From: Symbiodinium natans
Taxonomy: Eukaryota; Sar; Dinophyceae; Suessiales; Symbiodiniaceae
DNA length: 64,000 bases
Reading direction: 5' to 3'
NCBI GenBank assembly: GCA_905221605.1
Contig: CAJNDS010001735.1
Location: 309,136 to 373,135 of the forward strand
Position numbers and translations under genes: made by a program. Every line of letters begins with the position of its first letter. Position 1 is the first letter of the stretch. Positions 1-64,000 of this stretch are shown piece by piece. The notes beneath the pieces are model-generated. The model ran no database searches. It saw nothing but the letters and a program-made list of their open reading frames with translations, and was not told the DNA's origin.

Positions 1-1133
1 ATTACCCCGTGCGAGGGTGGATGAGACCACTTGACAAACTGGGTTTACATCACCGGGTTAGGCCACTGCACCCCTCAACTCGTTATCTTTGGCGCAGGGT
101 CGACGACCTCCCCTCGACAAGGCGCGGGGCCACGCTTTCCCCTCGATTCCCCATGCACAAGTGCACTGGCGCAGGGAACGACGCCGAGCAGAAGCCAAAC
201 CCAGAAACATAAACCTCAGGTAGCACCTAGAGAAGGGGATCTCGCCTCTGGTAGCTGTCCCTCTCACAAGTGCCACAGTGTCTGGGATCCCGGGGAAGGC
301 GCCATCCTTAACCCCAGGGTCGGTGTGGATTTACTGCAGATGAGTCTCAGGCAGGGCCTAGGGCCTAGGTGGACAAAGAAAACTCCTGAACCTAAGCCTG
401 GTAGGACTGGGCAATTCCCAGCATTGACAGAGGTCCGGAAGGCCCAATATACCACTCATCTCAAGAGGATGAACCTCTGGCTGTGTGAGTCACGAAGAAA
501 CTGCCATGTTTTTACACTGGCTAAAACTCAGTGTTGGCGTTGCCCGGTACATGTCGCAGGCTTCTGCATGTAGCAGGCTTCCGGAAGGGGCATGTGCTTT
601 GGCCCATTGGCCACTACATCACGTTCCCTAATCGCCACTGCAGACTCCCAAACTTCCAGCTCCCTAACTTCCAGCTCTCCAGGGATTGCAAGCGGTGGCA
701 ACAGGCTGTACAGACCAGTTGCTCAAGTTCGCCGCAGCTCCGGCTTTCACTCTCTTACTAACCGTGCCTTGCGGTCCCCCCGAGCATACTGGGCTGATCC
801 CTGCCCGCCGGCCCTTGCCCCTATCTGTTCGGGTCAGAGGGTCTGCACCTCTCTGCTGCCTCGGTGCCCCTTGGCCACGAGGCCTACGGAAGGCATCCCT
901 GTTTTTTACATGCTCGCTGAAACTCTGCTCCAGGGACTAGGCATCGCGGAAGTGCCCTGCCCTGGTAGTTCGCTCCAGTCGAAGGATGCACCTTCCCTCT
1001 CGGCTCACCTCTGAGGTTATGATAGCCAGGCTATCCCTCTTAGAGGGTGGGCTCCATGGCATCTAGGCGGCTACCCCTACCTGAAAGCGGCCTACCACTT
1101 GCCTTCTCACTCGAGCCGAGAGCCTTGAGCCAA
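1..1133 (-). mobile_element. Rep-A copy 1, truncated by the window edge
   Basis: This is the reverse complement of the 5' two-thirds of the repeat seen complete at 23526-25291. It ends on the right in two spliced-leader relicts, read on the minus strand as TTGGCTCAAG (1124-1133) and a mutated second one (1110-1122). It contains short perfect palindromes, for example GATAGCC-A-GGCTATC and CCCTCT-T-AGAGGG around 1020-1046. Open frames occur on both strands, but they are not conserved in reading frame between copies and resemble no family I know, so I treat the element as non-coding. The 3' tail lies outside the window. Confidence 0.8.
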
Positions 1134-1283
1134 ATGAAGTTGAACCTGGGTTCAACCTGGGTTCGAACTAATTGAAGGGTGTAAGTTGTTCTGGGGTTCT
1201 CTGGACCTGGGTTTGAACCTGGGTTAAACCCAGGTTTGTTAAATCCAAGTTGAACTTAGGTTGAACCCGGGTTGTACCTGGGT
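1134..1283. repeat. AACCTGGGTT/AACCCAGGTT junction array
   Basis: Degenerate tandem and inverted copies of the 10-mer AACCTGGGTT and its reverse complement fill the gap between Rep-A copy 1 and Rep-B copy 1. The same motif flanks nearly every SL-capped repeat in the window. It may be the preferred insertion site of the family, or sequence added at the 3' end during reverse transcription. Confidence 0.75.
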
Positions 1284-1616
1284 TGCTCCAGTTGGTGGGG
1301 AGCCTCCCGAGACTGGGATCAGACCCAAAGCTCAGAAGGTAACACCTCCGAAGCCAGTGCAGAGCCCGCCCCTGTGGAGGAGCAGGACCAGGAGCCCCCG
1401 GCAGACCTCAACACGGGGACCAGGCCAGCAACCGAAGGAGGTAACCTTATTCTCCAAGCAAGCAGCCGCGGTCGGGCAATGGCCTGGCCATCAGTTGCCT
1501 GACCGGGCCGGTCAGGTACCTGACCATCCTTGCTTAAGGGGGCTCAAGGGTAGTGTATACCCTCGACCGGGAACCCCGCTGGGTCCTAAAGGTAGGCCTC
1601 CAAGATTCCCATTACT
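1284..1616 (+). pseudogene. Rep-B copy 1, left part, split by the YR retroelement
   Basis: This is homologous to 25380-25705 in the uninterrupted Rep-B copy 2. A short reading frame from about 1553 (YTLDREPRWVLKV) corresponds to residues 18-30 of the Rep-B protein. At 1616 the homology stops abruptly, and it resumes at 22400 with codons EWELFALALD in the matching frame, so the two halves were once one sequence. The left part is more diverged than copy 2 and begins without a recognisable SL relict. Confidence 0.8.
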
Positions 1617-1828
1617 TTACCGCTTGTACCAAATTCGGTTTGAACCCAAAAGCCAAGATCCCAAACAAGGAGAGGCAAAACACAGAGCAAGCACTGCATG
1701 TCCTTCATCTTCTTTTTCATCAATGGGCGAATCAAAGATCGTATCCTATCATGTGCCGGTGCACACAGTGCGGTGCACATACATTGCACATGCGTCTCAC
1801 CATACACAAGCGAACCTCAAGCCCCCTT
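1617..1828 (-). repeat. Split direct repeat B2 (outer 3' end)
   Basis: 212 bp, matching 2145-2356 base for base as far as I could read. It forms the coding-strand 3' end of the YR element and abuts the interrupted Rep-B. Confidence 0.88.
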
Positions 1829-1941
1829 TGAGGGCGAGGCAGCTGTACATGCAACACTAGTGGGAGTGCCGATGGCACGCAGGGAGTTGCAGCCGCTTCA
1901 GCGGGCCCTGCTATTGCGATGCCCTGGGTGGGCCGGGTGGG

Positions 1942-2146
1942 TCAAAAATTTTGCACTGAGCTGCAGAGCCAGTGCTGCACACACATCTTCCAGCATATGC
2001 AGTTGCAAATCGTCGTTGGCAGTACCAAGCGTGACAAGCATCAGAAACTTTTGGGCTTCAAACCAAGACCAAACGGCACACCGTTTTTCTTACAGACAAT
2101 TTGGTAGCAAACGATAAAACACCATTCGCTCGCGAACAGTAAGCTT
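1942..2146 (-). repeat. Split direct repeat A2 (internal)
   Basis: 205 bp, matching 22195-22399. Its coding-strand start joins B1 at the palindrome GTAAGCTTAC (2139-2148), a likely recombination core. Confidence 0.88.
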
Positions 2147-2356
2147 ACCGCTTGTACCAAATTCGGTTTGAACCCAAAAGCCAAGATCCCAAACAAGGAG
2201 AGGCAAAACACAGAGCAAGCACTGCATGTCCTTCATCTTCTTTTTCATCAATGGGCGAATCAAAGATCGTATCCTATCATGTGCCGGTGCACACAGTGCG
2301 GTGCACATACATTGCACATGCGTCTCACCATACACAAGCGAACCTCAAGCCCCCTT
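2145..2356 (-). repeat. Split direct repeat B1 (internal)
   Basis: 212 bp, the second copy of 1617-1828. The stop codon of the original pol frame (codons AAG GGG GCT TGA) lies in its first bases, so the gene end overlaps the repeat. Confidence 0.85.
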
Positions 2357-2468
2357 ATTAGCCGACAGTCCCAAGCATATGGCATCCAGGTGCTCCGACA
2401 CGTCGGAACACGGGACACTGATGCCACCCCACAACAGGTGCTTGGACACCAGCCTCGACGGGTGATCT
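2346..2468 (-). pseudogene. C-terminal end of YR pol, separated by the LINE
   Basis: Reading minus-strand from the left copy of the target duplication, the frame of the RNase H domain continues with ADHPSRLVSKHLLWG and runs about 40 codons to a TGA inside repeat B1. The same codons appear at the other side of the LINE as CADHPSK followed by LINE sequence. The N-x-A-D-H-P-S-R pattern is a usual RNase H end in this element class. This piece therefore shows that the LINE landed inside the pol gene. Confidence 0.75.
2455..2468. repeat. Target-site duplication, left
   Basis: TCGACGGGTGATCT, identical to 14182-14195. It directly abuts the LINE's poly(A) end, read as T's on the plus strand. Confidence 0.9.
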
Positions 2469-2581
2469 TTTTTTTCATTCTAACGCGTTCACTGAGTCAG
2501 TGATTCGGCGGGCGCAACACACACAGTTGGTGTGGCCATTATGGCGCGCCGGACACCTACCGCCTTCCATGGCGGCGCGGA
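2469..2581 (-). other. 3' UTR of the USP-LINE
   Basis: 113 bp between the USP stop codon and the poly(A) end. It holds compact palindromes: AACGCGTT (2482-2489) and CACTGA-G-TCAGTG (2490-2502), candidates for the RT recognition hairpin. Confidence 0.6.
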
Positions 2582-3739
2582 CTATTGCCGCGAAAAGAAA
2601 AGTATGTACCAGTTGCGATTTATATGCTGTACATCCCTAGCCGTGGCGTTGAATGGCGTCCTACCATCATCTACCATCTGTAGGGCCGAAGTTGCGGCTC
2701 CTTTGTCAAAGGCCTCAGCAATCGTCTCCACCTCAGAAGAAGAACTGCTCTGTGGTTTGAGACAGAAGCATCTATAGTGCCCAGTGTGTGGGGTGTCCCC
2801 TGTGTGTACAACACCAGAGATGAGCCGGTATTCGCTCGTGCTGAGTTGTTGGGTATTGCCGTCTTTGAAAAAGGGAACTCTGATGACTGGATTGACGGTG
2901 ACCGGGCTGCGGACCTTCTTAATACGACCACCCTTTTCCTGAAAACGCAGAAGCTGTAGACTGAGTATCACGGGAACGTCAGCCAGTGCGGTCACATATT
3001 CCTCGTTGCGAGGTCCCGGCTGTACGCTCCAGGAGTTCAGCGCCAGCTGTGTCGTGGTCTGACCTGTGCATGGCAAAGGGATCAGAGGCACCGCCGTGTT
3101 CCAAGCCCGGACTGTGGCCGGCTCCCGTTCACTAACTCCGGAAACCCTGGACTCCCATCTGCCCAGCAAGATCCTAGGGACCCCGTCCTTTGTTAGATGT
3201 TGCAGAAGTTCTGCAGCATCATGCTGTTGGTGGAGGTCACGCCAGCCTTGTAGAAGCTGCATGCAGTCTTTTCTCCTGTTTAGTTGCTGGGGCTTGACAC
3301 ATTTGGTCAGCGCATTAAGCATGGGGCGTAGACATCCAAAGCCCGCTTTGTCCGGCGGCCTGACTTGACCAAACAGGTGCAGCAGCGCTTGGATCATGGA
3401 GTTGAGGTAGCAAAGGTTGGATGGGTTTTCAAGCACACAATGCTGATGTTGCATAGGGCATGGTGCATCAGTGACTTTTTCCCCCTGGCCCTCTGCTTTC
3501 TCCTGGCTATGGGATTTAGCGTCCGCCCCCTGTGCTGGCTGACCTGTCCCCTTCAGCCATTCCCCTATGCTCCGTGATCTCCTTGAACCAGGACCACTGT
3601 CGCTAGGGATGTTGGGGCCGTGAGGCGGCTTCCCGGGGTAAATGTTCTTTGCAAGATCACGGTGCAACACACCCTCAGGCAGACACTCCAAACCCAACTT
3701 GCCCTTACTAGTAAAAGTACTTTGGCGAGAAGGCTTCAT
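2582..3739 (-). CDS. Ubiquitin-specific protease (USP, peptidase C19) encoded by the LINE
   Basis: A 385-residue cysteine protease predicted to remove ubiquitin from proteins. The Cys box is at residues 105-120 (NPSNLCYLNSMIQALL, catalytic Cys110). The QQHDAAELL motif at 171-179 matches the QDAxEFL motif of USPs. VILSLQLLRF is at 257-266. The His box GDTPHTGHYRCF spans 314-325 (His321), and VDDG at 356-359 supplies the Asp, followed by the terminal beta strand NWYILFF. The fold is compact and lacks the CxxC pairs of many USPs. Its ATG overlaps the TGA of the RT gene in the sequence ATGA, suggesting reinitiation after termination. The first 95 residues are low-complexity and unassigned. No stop or frameshift interrupts it although neighbouring frames are damaged. 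Family assignment is firm; activity is inferred. Confidence 0.88.
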   Translation of the reverse strand: MKPSRQSTFTSKGKLGLECLPEGVLHRDLAKNIYPGKPPHGPNIPSDSGPGSRRSRSIGEWLKGTGQPAQGADAKSHSQEKAEGQGEKVTDAPCPMQHQHCVLENPSNLCYLNSMIQALLHLFGQVRPPDKAGFGCLRPMLNALTKCVKPQQLNRRKDCMQLLQGWRDLHQQHDAAELLQHLTKDGVPRILLGRWESRVSGVSEREPATVRAWNTAVPLIPLPCTGQTTTQLALNSWSVQPGPRNEEYVTALADVPVILSLQLLRFQEKGGRIKKVRSPVTVNPVIRVPFFKDGNTQQLSTSEYRLISGVVHTGDTPHTGHYRCFCLKPQSSSSSEVETIAEAFDKGAATSALQMVDDGRTPFNATARDVQHINRNWYILFFSRQ

Positions 3740-6700
3740 TGCCTTCTCGTCGCGTCGATGGCCCGCTGTAGGTCCTCTGGAAGTGGCTTGTGGCTTCTTT
3801 CCGGGCGGATCCTGGCTCCTATGAGCGCGGTGGCCGCTGTCTCCGTGAGAGCATGGAGTGCCTTGTTGATGTTGGGCCGTGCATCGGCGTCCAGGAGACT
3901 GTCAGCACGAACGTCGTGGCTCCTGGCCTGTCCTCCTTGACTCCGCCTAGAGCATGGAAGCGCTGGATGACGTTGGGCTTGACGGCCTCTCGCATCAGCA
4001 GTTGAACTGCCTCCTTTGCATCCTGATGAGAGAGCGGGTTGCCCTCTCTGGGCTCCTGGAGTTTCTTGTCCGGATTCCATCTCGTGTACGACCACGCCAT
4101 TGGTTCTGCTACGAGCATCTTCCTCTGAATGAGTGGCGCCTGTGCCGCCTTGTCGCCCTCCATCTTCGCAAGCCGAGCTTGCAGCTCCAGCAGGAGCGAT
4201 CCCAGGAGAGCCTGGCGAAGGCTGCAGGTGCACTTGTTCTGCTCTCGGCTCTCCTTCCAGGTGGCCGTGGTCTTGACCAGCTGAGGTATGATGCCCATCG
4301 CTCCAGAGTCCATCCAGAGAACCCAACTTCTGTCGGCCTCCAGCAGTTGCAGCGCCATGGCGTGCTGGCTGACATACTTGGTTAGAACTTGCACTTGCTT
4401 TGCCAGCTGCTGGTTTGGGGCCGGGATCGGCTCCCTTTTTGCTTTGCCTGGGCCTTTGCCCTCCCTGCGACGGAATTTCCGCCCCTCGCCGTTCTCCTCC
4501 TCGGTCGGCCTGTCCCTCATTATGAGTTCCATCGGGCTGTGCTGCCCCCACATGTTCGCCACTTCCTGCAGTGCTTGGTCGTCCATGGCGCGACAGAAAT
4601 GCGATTTGCAAGAGTGGCAGGCACTTTTGAGCGTGAACCTTCGGGGTTTTGTGGTAGGTCACTCCGCAATGCCGGCATGGTCTAGCTAGCGGCAAACCGT
4701 GTACCAACTCTGCAAATCCCTCAGCTCGCTTCCAGGCCTCCTTGTGCTGGTTGGCACAGTGTCGCCTCCAGTCCTGTTGATTCGTCAATCGCTGAAGGCA
4801 AAGTCCACAGTGCCGTGTCAGCATGTCAATGACCTCGCTGTCTCCTGCCTCCATTTTGCCCTGCCTGTGCACGTCGGGGTTGAGCTGCCTGGCAAGGAAC
4901 TCATCAGTGATGCAAGTTCTCACATCCCTGGCGACGGGGGCCGTGTCCGGCGCCCCAACCTTATGCCATGCTGTGGCTAAGGCTGTTTGGAAAATAACCG
5001 TGCAGCTCCGAGTGTGCCTGTCGGGTTGGTACACCATGACCTCACAAAGGTCGCAGACACTGTCACGGGTGAGGTGAGATTTATACAGCGCACACTCAGT
5101 GTCCAGGTTGCCAATACTTGCATGCCATATGTGTGAGTGCATTCTCTTGATGTGCTCCTTAACCGAGCCTCCCTTAGCAATCCACTGTCCACAGAAGCCA
5201 CAGTGCTGAATGAGACTCCTAGCGTGATCTCTGACGATCTGCAGCTTAGAGTCCGACTGCAGTAGTTGCTTCGCCACTTCAGGTCTACGCAGCAACGGGA
5301 TCGTCGGCTCCTCCTGGGCAGGCTGTACCGGTTGTTGCCGAGCGATGGTGCTCGAGGGATGGGTGTCTTCAAGTATGCGTGGCTCCCTGTCTGAGTGACC
5401 CCTAGGGGGGGTAGCGATGTCCTGCTGTTCGGCCTCCCGAGTGGGGCCGGGTGGCATCTGCCAGCCACAAACGTTGTTGAGGATGTGATTCCTCAGCGCG
5501 TCCCATGAACCCGTCTTAAGACCACAATGAATGCACTGTGGCATGCCACCAGCAGAGTGATCTTGTTGTTGATACATGTCATCATCATGCCGGTGCGAGC
5601 TCACATACACCTTGTGGACCCTTCCCCTGTGCTGTCTCATTGTTTTGTTTGATGGGAAGTACACTCCGCAGACTGGGCAGGCCACCGGCTGCGATTGTTG
5701 CGCGGGCACCGGGATCAGCCTGGAGTCGGGCTCCGCATCGATGTTATCTGTGTGGAAGATGAGGTATTGCTGTAGCATACTTTCCCAATACTGGAGAGTT
5801 TGTGGCTGGTTGATGATGCTCGCTTCTGCAACCCGAAGCTTGTCAAGTTTGTGCCGAATCCGTTGCACAGTGGCATCTATAGGATCCTGAACACCTAATC
5901 TTTGCCGAAGTTGCTTGTTAGTCTCATGCGAGATGTGGGCAGGTGAGTCCGCAACGGCTCTTAGTTGACGATAGAACCAACCCCTGAGGAGTGCCACCGC
6001 CTTGGCAGAGGGCGCGAAAGCAATGAGGCCAAATGTAGCACTCGATGCAGCACAGGCCTGCCAGATGCGTACTCTATGCGCTAAGCCGAAGACTTTCCTG
6101 GACCTGGTCGCCTTTTTGATTTTGCCAGTTCTCTTGTTAGCTTCAGCAATACGGTAGCCTACCACTTTGTGCGCTTCCGTTTGGAGGGAAAGGTGCGTCC
6201 CTAGGTATGTAGTGTAGCAGGCAATGGGGATTAGCGCCTCGCTCCCATCAGGGTGTCGCGCCCGCCACCATTTTTTCCCGTCCTTATACACTACATAGTC
6301 CTTGAGCGCGCGTCTGGCCCCAGGTCCGCAAACTTTCAAGAGCAGGACTGTTTTGGTAAGGTTAACCAAAAGCCCCATGTCCTGCATGACCCCCAGAAGT
6401 TTGTTGATGAAACTGCTACGTTGGGCAATGTCCGTGGAGTTTTCAATGAGCCATTGCACTAAGGTATCGTCGGCAAAAGTGGTTGCTTGTCTGTGGGGGC
6501 CTGAGAGGGCATCCCCCAGCCGCTCCAGCAAAAGGGTCGATATTGCCACCCAAAGCATGGGGGCGATCTTACATCCTTGGCGGATGCCTCGCGTTGTACC
6601 CACTGTGCTTTGTTCCTGATCACTGATAATGTGATACCGTGATGTGTCTAGGAGGGAGATAATCTCGGCCGTCATGCTTTCTCCCGCACCAAGGTCTTTT

Positions 6701-8016
6701 AGCGACTGGGCTAGTGCTTGACGGTTTACTCTGTCAAAGGCCTGTTTGAGGTCAAGGCTGAGGATGGCTCCCCCGACGCAGAGTTTTGTGTTGTCCGGAT
6801 TTTCCTCCCTGTCCCTTTGGGCGAATTTGCTGCTGTTTCCTCGTCCGTAACACCTTTTGAAGTTGTCAATCCACACCTGCACTCTAGCCAAGGCATCGTA
6901 CAAATCCCTCCCCGGCTGATAGGCAAACTGCGGCACCCTGCGCAGCTGGGGCCGAATCAGCTCATAGAGTCTGATTTTGAGAAGCCCTGCAAGGGCTTTG
7001 GCATCAGGAGACATGAGGCCTATTGGCCTGAGCGATGAGGGCTCGCATGGGTCTTTGCCCGGCTTTGGGAGCCAGACTATCCACGCGTCGGTCCACTGAA
7101 GAGGGAGTGTGATCCCTGGTTGGTGAGAATGCTGGTCAAATGCCATCTTCAGCAGCCTCGCAACCTGTGGGGCCGCTAATCGCCATGCAGAAGCAGGAGC
7201 TACTCCTGGAGGGACGGCTTTCCCAATCTTGATGGACTTCAGCTGCGATTCAATTTCCTCAACCGTGAAAACCAAGTTAAGACCTTGCTCCTCCCTAGCC
7301 GGCTGCTCTGTGTCCGGAGCGAAAAGATCTTCGCTATAGCTCACCAGGGCTTCGTGCTCCTGTTGGAGAGTGAGGAGTCGGCCGCTTGGGTCCTTAATCA
7401 TGACCCGTTGTCTAGGTTGCCAGGGTGCTAATCTCCGAACAACCTGATACACGGTTCGTTGGTCCCCGTTATCAGCTGCCTGCTCAGCCTTTTGAAGTAG
7501 TTGGAGGATGTCTTCGCGCTTCTTTTCCTTGCATTGTTTCTCAGCAATTTTGACTTGCTTCCGCAGGGCAACCGTAGCTTTCCATCCCCGAAAGAGTCTG
7601 GATTGGAAGTACCACCAGGGGTTGTTTTCCAGGTTTTCCCTTTCCGGCTCCCCTGGGGGCCGTACGGTGACGTACTCGGCCTCCCTTCGCTTCTGCCATA
7701 AGTGCTGCACAATGGGGTTGGATGGAGGGTTGGGTTTCCTCTCCAATGGGTAGTGGTTCTGGCAAGTGTCAAGAAGGGTGGAGTTGATGTTGGCTGGGGT
7801 GGGGTCCGTGAGGGCGTTGAGGGCTGTCGTAAGGGCAAGCTGCAGGGTATGTGCCCCCTCCTCCCGATTACGTATCTCGTGATCCAGTTTGTGCCTGTCC
7901 AGCTGGGGGTTCGTGGATCTTTTGGGGAGCATGTGATGGTTCATGAGACGGATGGTTGTGTGAAGCGCCATGTGACCGACGTGCCGTCTCCAGTTGCCAA
8001 TTGGTGGGGCCGTCAC
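3736..8016 (-). CDS. LINE reverse transcriptase with C-terminal zinc-finger array
   Basis: A 1426-codon frame. Residues 1-20 continue the endonuclease C-terminus; 300-620 hold the RT: SSLRPIGL, motif A LSLDLKQAFDRVN, motif B TTRGIRQGCKIAP and the active site ATTFADDTLV (near residue 514, DNA about 6460-6480). From roughly residue 779 to 1115 there are six Cys/His clusters, four close to C2H2 (for example CPVCGVYF...RQHRGRVH and CGFCGQWI...EHIKRMH). From about 4640 to 3900 this frame turns into Gly/Ala/Arg-rich, non-protein-like sequence, while an alternative frame (3819-4586) looks protein-like, so a pair of compensating indels is likely. It probably starts within the endonuclease, not at the listed ATG. 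Confidence 0.85.
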   Translation of the reverse strand: MTAPPIGNWRRHVGHMALHTTIRLMNHHMLPKRSTNPQLDRHKLDHEIRNREEGAHTLQLALTTALNALTDPTPANINSTLLDTCQNHYPLERKPNPPSNPIVQHLWQKRREAEYVTVRPPGEPERENLENNPWWYFQSRLFRGWKATVALRKQVKIAEKQCKEKKREDILQLLQKAEQAADNGDQRTVYQVVRRLAPWQPRQRVMIKDPSGRLLTLQQEHEALVSYSEDLFAPDTEQPAREEQGLNLVFTVEEIESQLKSIKIGKAVPPGVAPASAWRLAAPQVARLLKMAFDQHSHQPGITLPLQWTDAWIVWLPKPGKDPCEPSSLRPIGLMSPDAKALAGLLKIRLYELIRPQLRRVPQFAYQPGRDLYDALARVQVWIDNFKRCYGRGNSSKFAQRDREENPDNTKLCVGGAILSLDLKQAFDRVNRQALAQSLKDLGAGESMTAEIISLLDTSRYHIISDQEQSTVGTTRGIRQGCKIAPMLWVAISTLLLERLGDALSGPHRQATTFADDTLVQWLIENSTDIAQRSSFINKLLGVMQDMGLLVNLTKTVLLLKVCGPGARRALKDYVVYKDGKKWWRARHPDGSEALIPIACYTTYLGTHLSLQTEAHKVVGYRIAEANKRTGKIKKATRSRKVFGLAHRVRIWQACAASSATFGLIAFAPSAKAVALLRGWFYRQLRAVADSPAHISHETNKQLRQRLGVQDPIDATVQRIRHKLDKLRVAEASIINQPQTLQYWESMLQQYLIFHTDNIDAEPDSRLIPVPAQQSQPVACPVCGVYFPSNKTMRQHRGRVHKVYVSSHRHDDDMYQQQDHSAGGMPQCIHCGLKTGSWDALRNHILNNVCGWQMPPGPTREAEQQDIATPPRGHSDREPRILEDTHPSSTIARQQPVQPAQEEPTIPLLRRPEVAKQLLQSDSKLQIVRDHARSLIQHCGFCGQWIAKGGSVKEHIKRMHSHIWHASIGNLDTECALYKSHLTRDSVCDLCEVMVYQPDRHTRSCTVIFQTALATAWHKVGAPDTAPVARDVRTCITDEFLARQLNPDVHRQGKMEAGDSEVIDMLTRHCGLCLQRLTNQQDWRRHCANQHKEAWKRAEGFAELVHGLPLARPCRHCGVTYHKTPKVHAQKCLPLLQIAFLSRHGRPSTAGSGEHVGAAQPDGTHNEGQADRGGERRGAEIPSQGGQRPRQSKKGADPGPKPAAGKASASSNQVCQPARHGAATAGGRQKLGSLDGLWSDGHHTSAGQDHGHLEGEPRAEQVHLQPSPGSPGIAPAGAASSACEDGGRQGGTGATHSEEDARSRTNGVVVHEMESGQETPGAQRGQPALSSGCKGGSSTADARGRQAQRHPALPCSRRSQGGQARSHDVRADSLLDADARPNINKALHALTETAATALIGARIRPERSHKPLPEDLQRAIDATRRQ
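3819..4586 (-). pseudogene. Probable true frame of the RT gene between two indels
   Basis: A 255-codon frame beginning MDDQALQEVANMWGQHSP. It has normal hydrophobic spacing and helical segments (QQLAKQVQVLTKYVSQ, EAVQLLMREAVKPN), unlike the Arg/Gly/Ser-rich translation of the longer frame over the same bases. It most likely represents the original linker between the zinc fingers and the RT gene's C-terminus, knocked out of phase by one indel near 4600 and returned near 3900. No domain recognised. Confidence 0.55.
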
Positions 8017-8102
8017 TTTGACGTTCTTGGCTTCCCAATCAGCAGATATGGCTCTGGTCAGGATGAAGTCGATTTGGCTCTTTCCCGCCCCCCGCCCCCC
8101 CG

Positions 8103-9428
8103 TTAAATTGTACTGGGTAGGCGTGGCTGGACCGCGCCATGTGTTAAGGGCAACCAGACCGAGATTATCCAGGAACGTGTTGAGGTCCCCGGGGCCAGTG
8201 CGTCTGCCCCGACATGGAATGGGGTCTGGCAGGTTGAACGACCGACTAATGGAGCATGTGGAGTGACTTCGGCCTGGAAATCCCCCACCACAACCACCGT
8301 GTTGCGCATGGAGAGACCCCTAACACAACCACTCAGTTTTTCAAGGAGTTTAGCCCGCTTTTCCCGCAGGACTTCGGGGCGTTGTGCAAAATTATGTGGG
8401 TGCTGATAGCAATTAACCAATTCGACCCTCCCTTGTGCAGTCGAGATCTGTGTGCGCAGGACTCTACCTGGAATCACCTCCTCATGCCGGATGTGTGTTG
8501 CTTGGTGTCTCGGATGCACCAAGGTGAGAACACCATCAGCTCTGGCAGCTGTTCCTGAGTGTACCGCAAACCATCCTTCCAGTTTATATGTGGAGCTTGT
8601 GCTAAGGTGCGTCTCCTGCAGGCATATGAAGTCGTATTTAGTACTTTGCTGTTTGAGCAGCTCTCGGAGTTCTTGCCACATGAGGACCGATAGAGCTCCG
8701 ACGTTCAAGGACAGGACATGAATCCTTGCGATCCCGTGTCTACCTCCCCGCGCGCCTCTTCTCTTATACTGATCCAGCGGCACTCTCTGCGCTGCTCGCA
8801 CCTGAACATCAGGAAGTTGTGACCGCGTGCACCATTTCCCTCGGTACCAAGCCCCTCCCTGCACTCTAGCTGTGTGAACTGCTCTACGAAGCGCTCTCTT
8901 GGATCCCGGTAGGGTGTGCGCGTGATCGGCAATGTGATCTGTGGCAGGTGCAGACCGAGCTCCCTGCCCAAGGCATAGGACGCACAGCAGCCTCAGCGCG
9001 CGGCTCCATATAGTACAATGTGGCGCTGTTTGTCGATTATGTCGTGAGTGTCGCGTAGGAGGTGTCTCTTTGGCTCGATGCATGAAGCTGTGTCTCGCCA
9101 CGCCTAGGAGACATGTGCTAAGCAGGAATGCAAATGCACTGTGGAAAAACGGCGTCCTGCCCGGTACATCCATTAAACAATTTTGCGGCTCCCACACGGG
9201 GCCGAGGCTCATCCCTTCTCTCAGCCTTTTAGTCATTTCCAAGTCGTTCTTCCATTGCCTCCCAGTGCTGGAGGAGCTTATGGGCTCGCCGTCTTTGGTC
9301 TGCCGGTCGTAGTGCCCTGAGGTCATGTAAGAAGGCCTTGCACATCTGAGTGGATGTGAGCGCCGGCGCTGCGCTTGTAATCGTCCAGGTCGATGATCTG
9401 GCTGGTGTCCGCTGCACGGAGCACCCAT
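8103..9428 (-). CDS. LINE AP-like endonuclease (EEP family), frame broken
   Basis: About 441 codons. The endonuclease starts with HVLSLNVGALSVL, continues with the catalytic FICLQETHL block, then VVVGDFQAEVTPHAPL. After that the frame is lost near 8190. The expected continuation (DLNTFLDNLG, then SQIDFILTRAI) lies in other frames at 8190-8020, with a G-rich run at 8088-8103 on the coding strand. The enzyme nicks target DNA to prime reverse transcription. The first 220 residues are basic and unassigned and overlap the end of ORF1. Endonuclease and RT were probably one polypeptide. Confidence 0.8.
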   Translation of the reverse strand: MGAPCSGHQPDHRPGRLQAQRRRSHPLRCARPSYMTSGHYDRQTKDGEPISSSSTGRQWKNDLEMTKRLREGMSLGPVWEPQNCLMDVPGRTPFFHSAFAFLLSTCLLGVARHSFMHRAKETPPTRHSRHNRQTAPHCTIWSRALRLLCVLCLGQGARSAPATDHIADHAHTLPGSKRALRRAVHTARVQGGAWYRGKWCTRSQLPDVQVRAAQRVPLDQYKRRGARGGRHGIARIHVLSLNVGALSVLMWQELRELLKQQSTKYDFICLQETHLSTSSTYKLEGWFAVHSGTAARADGVLTLVHPRHQATHIRHEEVIPGRVLRTQISTAQGRVELVNCYQHPHNFAQRPEVLREKRAKLLEKLSGCVRGLSMRNTVVVVGDFQAEVTPHAPLVGRSTCQTPFHVGADALAPGTSTRSWIISVWLPLTHGAVQPRLPSTI

Positions 9429-12400
9429 TGCTGAGGTGTCCTCGGCTCCTTCGTGGGGCCGTCAATCTGCTGCTGGCCATCACCAGAGGCCGTCTCATCT
9501 GTCCGTTGCCTCTTTGAGGCCGGGGGCACCACTGTCTCATCCTCCGTCTCGCTCCATTCCAGGAGCTCGGCTGCCCCTCTGGGAAGACGATGTCGGCGGA
9601 TGGGTTGTGGGACCTCAAGGGCCGCTGGCCGTGATGGCCACCATAGCATAAGCTCCTACTGACTGCTAATTGGCAGCGAAGAGCTGCACTAAAGGCCGAT
9701 GGTGGTACCTTTTCAGGGCAAGGGATGGCTGCCGTCATGGCACTTAGCTCATGCACTGCAGCTTGTGTGTTCCTGCTTCCATGGAAGTCCATGCAGCAGA
9801 TTACGCAACTGAGGTACAACCAGATACAAATATGCATAAGTTTTGGTGTCCGGCATAAAGGCGCGCCCCCCGCCATCTTCCCACCTGCGGAAGTGCATGC
9901 GTTGGTAGCATGTATAGGTCCTTCCCCCGTGGGGGGCCCGGGGGAAACCTTCACCTCACCCTTGCCTTGGAATGTAGTCTTCTTCTTATTGTAGTAGGAA
10001 GGGCCGGCGGACTTAGGACCGCCGCGGTGACTGAGGAATTTCTGGTAAACGTCGTGAATTCGGAGGGGTGTATGGAGGGGTCTGCGTTTGTACTTTCCTT
10101 TAGTGCGTCTATGCGTTATCCACTTATTGCCCGGCTTAGGTTCGTTCCTATATCGGATCAGTAGTGAAAACGCAGTGCACCACCCCAGCAAAATCCCTCT
10201 AGGCCAATCCTCCTTAGATCTCCTAGATTCAGTCGACCACTGATCGTCTTCCACTGAGGGGTTGGCAGATCCGGCTCCCCAGCAGGGCCGTGCATGTAGG
10301 ATAACTGCCTGCGGGCGGTTGACATGCTCCGGGGGCACTGATGTGGAGATAGGCTGGGATTTGGCTAAGAGGGTGTGCATGTGGTGGCTTTCACGCATGT
10401 GAGTTGTCGGATAGTGCCTTTTCTGTGCAGCATATCTAATATGCTGATCGCTGCTATTCTGGGACCTGGTGTTATTCCTGGGCTGTCCAACTCCTAGACC
10501 TGCGCCCTGATTTTCACCAGCCACGAAGGAATCGATCACCTTTTCGGCACTCCCTGTGGGGGCCGTCGGAGAGGAGAAATGGGGTGTGCCTCCCATGTCG
10601 GTCGGCAGGTCCCGGCTCATGATTAGGCGTATGTGGGAGGAGCCCTGGATGTCGCACCATTGATAGCGCTGTCTGTCCCTGACATCAACAATCCAGCGGA
10701 TGTCCCCTAAACTGATGCCATGTGCCTGCAGAAGAGGGCTGCAGGCTAGCTCGATGGCCGAGGCAAAACCGTCTTGTCTGACTTGCACCCCGTAGCGATG
10801 ACCCGGTTCTCGCAAGATCTCAGTGAGGACACCGTTAATGTCATCACGTCGTGTAGGACTGTCCGGTGTTGCATCCGTCCTGGAGGTGATTGTCGGGTCT
10901 CGGGCTGATCTGCGGGCCGGGGTACGGCTCCTGTCCTGCGCGCTGCCCTTGTCGTGGTCCTGTTCATGGTCCTGAGGCTCGGTGACCGCAGTGCTGGAGG
11001 ATGAGGCCGTCTGGGCACGCTGGGCCGAAGGAGTGGGAGCGCTGACGGAATTCGCATCCAGGAGTGTCCACGGCCACCCCTCTGGTGTGTCGCGTTCCCG
11101 GGTTCCCTCAGCCGGAACCCTCTGTGCTGGGGCGTCCCGCTGAGTGGTGCCGGCTGATCGGCTCCCGCGGCTGCCTGCGCCAGCCTCCCTGGTCTCTCTT
11201 TGTTCACGTTGTTCCCGACGTCTGGCTAGCTCAGTGCGTGTCCGTCTCCTCTCACCATTGGGCCGAACCCGTGCCCGAGGGTGTCTGCGCGGGCTGCGCG
11301 GGCTGTTTGCCATCTTGAGCCTAATCCTTGCATTATCCCTGTTTCGGGCTGACGGGGCCGAGGGTGAAACGAATGTGCTGGTGTCGTGTCGCCTCGTCCT
11401 GTTCCCAACGGGTCTAGGGGCCTCTTTAAGCAACCTTCTATGGTCAATTGATTGCCTAAGTGAGATGGGCACTGACAACGTACGGCAGGGTACACTCGGT
11501 CTTATGTGGTGCTCGTGTCCTAGAGGTCTCCACTCAAGGGTTCGCGCCTGCGAGTCCGAAGATGTCCAGGCAGTGTCTGCACAAATTGGATGTGGCTCGG
11601 AGGCAGCTTTGACCTGGGTGCAAGATCGCACTGTGGGAATGCAAGTGTCTTGCAATGGGCACTTTGGGTGGGTGATCCATGTGTCACACAGTCCATGCAG
11701 TGCAGGCACTCTCGACATGTATTGAACAGCTGGCATTGACTCCATTGCGTTGCACAATCGGCTCGCCTCTAGGGGGCCGTCAATGCAGTCAGGCCTATAC
11801 AGGTATGGCATGAGCGCCTGAAAAAACTCTGGCCAATGCGTCTTCCACTGCAGCTGGAGATACAGTGCTCGGGGCAAATTTTGCAGCCCATCGTGCAAGT
11901 GGCTGGCGAGGCGGGAAACGCCGGCAAGGATGTCTAGCTCAGCCTGACCCTGTGTCGTCCATAGGGAGTGCATCCAGGATTCAACGAGATCTCCTCCTGT
12001 TTGCCAGCTCTGCACCTGTCCGAGCTTGTCATGCGTCAGCAGGGCACCAACCAGTGACCATATCCAACGACCGACGTTATCCGTGAGGAGCGGGCTGTCG
12101 ATGTGCTGGCCCCGGATGTCGTAGGCTTCACCCTGCTGAGCTTTGTGGTATAGGTCGTGCCTGAACTTGTAGTGTCCCTGCATCTGGAAGGCCGTGAGGC
12201 TCGCCCCCGGGTTGCTAGGCAAGAGCTCGCCCAGAAGCTGCTTTGCTTTGCCCAGGTGTAGCCTTGCCGCAGCATTTAGTCCCTGGTGCGGCGGCACCCT
12301 CTCGGGGCCGATTGTTTGGGCCCTCCTGACCGCACCACGTGCGTCGCCTCCTCTTCGTGCACCACAGACCTCACCGCTTGTCTCCTCAATCGGATGCTCA

Positions 12401-14118
12401 TCCGCCTTCATTGCGACGCTCTGCAGCGGCAGCCCCTGAGGTGTGTAGTTGCCAGGTGCAGCCTTTCCTGGCCTCTCGTTGTCGCTTGTCTGTGTGGCCT
12501 GGTCACACGTGACCGGGCCACACTGTATAGCGGCATGCTGCACAGCGGCATGCTCTTTTGCTGGGATTAACTCCTCCTCGTCCGTTGTTGTCTCCGATGC
12601 CACCGGGTCAGCTGTCAGGGTCCGTACCTCGTTCATCATGTCAGGTGTGGTGCCGTCCACGACTGGATTAATTGCAGGGGCCGGCACATCGGCCTCCTCC
12701 ATGTGTGGCTCTCCTTGGTCTTGGGCCTGGATCTTCACAGCCTGAGCCGAGGAAGATGAGGGGCCATCACTGACGGTGCCTGGCTGTCCGTCGCCCTGCG
12801 ATTCCGCCTCCTCAGAGTGCCATTCGGTACGCTCGGTCCACGAATTCCAGCCATGCCACCACCCTGTCGACTCCGTCGCTTCATGTCGCCACTCATTGTG
12901 GCCTTCCCACGACTGCCAGCCCCGTTGCCTCAGCTCCGTGGCCGTTCTGCGATGGCGACCATCTGCTCGGTAGTGCGAGCGAGGGTGCTCCCTAGGAGGG
13001 AGACCTCTCTCGGCTCTCGTGGTTTGCCTCATTTGAGCCCGAGGTCTGGAGGTGGAGATGCTCATGCAGGCATTGCATACTGGCGGCTCTGTACGCTCTG
13101 GTGAAATATGTGGTGCAGGCAGACTGCAAATTGAGTGTCCTGCCCTGGAGCGGAGGTCTGCATGTGGTGGGGCCGAAAGCGGCTCCCCTGCATCAGGCAG
13201 CGTCTGGAGTGCCCTAATGCTATTGGACTGACAACTGCACTCTCTCGGATGGCTCATGCTCTCACCTACATCAGACCGACTGCAGCTATGCACAGTGAAG
13301 GACATGTAAGTAGCAGCCCATCCCGCATGCCAGCATGGTATACACATCACTCTCACAGACTGTTCAGCACCTATGATCATGACTTCGTGTCGAGCAAGAC
13401 CAAACGACCGTGCAGGCGCTGAGGTCCCGACCGGAGGTGCAACACGGATCCACTGTGGACAGATCTCTGCATCCGCTGTCAGCCAGGCTTCCAGGGTCTG
13501 TTCGGGAGGCTGCGAGTGCTGCACAGGCCAGTTGATCCCTAAGGTGGTGTTTGCTGACAGAGGGGTATGCGTGGCGTCCTTGCATCGGCCTTCCCCCTGT
13601 TCGGGGGCCGCATGTTGTTCAGGCAGTGTACACAACACGCACACCGATCGGGAGGTACCGAGTGGCTTGGCATTATGTCTAGCTGGACTCGGATCTTGCA
13701 CGGTTACTGGGGCCCCTGCTGGAGGTGCGTCACGGATCCATTGCGTGCAGATCTCTGCAGCCATTGTCATGTATTCTATCGAAGACTGCTTGGGAGGCTG
13801 CGAGTGCTGCACGGACCAGTTGATCTCTAAGGTGGCGTTTGCTGACCGGGGCCCTTGCGTGGTGTCCCGGTATCGGCTTTCCCAGTGCGCTGGGGCCGTT
13901 TGATGCTCTGGCAGGGTCTCCCACATTGGCAGCAGGGCACACATCCAAACAAGCATGCATCTTGTTATGCACTGACGTTCCCACTTTGCATGTTTCCCTC
14001 TCAAAAATCTCTCTCTCCTTCTTGGCACTTTCCAAGCAAGTTTGGTGCTGTGGCTCAGCACCGAGCCAATCCATGGCATGAAAACTACGTCCTCTCTCAC
14101 TTGTGTGAAGAGAGGCAC
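9229..14118 (-). CDS. LINE ORF1 protein with KptA/Tpt1-like module
   Basis: A 1629-codon frame starting MPLFTQVRED 63 bp inside the LINE. Residues about 40-250 contain two diverged copies of a repeat (SANATLEINWSVQHSQPP and SANTTLGINWPVQHSQPP). The middle is Trp/Arg/Glu-rich, then helical (AARLHLGKAKQLLGELLP, RALYLQLQWKTHWPEFF). A basic Arg-rich stretch follows (near 11290-11200), and near 10840-10620 the segment LREPGHRYGVQVRQDG, then SLGDIRWIVDVRDRQRYQW, matches the N-terminal part of RNA 2'-phosphotransferases (KptA/Tpt1). The ADP-ribosyltransferase half with its QGHS motif is not evident. A gag-like nucleic-acid chaperone role is inferred from position. The frame becomes doubtful after about 9660. 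Confidence 0.65.
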   Translation of the reverse strand: MPLFTQVREDVVFMPWIGSVLSHSTKLAWKVPRRRERFLRGKHAKWERQCITRCMLVWMCALLPMWETLPEHQTAPAHWESRYRDTTQGPRSANATLEINWSVQHSQPPKQSSIEYMTMAAEICTQWIRDAPPAGAPVTVQDPSPARHNAKPLGTSRSVCVLCTLPEQHAAPEQGEGRCKDATHTPLSANTTLGINWPVQHSQPPEQTLEAWLTADAEICPQWIRVAPPVGTSAPARSFGLARHEVMIIGAEQSVRVMCIPCWHAGWAATYMSFTVHSCSRSDVGESMSHPRECSCQSNSIRALQTLPDAGEPLSAPPHADLRSRAGHSICSLPAPHISPERTEPPVCNACMSISTSRPRAQMRQTTRAERGLPPREHPRSHYRADGRHRRTATELRQRGWQSWEGHNEWRHEATESTGWWHGWNSWTERTEWHSEEAESQGDGQPGTVSDGPSSSSAQAVKIQAQDQGEPHMEEADVPAPAINPVVDGTTPDMMNEVRTLTADPVASETTTDEEELIPAKEHAAVQHAAIQCGPVTCDQATQTSDNERPGKAAPGNYTPQGLPLQSVAMKADEHPIEETSGEVCGARRGGDARGAVRRAQTIGPERVPPHQGLNAAARLHLGKAKQLLGELLPSNPGASLTAFQMQGHYKFRHDLYHKAQQGEAYDIRGQHIDSPLLTDNVGRWIWSLVGALLTHDKLGQVQSWQTGGDLVESWMHSLWTTQGQAELDILAGVSRLASHLHDGLQNLPRALYLQLQWKTHWPEFFQALMPYLYRPDCIDGPLEASRLCNAMESMPAVQYMSRVPALHGLCDTWITHPKCPLQDTCIPTVRSCTQVKAASEPHPICADTAWTSSDSQARTLEWRPLGHEHHIRPSVPCRTLSVPISLRQSIDHRRLLKEAPRPVGNRTRRHDTSTFVSPSAPSARNRDNARIRLKMANSPRSPRRHPRARVRPNGERRRTRTELARRREQREQRETREAGAGSRGSRSAGTTQRDAPAQRVPAEGTRERDTPEGWPWTLLDANSVSAPTPSAQRAQTASSSSTAVTEPQDHEQDHDKGSAQDRSRTPARRSARDPTITSRTDATPDSPTRRDDINGVLTEILREPGHRYGVQVRQDGFASAIELACSPLLQAHGISLGDIRWIVDVRDRQRYQWCDIQGSSHIRLIMSRDLPTDMGGTPHFSSPTAPTGSAEKVIDSFVAGENQGAGLGVGQPRNNTRSQNSSDQHIRYAAQKRHYPTTHMRESHHMHTLLAKSQPISTSVPPEHVNRPQAVILHARPCWGAGSANPSVEDDQWSTESRRSKEDWPRGILLGWCTAFSLLIRYRNEPKPGNKWITHRRTKGKYKRRPLHTPLRIHDVYQKFLSHRGGPKSAGPSYYNKKKTTFQGKGEVKVSPGPPTGEGPIHATNACTSAGGKMAGGAPLCRTPKLMHICIWLYLSCVICCMDFHGSRNTQAAVHELSAMTAAIPCPEKVPPSAFSAALRCQLAVSRSLCYGGHHGQRPLRSHNPSADIVFPEGQPSSWNGARRRMRQWCPRPQRGNGQMRRPLVMASSRLTAPRRSRGHLSNGCSVQRTPARSSTWTITSAAPALTSTQMCKAFLHDLRALRPADQRRRAHKLLQHWEAMEERLGND
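9323..9649 (-). pseudogene. Alternative frame near the ORF1 C-terminus
   Basis: 108 codons with an acidic-then-charged composition (LLEWSETEDETVV, SKRQRTDET, IIDLDDYKRSAG) that looks more like real protein than the Arg/Ser-rich translation of the ORF1 frame over the same bases. The ORF1 frame looks protein-like again afterwards (KLLQHWEAMEERLG). A pair of indels in ORF1 is the simplest explanation. Confidence 0.45.
13438..13893 (-). repeat. Internal direct repeat within LINE ORF1
   Basis: Two diverged copies, about 13438-13600 and 13732-13893, spaced by roughly 290 bp. Both contain GGGAGGCTGCGAGTGCTGCAC followed by a conserved block ending near TTTGCTGAC (the shared word is broken by point differences elsewhere). 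They encode the paired INW-VQHSQPP units of ORF1, so the N-terminus grew by tandem duplication. Confidence 0.7.
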
Positions 14119-14155
14119 AAAAACACACTACCCCCTCCCCCCCTCCCGACTCACG

Positions 14156-17100
14156 CTACAAACAAATTTGAGCCGGAGGCTTCGACGGGTGATCTGCACA
14201 GTTTGATGGGGAAGGAACGCGTGAGAACCAAGGGATGAACTCACACCCCACCTCCAAGCTCACAAACATTTTAAGCAGGCTTTTCACAGTTGGGGATCTG
14301 CCCCTGCATGAAATCAAAATGTCCCTAACAGCGTTGTTGTCGATGAAAGCCACGACAGGTGAGTTCGCAACCCTTTTGCCCCAAAGACGGAACGCAAGCA
14401 GCACCGCAACAAACTCGGCCTCCATTATGATTGTGTCCTTGCTAATCTCACCCAGGAGCTTCCGGACGTCGCTGTCGAGGGCGTGAGAGAAACCAGCAAC
14501 CAACACACCCTTATCATCAAACAAGAGACCGCCCACACCACAAGGCAGCACGGGGTCATCCTTCGAATAGGATGCAGCAGTGAAGACATACCAGGTTTGC
14601 TGTTTGTTGACTTGGACTAGCCTAGGGCGGCCACTGTCCAACATGTCGACTAGCGAGGTGAAAGTGTCGATGCACTCCGTCGGCAGATCAGGAGGGGCAC
14701 CACCATGGGCATACTCCGAAAGCTGCTGCAGGCAAAACTTGCTCTGACGCCCAAACAGCTGTCCACTTGCAAACTGGAGCTTACCCCTTAGCTTGAGTGC
14801 TTGAGGCACACTCATACGCCGGTCTTTCTGGGCCTGCTTCATAGTCTCAACGAGGAGCTGGACCCTTTTTTCCGTATTGCATATGGTCACACGACCCAAG
14901 TGGGCGCTCGACAGCACTATGTCAACCCCTAAAGCACAAAAGGTTTCCGCAAACGGCACATCCTTTTTCCCGCCTTGGGCCAGGTCCCAACCCAACAGTG
15001 CGAAGAGCAAGGTGATTGTTTGGTGCACATTGGCCACCTGTGAGCCTCTAGCAACCGACACGAAGTCGTCAAAGTAGTGGGACCAGCAAAGGGCGAAGAA
15101 GAACGCGCCAAGATGCCATACCGAGTTAACGGTCCTCAGAAAAGTCGACACCGACTTGACTGCCCCGAAAGGGAGGGCGTGCAGCTGAAACACTACTACC
15201 CTCTTCAGATCAGGATCCCACAGCCCAATGTACGAAGCCCAGGCCCCTGCAGGGTCCAAAGCCAGCTGCCTGTAGGCACTGACCAGGTCATAGAACCTTC
15301 CCTTGAGACTACAACCTGGTTGCGCTCGCATCAGAGACAGGCACACGCCTGCGATGACGTCGACGGTCTGGGGGCGCACAGTCTCCAATGTCTCTACGGA
15401 GCTATTGACTCCCGACCCTGAGAAGTCGTCAATCAATCTGATCTTCCCATCCTGCTCGATCCCGAACCGTCGAGACACAATGGCATCAGGTGGCAGCTGG
15501 TCCACCTCAATGGGACCTGACAGCCAGCCCCTATCGCGCTCCTCGAGGGTTTTCGTTTGGACCTCACGATCCAGGGACTCCCCTTGAGACTTGATGGTGG
15601 ACAAAAGGGCCGCCCTAGAGGTGGGTGCATCTCTTTTGAGTTGGTCAACTGTGACTGACGCCGGCTTGAACTTCGGGGCAAACACACCTGTATCAGGCAC
15701 CGGGCCTCCCAGGTTAGTACCTGAGATTACTTCATCGAAGATGGCCACATCGTCGTAGGAGGCCTCAACCATCATTGCCTTCCACAAGAGGAGACGTTTG
15801 GGCTTAAGGATCGTCGCGACCTGTTTGTGCATAGAGGCCTTCAGCGCTTCTTCCTCACTTCTAAGGTCCTGCGCAAGCTTAAGCCACTTTGCAAACTGGC
15901 GCGCTCTCAACCCGCACAGCTCCGACTCGGTCAACGAGGCATGGGTGCACACAGCATCTTTGAGTACTTGCGGCAGGGCGACCTCTAGGGTTCTGGGATG
16001 GCCGGCTTTAACTGCCTCGCGGACAAACTGTTCCGGGGAAAACGGGATGCCCCAAACCAGCTCGTTCCAGAGCTCCGAACCAACCCCACAACCTTTGCTT
16101 CCAGAACCAGCACTCGCACTCCCCTGCTTAACCGGGACCATTTGCAACAGTTGGGCGTCGGCTGGCACCGAGCGCTCGGGGCAGACGGCCACGTGGGGCA
16201 GTCGCCAGGGGTCCTTAAGGCGGGCACGCAGGGGCACCGGACAGGAGACATGAGGGGGGATCCGTACTCGCAAAATGCGAGCATGCTCAGGCACACGGGG
16301 CCCCGTCACAGAGGCCTTCGGCTGACTCCCGACCTGGCCACGGACAAGAGACAGCTGGAGCCCGGCAGGCGAGGGCGGCCTGGGCGGGCAAGCCTGAAAG
16401 AACGCTTGGGCGAGAGCACGCGCCAGCGGCAGCGGATACGCAGCCTCCAACGACGTAGAAAAACCGTTAGGCGCTGCCGGCGCCACCCCCCACGGCAGGT
16501 GACGTTGGGCGCAGGACTGCCCAGGGCAGGACTTGCAGATGCTGTCAAACGCACCCCGGGTATACGCAATGGCCGTCCACTTCGGACGACGGCTGCCGCA
16601 GGCGCAACTCTGGAATGCAGTGAACTGAAAGAGGTGTGCGATGCGTGCAAACATGGAAGTTCGCCAGTAGAGACTTTGCCGGGGGTTCTCCACACCTATG
16701 ACAAGGGCTCGGGAAGCAGCCTCAAGAACCAGGTCGGAAACACAATCATAAAGCTGGTTTGCCAAGGTGACACGGAGAAGGGCCTGCCCACCCAGCTGCG
16801 GCCGGGTTCGGAAACTTTTCCGATCGGAGAGGGGGGGGCCCTGGAACCCCTTTAATCTCCCTTGCTCGGCTGGCCGTCCCACACGGTGGAGCGAACCAAA
16901 TGCCCACACAGTTGGGCATTGCCAGCCAACGTCGAACCAACTCAACGCCTTCCGTTGTACACAAGTCGACAAGATGAACATGACAGGCGGCACCAGGCAC
17001 GCGCTTATGGTCGACGGCAACGGCGTCAAACCCAAGTTGCTTGAGGCAGGCTGAGAGCCTGGACATGCCGGAAAAGACCTCAATAATGAACGGTGGCCGG

Positions 17101-17257
17101 GAAGACATATCGGGCACCTGCGTAGGCTCCGGTGCGGGGTTGCTGAGCGGAGGAACATCCGACAGTGCTGGAAGGAAATCCGGTGGCAACGGGAAGCCAA
17201 GCTCAAGGAGGGCTTGGGGGACCTCCAGCTTAACTGAGGGCATATGAGGCAGCGCAT
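14156..17257 (-). CDS. YR-element pol: methyltransferase remainder, RT and RNase H
   Basis: A 1033-codon frame. Roughly the first 145 codons are out of phase with the real gene. From about 16820 it continues the methyltransferase-like domain of the upstream frame (GVENPRQSLYW at 189-199, CGSRRPKWTAI at 220-230, then a Cys cluster CKSCPGQSC). The RT follows: SRRFGIEQDGKIRLIDDFSG, RFYDLVSAYRQLALDP, FGAVKSVSTFLR and active site SHYFDDFVSV (DNA about 15066-15082). RNase H contains MEAEFVAVL, VVAFIDNNAV and NCADHPS. The first RNase H acidic position reads VFTAAS where FTDAS is usual, so catalysis may be lost. The final nine codons before the stop are LINE sequence; the original end is at 2346-2468. 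Confidence 0.85.
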   Translation of the reverse strand: MRCLICPQLSWRSPKPSLSLASRCHRISFQHCRMFLRSATPHRSLRRCPICLPGHRSLLRSFPACPGSQPASSNLGLTPLPSTISACLVPPVMFILSTCVQRKALSWFDVGWQCPTVWAFGSLHRVGRPAEQGRLKGFQGPPLSDRKSFRTRPQLGGQALLRVTLANQLYDCVSDLVLEAASRALVIGVENPRQSLYWRTSMFARIAHLFQFTAFQSCACGSRRPKWTAIAYTRGAFDSICKSCPGQSCAQRHLPWGVAPAAPNGFSTSLEAAYPLPLARALAQAFFQACPPRPPSPAGLQLSLVRGQVGSQPKASVTGPRVPEHARILRVRIPPHVSCPVPLRARLKDPWRLPHVAVCPERSVPADAQLLQMVPVKQGSASAGSGSKGCGVGSELWNELVWGIPFSPEQFVREAVKAGHPRTLEVALPQVLKDAVCTHASLTESELCGLRARQFAKWLKLAQDLRSEEEALKASMHKQVATILKPKRLLLWKAMMVEASYDDVAIFDEVISGTNLGGPVPDTGVFAPKFKPASVTVDQLKRDAPTSRAALLSTIKSQGESLDREVQTKTLEERDRGWLSGPIEVDQLPPDAIVSRRFGIEQDGKIRLIDDFSGSGVNSSVETLETVRPQTVDVIAGVCLSLMRAQPGCSLKGRFYDLVSAYRQLALDPAGAWASYIGLWDPDLKRVVVFQLHALPFGAVKSVSTFLRTVNSVWHLGAFFFALCWSHYFDDFVSVARGSQVANVHQTITLLFALLGWDLAQGGKKDVPFAETFCALGVDIVLSSAHLGRVTICNTEKRVQLLVETMKQAQKDRRMSVPQALKLRGKLQFASGQLFGRQSKFCLQQLSEYAHGGAPPDLPTECIDTFTSLVDMLDSGRPRLVQVNKQQTWYVFTAASYSKDDPVLPCGVGGLLFDDKGVLVAGFSHALDSDVRKLLGEISKDTIIMEAEFVAVLLAFRLWGKRVANSPVVAFIDNNAVRDILISCRGRSPTVKSLLKMFVSLEVGCEFIPWFSRVPSPSNCADHPSKPPAQICL
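14182..14195. repeat. Target-site duplication, right
   Basis: TCGACGGGTGATCT, identical to 2455-2468. It lies within the RNase H codons ADHPS of the YR pol gene. Confidence 0.9.
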
Positions 17258-17954
17258 ATGCCACCAGGACCACGCGACGGCCTTGCCAGGGTTCAGTCAT
17301 ATGCCAGTGGTCCTTAGCAGGCAGCTCAAGACAACCATCGACGAAATTGAGCACACGACCCTGAACCGGAGAGCCTTGAACAGGGCGGACATCTTGCCCA
17401 GGGCCTTCACACCACACACCGCCCCCGGAGAAATCTGAAAGCTTAAACACAAGATTAGGAGTTGGGCCGTTATGGGAGTCACGATGAGGCTCAGTGGGAA
17501 TGTCACAAAAGATGGCAAGCGAAGTGAACACCGCAGACGGCCGGCGCTGTCGAACGAAAGCACAGAGGACCTGCGCGACTTTCGGGAAGCGAGACACATT
17601 GGCCCGAAGGCCCAGCACACCCCCTCTCCGGTACAGACCAGTGAAGAACGAGCTGCCCGACGCCGCCTTGTGAGGGGCCTCGTGTGGAAGAAGCTCCCAC
17701 AGGGAGAGCACAGAGTGAGGTCCAATGAGCTTGCCCTGGAGAAGTTGCTCAGCAAGTTCCTCAGGATCACTGAAAGAAGTACATGAATTCAGGGAGGTTG
17801 GCTCAGGAACGAGGGAAACCGGGGGCTCAACCGCAACACGGCGCACAGATTGACTGACCACAGCGGGAGCCTCAGCTCCAGTTTCCTCATTTGGCAGAAC
17901 CGCTGTCAACACGGGCTCATCCGACGTTGAATCAGCAAGCTCCGCCTTTTGCAC
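16746..17954 (-). CDS. YR-element pol N-terminus: dioxygenase-like and methyltransferase-like domains
   Basis: A 402-codon frame. Residues about 125-245 look like a 2OG-Fe(II) dioxygenase: PHRDSHN (His157, Asp159), FSGGGVW (175-181), then DHWHMTEPWQGRRVVLVAY (215-233) with the distal His and the Arg that would hold 2-oxoglutarate. Residues 288-368 resemble a cytosine-5 methyltransferase: FIIEVFSGMSRLSACLKQLG (motif I), then FAPPCGTASRAR (356 on, like motif IV PPC). The remaining motifs lie in the next frame (ENP, then CGSRRPKW), so a frameshift near 16815 splits the domain. If functional, the pair could add and oxidise methyl groups on element DNA; that role is inferred. It begins 6 bp after the gag-like stop. 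Confidence 0.7.
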   Translation of the reverse strand: MQKAELADSTSDEPVLTAVLPNEETGAEAPAVVSQSVRRVAVEPPVSLVPEPTSLNSCTSFSDPEELAEQLLQGKLIGPHSVLSLWELLPHEAPHKAASGSSFFTGLYRRGGVLGLRANVSRFPKVAQVLCAFVRQRRPSAVFTSLAIFCDIPTEPHRDSHNGPTPNLVFKLSDFSGGGVWCEGPGQDVRPVQGSPVQGRVLNFVDGCLELPAKDHWHMTEPWQGRRVVLVAYALPHMPSVKLEVPQALLELGFPLPPDFLPALSDVPPLSNPAPEPTQVPDMSSRPPFIIEVFSGMSRLSACLKQLGFDAVAVDHKRVPGAACHVHLVDLCTTEGVELVRRWLAMPNCVGIWFAPPCGTASRAREIKGVPGPPPLRSEKFPNPAAAGWAGPSPCHLGKPAL

Positions 17955-17960
17955 TGACTG

Positions 17961-18791
17961 TCACTCTTTGTGATCCCGGATGGGATGCGGTTGGAAACAC
18001 TTGCAACACAGGTGCTTGCGGGGACACGTGGCGGCGGAACACTTGCACTTGTCCCCATGCAGGTTGTAATCGAAACAGAGGGCCTCACCCGTAGGGGCAT
18101 TAGCAACGCCTCCTTTCTGGAGAATCTCTTTGGGGATACGGGCGGTGAGGGAAAACTTGCCTTTGCCCTTGCCACCGCCTTTGGGGCTACCTTTGAGCTT
18201 CTTTTCCCCCGGCTCGAGCTTTCGCTTGAGCTCACGGCGCTCTTTATTTCCATTGCCCTGCTTCTGTGGAAGCGGCATCAAGGCCATGGAGACGTGGTAG
18301 CTTTCAAGTGCTGAGATCAACGCATCATCCATTGGGAAACTTCCGTCTGTGGCTGCACGCGGTTGAATACCGAGTTCGATCAGGCGGACGAACACTTGCC
18401 GATCGGCTTCCACCAATTGTGCAACAGAGCAGCGTGCAAAACCTGGAGGGGGTTCCCGGTGAAGGTTGCTGAACAGACGGGAGATGTACTTCTCATAGGC
18501 AGTGAAGGTGAGGCACTGAGCAAACACATAGGCAATGCCCCGACGACGAAGGGCCTCCTGGACTTGCAACGCGCTATGAGTTGGCATACTCATGGCATCA
18601 TCCGTTTCCTTGATCACCAGCTTGGAGCTTTCAAGTTCTAACTGGCGGGATGCACCTGTGGAGTGGGTGACTTCGTGTGTCCTTGATACACATCGATCAG
18701 GGCTGAGGTACTTCAGCTGATTGGCGGACTCCTGCCTGACACAATCTTCCAAGACACATCTCCCGGGCTCCATGCCGCCCTCAATCAGCAC
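17961..18791 (-). CDS. YR-element gag-like protein, C-terminal part
   Basis: 276 codons. Residues 1-40 (GGMEPGRCVLEDCVRQ) continue the preceding 122-codon frame after a frameshift near 18788. The middle is helical, then comes a basic Lys/Gly-rich segment (KRKLEPGEKKLKGSPKGG, GKGKGK) and a C-terminal Cys/His cluster (CFDYNLHGDKCKC, CPRKHLCCKCFQPHPIRDH). This layout of a basic linker and a zinc-binding end fits the nucleocapsid part of Gag proteins in dinoflagellate YR elements. It would package element RNA. The pol frame starts 6 bp downstream. Confidence 0.65.
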   Translation of the reverse strand: MLIEGGMEPGRCVLEDCVRQESANQLKYLSPDRCVSRTHEVTHSTGASRQLELESSKLVIKETDDAMSMPTHSALQVQEALRRRGIAYVFAQCLTFTAYEKYISRLFSNLHREPPPGFARCSVAQLVEADRQVFVRLIELGIQPRAATDGSFPMDDALISALESYHVSMALMPLPQKQGNGNKERRELKRKLEPGEKKLKGSPKGGGKGKGKFSLTARIPKEILQKGGVANAPTGEALCFDYNLHGDKCKCSAATCPRKHLCCKCFQPHPIRDHKE

Positions 18792-19153
18792 GCCCGGAAG
18801 CCGACCCTAAGGTGCTGCAGACGCCGGTCCCTTTCCGCCTCCGGCATTTTCCTGGAGGTACCTTCTGGATCAGAAACTTGCAGGCGCAAGTCAGCCAAAA
18901 CCAACGTCTGCGCCTCAAAGACAAGGCGGCGTACACATGCCTTGCCAGCTGCATTGGCTCCAGGTGTGGTAGCTGCACAGAATGCATTGAAGGCTGACTC
19001 AGGGATGACCTGGCCAGGCTGACCCACAGCATAAGCCAGTTGTCCCAGGCTGGTGAACCCACCGACACGAAGCTCAGCTAGCACATCATCGGGGCATTTG
19101 ATCTCGCGGGCGCGCTGGACGAAGTGGGCCTCAGACTCAATCAAGGAAGACAT
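18785..19153 (-). CDS. YR-element gag-like protein, N-terminal part
   Basis: 122 codons from MSSLIESEAHFVQRAREI. It overlaps the next frame by 7 bp in a different phase. The two pieces make sense as one protein of about 395 residues broken by an indel near 18788. I see no catalytic motif. The helical content and position directly before the zinc-knuckle part suggest the matrix/capsid portion of a gag-like protein. Confidence 0.55.
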   Translation of the reverse strand: MSSLIESEAHFVQRAREIKCPDDVLAELRVGGFTSLGQLAYAVGQPGQVIPESAFNAFCAATTPGANAAGKACVRRLVFEAQTLVLADLRLQVSDPEGTSRKMPEAERDRRLQHLRVGFRAC

Positions 19154-19594
19154 GGCACGGAGAACTACGCTGCACAGTCAAAGAGGAAGCCACACCTGAT
19201 CACATCACATGCGCAACATGGTAGAAAACTCCGTACGAACACCACACAACTCAGTGTACCACAAATAACATGTCCGCATTCTACGACTGCGAGCCTGGTT
19301 TTTGGAACATCACATGCACAATCCCAACACTCACATGCTGAATATGTGGCCCCTGGGCCCCCCCCATTGCCCATAAAGCCCATTGGCTAGGCATTGGCAC
19401 CATGTGCCACAAGGCTCATAAGGGACCATGTCCTTGCCTTGACTTCAAAGAACCGACATCTAGCCGGCAACAGCAAAACTGCATCTCACGTTTCCTCACA
19501 TTAGCCCCTGGGCACATGTCGCTACCATGTAGCAATCTCTTTTCTTCGCCATAGCGATCGGAAACGAACACATCCTTCTCCCAACCACACCTCA
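19154..19594 (-). other. Intergenic spacer between recombinase and gag-like genes
   Basis: About 440 bp without a convincing gene or repeat. It may hold the gag/pol promoter or a processing site, but nothing in the sequence decides this. Confidence 0.4.
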
Positions 19595-21778
19595 TCACAG
19601 GTTGCGTTTGCATGTGCGACACTCCGGATTCATAAGATCATCCTCAGAAGGCAAGACATACATTGCCGTGCGCGGGCGCCCACACACAAGGATGTTGTCG
19701 CCATAAGCATGGTGAAGAACTCCAGATCTGGAGTGTTTTACCCATGTACCAGTGCCTTGTACAGGGTTCCCGCTAGGAACAGTCGCCCGATCATCAGCAC
19801 GCACGGGGTCAGGTGAGGTTTGCGATTCACTCGAACCCGACGACTCACTCGAGCTATCGGAGGAAGATGACTCCTCCTCACCGGAGCTTTCAACCTTGAT
19901 AGCAGGTGTCAACGAGGCACTAAGGTATGCCTGAGTCGGCAACAAGCCCTTGCCCTGCATTGGCCCATCCGCGGACGGTGGCTGCGGGGGGAACGCCCAC
20001 ATGTGTCCCCGAGGTGCATCAGGAGAGAACTCAAGCTGTCTGATGGCGTCCATGACTGTTTCCAGCTCCCTTACGGGTCCCATGCTCAACTCCACAGAGT
20101 ACACAGCCTCAGTTCCTTCAACCGCCGTGACATGTCTGCCCAAACATGAGCGGACTTCCTTCTTGGCCCCAGCCTTGCTGGCCCAAGAGATGCACGTTCT
20201 TTTCAAGCTGTGTGAGGAGACCGCCTTGTCTTTAAGCACAAGCCTTAAGAAAGTTGAGACTTCCTCGGCCGTAATGGCCCTGCGAGCCAACACGCCACTG
20301 GCTAGAGGTGGACGGAAAAGCGCAGCACCAACATGCCCTTGCAACAGCAGACCAACCTTCTCAAAGGCACACTTGCACGACTCAAACCATTCATGATCCG
20401 CAATTCCACGCAATGGAATCAAGATTGGGAGCAACTGCGCGACCCTTCTGGCTGCCCTTGCAGTTTTATGCTGCTTAACCCGGATCACCACATAGCCATC
20501 TCGACCTTCTCCATCCACGTCCACGTATGCCACCTTACGGAAGTCAGATTGTCTAGCACGTGCATACAAGCACAAAAGGCAATATCCAGCAAAGGCTCGA
20601 TCCCAATCCGATGTACCGTGTCCATTCAACAGGGAATGAAGGATACGAACTTGCGCCACAGTGAGCGGGGGTGCTTGCTGGAGGTCTCCAAGGTTAGCCA
20701 ACATACGCTCAGCTGCACCAACACACTTGCGGCTTATTTTGCAAGGGATGTTAGTTACATCCATCACGAAGTAAGCAAAACGCAGGGCGGACAAGAAGGA
20801 AGAGGCTTTGGACGGTGGGGCCTGCGAACCATCCAGGAACTGCATGTACCTCCAAAACATGTCATCAGTGAAAGGGTCGAGGTTTGCACCAACAATGGTA
20901 TCAAACCACCTCAAGAACGTGAGAATGCTACCTGCTCTCTTGGAGGCTGTTCCTGCGGCCCTCGACCCAATACATGCTTCCAGCGCCTGTGGATCGACTT
21001 CGCACTCAGGGTGCATCTTGCGGTTCCTCCGCATAATCACGATCCACTTATCAACCGCAAGCCTCACCGCTTTGCTTTGCTGGGCATCAACGTCAACGTC
21101 GGAGAGGACTTTGAAAACAGATGACGCAAGGTCTCCAGGCACGACCGGCTCCTGTGGCTCATCGAACGAAGCGAATGGCTTGCACGGAAGCGACTGGGGG
21201 GTCCAGACTTCCGCTTCACGCATAGAAAGGGGTGGCATTTTAAGCTCCGAAGACACCGAGGACTCGCCAAAGATTGCACTAACAGCAGGCAGCTCCCAAG
21301 GCAACACAACATCAGACAGGCCCCCATCCGCCAACCGTACAAAGCTGTCGGCAAACACATCACCCACCGTACGCGCCATTTTTGCAGGAGGCTCGTTGAC
21401 AGACGGTTTCTCAGACTCGGACACCTGAGAATCTTCCCCCTTGGCGTCATGGTCTGCTGACTGGCTCAACAAATCATCACGCGCACATGACCGGCATGAG
21501 GTATGCTCAGAGCTGAGTTCAGACACTTCAGGGTTGACGTCGACCATAAAGTCTTCCACCGCCGAAACAGGGGAGTTCTCATCGCCCCAATCTAGGTCAT
21601 CGACTTCTGCATCCAACGGCTTTGGCAACCGCAACAACGGCCCAGAGGACTTCACACCAGCCCCAAATGGGGGCAACTCAAGGGGGACGATAGGAAGGAC
21701 TGGTGGTCCATCATCTTCGCTGACATGACCGACCGAAAAATCATCCCCCTCTATATCCGGCAAACCGTCCGCAGACAT
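19595..21778 (-). CDS. Tyrosine recombinase of the YR retroelement
   Basis: 727 codons, uninterrupted. Residues 1-210 are acidic and unassigned. The core-binding domain spans about 215-365 (KRAGSILTFLRWFDTI, FWRYMQFLDGSQAPPSKASS). The catalytic domain spans about 370-575: YARARQSDFRK (Arg407 or Arg409), KQHKTAR (Lys), SSHSLKRTCISWASKAG (His523 with Lys526 where the second Arg usually sits), LGRHVT (His549) and AVYSVE (Tyr560, the nucleophile). It would join a circular cDNA into the genome without making target duplications, which fits the junctions seen. A Ser/Glu-rich tail follows. It is the first gene of the element in coding order. Confidence 0.88.
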   Translation of the reverse strand: MSADGLPDIEGDDFSVGHVSEDDGPPVLPIVPLELPPFGAGVKSSGPLLRLPKPLDAEVDDLDWGDENSPVSAVEDFMVDVNPEVSELSSEHTSCRSCARDDLLSQSADHDAKGEDSQVSESEKPSVNEPPAKMARTVGDVFADSFVRLADGGLSDVVLPWELPAVSAIFGESSVSSELKMPPLSMREAEVWTPQSLPCKPFASFDEPQEPVVPGDLASSVFKVLSDVDVDAQQSKAVRLAVDKWIVIMRRNRKMHPECEVDPQALEACIGSRAAGTASKRAGSILTFLRWFDTIVGANLDPFTDDMFWRYMQFLDGSQAPPSKASSFLSALRFAYFVMDVTNIPCKISRKCVGAAERMLANLGDLQQAPPLTVAQVRILHSLLNGHGTSDWDRAFAGYCLLCLYARARQSDFRKVAYVDVDGEGRDGYVVIRVKQHKTARAARRVAQLLPILIPLRGIADHEWFESCKCAFEKVGLLLQGHVGAALFRPPLASGVLARRAITAEEVSTFLRLVLKDKAVSSHSLKRTCISWASKAGAKKEVRSCLGRHVTAVEGTEAVYSVELSMGPVRELETVMDAIRQLEFSPDAPRGHMWAFPPQPPSADGPMQGKGLLPTQAYLSASLTPAIKVESSGEEESSSSDSSSESSGSSESQTSPDPVRADDRATVPSGNPVQGTGTWVKHSRSGVLHHAYGDNILVCGRPRTAMYVLPSEDDLMNPECRTCKRNL

Positions 21779-21796
21779 GGCAGCACGAAGAGGTCG

Positions 21797-22138
21797 TCAA
21801 CCAGGCAAAGACAGGAGCTGGCGACAGCACGACTGCACCCAATGGGCAGCAGCACTAAAGCGGCCCCAATCAGACAGCGTGAGGCAGAGAAGGAACCGGG
21901 CCCCTTCACTCCGACTAAGAAGGAGGCCACGGAAACTAGGCTCAACAATGTAGCTGAAAATATCAGGTGGCGCTTCTAAGCAGCGCTGAAGTGCAGGCAC
22001 GTGGAAGTGCAAGGGTCGAATGCGAACAGGCGCAAAGACAAAGGACGGCACAGGCACCCGAAAATCGTCGGATGACGATGTGGAGGCACTTGATGCAGAC
22101 AGGTCCATCCACTTCCCGATCGCGGGAAGCTTGCACAA
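21797..22138 (-). CDS. Small ORF upstream of the recombinase, unassigned
   Basis: 113 codons starting MCKLPAIGKWMDLSASS, in the leader between repeat A1 and the recombinase start, ending 18 bp before it. I recognise no domain. It could be a short upstream ORF or an accident of a GC-rich leader. Confidence 0.3.
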   Translation of the reverse strand: MCKLPAIGKWMDLSASSASTSSSDDFRVPVPSFVFAPVRIRPLHFHVPALQRCLEAPPDIFSYIVEPSFRGLLLSRSEGARFLLCLTLSDWGRFSAAAHWVQSCCRQLLSLPG

Positions 22139-22194
22139 AACTAAAGTCGTAGCACCTGGTTACGAGCCACTAGACTAGAACGCGGCCTCCAACC

Positions 22195-22399
22195 TCAAAA
22201 ATTTTGCACTGAGCTGCAGAGCCAGTGCTGCACACACATCTTCCAGCATATGCAGTTGCAAATCGTCGTTGGCAGTACCAAGCGTGACAAGCATCAGAAA
22301 CTTTTGGGCTTCAAACCAAGACCAAACGGCACACCGTTTTTCTTACAGACAATTTGGTAGCAAACGATAAAACACCATTCGCTCGCGAACAGTAAGCTT
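22195..22399 (-). repeat. Split direct repeat A1 (outer 5' end)
   Basis: 205 bp, matching 1942-2146. It forms the 5' end of the YR element in coding direction and abuts the resumed Rep-B reading frame at 22400. Confidence 0.88.
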
Positions 22400-23056
22400 G
22401 AGTGGGAACTTTTTGCGCTGGCTTTAGATTTCTGGCCCCAGGTCTGCCGGAGGTTTACCCTCCAGGTTGAGGTTCCTGGACTCCCAGCTCAGGACCTGCG
22501 GGCCTTTACAGTCGAGCGGATGGTGGCCCCCATCCGCCCGACACCGGACGGTTCATTCCTCCAGATGTGCATTATGATGTGCTTCTGGTGTGGACTTCGC
22601 CTTCAGGAGGGGTACCTCCATCCCCGCGACCAAGGGGAGCATAATTGGGGGTACCTGGGAATGGCCAAGTACCACCGGTTGACAAGCTTGGACGTGGCCA
22701 ACTGGGGCACCAGAGAGCACTACGGTTTCCCCAGCATGACCCGGCTCGTCTCGTTCTTCCGGTGGTTTGACCAAGACTCGCCCACCCTGAGCAGCAAAGT
22801 CAAGAGGTGGGTCAGCCTCCACCATGCCAGCATCCCCATGCTGGCAAGCTTGTTGCTGTGGGAATTAAAAACCATGGACATGGTGTTTGTCAAGGCTCTC
22901 ATCGACATGAAAGTCCTCTATGAGTTGCCGTCGCCAGACTATGGGCTCGCGCGACCCCTCGGCAACATCATGGAGGAACCTCGCTGGGAGTTGGTCCCAC
23001 TCAGGGAACCACCAGCTGAAGCAGCCTGGGAGGTTGCATCCTCCCAGCGAGGATAG
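22400..23056 (+). pseudogene. Rep-B protein, C-terminal part (copy 1)
   Basis: It continues the frame broken at 1616. The sequence runs EWELFALALD, GYLHPRDQGEHNWGYLG, LTSLDVANWGTREHYGF, then LREPPAEAAWEVASSQRG. It retains a stretch of 19-20 residues (VFVKALIDMKVLYELPSP) that copy 2 lacks. VLKV in the left half and HNWGYLG...DVANWG give a faint resemblance to protein kinases, but no HRD or DFG motif is visible, so I do not assign a function. The stop lies 27 bp beyond that of copy 2. Confidence 0.55.
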
Positions 23057-23505
23057 CACAGAGGTATCATCCTCGCTACCGGAGCGGAACCCTGACCGCC
23101 TCCCTCTGACAGCCTGCACAAGTGCACCAAAGGCCTTGAAGGACCTTTTGTCAGGAGGTTCCTAACCTCTCATGAGGTACCAGCCTCTGGTAGCATCCCA
23201 AAGAGGATGATAAGCTGAGGTCCATCCTCGCTGCCAGAGAACACCCCTGGCCGACTTCCTCTTGCGGTTTGCACCCACTGCACCAGAAACCCTGAGGATC
23301 TTTTGCCAGGAGGTTCATTCCTCTCATGAGGTACAACCTCTGGTAGCATCCCAAAGAGGATGGTAGCTTAGGAGGAGGTGTTTTCCTCCCCCTGTACTAT
23401 AGGGCCAAAAGGGCCATCAGATGTGCCGGTACAGAGGCACGGTTTTCACAACCCAAACACCAAGAAGGTGGATTGCATTCGTTCGCTCAACTCGGAAAAA
23501 AAATT
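23020..23505 (+). mobile_element. Rep-B copy 1, 3' tail shared with the SL-LINE
   Basis: From GCAGCCTGGGAGGTTGCATCC on (first bases differ slightly between copies), this matches the SL-LINE 3' UTR at 30020-29534 in reverse complement. It contains hairpins such as GGCC-AAAAG-GGCC and ends in the stem CACC-AAGAA-GGTG and the tail CTCAACTCGG plus A's. Confidence 0.8.
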
Positions 23506-23525
23506 GTACCTGGGTTGAACCTGGG
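23506..23525. repeat. AACCTGGGTT junction array
   Basis: Two motif copies between the A-rich tail of Rep-B copy 1 and the SL relict of Rep-A copy 2. Confidence 0.75.
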
Positions 23526-25291
23526 TTGGCTCAAGGCTCTCGGCTCGAGTGAGAAGGCAAGTGGTAGGCCGCTTTCAGGTCGGGGTAGCCGCCTAGATGC
23601 CATGGAGCCCACCCTCTAAGAGGGATAGCCTGGCTATCATAACCTCAGAGGTGAGCCGAGAGGGAAGGTGCATCCTTCGACTGGAGCGAACTACCAGGGC
23701 AGGGCACTTCCGCGATGCCTAGTCCCTGGAGCAGAGTTTCAGCGAGCATGCAAAACAGGGATGCCTTCCGTAGGCCTCGTGGCCAAGGGGCACCGAGGCA
23801 GCAGAGAGGCGCAGACCCTCTGACCCGAACAGATAGGGGCAAGGGCCGGCGGGCAGGGATCAGCCCAGTATGCTCGGGGGGACCGCAAGGCACGGTTAGT
23901 AAGAGAGTGAAAGCAGGAGCTGCGGCGAACTTGAGCAACTGGTCTGTACAGCCTGTTGCCACCGCTTGCAATCCCTGGAGAGCTGGAAGTTAGGGAGCTG
24001 GAAGTTTGGGAGTCTGCAGTGGCGATTAGGGAACGTGATGTAGTGGCCAATGGGCCAAAGCACATGCCCCTTCCGGAAGCCTGCTACATGCAGAAGCCTG
24101 CGACATGTACCGGGCAACGCCAACACTGAGTATTAGCCAGTGTAAGGACATGGCTTGAGTGTGAGGTCAGTCTGGCAGCTTCTTCGTGACTCACACAGCC
24201 AGAGGTTCATCCTCTTGAGATGAGTGGTATATTGGGCCCTCCGGACCTCTGTCAATGCTGGGAATTGCCCAGTCCTACCAGGCTTAGGTTCAGGAGTTTT
24301 CTTTGTCCACCTAGGCCCTAATGCCTGAGACTCATCTGCAGTAAATCCACACCGACCCTGGGGTTAAGGATGGTGCCTTCCCCGGGATCCCAGACACTGT
24401 GGCACTTGTGAGAGGGACAGCTACCAGAGGCGAGATCCCCTTCTCTAGGTGCTACCTGAGGTTTATGTTTCTGGGTTTGGCTTCTGCTCGGCGTCGTTCC
24501 CTGCGCCAGTGCACTTGTGCCTGGGAAATCGAGGGAAAGCGTGGCCCCGCGCCTTGTCGAGGGGAGGTCGTCGACCCTGCGCCAAGGATAACGAGTTGAG
24601 GGGTGCAGTGGCCTAACCCGGTGATGTAAACCCAGTTTGTCAAGTGGTCTCATCCACCCTCGCACGGGGTAATTAGGCATGAGGTGCTTTCTGGAACCCT
24701 CCGCACAGTGACCTGGAGTGCCAGACCAGAACCAGGAGTGAGGAGGTGGCGTCCTCGGGCTGTGAATTGGCGGACTTCACTGCCCAGAACCCACATTGCT
24801 GCGTGCTGAGCAGATATGGCAGATTTCCCTCTCAGCAAAGCAGACGGACAACCCTGTTTAGAAGGGCCAGCAACCAATTTGTACAGGTAATTGGTACCTG
24901 TGGCCGTGGGGTCGCAGGGTGTTTAGTGCAGAATTTCTTGCTGTGCACCCAGAGGGCTGCCCTCTTACTGACACGAAAGGGATGTGGGTAGAGAAAAAGG
25001 GCTACCCCAGAGACTGGGGCCCCTGACCGAGTAGGGAGAAGAGGAGCGGATGGTGGAGCTCGGTGGAGCTTAGCAGCAGCAAGAGGTGCCACCCTCTAGT
25101 GAGAGGCTGAGGCAAAGACCTCGTAGGATTGAGGTCACACCCTCAGTAGTAGTGGTGCCAGTAGCAGAAGGCTTTACCTGTACAGTCGCCTCTGCTGCTC
25201 AAGATAGTGTAGTGGTACATAGCAGTACGGACTCCGGTCCCAAACACCAAGACGGTGGACTCGCAAACCAATCTCAACTCGAAAAAAATTG
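23526..25291 (+). mobile_element. Rep-A copy 2, complete
   Basis: About 1.77 kb. It opens with TTGGCTCAAG (23526-23535) followed by a mutated second SL (CTCTCGGCTCGAG) and ends with CACC-AAGAC-GGTG, then CTCAACTCGAAAAAAATTG. The body is a chain of short inverted repeats, for example CCTCTAAGAGG and GATAGCC-T-GGCTATC, with no open frame kept between copies. It is probably a non-autonomous retroposon. Identity with the other copies is lower than among copies 3-9. Confidence 0.8.
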
Positions 25292-25364
25292 AACCTGGGT
25301 TGAACATAGTTTGAACCCGGGTTAACCCAAGTTGAACCCAGGTTGAACCCAGGTTGAACCTGGG
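25292..25364. repeat. AACCCAGGTT junction array
   Basis: About seven degenerate motif copies in both orientations, between Rep-A copy 2 and Rep-B copy 2. Confidence 0.75.
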
Positions 25365-26745
25365 TTGGCTCAAGGCTCGAGAATGGGACCAAGCCCAAAG
25401 CTCAGGAGGGGATGCCTCCGACACCAGTCCGGAGCCTGCCCCAGTGGAGGAGCAGGACCAAGAAAGAGGACCAGGAGCCCCCGACAGACCTTAACACGGG
25501 CACCAGGCCTTACAACGAGGGAGGTAACCTTATCCTCCGAGCAGCCGCGGTCGAGGCAATGGCCTAGCCAACCAGATGCCCGACCAGGCCTCGTATGAGG
25601 TCCAGGTACCTGACCATGCTTGCTCGGGGAGGGTCAAGGGTGGTGTATACCCTTGACCGGGAACCCCGCTGGGTCCTGAAGGTGGGCCCCCAAGATGCCC
25701 ACCACTTCGAGTGGGAGCTGTTTGCGCTGTCCCTCGACTCCTGGCCCCAAGTCTGCCGGAGGTTCACCCTCCAGGTCGAGGTCCCTGGGCTCCCAGCCCA
25801 GGACCTGAGGGCCTACACCGTCGAGCGGATGGTGGCCCCAGTCCGCCCGACACCGGACGGGTCGTTCCTCCAGATGTGCATTATGATATGCTTCTGGTGT
25901 GGACTTCGCCTTCCGGAGGGGTACCTCCATCCCCGCGACCAAGGGGAGCATAATTGGGGGTACCTGGGAATGGCCAAATACCACCGGTTAACAAGTTTGG
26001 ACGTGGCCAACTGGGGCACCAGAGAGCACTACGGCTTCCCCAGCCTGACCCGGCTCGTCTCGTTCTTCCGGTGGTTTGACCAGGACTCACCCACCCTGAG
26101 CAGCAAAGTCAAGAGGTGGGTCAGCCTCCACCATGCCAGCATCCCCATGCTGGCAAGCTTGTTGCTGTGGGAATTAAAAACCATGGACTATGGGCTCGCG
26201 CGACCCCTCGGCAACATCATGGAGGAACCTCGCTGGGAGTTGGTCCCACTCAGGGAACCACCAGCTGAAGCAGCCTAGGAGGTTGCATCCTCCCAGCGAG
26301 GATAGCACAGAGGTACCATCCTCGCTACCGGAGCGGAACCCTGACCGCCTCCCTCTGACAGCCTGCACAAGTGCACCAAAGGCCTTGAGGGACCTTTTGT
26401 CAGGAGGTTCCTAACCTCTCATGAGGTACCAGCCTCTGGTAGCATCCCGAAGGGGATGCAAGCTGAGGTTCATCCTCACTGCCAGAGAACACCCCTGGCC
26501 CCTTCTCTCACGGTTGCAACCCCTGCACCAGCAACCTGAGGAGCTTTTGCCAGGAGGTTTCTTTCCTCTCATGAGGTACAACCTCTGGTAGCATCCCAAA
26601 GAGGATGGTAGCTTAGGAGGAGGTTCTTCCTCCCCTGTACATTAGGGCCAAGAGGGCCATCAGTGGTGCCAGTACAGAGGCACGGTTTTCACAACCCAAA
26701 CACCAAGACGGTGGATCGCATTTGTTCGCTCAACTCGGAAAAAAA
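25365..26745 (+). mobile_element. Rep-B copy 2, uninterrupted
   Basis: It begins with the SL relict TTGGCTCAAG (25365-25374), carries the 227-codon Rep-B frame, then a 3' part homologous to the SL-LINE 3' UTR. It ends in CACC-AAGAC-GGTG and CTCAACTCGGAAAAAAATTG. It serves as the reference for reading the split copy 1. The last bases run straight into the SL relict of Rep-A copy 3 with no array between. Confidence 0.8.
25595..26278 (+). CDS. Rep-B protein, function unknown (weakly kinase-like)
   Basis: 227 codons from MRSRYLTMLARG; the frame is open further upstream. RVVYTLDREPRWVLKVGPQD resembles the start of a kinase-like lobe, with VLKV as the possible ATP-binding lysine. HNWGYLGMAKYHRL and SLDVANWGTREHYG follow, but HRD and DFG motifs are absent. 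Compared with copy 1 it lacks about 19-20 residues after LLLWELKTMD, an in-frame deletion with GAC at both ends. The protein stops exactly where homology to the SL-LINE's stop-codon region begins. A captured host coding sequence is possible. Confidence 0.45.
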   Translation: MRSRYLTMLARGGSRVVYTLDREPRWVLKVGPQDAHHFEWELFALSLDSWPQVCRRFTLQVEVPGLPAQDLRAYTVERMVAPVRPTPDGSFLQMCIMICFWCGLRLPEGYLHPRDQGEHNWGYLGMAKYHRLTSLDVANWGTREHYGFPSLTRLVSFFRWFDQDSPTLSSKVKRWVSLHHASIPMLASLLLWELKTMDYGLARPLGNIMEEPRWELVPLREPPAEAA

Positions 26746-28449
26746 TTGGCTCAAGGCTCTGGCTCAAGTGAGAAGGCAAGTGGTAGGCAGTTTTCAGGTA
26801 GGGTAGCTGCCTAGATGCCATGGAGCCCACCCTCTAGGGATAGCCTGGCTATCATAACCTCAGAGGTGAGCCGAGAGGGAAGGTGCATCCTTCGACTGGA
26901 GCGAACTACCAGGGCAGGGCACTTCCGCGATGCCCAGTCCCTGGAGCAGAGTTTCAGCGAGCGTGCCAAACAGGGATGCCTTCCATGGGCCTCGTGGCCA
27001 AGTGGCACCGAGGCAGCAGAGAGGTGCAGACCCTCTGACCCGAACAGATAGGGGCAAGGGCCGGCGGGCAGGGATCAGCCCAGTATGCTCGGGGGGACCG
27101 CAAGGCACGGTTAGTAAGAGAGTGAAAGCCGGAGCTGCGGCGAACTTGAGCAACTGGTCTGTACAGCCTGTTGCCACCGCTTGCAATCCCTGAAGAGCTG
27201 GAGTTAGGAAGCTGGAAGTTTGGGAGTCTGCAGTGGCGATTAGGGAACGTGATGCAGTGGCCAGCCGGCCGAAAGCACATGCCCCCTTCTGGAGGCCTGC
27301 TACATTGTCTGTGGCTTGTAACGGGCTATCGCCTACACTGGCTGCTAACCAGTTCAACATTGGCTTGAAGTGTGAGATAGATCTGGCGGGCTCTTTCGTG
27401 ACTCACACAGCCAGAGGTTTTATCCTCTTTTGAGTGGTATAAGGCCCTCCTGACCTTTGTCATGCTGGGGTATGCCCAGTCCTACCAAGCTTAGTGTCAG
27501 GAGCTTTAGTTTGTCCACCTTGGCCTTGCCTAGGACTCATCTACAGTAAATCCACACTGGCGGCAGTGCTTGAGAGTGGGATAGCTACCAGAGGCAAGAT
27601 TCCGCCTTAGGCGCTGCCTGAGGTTTATGTTTATGGGTTTGGCTTCTGCCTGGCGTGTTTCCCCGCGCCAGTGCACTTCGTGCATGGGGGAATTGAGGGG
27701 AAAGCGTGGTCCCCGCGCCTTGTTGAGGGGAGGCGTCGACCCTGCGCCAAATATACCAAGTTGAGGGGTGCAGTGTCCCCAAGCCTGTAGACATAAGCCT
27801 TGTCCAGGTGGTCCCATCCACCCTCGCACAGGGTAGTTTTCAGGAGGTGCTTTCTGGAACCCCCACACAGTGTCCTGGAGTGCCAGACGCCAGGAGTGTG
27901 GAGGTGGCATCCTCGGGCTGTGAAGTGGCGGGCTTCACTGCCCAGGGCCCACAGGGCTGCAGGCTGAGCAGTTACGGCAGTTCTTTCCTCTCAGCTGAAG
28001 CAGGACAACCCTGTAGCTGGGCCAAACCAATTTGTACAGGTAATTGGTGCCTGTGGTCGAGGGGTCGCAGGTTCTGAGTGCAGAATGTATATGCCTTGCT
28101 GTGCACCAGGAGGGATGCCCTCCTACTGACAGGAAAGGGAGAAGGGTAGTTTGCATGCGGACCTGAGGCAATCCGCACCCACAGATAGGGGCTACCCTCT
28201 CACTCAGTATTGGTGGGGCTCGGTGGAGCTTAGCAGCAGCGAGAGGTGCCACCCTCTAGTGAGAAGCTGAGGCAATGACCTCATAGGCTTGAGGTCCCAC
28301 CCTCAGTAGTGGCACTAGTAGCAGAAGGCTTTACCTGTACAGTTAGCCTCTGCTGCTCAAGATAGTGTAGTGGTACTTAGCAGTACGGACTCCGGTCCCA
28401 AACACCAAGATGGTGGACTCGCAAACCAAGCTCAACTCGGAAAAAATTG
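26746..28449 (+). mobile_element. Rep-A copy 3, complete
   Basis: It starts with two SL relicts in tandem, TTGGCTCAAG (26746-26755) and CTCTGGCTCAAG (26757-26768), and ends with CACC-AAGAT-GGTG and CTCAACTCGGAAAAAATTG. It is very similar to copies 7 and 8. Its 3' part (27402 on) is duplicated at 38640-39690. Confidence 0.8.
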
Positions 28450-28540
28450 AACCTGGGTTCTGGGTTGAATCTGGGTTCAACCTGGGTTCAACTTAAGTTC
28501 AACCTGGGTTGAACCTGGCTGAACCCCAGGTCAAATTTGC
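28450..28540. repeat. AACCTGGGTT junction array
   Basis: Six or more degenerate motif copies following the tail of Rep-A copy 3. Confidence 0.75.
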
Positions 28541-29226
28541 AACCAAAGTTTGATCAAAGTTTGAGCATTGTTTGATCTGATTGTTTTGGACGTCGGAGCA
28601 CACAACATCCTATTTTTGTTTTTAAAATACGAGCGGGGGGGTTGGGGGGGCGCAGCCCCCCCATTTACTTCTTGTAAAGTGGGAAGGGAGAAGAGAGAAG
28701 GGATTTTATTTTAAATTATAAAGAGACGAGCAGCTGGAGAAAGGGGAAGAGAAAATGTGGAGTGGGAGGGAAGGGAGAAGAGAGAAGGGAATGCATTCAA
28801 TTCCACCCCCCTTCGAATCTTTTGTTTTTTGTATCTCATTATTCGAATCAGAGGAGAAGAGAGAAGGGATTTTTTTTCTAAATTCCACACCCCCTCGATT
28901 TTTTGTTTTTTGTATTTTGTTATTTGAAAAATTAGAGGAGTAGAGATAAGATTGTTCTGGTTTCTCGAAGTGGACAGAATGCGTGGGAGCAAGGGAGAAG
29001 AGAGAAGGGAATGTATATTCTAAATTCCACCCCCCTCGAATTTTTTGTTTTTTGTATTTCATGAGACTTTAAACATTACCTTCTCTTCAAGAAGAGAGAG
29101 AAGGAAATTTATTCTAAATTCCACCCCCTTCAAATCTTGTTGTATTTTTGTATTTGTTTTTTAGATTTCATTATTCGAAATTAGAGAAGTGAGGGGGGTC
29201 TTAAGGGGGAGGCTTATAGGGGGCGT
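28541..29226. repeat. A/T-rich block with tandem GAGAAGAGAGAAGGG units
   Basis: Composition changes sharply here. Four to five degenerate units, each about 100 bp, carry GGGAGAAGAGAGAAGGG, then TTCTAAATTCCACCCCC, then TCGAATTTTTTGTTTTTTG. Upstream, 28644-28662 forms a very strong hairpin (seven G and a C, loop GCA, then G and seven C). No gene is seen. The whole block recurs at 39782-40466. Confidence 0.7.
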
Positions 29227-29480
29227 AAAGGGGGCTTAAAGGGGGGCTTTAAGGGGGCTTTAAGGGGGGCTTAAGGGGGGCTTAAGAACTTTAGGGGGGG
29301 CTTAAGGGGGGCTTAAGGGGGGGCTTGAGGGGGCGCTCAATGGGGGCTAAAGGGGGGGCAAGGGCTTCCCTTTTCCCCCCCCCCCCCTCAAAGGGACCCC
29401 CTTTGCAGGGACCCCTTTGAAGGGGGGCTTAAGGGAGGCTTTTCGGGGGGCTTAAAGGGGCCCGGTTATTCTGAATTGTT
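29190..29480. repeat. G-rich tandem repeat (GGGGGGCTTAA units)
   Basis: About 20 imperfect units of 9-12 bp with runs of five to seven G, and some C runs. It could fold into G-quadruplexes. In the duplicated copy, the break that joins this block to the SL-LINE lies just inside its first units (29226 equals 40466). Confidence 0.75.
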
Positions 29481-29533
29481 CCAGGGTCGAACCTGCGTTG
29501 AACCTGATTTGAACCCGGATTGAACCCAGGTTG
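29481..29533. repeat. AACCCAGGTT junction array
   Basis: Degenerate motif copies next to the 3' tail of SL-LINE copy 1. Confidence 0.65.
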
Positions 29534-30020
29534 AATTTTTTTTTCCGAGTTGAGCGAACTAATGCGAACCACCTCCTTGGTGTTTGGGTTGTGAAAACCG
29601 TGCCTCTGTACTGGCACATCTGATGGCCCTCTTGGCCCTACGGTACAGGGGGAGGAACCCACCTCCTAAGCTACCATCCTCTTTGGGATGCTACCAGAGG
29701 TTGTACCTCATAAGAGGGATGAACCTCCTGGCAAAACGTTCCTCAGGTTTCTGGTGCACTGGGTGCAAACCGTGCGAGGAAATCGGCCAGGGGTGTGTTC
29801 TCTGGCAGCGAGGATGAACCTCAGCTTATCATCCTCTTTGGGATGCTACCAGAGGGTGATACCTCATGAGAGGATTAAACCTCCTGACAAAAAGTTCCCT
29901 CAAGGCCTTTGGTGCACCCTGTGCAGGCTGTTAGAGGGGATCGGTCAGGGGTGGTTTCTCTGGTAGCGAGGATGACCTTCACTTTATCCTCACTGGGAGG
30001 ATGCAACCTCCTAGGTTGCT
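29534..30020 (-). other. SL-LINE 3' UTR
   Basis: 487 bp after the RNase H stop. It holds many short inverted repeats (GGCC-CTCTT-GGCC, CCTC-ATGA-GAGG, GAGG-ATGAA-CCTC), the terminal stem CACC..GGTG, and the A-rich tail. Rep-B carries the same region at its own 3' end. Confidence 0.75.
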
Positions 30021-31724
30021 TCAGCTGCCGGTGCCTTCAGGGATTTTGCACAGGGGGTCTGCTGCAACTTGGGCTGTCCCTTGCACCTGCTGAAAGAGGC
30101 TGCGGATGGCATTGGTTGGCTCGGGCTTAAACTGCGCCTTGCACCTGGGATCCTTTTTAAAACTGCACGCAACTGAAAGTTTTTGCGAAACATTTTTAGT
30201 CTTCAAGGACAACTGTCCACCACAACCTTCGCAGACCCACAGTTGTCTGTCCCCTAGCAGTTTTAAAACATGTGTAACATGTACCCCTTCAACCGTCACT
30301 CTGCCTTGGTGTGTGCATTGGTGCGCTGCCAGTGCTTCCAAGGTTTTGCGGTTCTTTGTGTGCAGGAGTTTAAGTTGACACTGAGCACACCGGAGGTTGA
30401 GACCTTCCCATTCCCACGCATGCACAGGTTTGGTCCGGACCAGCTCCTGGAACCATTCCTGTTGGGTGGTGATGTGGCCTCTCCCTATGTTGGAGCCAAT
30501 GCGCTTTTTGCAGGGCCTGGAGGTGGCCTCGTTGCTCTTGCGAGCCTGCTTTTCCTGCAGGAAGACCTTATACACTGGGTGCTGATTTTCCCCAATGGCA
30601 GTAAGGATCTTTTCCGCCCTGCTCGCCAGGAATTCTTGTGCTTTTTTGCTGCAATGGTCCTGGTACTGACTGGCTGGCCGGACATCAGGGTGGGCCAGCT
30701 CGGCCGCTTTTTCCCCACACAGCTTGTCCGCCAGGTCATTGACCTGCTGTCTCCACGAGTTTTCCGCACCCACCTTCCGGAGGAACTCCTCCTCTGAAAC
30801 ATGGGATGGAACCCATTTCATTTTGAGGCGGTTGACATCTGTGGTTTGCAGCTCCCACCAGATGTCACCGTGGGTCTTGCCCGGCTTTGGGCTGCGGACT
30901 CGTTTCGGGACACCAAGGCAGTCTAGTGTCGTGTCAATAGGGCCTTCGGTATAACGGGCCAGCTGCAAAACGGCATACAGCTCCCCCCGAAAAACCGTCT
31001 GTGGTCCAGGGACTTGGCCTACGATTGCTCCTACCCGCACGTATTCTTGGCCCTGTTTCTTGCAGGCTACTACTGCATATGCCACCTGCCGGAGTCTCGT
31101 GTCCGCCGTGTAGGGGCCACCACTAGCATCTGTGCCATACACAAGCTCCGGGTCGCTGAGGGGCTCTTTGTCAGCCCATATACCCAAAAAGATGGGATTG
31201 TCTTCCTGTGGAGGTTGTACCTCCCATTCGGGTTTGGGCGGGAGGCCCCTGGTCCACAGCGATCTCGGGCCTTGAGCCCTGCCTTCTTGGAACCATGTTG
31301 GCAACTCCCAGTTCTGGGCTTCCCACCAAGCACAATCCAAGAGCACATGCTCCCAGTCCGCTTCCTGGTGGCATCGGGGGCACAATTTGACAGCAGAGTT
31401 TTGGCTGCACACCAAGGCACCCTGCCAAACACACCTCAGGGCAGCTGCTTTCGTGGTTCGCCCTTCTTTCTTAAAACCCCCCAACAGTTTCCTCCCTACT
31501 GTCCAGTCAATTCCCCCCTTTAGCTCAGGAGCAGCGAGGCCGGTGGCGATGCGGTGGTCTACTTCTTCCTGATAGGTTTGCTGGAGGAGGTCAAGGACAC
31601 GACACTCCTGCTGTGGGGTGTACATGGTGTGCCTGGTACCATCATTGTGCGACCCGGATCCTGGTACTTGTCGCCTACAGAGGACAAAGCCACCTCTAGG
31701 TTGCCCATTTTCTGTCTGCCACAC
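30021..31724 (-). CDS. SL-LINE RNase H and C-terminal zinc region
   Basis: 567 codons. Residues 115-131 form a Cys/His cluster (CPRCHQEADWEHVLLDC). RNase H I follows: YGTDASGG (Asp199), VFRGELYAVLQ (Glu248), TTLDCLG, KWVPSHVSEEEF (His308) and VNDLADKL (Asp333). This activity degrades the RNA strand of the cDNA hybrid. The C-terminal 200 residues include HAWEWEGLNLRCAQCQ, WVCEGCGGQL and ACSFKKDPRCKAQF, possible nucleic-acid-binding zinc sites. The true frame enters from the RT frame near 31700-31650, one reading-frame step away, so the ATG is not a real start. Confidence 0.82.
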   Translation of the reverse strand: MWQTENGQPRGGFVLCRRQVPGSGSHNDGTRHTMYTPQQECRVLDLLQQTYQEEVDHRIATGLAAPELKGGIDWTVGRKLLGGFKKEGRTTKAAALRCVWQGALVCSQNSAVKLCPRCHQEADWEHVLLDCAWWEAQNWELPTWFQEGRAQGPRSLWTRGLPPKPEWEVQPPQEDNPIFLGIWADKEPLSDPELVYGTDASGGPYTADTRLRQVAYAVVACKKQGQEYVRVGAIVGQVPGPQTVFRGELYAVLQLARYTEGPIDTTLDCLGVPKRVRSPKPGKTHGDIWWELQTTDVNRLKMKWVPSHVSEEEFLRKVGAENSWRQQVNDLADKLCGEKAAELAHPDVRPASQYQDHCSKKAQEFLASRAEKILTAIGENQHPVYKVFLQEKQARKSNEATSRPCKKRIGSNIGRGHITTQQEWFQELVRTKPVHAWEWEGLNLRCAQCQLKLLHTKNRKTLEALAAHQCTHQGRVTVEGVHVTHVLKLLGDRQLWVCEGCGGQLSLKTKNVSQKLSVACSFKKDPRCKAQFKPEPTNAIRSLFQQVQGTAQVAADPLCKIPEGTGS

Positions 31725-32959
31725 TGCTCAGCCAAGGCAGTCCGGAGCTTCTGCCTTCGGGTGGGCGGCATTCCCTGGGCTTGGTGGCCCCAAGTAAGGA
31801 CGGAGGCAACCCCTCCTCTGAAGAGGCGTACCTTGGCCGGCACACCCGGGACTCTTAGTTGTTTCAACTTCTTCTGCCGTTGGCCCGCTTTGTGCCTTCG
31901 GGCTCTCTGCACCTTGACCCTCCGGACCCGACCCAGGGCACAGTCCAGGCCTAAATCCTTCATGCTATCACAGATAGCCGGGTCCCCATCTTTGCGCAGC
32001 TTCTGGAGCTCCCTTCTGGCTTCTGCAGTGGTGCACAGGAAGCCTGTTTTCTTCAGGGACAAACGGAGGTCACTACCTTCCAGAAGCCGGCGAAGGGTTT
32101 TGTAACCTTCATAGACCGCAAACGCTGCCTGCTCAGGATATCGTGCTTCGAAATCCGCTCCAATGTCATCCACCCAGGTGTCTAGGGCGGTGATACTGCG
32201 GAGCTGAGTAGCTTCTTGCATTATTGGGTGGAGGTAAACCCTGGCCATCATTGTTGCGAAAGGGCACCCTGCTAGGATGCCCCTTGCAGGGAGGATCCCC
32301 TCCGAAAGGAGATCCTCTGCCACGAGATATCTTGTTCCCCGGTCCCGGTAGACTTGCATGACCAGGAGGGCTATAGCTGGCGGGAAGCCGGTCGCCACTA
32401 TCCGCTCCTCCAATTTGGTCCAATTAACACTGTCATAGAAAGTCTGCAGGTCCAACAGGACCGCACAGGCATGTTTGTTAGCTGCGCGGCTAACCTCCCC
32501 TCTCAGGAGTCTCTGCATGCCTGTTTCTAGACAAGTGTTACCCGGGGAGGCTTTATCCCATGGGAACTTCTCGGCAGTTTCTCGCATCCATTTCTTGACG
32601 ACCTGTGCTCTGCAGAAGCACCAAAGCCGATAGGTGATGGATGTGAGGGTTATGGGCCTTTCTATGTCAGCATTTTTGGGCAGGAGTGCCACATGGTGCG
32701 CCTGCCAGTGCTGCGGCGCCACTCCTGTGGTTTCAGCCAAGTTCAGGACTTGGGTGAGCTGTTCATAGGCCGGTCCAGGGAGGTTTTTGAGGGCAGCATA
32801 GGTGAGCCCATCAAGACCTCCTGCCTTGTCGGTGACATTCTTGAGGATGGCCTCGAGCACCTTTGTTGTGATTTTAACAGCGGGGAGGATTTTGCTGCAT
32901 CCAGCAGGGTCTGGACGATCGGGGGGGAACATTCTACCTCTCCCCAAATTGCGACCCAC
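31559..32959 (-). CDS. SL-LINE reverse transcriptase
   Basis: 466 codons. RT blocks: GGLDGLTYAALKNLPGPAYE, ERPITLTSITYRLW, motif A AVLLDLQTFYDSVNW (Asp170), motif B RGILAGCPFATMMARVY, motif C TWVDDIGADF (Asp264, Asp265) and LSLKKTGFL. This polymerase copies element RNA at a nicked target. The domain sequence begins near residue 26, where it takes over from the endonuclease frame; copy 2 shows the same frame step at the same place. The last 60 residues are out of phase with the RNase H frame. Confidence 0.85.
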   Translation of the reverse strand: MGRNLGRGRMFPPDRPDPAGCSKILPAVKITTKVLEAILKNVTDKAGGLDGLTYAALKNLPGPAYEQLTQVLNLAETTGVAPQHWQAHHVALLPKNADIERPITLTSITYRLWCFCRAQVVKKWMRETAEKFPWDKASPGNTCLETGMQRLLRGEVSRAANKHACAVLLDLQTFYDSVNWTKLEERIVATGFPPAIALLVMQVYRDRGTRYLVAEDLLSEGILPARGILAGCPFATMMARVYLHPIMQEATQLRSITALDTWVDDIGADFEARYPEQAAFAVYEGYKTLRRLLEGSDLRLSLKKTGFLCTTAEARRELQKLRKDGDPAICDSMKDLGLDCALGRVRRVKVQRARRHKAGQRQKKLKQLRVPGVPAKVRLFRGGVASVLTWGHQAQGMPPTRRQKLRTALAEQCGRQKMGNLEVALSSVGDKYQDPGRTMMVPGTPCTPHSRSVVSLTSSSKPIRKK

Positions 32960-34581
32960 TGCTTCCTCCTGGCCCCTGGGCGCTCTTCGCCTGGGAGGTT
33001 TTGGAAGGGCCGATCCAGGACTTTTTTACTCTTTTTGAGAGAACTGTAGAGAGGTCTCATCCCTTTCACTAAACCCGCTTGGAGCCAGTACTGGGCCTGT
33101 TGCTCCTTGGCTCTCTGCATCTGGAGGGCCGCCTCCTTTTGCCTGGCAACAACACTCAAAGACCGCCACTGTGGTGCTGTTGCTGAGCATTGCTGGTACA
33201 ATGCTGTGAGGAAGGCAGTACCTTCAGCAATGTCTTGACAGGCTTGGAGGGTGCCTAGGTCCGGTAGGTGCTGTTGGGAGGCGGGCACTTCTTCCAGGAT
33301 TCTGGCTATGCGCGCCCACCAGCCCACTTCAGAGCTTTTGGGGGCAGTGGAAGGGCGCTGAAAGAATAAGGGTCCCCACTGGGCCTGCACACACCAACCT
33401 CTGCCAGTCCTCGGTGCATCGTGGCAGTGCTCCAGGCTGGCCGCCCAGGTCGCCAGCTGCCAGGTGCTCTGGTCCTCTTGGGCACAGGTCCTGTCCATTA
33501 TGGCGAAGTGGGAGGGTTGGACCTCTGCTGTGAGTTTCGGGAACTGGGGAAGTTTCCAGGATTTCCATTCGCTGGCACCGTCCTTGACTTTGAGGTGCAA
33601 GGCTGCATGTGGTTTCCACGGGACTGTCCAAGTGGCAGACAGATCCACCAGGGCTTCCAGGCTCCTACTCACCACCCCAAAGTCCAGCTCCGCCCCATGG
33701 TTGCATGTAGCTTCTCCCGTGGCTACCATCCGCCCCCGCATCACCTGGATCAGCGCTGTGTCCTGAACTTCAGTCGGGTCCAGGTTCCAATCCCCCAAGA
33801 TGATCCAGGGCTCCGGGAGGGTTCTTACGAAAGCTACCAGAGAGGATAGCACCTCTGCATTCGTGGGACCATTCAGGCCTTCCGTGTCCCTCAGGTAGAG
33901 GGACACAATCGTGTAGTCCCACCGTCTTTGTCTCAGGCCCACGGCTGTGTAGCCCGCCCCTTCGCATTGGTAGGTGGCTTTTTGCCACTCCGCTATTTTT
34001 GGGAAAGGCACAGGCAGTGCCCCCCAATCTTGCGCCCTTGTCCGACAGGGAGGCCGCTCAGCATAGAGATCCCATCCTAGGGATTGCAGTGTGGCTCGCC
34101 TTCCATGCAGCAGTTCCGGTGTGAGGTGGGTTTCCTGCAGACACACCACCTTGGCTTTGGAGGAGGTTACCCACTCCAACGCCCCGTTGTTGAAACTGGT
34201 GACATTGGCGCTCATGATGCTCAGATACTGGTCAGGCGAGGCGGAAGGTTTAACCTTCTCATGGCTGGGCTCTTCTGAGTCGGTGCCCTCGCCATGTGCA
34301 AGGTCTTCCTCTCGTTCCTGCCGACCCAGCACCTGTTCCGGTGTCAAGGGCTCCTCACTTTTTGGGAGCTCAGAGGTTATCACCTCCTTTGCCTGCTGGA
34401 TGGCTTTCCCGGTGACATCCTCTCCTTGCTCCAGGGCATGCAGGACCATCCTACACCAACCCCAGGCCAGGGAGTCTTCCGCCATCACCTTCTGTTGGGT
34501 TCGATGAAGCTTAGAAGGGTGGCTTCCTTCGCCTGGAAGGGGCTCGCTTGGTCTTCCAGGAGGCTGACCACCTCCTGCCAT
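32743..34581 (-). CDS. SL-LINE AP-like endonuclease
   Basis: 612 codons, real from about residue 33. The endonuclease domain spans residues 119-330: YLSIMSANVTSFNNG, KVVCLQETHL (Glu150), DYTIVSLYLRDTEG, PWIILGDWNLDPTEV, HGAELDFGVVS. It makes the target nick. A helical linker follows (RQKEAALQMQRAKEQQAQ, LYSSLKKSKKVLDRPF) and leads to the RT. Copy 1 has lost a base near 34500 relative to copy 2, detaching this frame from the upstream gag-like frame. Confidence 0.83.
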   Translation of the reverse strand: MAGGGQPPGRPSEPLPGEGSHPSKLHRTQQKVMAEDSLAWGWCRMVLHALEQGEDVTGKAIQQAKEVITSELPKSEEPLTPEQVLGRQEREEDLAHGEGTDSEEPSHEKVKPSASPDQYLSIMSANVTSFNNGALEWVTSSKAKVVCLQETHLTPELLHGRRATLQSLGWDLYAERPPCRTRAQDWGALPVPFPKIAEWQKATYQCEGAGYTAVGLRQRRWDYTIVSLYLRDTEGLNGPTNAEVLSSLVAFVRTLPEPWIILGDWNLDPTEVQDTALIQVMRGRMVATGEATCNHGAELDFGVVSRSLEALVDLSATWTVPWKPHAALHLKVKDGASEWKSWKLPQFPKLTAEVQPSHFAIMDRTCAQEDQSTWQLATWAASLEHCHDAPRTGRGWCVQAQWGPLFFQRPSTAPKSSEVGWWARIARILEEVPASQQHLPDLGTLQACQDIAEGTAFLTALYQQCSATAPQWRSLSVVARQKEAALQMQRAKEQQAQYWLQAGLVKGMRPLYSSLKKSKKVLDRPFQNLPGEERPGARRKQWVAIWGEVECSPPIVQTLLDAAKSSPLLKSQQRCSRPSSRMSPTRQEVLMGSPMLPSKTSLDRPMNSSPKS

Positions 34582-35054
34582 GTCATTTGCAAACCCAAGT
34601 CTTCTGGGCTGCAGAGGGAAGGTATCACCTTCTGGGCTTCATCATTCCATTGTGGCGGGGGGGGGTCTTGGGTAACCAGAGGGTTCCCATCAGGGTTCAC
34701 CTCCCTCAGTGGCTGCATTTGTTCGCCGTCTGCTACCGCCTCTTCATCTGTAAGGTCCAGCTTGAAAAACTTTGGCCCTGTGATCGGAACGCTTTCTGGC
34801 GACTCCTTTCCAGGCCGACAAAAGTGGCTGGGCTTCTGCCAGCCTTGCTCACAACCACTGCTTTCTGCAGTAAGTTGTTTCCCCAAGGCCTCCCTCAATC
34901 TTTTCCCATGTAGATTGATGTGAGCACCTCGCTTGTAATAGTCAGCACATGCAACTAGGAACTGCTGGGCAGTTCGCAGCATGTGTTCCAGCCCTGAGCT
35001 GGGGTCGCACATTGGCTCTGTGGGGCCCTTGCTTTGGGGCTCCAGGCCCCGCAC
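34485..35054 (-). CDS. SL-LINE N-terminal region, joined to the endonuclease in copy 2
   Basis: 189 codons containing GLEHMLRTAQQFLVACADYY, PITGPKFFKLDLTDEEA and GLQMTWQEVVSLLEDQASPF. In copy 2 the same sequence is in one 772-codon frame with the endonuclease, so this is the N-terminal part of ORF2 and the break here is specific to copy 1. No known domain recognised. Confidence 0.65.
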   Translation of the reverse strand: MRGLEPQSKGPTEPMCDPSSGLEHMLRTAQQFLVACADYYKRGAHINLHGKRLREALGKQLTAESSGCEQGWQKPSHFCRPGKESPESVPITGPKFFKLDLTDEEAVADGEQMQPLREVNPDGNPLVTQDPPPPQWNDEAQKVIPSLCSPEDLGLQMTWQEVVSLLEDQASPFQAKEATLLSFIEPNRR

Positions 35055-35547
35055 GCCGAGTCCCTAGGCGCTCCTCAAGGCCCGGAGGGGTGGGGCCCTC
35101 CTGTGTGCGACGCCTCTTTGCTTCTCGCTCCGCCTTAATTTCATGGAGTTTCTTCTCTTGCTCCTCGTTGAGGCTTACCCCCAGTTCATTAAGGATGCTG
35201 TCGACCTCCATGTCCGCAGCGGATTCGCAGAAGACTTTCTCTTTGAGCAGGCCTGAGCTTGCTTCTACTGCCTTCTGTGCCCTCTCAGCTTGCTCATTCA
35301 GCACGATCATTTCTTGTAGAAGCTGCCTTAATGACTCCTTCGCCATGTCGATGCGCTTCTGCAGGCCAATCTTTTGATCGGCAATATGCTTGAGCTTGCC
35401 AGCTGCGCTTTGCCAGCTCTGGCTGGCCTGGCTTGCAGCTTGGGAGGGCGTCACCTCCTGGCTGGCCTTGAGGCCTTTCAGGTAGGCTTTGACCTCCTCC
35501 GGCAGGGCAGCTTCATGCTTCTGGCACAGGTCTGTGAGGTCGTCCAC
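34942..35547 (-). CDS. SL-LINE ORF1 coiled-coil part
   Basis: 201 codons. Residues about 5-150 are strongly helical with heptad-like spacing (KIGLQKRIDMAKESLRQLL, MIVLNEQAERAQKAVEA, EEQEKKLHEIKAEREAKRR). Such coiled coils are common in LINE ORF1 proteins, where they drive multimerisation on RNA. The last 45 residues are out of phase with what follows. It overlaps the zinc-containing frame by about 70 bp in another phase, so the two are probably parts of one ORF1. Confidence 0.65.
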   Translation of the reverse strand: MDDLTDLCQKHEAALPEEVKAYLKGLKASQEVTPSQAASQASQSWQSAAGKLKHIADQKIGLQKRIDMAKESLRQLLQEMIVLNEQAERAQKAVEASSGLLKEKVFCESAADMEVDSILNELGVSLNEEQEKKLHEIKAEREAKRRRTQEGPTPPGLEERLGTRRAGPGAPKQGPHRANVRPQLRAGTHAANCPAVPSCMC

Positions 35548-35909
35548 CTCTTCCTTGACCTGTGCCTTGGGTGGTTTGTACCCTGCCTCCTGGAGGTTAC
35601 CTCTTCAGGCACATTGTCCCACGCCACTCCAAGGGCTTGCAGGACCTTGTTCGGCAGTGGTGCTTTCGGAGTCTTGGGCTTCTTTGGCGGCTGCCAGTGA
35701 GCGGCCTCAGCAACCGTAGGCCATTGTGGCTTCCACTGGTTCCAGTTCTGTCTCGCCTTGCGAATGCTGTTTGCCCAGGGTGTTCTGCATTTCTTGCAGA
35801 GCATGTGCGGCTGGGCCTTGTCCGCCCAAATCCATCCTGTGCAGCTTTGACCACTGCAACAGATGTACTCGTGGGGGGCCATGGCTAAGAGGAAGGCACC
35901 TCTGGGCAA
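35478..35909 (-). CDS. SL-LINE ORF1 N-terminal zinc-ribbon part
   Basis: 143 codons from MPRGAFLLAMAPHEYICC; a second ATG at residue 10 (MAPHEYICC) may be the real start. CCSGQSCTGWIW and MLCKKCRTPW provide four or more cysteines in CxxxxC and CxxC pairs, like a zinc ribbon. A Trp/Lys-rich basic segment follows (RKARQNWNQWKPQWP). The sequence is preserved in all three SL-LINE copies, which supports a real gene. It starts about 77 bp downstream of the SL relict. Confidence 0.65.
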   Translation of the reverse strand: MPRGAFLLAMAPHEYICCSGQSCTGWIWADKAQPHMLCKKCRTPWANSIRKARQNWNQWKPQWPTVAEAAHWQPPKKPKTPKAPLPNKVLQALGVAWDNVPEEVTSRRQGTNHPRHRSRKRWTTSQTCARSMKLPCRRRSKPT

Positions 35910-35996
35910 ACTGTCCTAGGCTGGCTACCAGGCTAGGAAGGCTGAGACCTCCGAAACTTCCCTCAGGCTACTCCTTGGGCCGAAAACTTGAGCCGA

Positions 35997-36439
35997 ACAG
36001 GGATTGCAAGCGGTGGCAACAGGCTGTACAGACCAGTTGCTCAAGTTCGCCGCAGCTCCGGCTTTCACTCTCTTACTAACCGTGCCTTGCGGTCCCCCCG
36101 AGCATACTGGGCTGATCCCTGCCCGCCGGCCTATCTGTTCGGGTCAGAGGGTCTGCACCTCTCTGCTGCCTCGGTGCCACTTGGCCACGAGGCCCATGGA
36201 AGGCATCCCTGTTTGGCACGCTCGCTGAAACTCTGCTCCAGGGACTGGGCATCGCGGAAGTGCCCTGCCCTGGTAGTTCGCTCCAGTCGAAGGATGCACC
36301 TTCCCTCTCGGCTCACCTCTGAGGTTATGATAGCCAGGCTATCCCTCTTAGAGGGTGGGCTCCATGGCATCTTGGCAGCTACCCTACCTGAAAACTGCCT
36401 ACCACTTGCCTTCTCACTTGAGCCAGAGCCTTGAGCCAA
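35997..36439 (-). mobile_element. Rep-A copy 4, 5' part only
   Basis: Covers only the first 440 bp of Rep-A, from the tandem SL relicts (36417-36428 and 36430-36439) to GCAATCCCTG. It is cut where it meets the SL-LINE copy 1 start. Confidence 0.75.
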
Positions 36440-36498
36440 CCCAGGTTCAACCTGGGTTCAACCCGGGTTCAGAACCCGGGTCAGAATCCAGGTTCTGA
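36440..36498. repeat. AACCTGGGTT junction array
   Basis: Five motif copies plus the variants AACCCGGGTT and AATCCAGGTT, between two Rep-A copies. Confidence 0.75.
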
Positions 36499-38102
36499 AT
36501 TTTTTTCCGAGTTGAGCTTGGTTTGCGAGTCCACCATCTTGGTGTTTGGGACCGGAGTCCGTACTGCTAAGTACCACTACACTATCTTGAGCAGCAGAGG
36601 CTAACTGTACAGGTAAAGCCTTCTGCTACTAGTGCCACTACTGAGGGTGGGACCTCAAGCCTATGAGGTCATTGCCTCAGCCTCTCACTAGAGGGTGGCA
36701 CCTCTCGCTGCTGCTCCCTCCTCTTCCCAGTACTGAGTGAGAGGGTAGCCCCTATCTGTGGGTGCGGATTGCCTCAGGTCCGCATGCAAACTACCCTTCT
36801 CCCTTTCCTGTCAGTAGGAGGGCATCCCTCCTGGTGCACAGCAAGGCATATACATTCTGCACTCAGAACCTGCGGCCTGCTTCAGCTGAGAGGAAAGAAC
36901 TGCGGTAACTGCTCAGCCTGCAGCCCTGTGGGCCCTGGGCAGTGAAGCCCGCCACTTCACAGCCCGAGGATGCCACCTCCACACTCCTGGCGTCTGGCAC
37001 TCCAGGACACTGTGTGGGGGGTTCCAGAAAGCACCTCCTGAAAACTACCCTGTGCGAGGGTGGATGGGACCACCTGGACAAGGCTTATGTCTACAGGCTT
37101 GGGGACACTGCGCCCCTCAACTTGGTATATTTGGCGCAGGGTCGACGCCTCCCCTCAACAAGGCGCGGGGACCACGCTTTCCCCTCAATTCCCCCATGCA
37201 CGAAGTGCACTGGCGCGGGGAAACACGCCAGGCAGAAGCCAAACCCATAAACATAAACCTCAGGCAGCGCCTAAGGCGGAATCTTGCCTCTGGTAGCTAT
37301 CCCACTTTCAAGCACTGCCGCCAGTGTGGATTTACCGTAGATGAGTCCTAGGCAAGGCCAAGGTGGACAAACTAAAGCTCCTGACACTAAGCTTGGTAGG
37401 ACTGGGCATACCCCAGCATGACAAAGGTCAGGAGGGCCTTATACCACTCATCTCAAAGAGGATAAAACCTCTGGCTGTGTGAGTCACGAAAGAGCCCGCC
37501 AGATCTATCTCACACTTCAAGCCAATGTTGAACTGGTTAGCAGCCAGTGTAGGCGATAGCCCGTTACAAGCCACAGACAATGTTGGCCACTGCATCACGT
37601 TCCCTAATCGCCACTGCAGACTCCCAAACTTCCAGCTTCCTAACTCCAGCTCTCCAGGGATTGCAAGCGGTGGCAACAGGCTGTACAGACCAGTTGCTCA
37701 AGTTCGCCGCAGCTCCGGCTTTCACTCTCTTACTAACCGTGCCTTGCGGTCCCCCCGAGCATACTGGGCTGATCCCTGCCCGCCGGCCCTTGCCCCTATC
37801 TGTTCGGGTCAGAGGGTCTGCACCTCTCTGCTGCCTCGGTGCCACTTGGCCACGAGGCCCATGGAAGGCATCCCTGTTTGGCACGCTCGCTGAAACTCTG
37901 CTCCAGGGACTGGGCATCGCGGAAGTGCCCTGCCCTGGTAGTTCGCTCCAGTCGAAGGATGCACCTTCCCTCTCGGCTCACCTCTGAGGTTATGATAGCC
38001 AGGCTATCCCTCTTAGAGGGTGGGCTCCATGGCATCTAGGCAGCTACCCTACCTGAAAACTGCCTACCACTTGCCTTCTCACTTGAGCCAGAGCCTTGAG
38101 CC
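36499..38102 (-). mobile_element. Rep-A copy 5, with internal deletions
   Basis: Reads from the A-rich tail (36499 on) to the SL relict at 38095-38102. Relative to copy 3 it lacks segments near 36880 (the GTACAGGTAATTGG part) and near 37585. Confidence 0.75.
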
Positions 38103-38148
38103 GGATCCAGGTTCTGAACCCGGGTTCAACCTGGGTTCAACCTGGGTT
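38103..38148. repeat. AACCTGGGTT junction array
   Basis: Four motif copies between Rep-A copy 5 and the truncated Rep-B copy 3. Confidence 0.75.
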
Positions 38149-38600
38149 CGAGGATAGCACAGAGGTACCATCCTCGCTACCGGAGCGGAACCCTGACCGC
38201 CTCCCTCTGACAGCCTGCACAAGTGCACCAAAGGCCTTGAGGGACCTTTTGTCAGGAGGTTCCTAACCTCTCATGAGGTACCAGCCTCTGGTAGCATCCC
38301 GAAGGGGATGCAAGCTGAGGTTCATCCTCACTGCCAGAGAACACCCCTGGCCCCTTCTCTCACGGTTGCAACCCCTGCACCAGCAACCTGAGGAGCTTTT
38401 GCCAGGAGGTTTCTTTCCTCTCATGAGGTACAACCTCTGGTAGCATCCCAAAGAGGATGGTAGCTTAGGAGGAGGTTCTTCCTCCCCTGTACATTAGGGC
38501 CAAGAGGGCCATCAGTGGTGCCAGTACAGAGGCACGGTTTTCACAACCCAAACACCAAGACGGTGGATCGCATTTGTTCGCTCAACTCGGAAAAAAAATT
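38149..38600 (+). mobile_element. Rep-B copy 3, 3' part only
   Basis: A 5'-truncated copy starting CGAGGATAGCAC (equivalent to 26298) and keeping the LINE-like 3' region and A tail. 5' truncation is typical of target-primed reverse transcription. Confidence 0.78.
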
Positions 38601-38622
38601 CAACCTGGGTTCAACCTGGGTT
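38601..38622. repeat. AACCTGGGTT junction array
   Basis: Two motif copies directly before a 17-nt SL relict (38623-38639). Confidence 0.7.
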
Positions 38623-39690
38623 CGCCATTTTGGCTCAAGCTCACACAGCCAGAGGTTTTATCCTCTTTGAGATGAGTGGTATAAGGCCCTCCTGACCTTT
38701 GTCATGCTGGGGTATGCCCAGTCCTACCAAGCTTAGTGTCAGGAGCTTTAGTTTGTCCACCTTGGCCTTGCCTAGGACTCATCTACAGTAAATCCACACT
38801 GGCGGCAGTGCTTGAGAGTGGGATAGCTACCAGAGGCAAGATTCCGCCTTAGGCGCTGCCTGAGGTTTATGTTTATGGTTTGGCTTCTGCCTGGCGTGTT
38901 TCCCCGCGCCAGTGCACTTCGTGCATGGGGGAATTGAGGGGAAAGCGTGGTCCCCGCGCCTTGTTGAGGGGAGGCGTCGACCCTGCGCCAAATATACCAA
39001 GTTGAGGGGTGCAGTGTCCCCAAGCCTGTAGACATAAGCCTTGTCCAGGTGGTCCCATCCACCCTCGCACAGGGTAGTTTTCAGGAGGTGCTTTCTGGAA
39101 CCCCCACACAGTGTCCTGGAGTGCCAGACGCCAGGAGTGTGGAGGTGGCATCCTCGGGCTGTGAAGTGGCGGGCTTCACTGCCCAGGGCCCACAGGGCTG
39201 CAGGCTGAGCAGTTACGGCAGTTCTTTCCTCTCAGCTGAAGCAGGACAACCCTGTAGCTGGGCCAAACCAATTTGTACAGGTAATTGGTGCCTGTGGTCG
39301 AGGGGTCGCAGGTTCTGAGTGCAGAATGTATATGCCTTGCTGTGCACCAGGAGGGATGCCCTCCTACTGACAGGAAAGGGAGAAGGGTAGTTTGCATGCG
39401 GACCTGAGGCAATCCGCACCCACAGATAGGGGCTACCCTCTCACTCAGTATTGGTGGGGCTCGGTGGAGCTTAGCAGCAGCGAGAGGTGCCACCCTCTAG
39501 TGAGAAGCTGAGGCAATGACCTCATAGGCTTGAGGTCCCACCCTCAGTAGTGGCACTAGTAGCAGAAGGCTTTACCTGTACAGTTAGCCTCTGCTGCTCA
39601 AGATAGTGTAGTGGTACTTAGCAGTACGGACTCCGGTCCCAAACACCAAGATGGTGGACTCGCAAACCAAGCTCAACTCGGAAAAAATTG
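38623..39690 (+). mobile_element. SL relict plus Rep-A copy 6 (5'-truncated)
   Basis: A 17-nt SL relict, CGCCATTTTGGCTCAAG, is joined directly to Rep-A sequence from CTCACACAGCC, which lies in the middle of the full element (27402). From there it matches copy 3 almost base for base to the tail. Confidence 0.78.
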
Positions 39691-39781
39691 AACCTGGGTT
39701 CTGGGTTGAATCTGGGTTCAACCTGGGTTCAACTTAAGTTCAACCTGGGTTGAACCTGGCTGAACCCCAGGTCAAATTTGC
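39691..39781. repeat. AACCTGGGTT junction array (duplicate of 28450-28540)
   Basis: Identical to the array after Rep-A copy 3, as part of the 1.8-kb direct duplication. Confidence 0.75.
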
Positions 39782-40466
39782 AACCAAAGTTTGATCAAAG
39801 TTTGAGCATTGTTTGATCTGATTGTTTTGGACGTCGGAGCACACAACATCCTATTTTTGTTTTTAAAATACGAGCGGGGGGGTTGGGGGGGCGCAGCCCC
39901 CCCATTTACTTCTTGTAAAGTGGGAAGGGAGAAGAGAGAAGGGATTTTATTTTAAATTATAAAGAGACGAGCAGCTGGAGAAAGGGGAAGAGAAAATGTG
40001 GAGTGGGAGGGAAGGGAGAAGAGAGAAGGGAATGCATTCAATTCCACCCCCCTTCGAATCTTTTGTTTTTTGTATCTCATTATTCGAATCAGAGGAGAAG
40101 AGAGAAGGGATTTTTTTTCTAAATTCCACACCCCCTCGATTTTTTGTTTTTTGTATTTTGTTATTTGAAAAATTAGAGGAGTAGAGATAAGATTGTTCTG
40201 GTTTCTCGAAGTGGACAGAATGCGTGGGAGCAAGGGAGAAGAGAGAAGGGAATGTATATTCTAAATTCCACCCCCCTCGAATTTTTTGTTTTTTGTATTT
40301 CATGAGACTTTAAACATTACCTTCTCTTCAAGAAGAGAGAGAAGGAAATTTATTCTAAATTCCACCCCCTTCAAATCTTGTTGTATTTTTGTATTTGTTT
40401 TTTAGATTTCATTATTCGAAATTAGAGAAGTGAGGGGGGTCTTAAGGGGGAGGCTTATAGGGGGCG
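39782..40466. repeat. Second copy of the A/T-rich block
   Basis: Essentially identical to 28541-29226, including the G7/C7 hairpin. It ends in GGGGGCGT, where it fuses to the RT gene of SL-LINE copy 2. Confidence 0.8.
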
Positions 40467-40889
40467 TTTACCCGGGGAGGCTTTATCCCATGGGAACTTC
40501 TCGGCAGTTTCTCGCATCCATTTCTTGACGACCTGTGCTCTGCAGAAGCACCAAAGCCGATAGGTGATGGATGTGAGGGTTATGGGCCTTTCTACGTCAG
40601 CATTTTTGGGCAGGAGTGCCACATGGTGCGCCTGCCAGTGCTGCGGCGCCACTCCTGTGGTTTCAGCCAAGTTCAGGACTTGGGTGAGCTGTTCATAGGC
40701 CGGTCCAGGGAGGTTTTTGAGGGCAGCATAGGTGAGCCCATCAAGACCTCCTGCCTTGTCGGTGACATTCTTGAGGATGGCCTCGAGCACCTTTGTTGTG
40801 ATTTTAACAGCGGGGAGGATTTTGCTGCATCCAGCAGGGTCTGGACGATCGGGGGGGAACATTCTACCTCTCCCCAAATTGCGACCCAC
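40455..40889 (-). pseudogene. SL-LINE copy 2 RT, truncated
   Basis: 144 codons, equivalent to residues 1-140 of the copy 1 RT frame (GGLDGLTYAALKNLPG, ERPITLTSITYRLW), cut after WDKASPG before the catalytic blocks. It cannot encode a polymerase. Confidence 0.8.
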
Positions 40890-42991
40890 TGCTTCCTCCT
40901 GGCCCCTGGGCGCTCTTCGCCTGGGAGGTTTTGGAAGGGCCGATCCAGGACTTTTTTACTCTTTTTGAGAGAACTGTAGCGAGGTCTCATCCCTTTCACT
41001 AAACCCGCTTGGAGCCAGTCCTTGTACTGGGCCTGTTGCTCCTTGGCTCTCTGCATCTGGAGGGCCGCCTCCTTTTGCCTGGCAACAACACTCAAAGACC
41101 GCCACTGTGGTGCTGTTGCTGAGCATTGCTGGTACAATGCTGTGAGGAAGGCAGTACCTTCAGCAATGTCTTGACAGGCTTGGAGGGTGCCTAGGTCCGG
41201 TAGGTGCTGTTGGGAGGCGGGCACTTCTTCCAGGATTCTGGCTATGCGCGCCCACCAGCCCACTTCAGAGCTTTTGGGGGCAGTGGAAGGGCGCTGAAAG
41301 AATAAGGGTCCCCACTGGGCCTGCACACACCAACCTCTGCCAGTCCTCGGTGCATCGTGGCAGTGCTCCAGGCTGGCCGCCCAGGTCGCCAGCTGCCAGG
41401 TGCTCTGGTCCTCTTGGGCACAGGTCCTGTCCATTATGGCGAAGTGGGAGGGTTGGACCTCTGCTGTGAGTTTCGGGAACTGGGGAAGTTTCCAGGATTT
41501 CCATTCGCTGGCACCGTCCTTGACTTTGAGGTGCAAGGCTGCATGTGGTTTCCACGGGACTGTCCAAGTGGCAGACAGATCCACCAGGGCTTCCAGGCTC
41601 CTACTCACCACCCCAAAGTCCAGCTCCGCCCCATGGTTGCATGTAGCTTCTCCCGTGGCTACCATCCGCCCCCGCATCACCTGGATCAGCGCTGTGTCCT
41701 GAACTTCAGTCGGGTCCAGGTTCCAATCCCCCAAGATGATCCAGGGCTCCGGGAGGGTTCTTACGAAAGCTACCAGAGAGGATAGCACCTCTGCATTCGT
41801 GGGACCATTCAGGCCTTCCGTGTCCCTCAGGTAGAGGGACACAATCGTGTAGTCCCACCGTCTTTGTCTCAGGCCCACGGCTGTGTAGCCCGCCCCTTCG
41901 CATTGGTAGGTGGCTTTTTGCCACTCCGCTATTTTTGGGAAAGGCACAGGCAGTGCCCCCCAATCTTGCGCCCTTGTCCGACAGGGAGGCCGCTCAGCAT
42001 AGAGATCCCATCCTAGGGATTGCAGTGTGGCTCGCCTTCCATGCAGCAGTTCCGGTGTGAGGTGGGTTTCCTGCAGACACACCACCTTGGCTTTGGAGGA
42101 GGTTACCCACTCCAACGCCCCGTTGTTGAAACTGGTGACATTGGCGCTCATGATGCTCAGATACTGGTCAGGCGAGGCGGAAGGTTTAACCTTCTCATGG
42201 CTGGGCTCTTCTGAGTCGGTGCCCTCGCCATGTGCAAGGTCTTCCTCTCGTTCCTGCCGACCCAGCACCTGTTCCGGTGTCAAGGGCTCCTCACTTTTTG
42301 GGAGCTCAGAGGTTATCACCTCCTTTGCCTGCTGGATGGCTTTCCCGGTGACATCCTCTCCTTGCTCCAGGGCATGCAGGACCATCCTACACCAACCCCA
42401 GGCCAGGGAGTCTTCCGCCATCACCTCCTCTTGGGCTTCGATGAAGCTTAGAAGGGTGGCTTCCTTCGCCTGGAAGGGGCTCGCTTGGTCTTCCAGGAGG
42501 CTGACCACCTCCTGCCATGTCATTTGCAAACCCAAGTCTTCTGGGCTGCAGAGGGAAGGTATCACCTTCTGGGCTTCATCATTCCATTGTGGCGGGGGGG
42601 GGTCTTGGGTAACCAGAGGGTTCCCATCAGGGTTCACCTCCCTCAGTGGCTGCATTTGTTCGCCGTCTGCTACCGCCTCTTCATCTGTAAGGTCCAGCTT
42701 GAAAAACTTTGGCCCTGTGATCGGAACGCTTTCTGGCGACTCCTTTCCAGGCCGACAAAAGTGGCTGGGCTTCTGCCAGCCTTGCTCACAACCACTGCTT
42801 TCTGCAGTAAGTTGTTTCCCCAAGGCCTCCCTCAATCTTTTCCCATGTAGATTGATGTGAGCACCTCGCTTGTAATAGTCAGCACATGCAACTAGGAACT
42901 GCTGGGCAGTTCGCAGCATGTGTTCCAGCCCTGAGCTGGGGTCGCACATTGGCTCTGTGGGGCCCTTGCTTTGGGGCTCCAGGCCCCACAC
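40673..42991 (-). CDS. SL-LINE copy 2 N-terminal domain plus endonuclease
   Basis: 772 codons in one frame. Residues 1-190 equal the separate 34485-35054 frame of copy 1 (GLEHMLRTAQQFLVACADYY), followed by the endonuclease (YLSIMSANVTSFNNG, KVVCLQETHL, WIILGDWNLDP, GAELDFGVVS) and the helical linker. It includes two residues (QYKDWLQAG) missing from copy 1. It shows that the N-terminal domain and endonuclease belong to one protein, and that the step into the RT frame, present in both copies, is older than the duplication or is part of normal expression. Confidence 0.82.
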   Translation of the reverse strand: MWGLEPQSKGPTEPMCDPSSGLEHMLRTAQQFLVACADYYKRGAHINLHGKRLREALGKQLTAESSGCEQGWQKPSHFCRPGKESPESVPITGPKFFKLDLTDEEAVADGEQMQPLREVNPDGNPLVTQDPPPPQWNDEAQKVIPSLCSPEDLGLQMTWQEVVSLLEDQASPFQAKEATLLSFIEAQEEVMAEDSLAWGWCRMVLHALEQGEDVTGKAIQQAKEVITSELPKSEEPLTPEQVLGRQEREEDLAHGEGTDSEEPSHEKVKPSASPDQYLSIMSANVTSFNNGALEWVTSSKAKVVCLQETHLTPELLHGRRATLQSLGWDLYAERPPCRTRAQDWGALPVPFPKIAEWQKATYQCEGAGYTAVGLRQRRWDYTIVSLYLRDTEGLNGPTNAEVLSSLVAFVRTLPEPWIILGDWNLDPTEVQDTALIQVMRGRMVATGEATCNHGAELDFGVVSRSLEALVDLSATWTVPWKPHAALHLKVKDGASEWKSWKLPQFPKLTAEVQPSHFAIMDRTCAQEDQSTWQLATWAASLEHCHDAPRTGRGWCVQAQWGPLFFQRPSTAPKSSEVGWWARIARILEEVPASQQHLPDLGTLQACQDIAEGTAFLTALYQQCSATAPQWRSLSVVARQKEAALQMQRAKEQQAQYKDWLQAGLVKGMRPRYSSLKKSKKVLDRPFQNLPGEERPGARRKQWVAIWGEVECSPPIVQTLLDAAKSSPLLKSQQRCSRPSSRMSPTRQEVLMGSPMLPSKTSLDRPMNSSPKS

Positions 42992-43484
42992 GCCGAGTCC
43001 CTAGGCGCTCCTCAAGGCCCGGAGGGGTGGGGCCCTCCTGTGTGCGACGCCTCTTTGCTTCTCGCTCCGCCTTAATTTCATGGAGTTTCTTCTCTTGCTC
43101 CTCGTTGAGGCTTACCCCCAGTTCATTAAGGATGCTGTCGACCTCCATGTCCGCAGCGGATTCGCAGAAGACTTTCTCTTTGAGCAGGCCTGAGCTTGCT
43201 TCTACTGCCTTCTGTGCCCTCTCAGCTTGCTCATTCAGCACGATCATTTCTTGTAGAAGCTGCCTTAATGACTCCTTCGCCATGTCGATGCGCTTCTGCA
43301 GGCCAATCTTTTGATCGGCAATATGCTTGAGCTTGCCAGCTGCGCTTTGCCAGCTCTGGCTGGCCTGGCTTGCAGCTTGGGAGGGCGTCACCTCCTGGCT
43401 GGCCTTGAGGCCTTTCAGGTAGGCTTTGACCTCCTCCGGCAGGGCAGCTTCATGCTTCTGGCACAGGTCTGTGAGGTCGTCCAC
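42879..43484 (-). CDS. SL-LINE copy 2 ORF1 coiled-coil part
   Basis: 201 codons, differing from the copy 1 protein by about one residue (GTRRVGPG instead of GTRRAGPG). Same helical, charged composition and same phase relation to its neighbours as in copy 1. Confidence 0.65.
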   Translation of the reverse strand: MDDLTDLCQKHEAALPEEVKAYLKGLKASQEVTPSQAASQASQSWQSAAGKLKHIADQKIGLQKRIDMAKESLRQLLQEMIVLNEQAERAQKAVEASSGLLKEKVFCESAADMEVDSILNELGVSLNEEQEKKLHEIKAEREAKRRRTQEGPTPPGLEERLGTRRVGPGAPKQGPHRANVRPQLRAGTHAANCPAVPSCMC

Positions 43485-43846
43485 CTCTTCCTTGACCTGT
43501 GCCTTGGGTGGTTTGTACCCTGCCTCCTGGAGGTTACCTCTTCAGGCACATTGTCCCACGCCACTCCAAGGGCTTGCAGGACCTTGTTCGGCAGTGGTGC
43601 TTTCGGAGTCTTGGGCTTCTTTGGCGGCTGCCAGTGAGCGGCCTCAGCAACCGTAGGCCATTGTGGCTTCCACTGGTTCCAGTTCTGTCTCGCCTTGCGA
43701 ATGCTGTTTGCCCAGGGTGTTCTGCATTTCTTGCAGAGCATGTGCGGCTGGGCCTTGTCCGCCCAAATCCATCCTGTGCAGCTTTGACCACTGCAACAGA
43801 TGTACTCGTGGGGGGCCATGGCTAAGAGGAAGGCACCTCTGGGCAA
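43415..43846 (-). CDS. SL-LINE copy 2 ORF1 zinc-ribbon part
   Basis: 143 codons, identical to 35478-35909 as read. It lies about 78 bp from the inner SL relict. Confidence 0.65.
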   Translation of the reverse strand: MPRGAFLLAMAPHEYICCSGQSCTGWIWADKAQPHMLCKKCRTPWANSIRKARQNWNQWKPQWPTVAEAAHWQPPKKPKTPKAPLPNKVLQALGVAWDNVPEEVTSRRQGTNHPRHRSRKRWTTSQTCARSMKLPCRRRSKPT

Positions 43847-43955
43847 ACTGTCCTAGGCTGGCTACCAGGCTAGGAAGGCTGAGACCTCCGAAACTTCCCT
43901 CAGGCTACTCCTTGGGCCGAAAACTTGAGCCGAAATGGCTTGAGCCAAAATGGCG

Positions 43956-43978
43956 AACCCAGGTTGAACCCAGGTTGA
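43956..43978. repeat. AACCCAGGTT junction array
   Basis: Two motif copies between the SL relict of SL-LINE copy 2 and the tail of Rep-B copy 4. Confidence 0.7.
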
Positions 43979-44429
43979 ATTTTTTTTCCGAGTTGAGCGA
44001 ACAAATGCGATCCACCGTCTTGGTGTTTGGGTTGTGAAAACCGTGCCTCTGTACTGGCACCACTGATGGCCCTCTTGGCCCTAATGTACAGGGGAGGAAG
44101 AACCTCCTCCTAAGCTACCATCCTCTTTCAAATGCTACCAGAGGTTGTACCTCATGAGAGGAAAGAAACCTCCTGGCAAAAGCTCCTCAGGTTGCTGGTG
44201 CAGGGGTTGCAACCGTGAGAGAAGGGGCCAGGGGTGTTCTCTGGCAGTGAGGATGAACCTCAGCTTGCATCCCCTTCGGGATGCTACCAGAGGCTGGTAC
44301 CTCATGAGAGGTTAGGAACCTCCTGACAAAAGGTCCCTCAAGGCCTTTGGTGCACTTGTGCAGGCTGTCAGAGGGAGGCGGTCAGGGTTCCGCTCCGGTA
44401 GCGAGGATGGTACCTCTGTGCTATCCTCG
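43979..44429 (-). mobile_element. Rep-B copy 4, 3' part only
   Basis: Mirror image of Rep-B copy 3 with a few substitutions (near 44130). It carries the tail and LINE-like hairpin region only. Confidence 0.78.
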
Positions 44430-44475
44430 AACCCAGGTTGAACCCAGGTTGAACCCGGGTTCAGAACCTGGATCC
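44430..44475. repeat. AACCCAGGTT junction array
   Basis: Mirror of 38103-38148. Confidence 0.75.
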
Positions 44476-46061
44476 GGCTCAAGGCTCTGGCTCAAGTGAG
44501 AAGGCAAGTGGTAGGCAGTTTTCAGGTAGGGTAGCTGCCTAGATGCCATGGAGCCCACCCTCTAAGAGGGATAGCCTGGCTATCATAACCTCAGAGGCAT
44601 CCTTCGACTGGAGCGAACTACCAGGGCAGGGCACTTCCGCGATGCCCAGTCCCTGGAGCAGAGTTTCAGCGAGCGTGCCAAACAGGGATGCCTTCCATGG
44701 GCCTCGTGGCCAAGTGGCACCGAGGCAGCAGAGAGGTGCAGACCCTCTGACCCGAACAGATAGGGGCAAGGGCCGGCGGGCAGGGATCAGCCCAGTATGC
44801 TCGGGGGGACCGCAAGGCACGGTTAGTAAGAGAGTGAAAGCCGGAGCTGCGGCGAACTTGAGCAACTGGTCTGTACAGCCTGTTGCCACCGCTTGCAATC
44901 CCTGGAGAGCTGGAGTTAGGAAGCTGGAAGTTTGGGAGTCTGCAGTGGCGATTAGGGAACGTGATGCAGTGGCCAACATTGTCTGTGGCTTGTAACGGGC
45001 TATCGCCTACACTGGCTGCTAACCAGTTCAACATTGGCTTGAAGTGTGAGATAGATCTGGCGGGCTCTTTCGTGACTCACACAGCCAGAGGTTTTATCCT
45101 CTTTGAGATGAGTGGTATAAGGCCCTCCTGACCTTTGTCATGCTGGGGTATGCCCAGTCCTACCAAGCTTAGTGTCAGGAGCTTTAGTTTGTCCACCTTG
45201 GCCTTGCCTAGGACTCATCTACGGTAAATCCACACTGGCGGCAGTGCTTGAGAGTGGGATAGCTACCAGAGGCAAGATTCCGCCTTAGGCGCTGCCTGAG
45301 GTTTATGTTTATGGGTTTGGCTTCTGCCTGGCGTGTTTCCCCGCGCCAGTGCACTTCGTGCATGGGGGAATTGAGGGGAAAGCGTGGTCCCCGCGCCTTG
45401 TTGAGGGGAGGCGTCGACCCTGCGCCAAATATTCCAAGTTGAGGGGCGCAGTGTCCCCAAGCCTGTAGACATAAGCCTTGTCCAGGTGGTCCCATCCACC
45501 CTCGCACAGGGTAGTTTTCAGGAGGTGCTTTCTGGAACCCCCCACACAGTGTCCTGGAGTGCCAGACGCCAGGAGTGTGGAGGTGGCATCCTCGGGCTGT
45601 GAAGTGGCGGGCTTCACTGCCCAGGGCCCACAGGGCTGCAGGCTGAGCAGTTACCGCAGTTCTTTCCTCTCAGCTGAAGCAGGCCGCAGGTTCTGAGTGC
45701 AGAATGTATATGCCTTGCTGTGCACCAGGAGGGATGCCCTCCTACTGACAGGAAAGGGAGAAGGGTAGTTTGCATGCGGACCTGAGGCAATCCGCACCCA
45801 CAGATAGGGGCTACCCTCTCACTCAGTACTGGGAAGAGGAGGGAGCAGCAGCGAGAGGTGCCACCCTCTAGTGAGAGGCTGAGGCAATGACCTCATAGGC
45901 TTGAGGTCCCACCCTCAGTAGTGGCACTAGTAGCAGAAGGCTTTACCTGTACAGTTAGCCTCTGCTGCTCAAGATAGTGTAGTGGTACTTAGCAGTACGG
46001 ACTCCGGTCCCAAACACCAAGATGGTGGACTCGCAAACCAAGCTCAACTCGGAAAAAAATT
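44476..46061 (+). mobile_element. Rep-A copy 7, with internal deletions
   Basis: Starts with GGCTCAAG (44476-44483) and a second SL-like CTCTGGCTCAAG, and ends with CACC-AAGAT-GGTG and the A-rich tail. It shares the internal deletions of copy 5 and has one further small deletion near 44597. Confidence 0.78.
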
Positions 46062-46119
46062 CAGAACCTGGATTCTGACCCGGGTTCTGAACACGGGTTG
46101 AACCCAGGTTGAACCTGGG
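46062..46119. repeat. AACCCAGGTT junction array
   Basis: Mirror of 36440-36498, with one base change (AACACGGGTT). Confidence 0.75.
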
Positions 46120-47848
46120 TTGGCTCAAGGCTCTGGCTCAAGTGAGAAGGCAAGTGGTAGGCAGTTTTCAGGTAGGGTAGCTGCCTAGATGCCATGGAGC
46201 CCACCCTCTAAGAGGGATAGCCTGGCTATCATAACCTCAGAGGTGAGCCGAGAGGGAAGGTGCATCCTTCGACTGGAGCGAACTACCAGGGCAGGGCACT
46301 TCCGCGATGCCCAGTCCCTGGAGCAGAGTTTCAGCGAGCGTGCCAAACAGGGATGCCTTCCATGGGCCTCGTGGCCAAGTGGCACCGAGGCAGCAGAGAG
46401 GTGCAGACCCTCTGACCCGAACAGATAGGGGCAAGGGCCGGCGGGCAGGGATCAGCCCAGTATGCTCGGGGGGACCGCAAGGCACGGTTAGTAAGAGAGT
46501 GAAAGCCGGAGCTGCGGCGAACTTGAGCAACTGGTCTGTACAGCCTGTTGCCACCGCTTGCAATCCCTGGAGAGCTGGAGTTAGGAAGCTGGAAGTTTGG
46601 GAGTCTGCAGTGGCGATTAGGGAACGTGATGCAGTGGCCAGCCGGCCGAAAGCACATGCCCCCTTCTGGAAGCCTGCTACATTGTCTGTGGCTTGTAACG
46701 GGCTATCGCCTACACTGGCTGCTAACCAGTTCAACATTGGCTTGAAGTGTGAGATAGATCTGGCGGGCTCTTTCGTGACTCACACAGCCAGAGGTTTTAT
46801 CCTCTTTGAGTGGTATAAGGCCCTCCTGACCTTTGTCATGCTGGGGTATGCCCAGTCCTACCAAGCTTAGTGTCAGGAGCTTTAGTTTGTCCACCTTGGC
46901 CTTGCCTAGGACTCATCTACAGTAAATCCACACTGGCGGCAGTGCTTGAGAGTGGGATAGCTACCAGAGGCAAGATTCCGCCTTAGGCGCTGCCTGAGGT
47001 TTATGTTTATGGGTTTGGCTTCTGCCTGGCGTGTTTCCCCGCGCCAGTGCACTTCGTGCATGGGGGAATTGAGGGGAAAGCGTGGTCCCCGCGCCTTGTT
47101 GAGGGGAGGCGTCGACCCTGCGCCAAATATACCAAGTTGTGAGGGGTGCAGTGTCCCCAAGCCTGTAGACATAAGCCTTGTCCAGGTGATCCCATCCACC
47201 CTCGCACAGGGTAGTTTTCAGGAGGTGCTTTCTGGAACCCCCCACACAGTGTCCTGGAGTGCCAGACGCCAGGAGTGTGGAGGTGGCATCCTCGGGCTGT
47301 GAAGTGGCGGGCTTCACTGCCCAGGGCCCACAGGGCTGCAGGCTGAGCAGTTACGGCAGTTCTTTCCTCTCAGCTGAAGCAGGCGGACAACCCTGTAGCT
47401 GGGCCAAACCAATTTGTACAGGTAATTGGTGCCTGTGGCCGAGGGGTCGCAGGTTCTGAGTGCAGAATGTATATGCCTTGCTGTGCACCAGGAGGGATGC
47501 CTCCCTACTGACAGGAAAGGGAGAAGGGTAGTTTGCATGCGGACCTGAGGCAATCCGCACCCACAGATAGGGGCTACCCTCTCACTCAGTACTGGGAAGA
47601 GGAGGGATTGGTGGGGCTCGGTGGAGCTTAGCAGCAGCGAGAGGCGCCACCCTCTAGTGAAAGGCTGAGGCAATGACCTCATAGGCTTGAGGTCCCACCC
47701 TCAGTAGTGGCACTAGTAGCAGAAGGCTTTACCTGTACAGTTAGCCTCTGCTGCCCAAGATAGTGTAGTGGTACTTAGCAGTACGGACTCCGGTCCCAAA
47801 CACCAAGATGGTGGACTCGCAAACCAAGCTCAACTCGGAAAAAAAATT
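46120..47848 (+). mobile_element. Rep-A copy 8, complete
   Basis: Opens with tandem SL relicts (46120-46129 and the following CTCTGGCTCAAG) and ends with CACC-AAGAT-GGTG, CTCAACTCGG and seven or more A's. Its first 450 bp belong to the inverted-repeat arm; the rest is outside it. Confidence 0.8.
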
Positions 47849-47916
47849 GAACCTGGGTTGAACCCAGGTTGACCCTGGGTTGAACCCAGGTTGAACCCAG
47901 GTTGAACCCAGGTTGG
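47849..47916. repeat. AACCCAGGTT junction array
   Basis: Six motif copies, one of the cleanest arrays in the window, directly before a full spliced leader. Confidence 0.8.
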
Positions 47917-47925
47917 TGGCTCAAG

Positions 47926-47947
47926 GCCGTAGCCATTTTGGCTCAAG
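47926..47947 (+). other. Complete 22-nt dinoflagellate spliced-leader relict
   Basis: All 22 positions fit the consensus that starts DCCGTAGCC and ends TTTTGGCTCAAG, with G at the first position. A partial relict TGGCTCAAG (47917-47925) lies directly upstream, so two leaders are in tandem. Tandem relicts mean that a trans-spliced RNA was copied to DNA, inserted, transcribed and trans-spliced again. Confidence 0.95.
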
Positions 47948-48024
47948 TTTTCGGCCCAAGGAGTAGCCTGAGGGAAATTTCGGAGGTCTCAGCCTTCCTA
48001 GCCTGGTAGCCAGCCTAGGACAGT

Positions 48025-48230
48025 TTGCCCAGAGGTGCCTTCCTCTTAGCCATGGCCCCCCGCGAGTACATCTGTTGCAGTGGCCAAAGCTGCACAGGAT
48101 GGATTTGGGCGGACAAGGCTCAGCCGCACATGCTCTGCAAGAAATGCAGAACACCCTGGGCAAACAGCATTCGCAAGGCGAGACAGAACTGGAACCAGTG
48201 GAAGCCACAATGGCCTACGGTCGCTGAGGC
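48025..48230 (+). pseudogene. SL-LINE copy 3 zinc-ribbon fragment
   Basis: The first 68 or so codons match 35909-35705 (MAPREYICCSGQSCTGW, MLCKKCRTPWANS), then jump to the sequence before the endonuclease (DSWAGGW), marking the large internal deletion. Confidence 0.75.
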
Positions 48231-49600
48231 GGAGGACTCCTGGGCTGGGGGATGGTCCTGCATGCCCTAGAGCAAGGAGAGGATGTCACCGGGAAAGCCA
48301 TCCAACAGGCAAAGGAGGTGATAACCCCTGAGCTCCCAAAAAGTGAGGAGCCCCTGACACCTGAACAGGTGCTGGGTCAGCAGGAACGAGAGGAAGACCT
48401 TGCGCATGGCGAGGGCACCGACTCAGAAGAGCCCAGCCATGAGAAGGTTAAACCTTCCGCCTCGCCTGACCAGTATCTAAGCATCATGAGCGCTAATGTC
48501 ACCAGTTTCAACAACGGGGCGTTGGAGTGGGTAACCTCCTCCAAAGCCAAGGTGGTGTGTCTGCAGGAAACCCACCTCACACCGGAACTGCTGCATGGAA
48601 GGCGAGCCACACTGCAATCCCTAGGATGGGATCTCTATGCTGAGCCGGCCCCTGTCGGACAAGGGCACAAGGTTGGGGGGCACTGCTTGTGCCTTTCCCA
48701 AAAATAGCGGAGTGTGGCAAAAAGCCACCTACCAATGCGAAGGGGCGGGCTACACAGCCGTGGGCCTGAGACAAAGACGGTGGGACTACACGATTGTGTC
48801 CCTCTATCTGAGGGAGGCCTGAATGGTTCTGGTGGCTTTCGTAAGAACCCTCCCGGAGCCCTGGATCATCTTGGGAGATTGGAAACTGGACCCGACTGAA
48901 GTTCAGGACACAGCGCTGATTCAGGTGATGCGGGGGCCCGGGGCGGATGGTCGCCACTGGAGAAGCTACATGCAACCATGGGGCGGAGCTGGACTTTGGG
49001 GTGGTGAGTAGGAGCCTGGAAGCCCTGGTGGATCTGTCTGCTACCTGGACAGTCGCGTGGAAACCACATGCAGCCTTGCACCTCAAAGTCAAAGGGCGGT
49101 GCCAGCGAATGGAAATCCTGGAAACTTCCCCAGTTTCCGAAACTCACAGCAGACCTCAAAGACCAAGAATGGCAAGAGGTCCAACCCTTCCATTTCGCCA
49201 TAATGGACAGGACCTGTGCACCTGGCAGCTGGCGACCTGGGCGGCTAGCCTGGAGCACTGCCACGTAGCACCGAGGACTGGCAGAGGTTGGTGTGTGCAG
49301 GCCAATGGGCAGTCTTGCAGCGCCCTTCCACTGCCCCAAAGGCTCTGAAGTGGGATGGTGGGCGCGCATAGCCAGAATCCTGGAAGTGCCGCCCGCCTCC
49401 CAACAGCACCCACCCGACCTAGGCACCCTCCAAGCCTGTCAAGACATTGCTGAAAGGTACTGCCTTCCTCACAGAATTGTACCAGCATGTTCAGCAACAG
49501 CACCACAGTGGCGGTCTTTGAGTGTTGTTGCCAGGCACAAGGAGGCGGCCCTCCAGATGCAGAGAGCCAAGGAGCAGCAGGTCCAACACAAGGACTGACT
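48231..49600 (+). pseudogene. SL-LINE copy 3 endonuclease, broken
   Basis: Recognisable blocks YLSIMSANVTSFNNG, VVCLQETHL and PWIILGDWKLDP occur in at least three different frames (48252-48707, 48823-49011, 48947-49348). The N of GDWN is now K. It is not functional. Confidence 0.8.
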
Positions 49601-49706
49601 TCAAGCGGATTTAGCGAAAGGGTTCTCTCAAAAAGAGTGAGAGAGTCCTGGATCGGCCCTTCCAAAACCTCCCAGGCGAAGAGCGCCCAGGGGCCAGAAG
49701 AAAGCA

Positions 49707-50744
49707 GTGGGTCGCAATTTGGGGAGAGGTAGAATGTTCCCTCCCGATCGTCCAGACCCTGCTGGATGCAGCAAAATCCTCCCGCTGTTTAAAACCATCC
49801 TCGAAAATGTCACCGACAAGGCAGAAGGTCCTGATGGGCTCACCTCTGCTGCCCTCAAAAACCTCCCTGGACCGGCCTATGAGCAGCTCACCCAAGTCCT
49901 GAACTTGGCTGAAACCACAGGAGTGGCGCCACAGCACTGGCAGGCGCACCATGTGGCACTCCTGCCCAAAATGCTGACATAGAAAGGCCCATAACCCTCA
50001 CATCCATCACCTGTCGGCTTTGGTGCTTCTGCAGAGCACAGGTCGTCAAGAAATGGATGCGAGAAACTGCCGAGAAGTTCCATGGGATAAAGCCTCCCCG
50101 GGAAACACTTGTCTAGAAACATCTGAGAGGAGAGATGAGCCGCGCAGCTAACAAACATGCCTGTGCGGTCCTGTTGGACCTGCAGACTTTTAGCAGGGTG
50201 CCCTTTCGCAACAATGATGGCAGGGTTTGCCTCCAGCCAATAATGCAAGAAGCTGCTCAGCTCCGCAGTATCACCGCTCTAGACACCTGGGTAGATGACA
50301 TTGGAGCGGATTTCGAAGCATGCGCGGTCTGTGAAGGTTACAAAACCCTTCGCCGGCTTCTAGAAGGTGTGACCTCCGTTTGTCCCTGAAGAAAACAGGC
50401 TTCCTGTGCACCACTGCAGAAGCTAGGAGGGAGCTACAGAAGCTGCGCAAAGATGGGGACCCGGCTATCTGTGATAGCATGAAGGATTTAAGCCTGGACT
50501 GTGCCCTGGGTCGAGTCCGGAGGGTCAAGGTGCAGAGAGCCCAAAGGCACAAAGCGGGCCAACAATAGAAGAAGTTGAAACAACTAAGATTCCCGGGTGT
50601 GCCGGCCAAGGTACGCCTCTTCAGAGGAGAGGTTGCCTCCGTCCTTACTTGGGGCCATCAAGCCCAGGGAATGCCGCCCACCCGGAGACAGAAGCTCCGG
50701 ACTGCCTTGGCTGAGCAGTGTGACAGACAGAAAATGGGCAATCT
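49707..50744 (+). pseudogene. SL-LINE copy 3 RT, broken
   Basis: Fragments DGLTSAALKNLPGPAYE (49707-49982), TWVDDIGADFEA (50135-50389) and LKKTGFLCTTAEARREL (50380-50568) lie in different frames, with the catalytic motif A-B region largely deleted. Confidence 0.8.
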
Positions 50745-50870
50745 CAGCACCCGAAGCTTGTTTCTGGCACAGATTTAAGCTGTCTTGGTCAAACCACCGG
50801 AATAAAGACTGGGTTTGACTGGGAAAACCGTAGTGCTCTCTGGTGTCCCAGTTAGCCACGTCCAAACTTG
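50745..50870 (-). pseudogene. Rep-B protein fragment, minus strand
   Basis: Reverse-complement match to the Rep-B frame around DVANW-TREHYGFPS and FRWFDQDS. It marks a chimeric breakpoint between SL-LINE copy 3 and the following segment. Confidence 0.65.
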
Positions 50871-51239
50871 TTCATCGGTGGCTTCCTTGCTTTGGGTTTT
50901 TCCGAGCTGCCTGTTAAGCCGTGGCCTTCGGAGGCTGCCTCTTTCCTGCTGGTGCTGTGGTTGGTGGTTTCTGGTTGTGTTGCGCATCGGAGAAGGCACT
51001 GGCTTGGAAGATTGCCCCTTCTAAGTGTCGGCGCCGGTGGGGTGGTTCGACTCCGGCAAGGCCCCACCCTCTGGATTTTCTTCTTTGCGGGGACCTTCTG
51101 GGCCTTCTGGCCCTGGAAGAGCAGGTCCTTCTGTTTTACTTCCGCCATTGCGCACAAGGGGGGTCCCTTTTTTCTGTGCTGGCTGAAAAAAACTGCGGAT
51201 AGAATTGGTGTTTCGGGTGTTTATTGCAACTTACGTTGG
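50871..51239. other. Unassigned segment
   Basis: About 370 bp that matches no other part of the window. A minus-strand frame (50852-51157, Lys/Arg/Pro/Ser-rich) is open but has no recognisable domain. It may be unrelated host sequence trapped between repeats. Confidence 0.4.
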
Positions 51240-51900
51240 AAATCCTTTTTAAAACCATAAGCAGCAGCAAGTTTTTGCAAAACCGTTTGGGTAAGGAAGG
51301 TCACCACACCTCACATCCAAGGTTGCCTAGTTTCTAGAAGTTTTGAAACATGCGTAACATGTTCCCTTTCAATCGCGACCCTTTCTTGCTGCGCACATTG
51401 GTGTGCTGCCAGTGCTTTTAAGGTCTTGCGGTTTTTGTTGTGTGCAAGAGTTTTAGCTGCATTAGGCAACCGGAGATTGTCCTTCCCACTTCCAGGCATG
51501 TACGTTTGGTCCGGACCAGCTTCTGGAACCATTTCTGCTGGGTAGTGGTGTGGCCACAACCTATGTTGATCCAATACGCTTTTTCAGGGCCTGGCAGTGT
51601 CCTCGAAGTGCTTGCAGGCCTGCTTGTGGGCCAGCTCGGCCGCTTTTCTCCACACAGCTTATCCGCCAGGTATTAACCTGCTGTCTCCACAAGTTTTCCG
51701 CACCCACCTTCCAGAGGAACTCCTCCTCCAAGGGACAGAACCCATTTTATTGTAAGGTTACATCTGTGGCTTGCAGCTTCCGCCAGATGTGACCGTGGGT
51801 TTTTCCCGGCTTTTGGATGCGGACACTGTTTCTTGCAGGCCATGCGTAGGCGACCTTTCGAAGTCTCGGGTCCGCCGTGAAGAGGCCACCACTAGCGCAG
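51240..51900 (-). pseudogene. SL-LINE 3' half fragment (RNase H region)
   Basis: Diverged homology to 30140-31100 in the same orientation as copies 1 and 2, for example NRKTLKALAAHQCAQQERV at 51311-51574 against NRKTLEALAAHQCTHQGRV. Several internal deletions. Together with copy 3 it gives two inverted, decayed LINE pieces. Confidence 0.7.
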
Positions 51901-52554
51901 CAAGTCAGAAGGTGGGTCAGCTCCACCATGCCAGCATTCCCTTGCTGGCAAGCTTGTTGCTCTTATCAACATGAAAGTTCTTTATAAATTGCCGTTGCCA
52001 GACTGGGCCCAGCGCGACCCCTTGGCAATATTGTGGAGAGCCTTGCTGGAAGTTGGTGCCATAGGGAACCACCATAATGCAGTCTAGAAGGTTGCGTGCT
52101 TCCAGCAAGCATGGCAAAGAGTTATCATCCTTGCTACCAGAGCGGAACCCAACCGTCTTCCTCTGACAGCCTGCGCTAAGTGCACCAAAGGCCTTAAGGG
52201 ACTTTTTGTTAGAAGGTTTCTACCTTCTCATAAGGTACCAGCCTCTGGTAGCATCTTAGAGGATGAAAAGCAGAGGTTCATTCCGCTGCCAGAGAACACC
52301 TCTGGCCCTCCTCTTACAGTTTTGCACCCCTTGCACCAGAAACCTAAGAAGGTTTTGCCAGAAGGTTCATTTCTCTTATAAGGTACAACCTCTGGTAGCC
52401 CAAAGAGGACAGTAGCTTGGGAGGAGGTGGTTTTCTCCCCTGTACTTTAGGGCCAAGAGGGCCATCAGAAGTGCCAGTACAGAGGCACGGTTTTCACAAC
52501 CCAAACACCAAGAAGGTGGATCGCATTTGTTCGCTCAACTTGGAAAAAAATTGG
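51901..52554 (+). mobile_element. Rep-B copy 5, decayed
   Basis: It begins inside the Rep-B protein sequence (HHASIPLLASLLL), then the LINE-like 3' region, and ends in CACC-AAGAA-GGTG and CTCAACTTGGAAAAAAATTG. It has more substitutions than copies 2-4 (many C-to-T and G-to-A differences). Confidence 0.72.
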
Positions 52555-54204
52555 TGGCTCAAGGCTCTCAGCTTTAGTGAGAAGGCAAGTGGTGGGCAGT
52601 TTTCAGGGTAGGGTAGCTGCCTAGATCCATGGAGCCCACCCTCTAAGAGGGATAGTCTGACCTTAGAGGTGAGCCGAGAGGGTAGGGTGCATCCTTCGAC
52701 TGAAGCGAATTACCAGGGCAGGGCACTTCCGCAATGCCCAGTCCCTGGAGCAGAGTTTCAGCAAGCGTGCCAAACAGGGATGCCTTCCATGGGCCTTGTG
52801 GCCAAGTGGCACCAAGGTGGCGGACAGAGATCAGCCCAGTATGCTTCGGGGGGACCGCAAGGCACGGTTAGTAAGAAAGTGAAAGCCGGAGCTGCGGACG
52901 AGCCGAGTCAACTGGTTTGCACAGCCTGTTGCTAGACTTGCAATTCCTGGAAAGCTGAGAGTTTGGGAGTCTGCAGTGGCGATTAGGGAACGTGATGCAG
53001 TGGCCAGCAGGCCGAAAGCACATGCCCTGTTCTGGAAGCCTGCTACATTGTCTGTGGCTTGTAACGGGCGATCGCCTACACTGGCTGCTAACCAGTTCAA
53101 CAATTGGCTTGAAGTGTGAGATAGATCTGGCGGGTTCTTTCGTGACTCACACAGCCAGAGGTTTTATCCTCTTTGAGATGAGTGGTATAAGGCCCTCCTG
53201 ACCTTTGTCATGCTGGGGTATGCCCAGTCCTACCAAGTGTCAGGAGTTTTAGTTTTTCCACCTTGGCCTTGCCTAGGACTCATCTACAGTAAATCCACAC
53301 TGGCGGCAGTGCTTGAGAGTGGGATAGCTACCAGAGGCAAGATTCCGCCTTAGGCGCTGCCTGAGGTTTATGTTTATGGGTTTGGCTTCTGCCTGGCGTG
53401 TTTCCCCGCGCCAGTGCACTTCGTGCATGGGGGAATTGAGGGGAAAGCGTGGTCCCCGCGCCTTGTTGAGGGGAGGCGTCGACCCTGCGCCAAATATACC
53501 AAGTTGAGGGGTGCAGTGTCCCCAAACCTGTCGACGTAAGCCTTGTCCAGGTGGTCCCATCCACCCTCGCACAGGGTAGTTTTCAGGAGGTGCTTTCTGG
53601 AACCCTCCACACAGTGTCCTGGAGTGCCAGACGCCAGGAGTGTGGAGGTGGCATCCTCGGGCTGTGAAGTGGCGGGCTTCACTGCCCAAGGCCCACATGG
53701 CTGCAGGCTGAGCAGTTACGGCAGTTCTTTCCTCTCAGCTGAAGCAGGCGGACAACCCTGTAGCTGGGCCAAACCAATTTGTACAGGTAATTGGTGCCTG
53801 TGGCCGAGGGGTCGCAGGTTCTGAGTGCAGAATGTATATGCCTTGCTGTGCACCAGGAGGGATGCCCTCTTACTGACAGGAAAGGGAGAAGGGTAGTTTG
53901 CAAGCGGACATGAGGCAATCCGCACCCACAGATTGGGGCTACCCTCTCACTCAGTACTGGGTTTGGTGGGGCTCGGTGGAGCTTAGCAGCAGCGAGAGGT
54001 GCCACCCTCTAGTGAGAGGCTGAGGCAATGACCTCATAGGCTTGAGGTCCCACCCTCAGTAGTGGTACTAGTAGCAGAAGGTTTTACCTGTACAGTTAGC
54101 CTCTGCTGCTCAAGATAGTGTAGTGGTACATAGCAGTACGGACTCCGGTCCCAAACACCAAGACGGTGGACTCGCAAACCAATCTCAACTCGGAAAAAAA
54201 ATTG
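52555..54204 (+). mobile_element. Rep-A copy 9
   Basis: Starts with the SL relict TGGCTCAAG (52555-52563), then a mutated second one. The first 550 bp are diverged and lack a segment near 52825; the remaining part is close to copies 3 and 8. Ends in CACC-AAGAC-GGTG and the A-rich tail. Confidence 0.78.
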
Positions 54205-54239
54205 AACCCAGGTTGAACCCAGGTTCTCGATGTTGTTGT

Positions 54240-54277
<38 letters not shown>

Positions 54278-54330
54278 AGGGCCTGGAGTTCGAACCTGGG
54301 TTGAACCCAGGTTCGAACCCCCCCCCGAAC
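54205..54330. repeat. Junction array with a 35-base C run
   Basis: AACCCAGGTT copies at 54205-54226 and 54292-54317 surround TGTTGTTGTT plus 35 C's (54241-54275). The exact length of such a run is unreliable in any assembly. Confidence 0.7.
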
Positions 54331-54460
54331 CTTGCTCTGCAAAGGTTTCCACTTCAGGCTTCAGGGATGCTGCTCTGGCCAGGTCTTTGGCGGTCCCAAC
54401 CCACTGCCTGTTCACTGCCAGCACTAGTCCGTTACGAATGTTCCGAAGTGCCGACTTTAG

Positions 54461-54934
54461 ACGGAACCCTGCACGCATCCTTTTTACCACGACGTAAAAA
54501 CCCCGGTCGGTGTTTTACACGGACAGACTTTGGGCAAAAGCCCGGGCGGAAAGAAGGGAGAGAATGCTGGTTGTGTCCACCAGCATGAATCGTGTCTCGG
54601 ACGCAGAAAAAGGGCATACAACAGTAAACGGCAATGTTGGAGCCATCACATCCGACTCTGGGATGAATGACCTCTTTGGACCCTTCGTCACAGATGCCGA
54701 CGCAGGCCACAGCCAGCGAAGACGGTCAGGCGGCAAGGAAGACAGAGGCAGGTCGGTGGAGAGAAGGCGGCAAGTCGAAAAGAAGGTCGAACGGACTAGC
54801 ACTTTTGACGGAATGCTGCACGCATTCTTGTCATTGCGCTGGCGTCAAAATCCCGGTCGGTGCTACACACGGGCAGACTTCGGGCAAAAGCACCCCGGGC
54901 GGAAAGAAGAGAGAGAGTGCTGGTTGTGTCCACC
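54461..54934 (+). repeat. Diverged tandem duplication in the putative LTR
   Basis: 54461-54582 and 54808-54934 share ACGGAA..CTGCACGCAT, CCCGGTCGGTG, GGGCAAAAGC, GCGGAAAGAAG and TGGTTGTGTCCACCA. Duplicated enhancer-like segments are common in LTRs. Confidence 0.7.
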
Positions 54935-55200
54935 AAGATTCATCGCAGCAGGGCCAGCATTCTTCAAGCACGGCAGAAAGCGTGGGTCAATGGCGCCAAG
55001 TCAATGTGCTGGAAATGACAGGAATGGTTCTGTTGACGCCGCAAGGCAGAAATGCGGCAAAACACGCCCAAGCATGCCTACTGCCCCAATATTCTTATTC
55101 TTGCCCCGTAATAAGGGTCGCTTCTGCCTTCAAAGAAAAAGACTTAAGGTGGAACAATTCTTCTGATTGTAACAAACATTTCACTTTTCATGCCCGACTG

Positions 55201-55206
55201 TATATA
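55201..55206 (+). promoter_or_regulatory. TATA-like box of the putative LTR
   Basis: CTGTATATAGG, at a plausible distance upstream of the transcribed leader. Dinoflagellate host genes seldom use TATA boxes, so this is a candidate only. Confidence 0.35.
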
Positions 55207-55304
55207 GGCTCAAGCACCGCCCCTCGTGAAGCGACGCGAGTGAAGGTAAAAGTGTGCCGAGAGCCTGTGTTCTAGAAAGGTTGAGATTAGCCTTTAAACT
55301 TTTA

Positions 55305-55316
55305 TGGTAGCGGAGC
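55305..55316 (+). promoter_or_regulatory. Primer-binding site (initiator-tRNA-Met type)
   Basis: TGGTAGCGGAGC matches 10 of 12 bases of TGGTATCAGAGC, the PBS commonly seen in Ty1/copia elements. It lies about 360 bp before the gag start. Confidence 0.6.
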
Positions 55317-55423
55317 TGTTGGCAACGGCCAGCAGCTGAAGAAGCAGATCCAGGGAAAGAAGGTAAGCCCAGCCAGAGGGCTGGCAGCCAGCTAGCGAGC
55401 TGGAAGGAAGAGAAGGAAAAGCA

Positions 55424-55597
55424 GGAGTTAAGGTTTATCAACTACGCCCTGCGAAAGGAGAAGTTCGTTTTCCGGTAGACGTTATCACCGGAGGAATTTC
55501 GGAAAGAAGTCAAGAGGACAGCAAGAGTTAAGGTTCATTAACTACGCCTTGCTGAAGCTGAAGAAAACAGGAGTTAAGGTTCATTAACTACGCCCTG
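55424..55597 (+). repeat. Three copies of a 28-nt hairpin in the copia leader
   Basis: Copies at 55424-55451, 55524-55551 and 55570-55597. Each has GTTAAGGTTCATTAAC or a close variant (GTTAA/TTAAC stem), followed by TACGCC. Spacing is 100 and 46 bp. Leader position suggests a packaging, dimerisation or translation signal; that is inferred. Confidence 0.75.
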
Positions 55598-55671
55598 TTG
55601 GATCAGTAGAGAAAAGGAGGTGAAGAAGAGAGAGCCTTGAGTCTGGACGACTTGCCTAGATCGTCAGAACA

Positions 55672-58600
55672 ATGGCGGAACAACAAAGAAACTTTGAAGC
55701 AATGTTGGCTGGCATTGGCCAGGCCACCGAAGCTCTAGGAAGAGTTGCGAGCCAAACAGCGACTCAGCAACAGCAGCTGACAGAAGCAATGCAAAGGCTT
55801 ACTGAGGCAGCTAGCCAAGGTGCTGCCCAGGCTGCGAGGAACTCCCCGAGAAGTGTGGGAGGTGAAGGAGCGCCAAGGGCGCAACCCTCAGGTGTCCCGT
55901 TCGACACCGGAGGAAAGATCTTGAAGCCGCCAGAAGTGTTCAACCCGGCAACACTGGAAGAAGAAGTCTCTCAATGGAGTGACTGGAGTTTCGCCTTTAA
56001 GAACTTTCTAGCATTCATGGACTATGAGTTCTTGGCAGACCTGAAGAAAGCTGAAACATCAGCGGATGCGTTGGACATCGAGGACGACATCGATGGATTC
56101 TATGCAGCGAGCGAAGGACGAAAGATAAGAGGAATGAAGCTGTATTCCGTCTTGAGCAGCTACTTGAAGAATCGCCCGTTGAAGGTGTTGAGAAGCATCG
56201 ATAACATGGATGGATTTGAAGTCTGGAGGCGACTAACAATGGAGCTCGAGCCATCCTCAAGATCTAGAAGTCTGGCAATGGCCCAAGCTTTGGTAGGATT
56301 CCCTGCAATGGCAAAGGGAGCTAGCCTGATGGATTATGTCCTCACGTTCGAGAAGCTGGTCAATGAGTACGAAAAGTTATCGACAACGAAGTACGATGAC
56401 AACTTAAAGATCGGAACGTTGCTGAAGGGCATCCCACAGAATCTGAAGCAGCACATCATGGTAGGAATCAATGAAAAGACAAGTTACAACGACTTGAGAA
56501 CGAAACTGCTACAATACGAAAGAAGCAACCAAACGTGGTCTGCTGAGAACATCTTGGGGTCACTGAGCGTTCAGGCCCCAGGAACAAGTTCAAGCTCCAA
56601 GGAGTACCAAGGACCGATCCCAATGGAGATCGATCGTCTAAAAGGAAAAGGAAAATATGAAAGAGGAAAAGGAGGAAGAGGAAAAGGAAAAGGAAAGTTC
56701 GAGAAAGGAAAAGGAAAGGGAAAAGGAAAAGAGAGAAAAGGCGGAAGAGGAAAAGGTCGCGGCAAAGGCCGTGGCAAAGGACGAGGAAAGTCTGTGAGGC
56801 AAGTGGAGAATGGTGGCTACGGAAGTCAAGGAAAAGGTTCAGGTGGAAAAGGATCAAGATCCGGTGTAGAATGCTACAAATGCGGAAAATATGGTCATTT
56901 CGCATCAGAATGTTGGACGTCAGCGAAAGGAGGAAAGGACTCCGGGAAAGGAGGAAAGTCGAAAGGAAAGATGCGACAAGTGCGTGAAGGCGAAGAAGAT
57001 TGGAACCAAGATCAAGAATGGCCAAGTGGTGTGTGGAATGCACCATCACAGTCAAGCGCCAGTTCACAGCCAAGCCAGTACCGAAGTCAAGAGCAATCGC
57101 AAGTGCGAGCTGCACAAGCTGCCAAAGGGAGTGAACAAGTGAGAAGAGTCAATGAAAGGTCGATGACAAGCATCGAGGAAGATGACGAAGAAGACGATGA
57201 TGAGATCGTAGACCTGATCGAGATGTTTCGAGAATGGGGATACAAGCCCTACGCAAGAATGGTGAAGATGAAGGAAGTTCAAGTGTTCGACATAAGTCAA
57301 GGAGATGAAGAGCTGAACGAGCTGGATGAGTACCAAATGTGGTATGAAGAAGACCAACCAGAAGTCAAACAGGAATCGGTTGAGAATCCAAGCCCAAGTC
57401 CAAGTGCTCAAGAAGAAGACCAACCAGAAGTCAGACAGGAATCGATTGAGAATCCAAGCCCAAGTCCAAGTGTCCAAGAAGCAAGTAAGGATCGAGTACG
57501 AACGGTTCGGTTCCCCGGATATGAAGACCTGATCGAAGTTGTCCTAGACAGTGGAGCAGATTGCCATGTCTTGCCGTTAAGCTATGATAGCGAAGACCTC
57601 GGAGAAGTGGAACTTCCAGCACTAAAGATGGTCATCACGGATGCACAAGGAAACGCAATCAGAACGACTGAAGCGAGGACCAACATAACGTTCGAATTCC
57701 AAAGGTCCGATGGAAAGGTGATTAAGGTCAAGGACACCGCCGTGTTTGGTCAAGTGACCCAACCGCTGTTCGCAGTGGGGAAGTTGTGTAAAGTCGGTTG
57801 GGGCATCGAACCCCAGGATGCATACAGTGCTTTCTTGACGAAGCTAGTGAAGCGGAAGAATGGAACGTCGGTATCGTATGTCCCGATAAGGTTTGCAAGA
57901 AACTCGACGGTGACAGATCTGAGGATCTACCGAGCGGCAATGGAGAAAGGACAAGGCGAAGTACCGATTTCAATCAGGAAACTCACCCTGACGAAGGAAC
58001 TGAAGGATGACATAGAGAATGGCAAGTACGAAGAAGGTTGGTTTTATCTCACTGACGGACGACCGGTGAGAATTGACTGGGATGTGAACACTACGTACAG
58101 CCTTGGAAGAGATGAAGGAAGAGCGTTCAAGTACAGAACAACGCTAAGGACCAGATATGAAGAAGAGCAGATAATCTGGGAAGAAATGGAATTTTATGAG
58201 TGTGCCGAGGAGTGGAGAGAAAAGAGTACAATGGTCATAGTACCAGAGATCGAGAATTCAGTGGTCATCACGATCATGGAAAGATTCCCGAGAAGCGTTG
58301 AAGATTACGGAGAGTACAGAAGTCCGTACAAGGAGAAGGAGACAGAAGAGAAGCTTGATGTGGAGATGGAACCACAAGGACAAAAAGATCTATGGAAAGG
58401 TAGGTCAGAAGAAGAGTTGCAACGAGACATTGAAAAAGGAATTGAAGAATTGGCACAAGCTCCAGGGCCTGGGTCAAACCCAGGAAAGAAATTACAAGAA
58501 GACAACGATGAGAAGGAGCGAAAGAAAGTTGAAGAACAACTTCCGAAACTCGGAGAAGTAATGGAAGAGAGAATGAAGATTGGAGGAATTGAGCTTACAC

Positions 58601-61600
58601 CAGCGAGTACGATAAAGCAATTGAGGAATGCTTGCGAGTTCCTCAAGATAGGAAAGACAGGAAGCAAAGCTCAAATTTGGCAGAGACTGAAAGAAGCTGT
58701 AGCATCAAACAAGATGAAGGAACTAGTAGAAATCTCGAAAGGACTCGAGGTTGAGTTCTCAAGAGAGCCAGATGGAGAGAAAAGACCGGAAGCACCGAGC
58801 GAAGAAGAAAGAAAGAGACACGAGCTGACACACTTACCAAAGGCGGACTGGTGTGAGAGTTGTTCGGCAACAAGAAGTAGAGAAGATGATTTCAAAGTGA
58901 CAGAGAAGAAGTATGAAGCATCGTTGGTAAGCGTGGATTTCAAGTTCACAGGAACAAGGAACGAAGAAGATGCGAAAGATGTGAAAGATGCATTGTGCAT
59001 AAGTTTGGTCATGGTGGATCAAGAGACAAAGTTTGTCCATGCAATTCCAGTTCAAAGCAAGGAAGTCACGAACTATCTGGTAGAAGAAGTTTGTAGAGTA
59101 CTGATGCTAATGCAGCCAAAAGTGATCCTGAGAACGGACACCGAACCAGCGATGATTGCATTGAGGAAGAAAGTGCAAGCGATAAGAAAGATGCAGAAAC
59201 TTGAAACAGAGATTCAAGATGTGGCACCAGACACACACCAAGGAGCGCAAGTTGAAAGATGGGTACAAACAGTGAGAAACTTATCGAAGACTTTGGTGTA
59301 TGGAGTTGAAAAGGAAGCGAAAGTGAAAATCACGAGCGAAAGTACACTGTATCCATGGGCACCGAGACATGCAGCGTTCTTGTTGAACAGGTTTGTTGTT
59401 CAACAGGGGAAGACCCCATTCGAGTTGGTATTTGACCGTGAGTACAAAGGAACTTTGGTACCATGGGGTAGTGTGGTTGTGGCGAAACCACTACCGAAAA
59501 CGAGAGAGAAAGGTGAAGCATGGAAGAAAGGAATCTTCGTTGGAAAGGACATGGTTTCAAACATGAATCTGGTGAGCACACGAAGCGGAATCATCAAAAG
59601 TCGGACAATGAGACAATGTTCGCCAACGTTTGACGTGGAGACATTGGCATATGCATGCGGAACGCCGTGGAATCATAGCCAAGAGCAGTTGACAGGACGG
59701 TCGAAGCAGCCGAAGAGGCTACCGCCATCGAGTGGAATCGAAGTGGCGCCGATCGAAGGACCGCCCGTACAAGTCCCGAGAACTCCAGCAGTTGGTCTGG
59801 AGACGCCGCAGTATAGCCCGACAGCGTCGGAAAGACCGAGCGACGCAATGGCGTCTGACCCACCGACAAGTGATGATGATGACAACGATGAAGATCCCGG
59901 CGAAGGCCAAAGAAGTTCTGAAGCAAGCAGTAGGAAAGGAGCAGCGGCAAGGAAAAGAGATGAAGCAAGTATGACCTCAGGTGAAGCCGAGGAAGAAGAG
60001 CCGGAAGGCACGAGCAAAAGAGAGCTCGAAGGAGCAGCCGCAGAAGAACCTGAAGCCACAAGGCTGAGAGTCGACGAAGGAAGCGGACAAGTTGAAGAAA
60101 GACCTGAGAAGATCCAAAGAGGAGAACCCTCAGGAACGGTGAGAAGGATAATGGCCACAAGAAGTGTGCAAGAAGTTGCGTCATTTCTCAGGAAGGATTT
60201 GCCGAAGTACCATGACGACGAAGAGGTAGAGTTGGAAGAGTTTGACGGACTCGAAGTCGAGTTTGAAGAGCCTGAAGAGGAAAGAAGCTCAGAACTCGGA
60301 GAAGACGAAGAGTTCGAGGAAAGCATGCCAAGGTGGTCAAACAAGTTCGAAGATGGACCTCCGAAGTTGGATGAAGGCGAGTTGACGAAGGTCGACGTTG
60401 TGTCGAGAGAGCACGAGATAAGCCGACTCACAGAGATGAAAGTCTTGAAAGAGCTGCCTGAAGGCACGAGTGTGAGCAACTACAAGTACCTTTCAACCAA
60501 AGTTGTCTACGATTGGAGGCATCGAGACAACGAATGGCAACGGCGTGGCCGGTTAGTTGCCCGCGAGTTTAAATGGTTGGGGTCAACGGACATCGCATCG
60601 TTATTTTCTCCAACGGGAGTTGCGAGCACGGTGAAGTTACTCTCAGCAATGTTTGTGTCGTCGAACGACCACATCCTTGGAAGCATCGATGTAGGAGATG
60701 CCTACTTGATGGTAGAACAAGAAGAACCAACAGTCGTCGAAGTCGATGGAAAGTACTATGAACTCGGATTCACGTTGCCAGGGCAACGGATAGGATCAAG
60801 CGCATGGTTCAACAAGCTGAAAGGATACCTTGAAGAGTATGGACTCAAGTCCGACGAAGGACTACCAGCTTTGTTTTACAGGAGACAAGAAAAAGGAAAA
60901 GCTGGAATGGTTGTGTTATCACACGTTGACGACATGGAACTGTACGCGACTGAGAAAGAGTTCCAAGGATTGATCGAGTTTCTGAGAAAGAAGAAGTTGA
61001 AGATCAAGGTCGAAGGACCGTTGCGAGAACAAGAAGGTTCAATGAGTTTTCTGAAGAGAGGATTCAGCGCAGTGAATGATGGAGACGTTGAGATCACGAT
61101 GAATTCCAAGTACATCGAAGGATTGACCGAAGTGTTGGAGTTGGAAAATTCGTATCCAAAGAAACTGCCATGCCCAGCGGACAATGGAAGGGCAATGCAA
61201 GCGAAGAAAGGAGGAATGGAACCGCTATCGGAAGCGGATCATCACACGTACAGGAAAGGTGTAGGTATATTGTTGTACTTAGTGCCAGAACGGCCCGATT
61301 TGATGTACGTGCTGAAGAAACTTTCAACGAAGCTAGCAGCGCCTGTGGAAGCAGACATGGAACTGCTAAGGCATGCTGCGAAGTACCTGAAAGGAACACC
61401 CGACGTGTCGCTGATACACAAGAAGAGCTACCCAGGAAGAAGTTTCATCGAAGAGCGAAATGAGAGAAAAGATGAAGAAGTCGAGAGAAATGTCTATGAG
61501 CAAGAGTCACTGTTGGAGATAGTGACGGATTCTGATTGGGCAGCCGACAGAGAGTCGAGGCAGAGCGTGTCGTGTGGAGCGATCATGCTGAATGGAAATC

Positions 61601-62991
61601 TGATTCATTTTCAGAGCAAGCGGCAGAAGAGCATAGCTCTCAGCTCATGCGAAGCAGAGACTATCGCCGCAACGTCAATACTTTCTGAAGGAGTGTTTCT
61701 AAAGGCACTGTTAACGAGAATCCTCGGAAAAGAACCAAAGATGGTAATGTATTCAGATTCGAGCAGTTCGAGACAATTGATTGCTCGGAAAGGACTGGGG
61801 AAAGCCCGTCATCTCGACGTTGATCTGTTATGGATCCAGAGTATCCCGAGGTTGATCATCAAAGCGATCAAAGGAAAGGACAACCCAGCTGATCTGGGAA
61901 CAAAGAGCTTAAGCAAAGACAAGATCCGGAAGTACATGGCAAGCCTCGGATATGTAGGAGAGTTTGTGGACCAAGAAGAAGTTGAAAGAAATGTGCAAGT
62001 GCGAAGAACGAACGGCAATGGCCGAAGCGGCAATGGCCGGCGAATGGACGATGAACGATTAGCGAAGATCATACAAGCTGTAACGATGGCTGTGTTGATA
62101 GGAATGGGAGAAGCCAAGAAAGCCAAGGAAGAAGATCAAGGACCGGGAATGGTCATGTGTATCATGATTGGTTGTGTGACATGCATGGTTTGTTGCACAG
62201 TTTATCCCGCAGCCGTTCTCTTGCTCAAGCAAGTAGGAAGAAGAGAAAAGAAGGTAGAAAAGAGAACGATGGAAGGAGAGAAGACTCACGAACAAATGAT
62301 GGAAGAAAAAGTGGAAGAGCTGAAGGAGATGAAGACAGGAGCCGAGGAGCGCAGGAAAAAGTTACTGGAGAATGCTCCAAAAGAAGAGGAACAGGCCGAA
62401 AAGCCAAAGGAAGAGGCCAAAGAAGAACTGAAGGAGGAGAAGGAAGAGAAGAAAGAAAAGAAGAAGGAGAAGGATTCGTCGTGCAGTGATTCTGCAAGCG
62501 AGTCATCTTCAAGCGAGTCAAGTTCGAGCGACGAGAAGGAGGAGAAGAAAGAAGAAAAGGACCAGAAAGAAGACAAGGACCAGGAAAAAGTCAAGAACCA
62601 GGAAGAAGTCAAGAACCAGGAAGAAGTCAAGGACCAGAAAGAAGTCAAGGACCAGGAAGAAGTCAAGGACCAGGAAGAAGTCAAGGACCAGGAAGAAGTC
62701 AAGGACCAGGAAGAAGTCAAGGACCAGGAAGAAGCGCCTGAGAAGGAAGGAAAAAAGGAGGAAGGAGCCGAAAAAGCCGATGACGATGAAAGATACGTCC
62801 TCCTGGCAAAGGAAGGCCTATGGCCAACGATCTTAAGCTCAATGCAGCTGGACGAAAGGGGAGCGAAGATGCTCGAAGAGACAGGGATCGATGGCGACGC
62901 CCTAAGGTCCGAAGCGACGCAGAGAATGTTCCAAGAGTTCAAAGAGACAATGGAGAGTCCAGGCAGCCCTGAAGGAGCAAGAAGAAGATGA
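55672..62991 (+). CDS. Ty1/copia-type Gag-Pol polyprotein
   Basis: 2439 codons without interruption. Gag is residues 1-410, with a Gly/Lys-rich basic stretch and the zinc knuckle CYKCGKYGHFASEC (near 400). Protease: VVLDSGADCHVLP (near 627). Integrase: HELTHLPKADWCESC zinc site (near 1050), then SVDFKF, LRTDTEPA and QGAQVERWVQ (acidic triad near 1090, 1155, 1196). RT: GSIDVGDAYLMV (near 1670) and SHVDDMELYA (near 1750). RNase H: VTDSDWAADRESR, SSCEAETIAATS, MYSDSSSSRQL, KARHLDVDLLW. Gag-protease-integrase-RT order defines the copia group. An unusual 300-residue extension follows: a hydrophobic Cys-rich span (about 2160-2186), then Lys/Glu-rich repeats. It starts at the first ATG after the leader (ACAATGGCGG). 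Confidence 0.93.
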   Translation: MAEQQRNFEAMLAGIGQATEALGRVASQTATQQQQLTEAMQRLTEAASQGAAQAARNSPRSVGGEGAPRAQPSGVPFDTGGKILKPPEVFNPATLEEEVSQWSDWSFAFKNFLAFMDYEFLADLKKAETSADALDIEDDIDGFYAASEGRKIRGMKLYSVLSSYLKNRPLKVLRSIDNMDGFEVWRRLTMELEPSSRSRSLAMAQALVGFPAMAKGASLMDYVLTFEKLVNEYEKLSTTKYDDNLKIGTLLKGIPQNLKQHIMVGINEKTSYNDLRTKLLQYERSNQTWSAENILGSLSVQAPGTSSSSKEYQGPIPMEIDRLKGKGKYERGKGGRGKGKGKFEKGKGKGKGKERKGGRGKGRGKGRGKGRGKSVRQVENGGYGSQGKGSGGKGSRSGVECYKCGKYGHFASECWTSAKGGKDSGKGGKSKGKMRQVREGEEDWNQDQEWPSGVWNAPSQSSASSQPSQYRSQEQSQVRAAQAAKGSEQVRRVNERSMTSIEEDDEEDDDEIVDLIEMFREWGYKPYARMVKMKEVQVFDISQGDEELNELDEYQMWYEEDQPEVKQESVENPSPSPSAQEEDQPEVRQESIENPSPSPSVQEASKDRVRTVRFPGYEDLIEVVLDSGADCHVLPLSYDSEDLGEVELPALKMVITDAQGNAIRTTEARTNITFEFQRSDGKVIKVKDTAVFGQVTQPLFAVGKLCKVGWGIEPQDAYSAFLTKLVKRKNGTSVSYVPIRFARNSTVTDLRIYRAAMEKGQGEVPISIRKLTLTKELKDDIENGKYEEGWFYLTDGRPVRIDWDVNTTYSLGRDEGRAFKYRTTLRTRYEEEQIIWEEMEFYECAEEWREKSTMVIVPEIENSVVITIMERFPRSVEDYGEYRSPYKEKETEEKLDVEMEPQGQKDLWKGRSEEELQRDIEKGIEELAQAPGPGSNPGKKLQEDNDEKERKKVEEQLPKLGEVMEERMKIGGIELTPASTIKQLRNACEFLKIGKTGSKAQIWQRLKEAVASNKMKELVEISKGLEVEFSREPDGEKRPEAPSEEERKRHELTHLPKADWCESCSATRSREDDFKVTEKKYEASLVSVDFKFTGTRNEEDAKDVKDALCISLVMVDQETKFVHAIPVQSKEVTNYLVEEVCRVLMLMQPKVILRTDTEPAMIALRKKVQAIRKMQKLETEIQDVAPDTHQGAQVERWVQTVRNLSKTLVYGVEKEAKVKITSESTLYPWAPRHAAFLLNRFVVQQGKTPFELVFDREYKGTLVPWGSVVVAKPLPKTREKGEAWKKGIFVGKDMVSNMNLVSTRSGIIKSRTMRQCSPTFDVETLAYACGTPWNHSQEQLTGRSKQPKRLPPSSGIEVAPIEGPPVQVPRTPAVGLETPQYSPTASERPSDAMASDPPTSDDDDNDEDPGEGQRSSEASSRKGAAARKRDEASMTSGEAEEEEPEGTSKRELEGAAAEEPEATRLRVDEGSGQVEERPEKIQRGEPSGTVRRIMATRSVQEVASFLRKDLPKYHDDEEVELEEFDGLEVEFEEPEEERSSELGEDEEFEESMPRWSNKFEDGPPKLDEGELTKVDVVSREHEISRLTEMKVLKELPEGTSVSNYKYLSTKVVYDWRHRDNEWQRRGRLVAREFKWLGSTDIASLFSPTGVASTVKLLSAMFVSSNDHILGSIDVGDAYLMVEQEEPTVVEVDGKYYELGFTLPGQRIGSSAWFNKLKGYLEEYGLKSDEGLPALFYRRQEKGKAGMVVLSHVDDMELYATEKEFQGLIEFLRKKKLKIKVEGPLREQEGSMSFLKRGFSAVNDGDVEITMNSKYIEGLTEVLELENSYPKKLPCPADNGRAMQAKKGGMEPLSEADHHTYRKGVGILLYLVPERPDLMYVLKKLSTKLAAPVEADMELLRHAAKYLKGTPDVSLIHKKSYPGRSFIEERNERKDEEVERNVYEQESLLEIVTDSDWAADRESRQSVSCGAIMLNGNLIHFQSKRQKSIALSSCEAETIAATSILSEGVFLKALLTRILGKEPKMVMYSDSSSSRQLIARKGLGKARHLDVDLLWIQSIPRLIIKAIKGKDNPADLGTKSLSKDKIRKYMASLGYVGEFVDQEEVERNVQVRRTNGNGRSGNGRRMDDERLAKIIQAVTMAVLIGMGEAKKAKEEDQGPGMVMCIMIGCVTCMVCCTVYPAAVLLLKQVGRREKKVEKRTMEGEKTHEQMMEEKVEELKEMKTGAEERRKKLLENAPKEEEQAEKPKEEAKEELKEEKEEKKEKKKEKDSSCSDSASESSSSESSSSDEKEEKKEEKDQKEDKDQEKVKNQEEVKNQEEVKDQKEVKDQEEVKDQEEVKDQEEVKDQEEVKDQEEAPEKEGKKEEGAEKADDDERYVLLAKEGLWPTILSSMQLDERGAKMLEETGIDGDALRSEATQRMFQEFKETMESPGSPEGARRR
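57352..57480 (+). repeat. Tandem duplication in copia Gag-Pol before the protease
   Basis: About 66 bp repeated once, encoding EEDQPEV(K/R)QES(V/I)ENPSPSPS twice. In frame, so tolerated by the element. Confidence 0.8.
62587..62733 (+). repeat. 18-bp minisatellite in the copia C-terminal extension
   Basis: About eight units encoding VK(D/N)Q(E/K)E. The units are nearly identical in DNA, indicating recent expansion. Confidence 0.85.
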
Positions 62992-63010
62992 GAAGGACTC
63001 GGACGAGCTG

Positions 63011-64000
63011 ATGTACGAAGATGTCGCCAATGCAGAAAAGGAAGCGGAAGATGCCGAACGGGCATATGGCGAAAAGTACCGCGAGATCGAGAAGATGATG
63101 GAAGAGTGCAAAAGCCTTAAGTCCACGATGCAGAAGAAGAAGAAGGAAGCTGAGGGACATTTGGCGGAGTACAATGAGTTCAAGCACTCAAGAAGAATGC
63201 TGAGCGTGGTAAGGATGCTTGTAGAGACAAGTGAAGAAGTGATGAAGTGTTTGGTGGAAGCATCGCCAGACTATGGTCGAATTTTCGAAGAAAGACCGAG
63301 AGTGTCCTTACTCGAGCGAATGCGCAAAAGGAAGATGGCCGAAGGAGCCAGCGAGGCAGAGTCAATGGCTGCAGGCTCGGAAAGGCAGGTGAAGACGAAG
63401 GCAATGCCAAAGCCATTGAAGCTACGCAAGGAGATGGCAGAAGTTGTGCAAGTTGATGATGCCATCGAAGAGAAGAAGAATGAAGGTGAAGGAAAGAAGA
63501 AAAAGGAAGAAGAGCCAGACCTGAGCAGTGTCAACCCAAGATGGCTTTTGAAGTCAGGGGAAAAAAGCACCCGAGACGAGAAGGAGACCGGAAAACGCCC
63601 GGCAGGATGTTTTTTCTGCAAAGGCCCGCACCGAGCTGTAGACTGCCAGTCAATGCTGGAGCTGGCAAGAGAGACAGCGGGAAAGGTTCCAAGTGCTGAG
63701 TGGCGAAAGAAGGAGAACCGTGGCCTATGGTGCAAGTGGTGTTGGTACACGAGCAAGAACCCGACAGAGTACACGGGGTGGGGAAGCCATACCCACCAAA
63801 GATGCTGGTACCAAAAGCAAGGCCAAGCAAATGAAGACAAGGCCAAGGCAGAAAAGGAAAGGGCAGGAGCAATGGAAGTTAGCGAAGAACTCCAGAATAT
63901 GATAGACACAAGCCAAAGGCCTGCTGAGCCAAAAGGAATGCCACCGAATCCCCAATGGGGGATGGAGACGCTCAAGAAGAGAAAGGAGCCGGAAACGTCA
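63011..64000 (+). CDS. Second copia ORF, zinc-knuckle protein, runs off the window
   Basis: At least 330 codons, no stop before the window end. It starts MYEDVANAEKEAEDAER 19 bp after the Gag-Pol stop, in the +1 frame; the frame is open upstream into Gag-Pol, so frameshifting is also possible. Residues 1-60 are a charged coiled coil (IEKMMEECKSLKSTMQKKK), followed by helices (RRMLSVVRMLVETSEEV). A Lys/Glu-rich linker leads to CFFCKGPHRAVDC (Cx2Cx3Hx4C) and a second Cys/His cluster (WCKWCWY, HTHQRCWY). The layout resembles a nucleic-acid-binding gag-like accessory protein; extra 3' ORFs are uncommon in copia elements. Function unknown. Confidence 0.75.
   Translation, partial: MYEDVANAEKEAEDAERAYGEKYREIEKMMEECKSLKSTMQKKKKEAEGHLAEYNEFKHSRRMLSVVRMLVETSEEVMKCLVEASPDYGRIFEERPRVSLLERMRKRKMAEGASEAESMAAGSERQVKTKAMPKPLKLRKEMAEVVQVDDAIEEKKNEGEGKKKKEEEPDLSSVNPRWLLKSGEKSTRDEKETGKRPAGCFFCKGPHRAVDCQSMLELARETAGKVPSAEWRKKENRGLWCKWCWYTSKNPTEYTGWGSHTHQRCWYQKQGQANEDKAKAEKERAGAMEVSEELQNMIDTSQRPAEPKGMPPNPQWGMETLKKRKEPETS

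Follow-up and report, generated by a model that had tools for sequence, protein, structure and literature searches.

Ubiquitin-specific protease domains in LINE retrotransposons of Symbiodinium

Introduction

SUMO and ubiquitin proteases are akin, and the conserved boxes of the ubiquitin-specific proteases (USPs) are named Cys, QHD, His and Asp. Two kinds of non-LTR element that carry an additional enzyme come closest to the elements described here, which we call USP-LINEs. NeSL and Utopia-1_TSP are nematode elements that encode an Ulp1-like protease (PMC4640811). Like the USP-LINEs, as far as they are described in that source, they unite zinc fingers, a reverse transcriptase (RT) and a cysteine protease from the sphere of ubiquitin and SUMO proteases in one protein, but their protease is Ulp1-like (another peptidase family), lies at the N-terminus and is associated with a restriction-like endonuclease, whereas the USP-LINEs combine a USP, placed C-terminally, with an AP-type endonuclease (PMC4640811). 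SymbioLINE-Dnmt elements are LINEs found in Symbiodinium that encode a cytosine methyltransferase (PMC5890265). They share with the USP-LINEs the host genus, the Exo_endo_phos and RVT_1 domains and a captured regulatory enzyme under purifying selection; in the account given there, however, the methyltransferase is in ORF1 and the elements are without poly(A), whereas the USP-LINEs have their USP at the C-terminus of the predicted RT protein and end in 7–8 terminal A (PMC5890265). The word 'ubiquitin' has no occurrence in the main text of that article. In three element proteins (among them L039, cut C-terminally, and L041, cut N-terminally) and in the N-terminal ORF of the copy studied here, Pfam searches gave no match to PF00145 (DNMT) or to an Ulp1 family.

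Cellular USPs (USP12/46, USP21, USP2 and others) resemble the element USPs in their Cys, QHD, His and Asp boxes and in their profile matches. The element USPs differ from them in being fused to an endonuclease and RT, in being mobile and in falling on a separate side of the tree from 12 presumed host USPs. A literature search by title and start of abstract, covering sources other than preprints, Repbase, Dfam and most subscription papers, returned no LINE-encoded USP among the matches listed. If our reading is correct, the USP-LINEs would be the first LINE group known to us with a USP-type deubiquitinase, retained over deep divergence.

Results and discussion

The window, i.e. the whole stretch of 64,000 nucleotides of Symbiodinium natans DNA that was analysed, contains the LINE copy whose parts are listed in Table 1. 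Its RT matches RVT_1 with 67.3 bits and its AP-type endonuclease is recognized with 25.2 bits (cut-off 24.5), both being encoded upstream of the USP on the same strand. An RT and an AP-type endonuclease encoded in the same orientation, target-site duplications, an A-rich 3' end and unlike terminal sequences together identify the element as a LINE; the difference between the two ends was established by inspection, in the window copy and in a second copy on C2066. The match between these two copies extends from 14189 to 2457 of the window at 98.3% identity, with flanks that do not match, and the C2066 copy is flanked by its own 13-bp duplication, TGACGGCCCGTCA, and ends in A7. The identical 12-bp duplications on both sides of the window element, the 3' one being preceded by A8, place the USP inside the mobile unit, as the original prediction, which was made from the window sequence alone, had proposed.

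Table 1. Features of the LINE copy in the window.
Feature	Positions	Strand	Remarks
3' target-site duplication	2456..2467	-	12 bp GATCACCCGTCG, identical to 14183-14194 (- strand sense)
Whole LINE copy, 11.7 kb	2468..14182	-	98.3% identity with C2066 copy; ends 3' in A8
USP (PF00443) region	2582..3739	-	Separate 385-aa ORF here; C-terminus of the predicted frame-0 polyprotein in intact copies
Gene X, conserved +1-frame ORF	3736..4586	-	ATG at 4586 in GCCATGG; stop overlaps the USP ATG as ATGA
RT (RVT_1) and C2H2 zinc-finger ORF	3736..8016	-	Ends in the X frame after a deletion
AP-type endonuclease (Exo_endo_phos) ORF	8103..9428	-	Profile match
N-terminal polyprotein part, open frame of 1632 aa	9229..14127	-	KptA/Tpt1-like stretch, sub-threshold
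5' target-site duplication	14183..14194	-	12 bp GATCACCCGTCG

That prediction also held that the frames next to the USP are broken, which is right for this copy. Compared with the C2066 copy it has suffered three frameshifting deletions, one before the endonuclease, one in the C-terminal part of the endonuclease and one near the end of gene X (the window ORF at this last place being 3819-4586), and these deletions split one long frame into the separate ORFs on which the prediction was based. The proposal that the USP is a third ORF was mistaken: intact copies have a single frame that runs from endonuclease through RT and zinc finger to USP, as in the C2066 copy, where it is open for 3860 aa, and a USP in a separate 'third ORF' is found only in broken copies such as that of the window. 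In the N-terminal part of the element, a stretch at about 10624-10833(-) of the window resembles KptA/Tpt1 (RNA 2'-phosphotransferase, PF01885), with 21.0 bits in the window and 20.2 bits in the C2066 copy for a cut-off of 26.

In a Pfam profile search, residues 103-332 of the 385-aa product of the window ORF 2582-3739(-) match PF00443 (UCH) with 61.8 bits (E 9.7e-17), above the curated cut-off of 23.9 bits that we used to assign membership. The residues predicted to be catalytic, Cys110, His321 and Asp357/358, lie on conserved columns: in an alignment of 20 sequences N105 and C110 are invariant, while H321, D357 and D358 are conserved at 90% or more. In 22 trimmed element USPs the catalytic Cys is invariant, and so are Q and D in the QHD box, the residues GHY and one Asp, among other columns. 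Compared with solved structures, the single window sequence gives a weak match (best USP35, E 0.0013), whereas a profile of the 22 element USPs gives a strong one (best USP12 at 7.9e-19; 102 chains score below 1e-4, of which the best 60 were inspected). The Cys, His and Asp boxes and the profile match thus indicate that the window domain is a ubiquitin-specific protease, complete at the sequence level.

With the window USP as query, a search of the genome gave at least 108 rows, 10 of which, the window included, cover residues 1-385 at 98-100% identity; 12 more are at 72-98% (several are pieces of one place) and the other 86 of those listed at 26-35%. The same query matched P0001 and P0002 alone in the public protein database. 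When two RT searches were merged, a USP was found on the same strand, 1.86-3.7 kb 3' of the RT, in at least 73 of 134 RT places among the matches listed; in 47 of these 73 pairs the open-frame lengths given for RT and USP are equal, which means that both are in one frame. Eight of the 61 RT places without a listed USP were fetched, and six of them turned out to carry a more divergent USP (L043, L044, L045, L047, L048 and L049, of which L044 and L049 are one family and L047 and L048 broken copies). Of the other two, the stretch of L046 reads N, and in the 4.8 kb examined at L050 there is no USP and no X. A search of dinoflagellate genomes for RT genes followed by USP domains had been proposed with the original prediction. 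USP-LINEs are a possible explanation for many of the UCH-domain matches in very long frames of the S. natans genome. On C1764 (70948, 81479) and C1046 (602522, 613052), the two USP-LINE places have the same orientation and are separated by about 10.5 kb, in a tandem-like arrangement.

Database proteins also carry this combination, P0003 and P0004 having precomputed PF00443, PF00078 and PF03372 domains. In the 79 proteins among the matches listed for an RT query, the element USP profile scores below 1e-10 in 26 of the 59 closer ones (P0005-P0063) and in none of the 20 others; where named, the 59 are all from Symbiodinium (S. natans, S. microadriaticum, S. necroappetens, sp. CCMP2592, CCMP2456 and KB8). 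Fourteen of the 33 closer proteins without a USP match have X and 19 have neither. At least one of the 33, P0007, stems from a USP-bearing place (C2079), where RT and USP are in one frame, which shows that gene models can miss the USP; some Symbiodinium RT proteins may also be USP-less relatives. If one looked at the window alone, where the USP is a separate ORF, one host USP gene could have been inserted in this LINE copy or could adjoin it by chance. This explanation is refuted by the other copies: nine near-identical ones and many diverged families have a USP at the same place, often in frame, so that the one-off insertion that the original prediction had itself envisaged was not observed. 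USPs are present in other Symbiodinium proteins and the presumed host USPs fall on the other side of the tree described below, and we regard a local host insertion as having next to no probability.

The USPs of the S. natans genome and of database relatives (98 domains, 81 rows after near-copies were dropped) were placed in a tree, from which the partial domains L002, L003, L005 and L007 were excluded. The USP profile drew on element and host sequences of the S. natans genome and on four database relatives. Twelve domains with a strong PF00443 match and no RT in the lists (L001, L004, L006, L008 and L071-L078) were presumed to be host USPs. They form one side of a branch with support of 99/98, found in 100% of 200 bootstrap trees, and the element USPs form the other side, such a tree having been proposed with the original prediction to see whether they make up one clade; the bootstrap has not settled and deeper branching among the elements is largely without resolution. 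Fourteen stretches had been fetched as host: 8 were used, L082 and L083 are partial, L079 has no match, and L080, L081 and L084, labelled element-like before the tree was made, fell on the element side.

By column-based scoring, the Cys, His and Asp boxes are all kept in 71 of the 86 element-side domains, near-copies included. The other 15 comprise 9 that are cut or incomplete at the 3' end, 4 without an aligned Cys column and 2 with Ser; P0015 has Ser at the catalytic Cys, and P0019 has Ser at the Cys and Gln at the His. Decay, or an idle variant, is possible for the USP domains of these two proteins. That the element USP is in general a catalytically idle, ubiquitin-binding or structural domain would fit these two relatives, but the three boxes are retained in the great majority of domains and most of the exceptions are truncated, which makes this explanation quite improbable. 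Pairwise dN/dS in the USPs of family A ranges from 0.066 to 0.226 in 29 of the 30 pairs with dS >0.1, the exception being one shallow pair (0.631, dS 0.1); the set comprised 36 pairs, of which 6 with dS <=0.1 were left out, and included L020, L021 and L023, which have frameshifted ends. The element USPs are under purifying selection, and this comparison across copies, also proposed with the original prediction, bears it out. RT and USP distances are correlated (Mantel r 0.828, p 0.0001, n=25 proteins), even if the nearest neighbour by RT is the nearest by USP in 13 of the 25 proteins only. Together with the tree, this correlation supports a single acquisition and joint inheritance, and the simplest reading would be that one old acquisition of the USP has been followed by its transmission with the RT ever since.

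In six families the region that separates the zinc fingers from the USP contains a second ORF of 288-353 aa, gene X, with a predicted protein of about 270-340 aa, always in +1 relative to the frame of the RT and USP (frame 0), and three more (the L029 group, the L038 group and L085/L086) also have X in +1 to the USP. The X proteins of the six families are homologous (blastp E 5e-4 to 2e-38), whereas their frame-0 translations across X gave no homology apart from one 3e-4 match, at the zinc-finger end, and weaker ones; an ORF of L050 which is not X was entered in the X comparison and had no homology. Within family A, the substitutions between C2066 and L022, counted by main-frame codon position (1/2/3), are 30/28/133 in the USP and 106/29/22 in X, and the pattern flips near the ATG of X (9921 in the C2066 stretch, GCCATGG) and flips back at its stop. 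The pattern recurs in two further families, with counts of 95/30/12 in X and 41/31/111 in the USP for L038 versus L036, and of 12/2/0 and 8/2/25, respectively, for L029 versus L031. The pairs L086/L085 and L044/L049 differ by too few substitutions for a pattern to show, and L044 gave no alignment with either L048 or L047. The X proteins are basic overall (pI 8.6-10.0 in the six families), and no relative above the cut-off was found in Pfam, NCBIfam or PDB, the queries being X from six families, a profile of six and one sequence. Homology and the codon positions at which substitutions fall show that X is a conserved predicted protein, encoded in the +1 frame.

Frame 0 is kept open across X. None of the 10 loci tested, which come from nine families, has a frame-0 stop there (frame 0 was likewise open in a first set of seven loci), whereas the third frame contains 5-23, and permutation of synonymous codons within X leads one to expect 3.0-10.2 stops in frame 0 (P <=0.03 in each of the 10 loci). 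Three copies in which X is broken over frames (L030, L047 and L048) were excluded from this test, and several loci had been picked from long frames, which favours intact copies; L022, L029 and L038 entered by score, and L085/L086 were picked for the opposite reason, because RT and USP are in different frames, and frame 0 of L086 is open across X as well. The C1898/C2105 family, considered as a case in which frame 0 is closed across X, was rejected as such, since that frame proved to be open in this stretch, with its breaks upstream. Given the lack of stops, translation of frame 0 across X is probable, and the USP would then form the C-terminal end of the RT polyprotein. A long two-frame stretch in which one frame appears to be selected for openness alone, in nine families, is unusual in itself.

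We favour, with a probability of about 0.7, a reading in which the USP is a conserved C-terminal domain of the polyprotein of an old and diverse group of Symbiodinium AP-endonuclease LINEs, acquired once and preceded by a stretch that encodes X in the +1 frame, and is most likely an active deubiquitinase that would protect its own polyprotein or RNP. Frame 0 would then encode endonuclease, RT, zinc fingers, a non-conserved, stop-free spacer and the USP. Since frame 0 is open through to the USP and X is conserved in the same stretch, one RNA probably yields both an endonuclease-RT-zinc finger-spacer-USP protein and X, the latter via an internal start or +1 frameshifting. More tentatively, and at somewhat less than even odds, the stretch may have two readings, X in the +1 frame and, in frame 0, a bridge conserved in its openness alone; the bridge would keep the deubiquitinase on the RT, the split would set the ratio of X to RT-deubiquitinase, and the outcome would be an escape from ubiquitin control in a genus-wide clade of USP-LINEs.

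Two other ways of expressing the USP were weighed. In family A and in L045 the stop of X overlaps an ATG of the USP frame as ATGA, an arrangement that would allow the USP to be made as a separate third ORF by termination-reinitiation at the X stop instead of as a polyprotein domain. The X stops of L041, L042, L043 and L044 have no such overlap, and reinitiation alone leaves unexplained why frame 0 is free of stops across X in all loci tested; we therefore consider it improbable as the general route. The overlap seen in the window was likewise rejected as a general expression signal, being absent at the X stop in 4 of 6 families. Reinitiation at the overlapping ATG could also be a source of free USP in family A and L045. 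Alternatively, ribosomes leaving the zinc-finger region might slip into the +1 frame of X, so that X- and USP-containing proteins would be alternative C-termini of the RT protein. The switch between frames is sharp and located at about the +1 ATG, frame 0 remains open, and the order RT-X or RT-X-USP occurs in some Symbiodinium proteins as annotated, annotations to which we give little weight because gene models may use invented introns; an ATG, however, precedes the X core in 6 of 6 families, which fits internal initiation equally well, and frameshifting as the route to X, while the more credible of these two alternatives, seems to us rather unlikely.

The conserved boxes suggest that the element USP is most likely an active deubiquitinase, and it may act on the polyprotein or RNP to which it is fused, shielding it from ubiquitin-dependent host control; among the possible targets this one is our first choice, held tentatively. 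Since USPs cleave ubiquitin bonds, processing of the polyprotein is ranked lower, and is the least probable of the roles considered. A target in host chromatin or among other host proteins is unlikely too, if slightly less so. According to PMC11453091, the nuclei of dinoflagellates presumably make less use of histones than of viral-type and bacterium-derived proteins, and this weakens the idea of histone deubiquitination; chromatin deubiquitination in dinoflagellates is possible, and less favoured. The USP-LINEs would provide a way to ask if dinoflagellate retrotransposons are restrained by ubiquitin-dependent systems.

Other sequences in the window deserve mention. Downstream of the target duplication, the region 1616-2455 contains two direct repeats of 212 bp (1617-1828 and 2145-2356) that are 100% alike. 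The same 3' flank is found behind four further family-A copies (L010, L012, L017 and L018), with 94-98% identity over the element end and flank, and it may represent a co-mobilised flank, a duplicated locus or a nested short element. Two Exo_endo_phos-like frames at 32743-34638(-) and 40673-43000(-), which score 22.2 and 21.6 bits, a little under the 24.5-bit cut-off, are probably other LINE remnants. Finally, an open frame of 2443 aa at 55660-62991(+), with an RVT_2 match of 47.6 bits and a zinc knuckle, corresponds to a Copia-like element.
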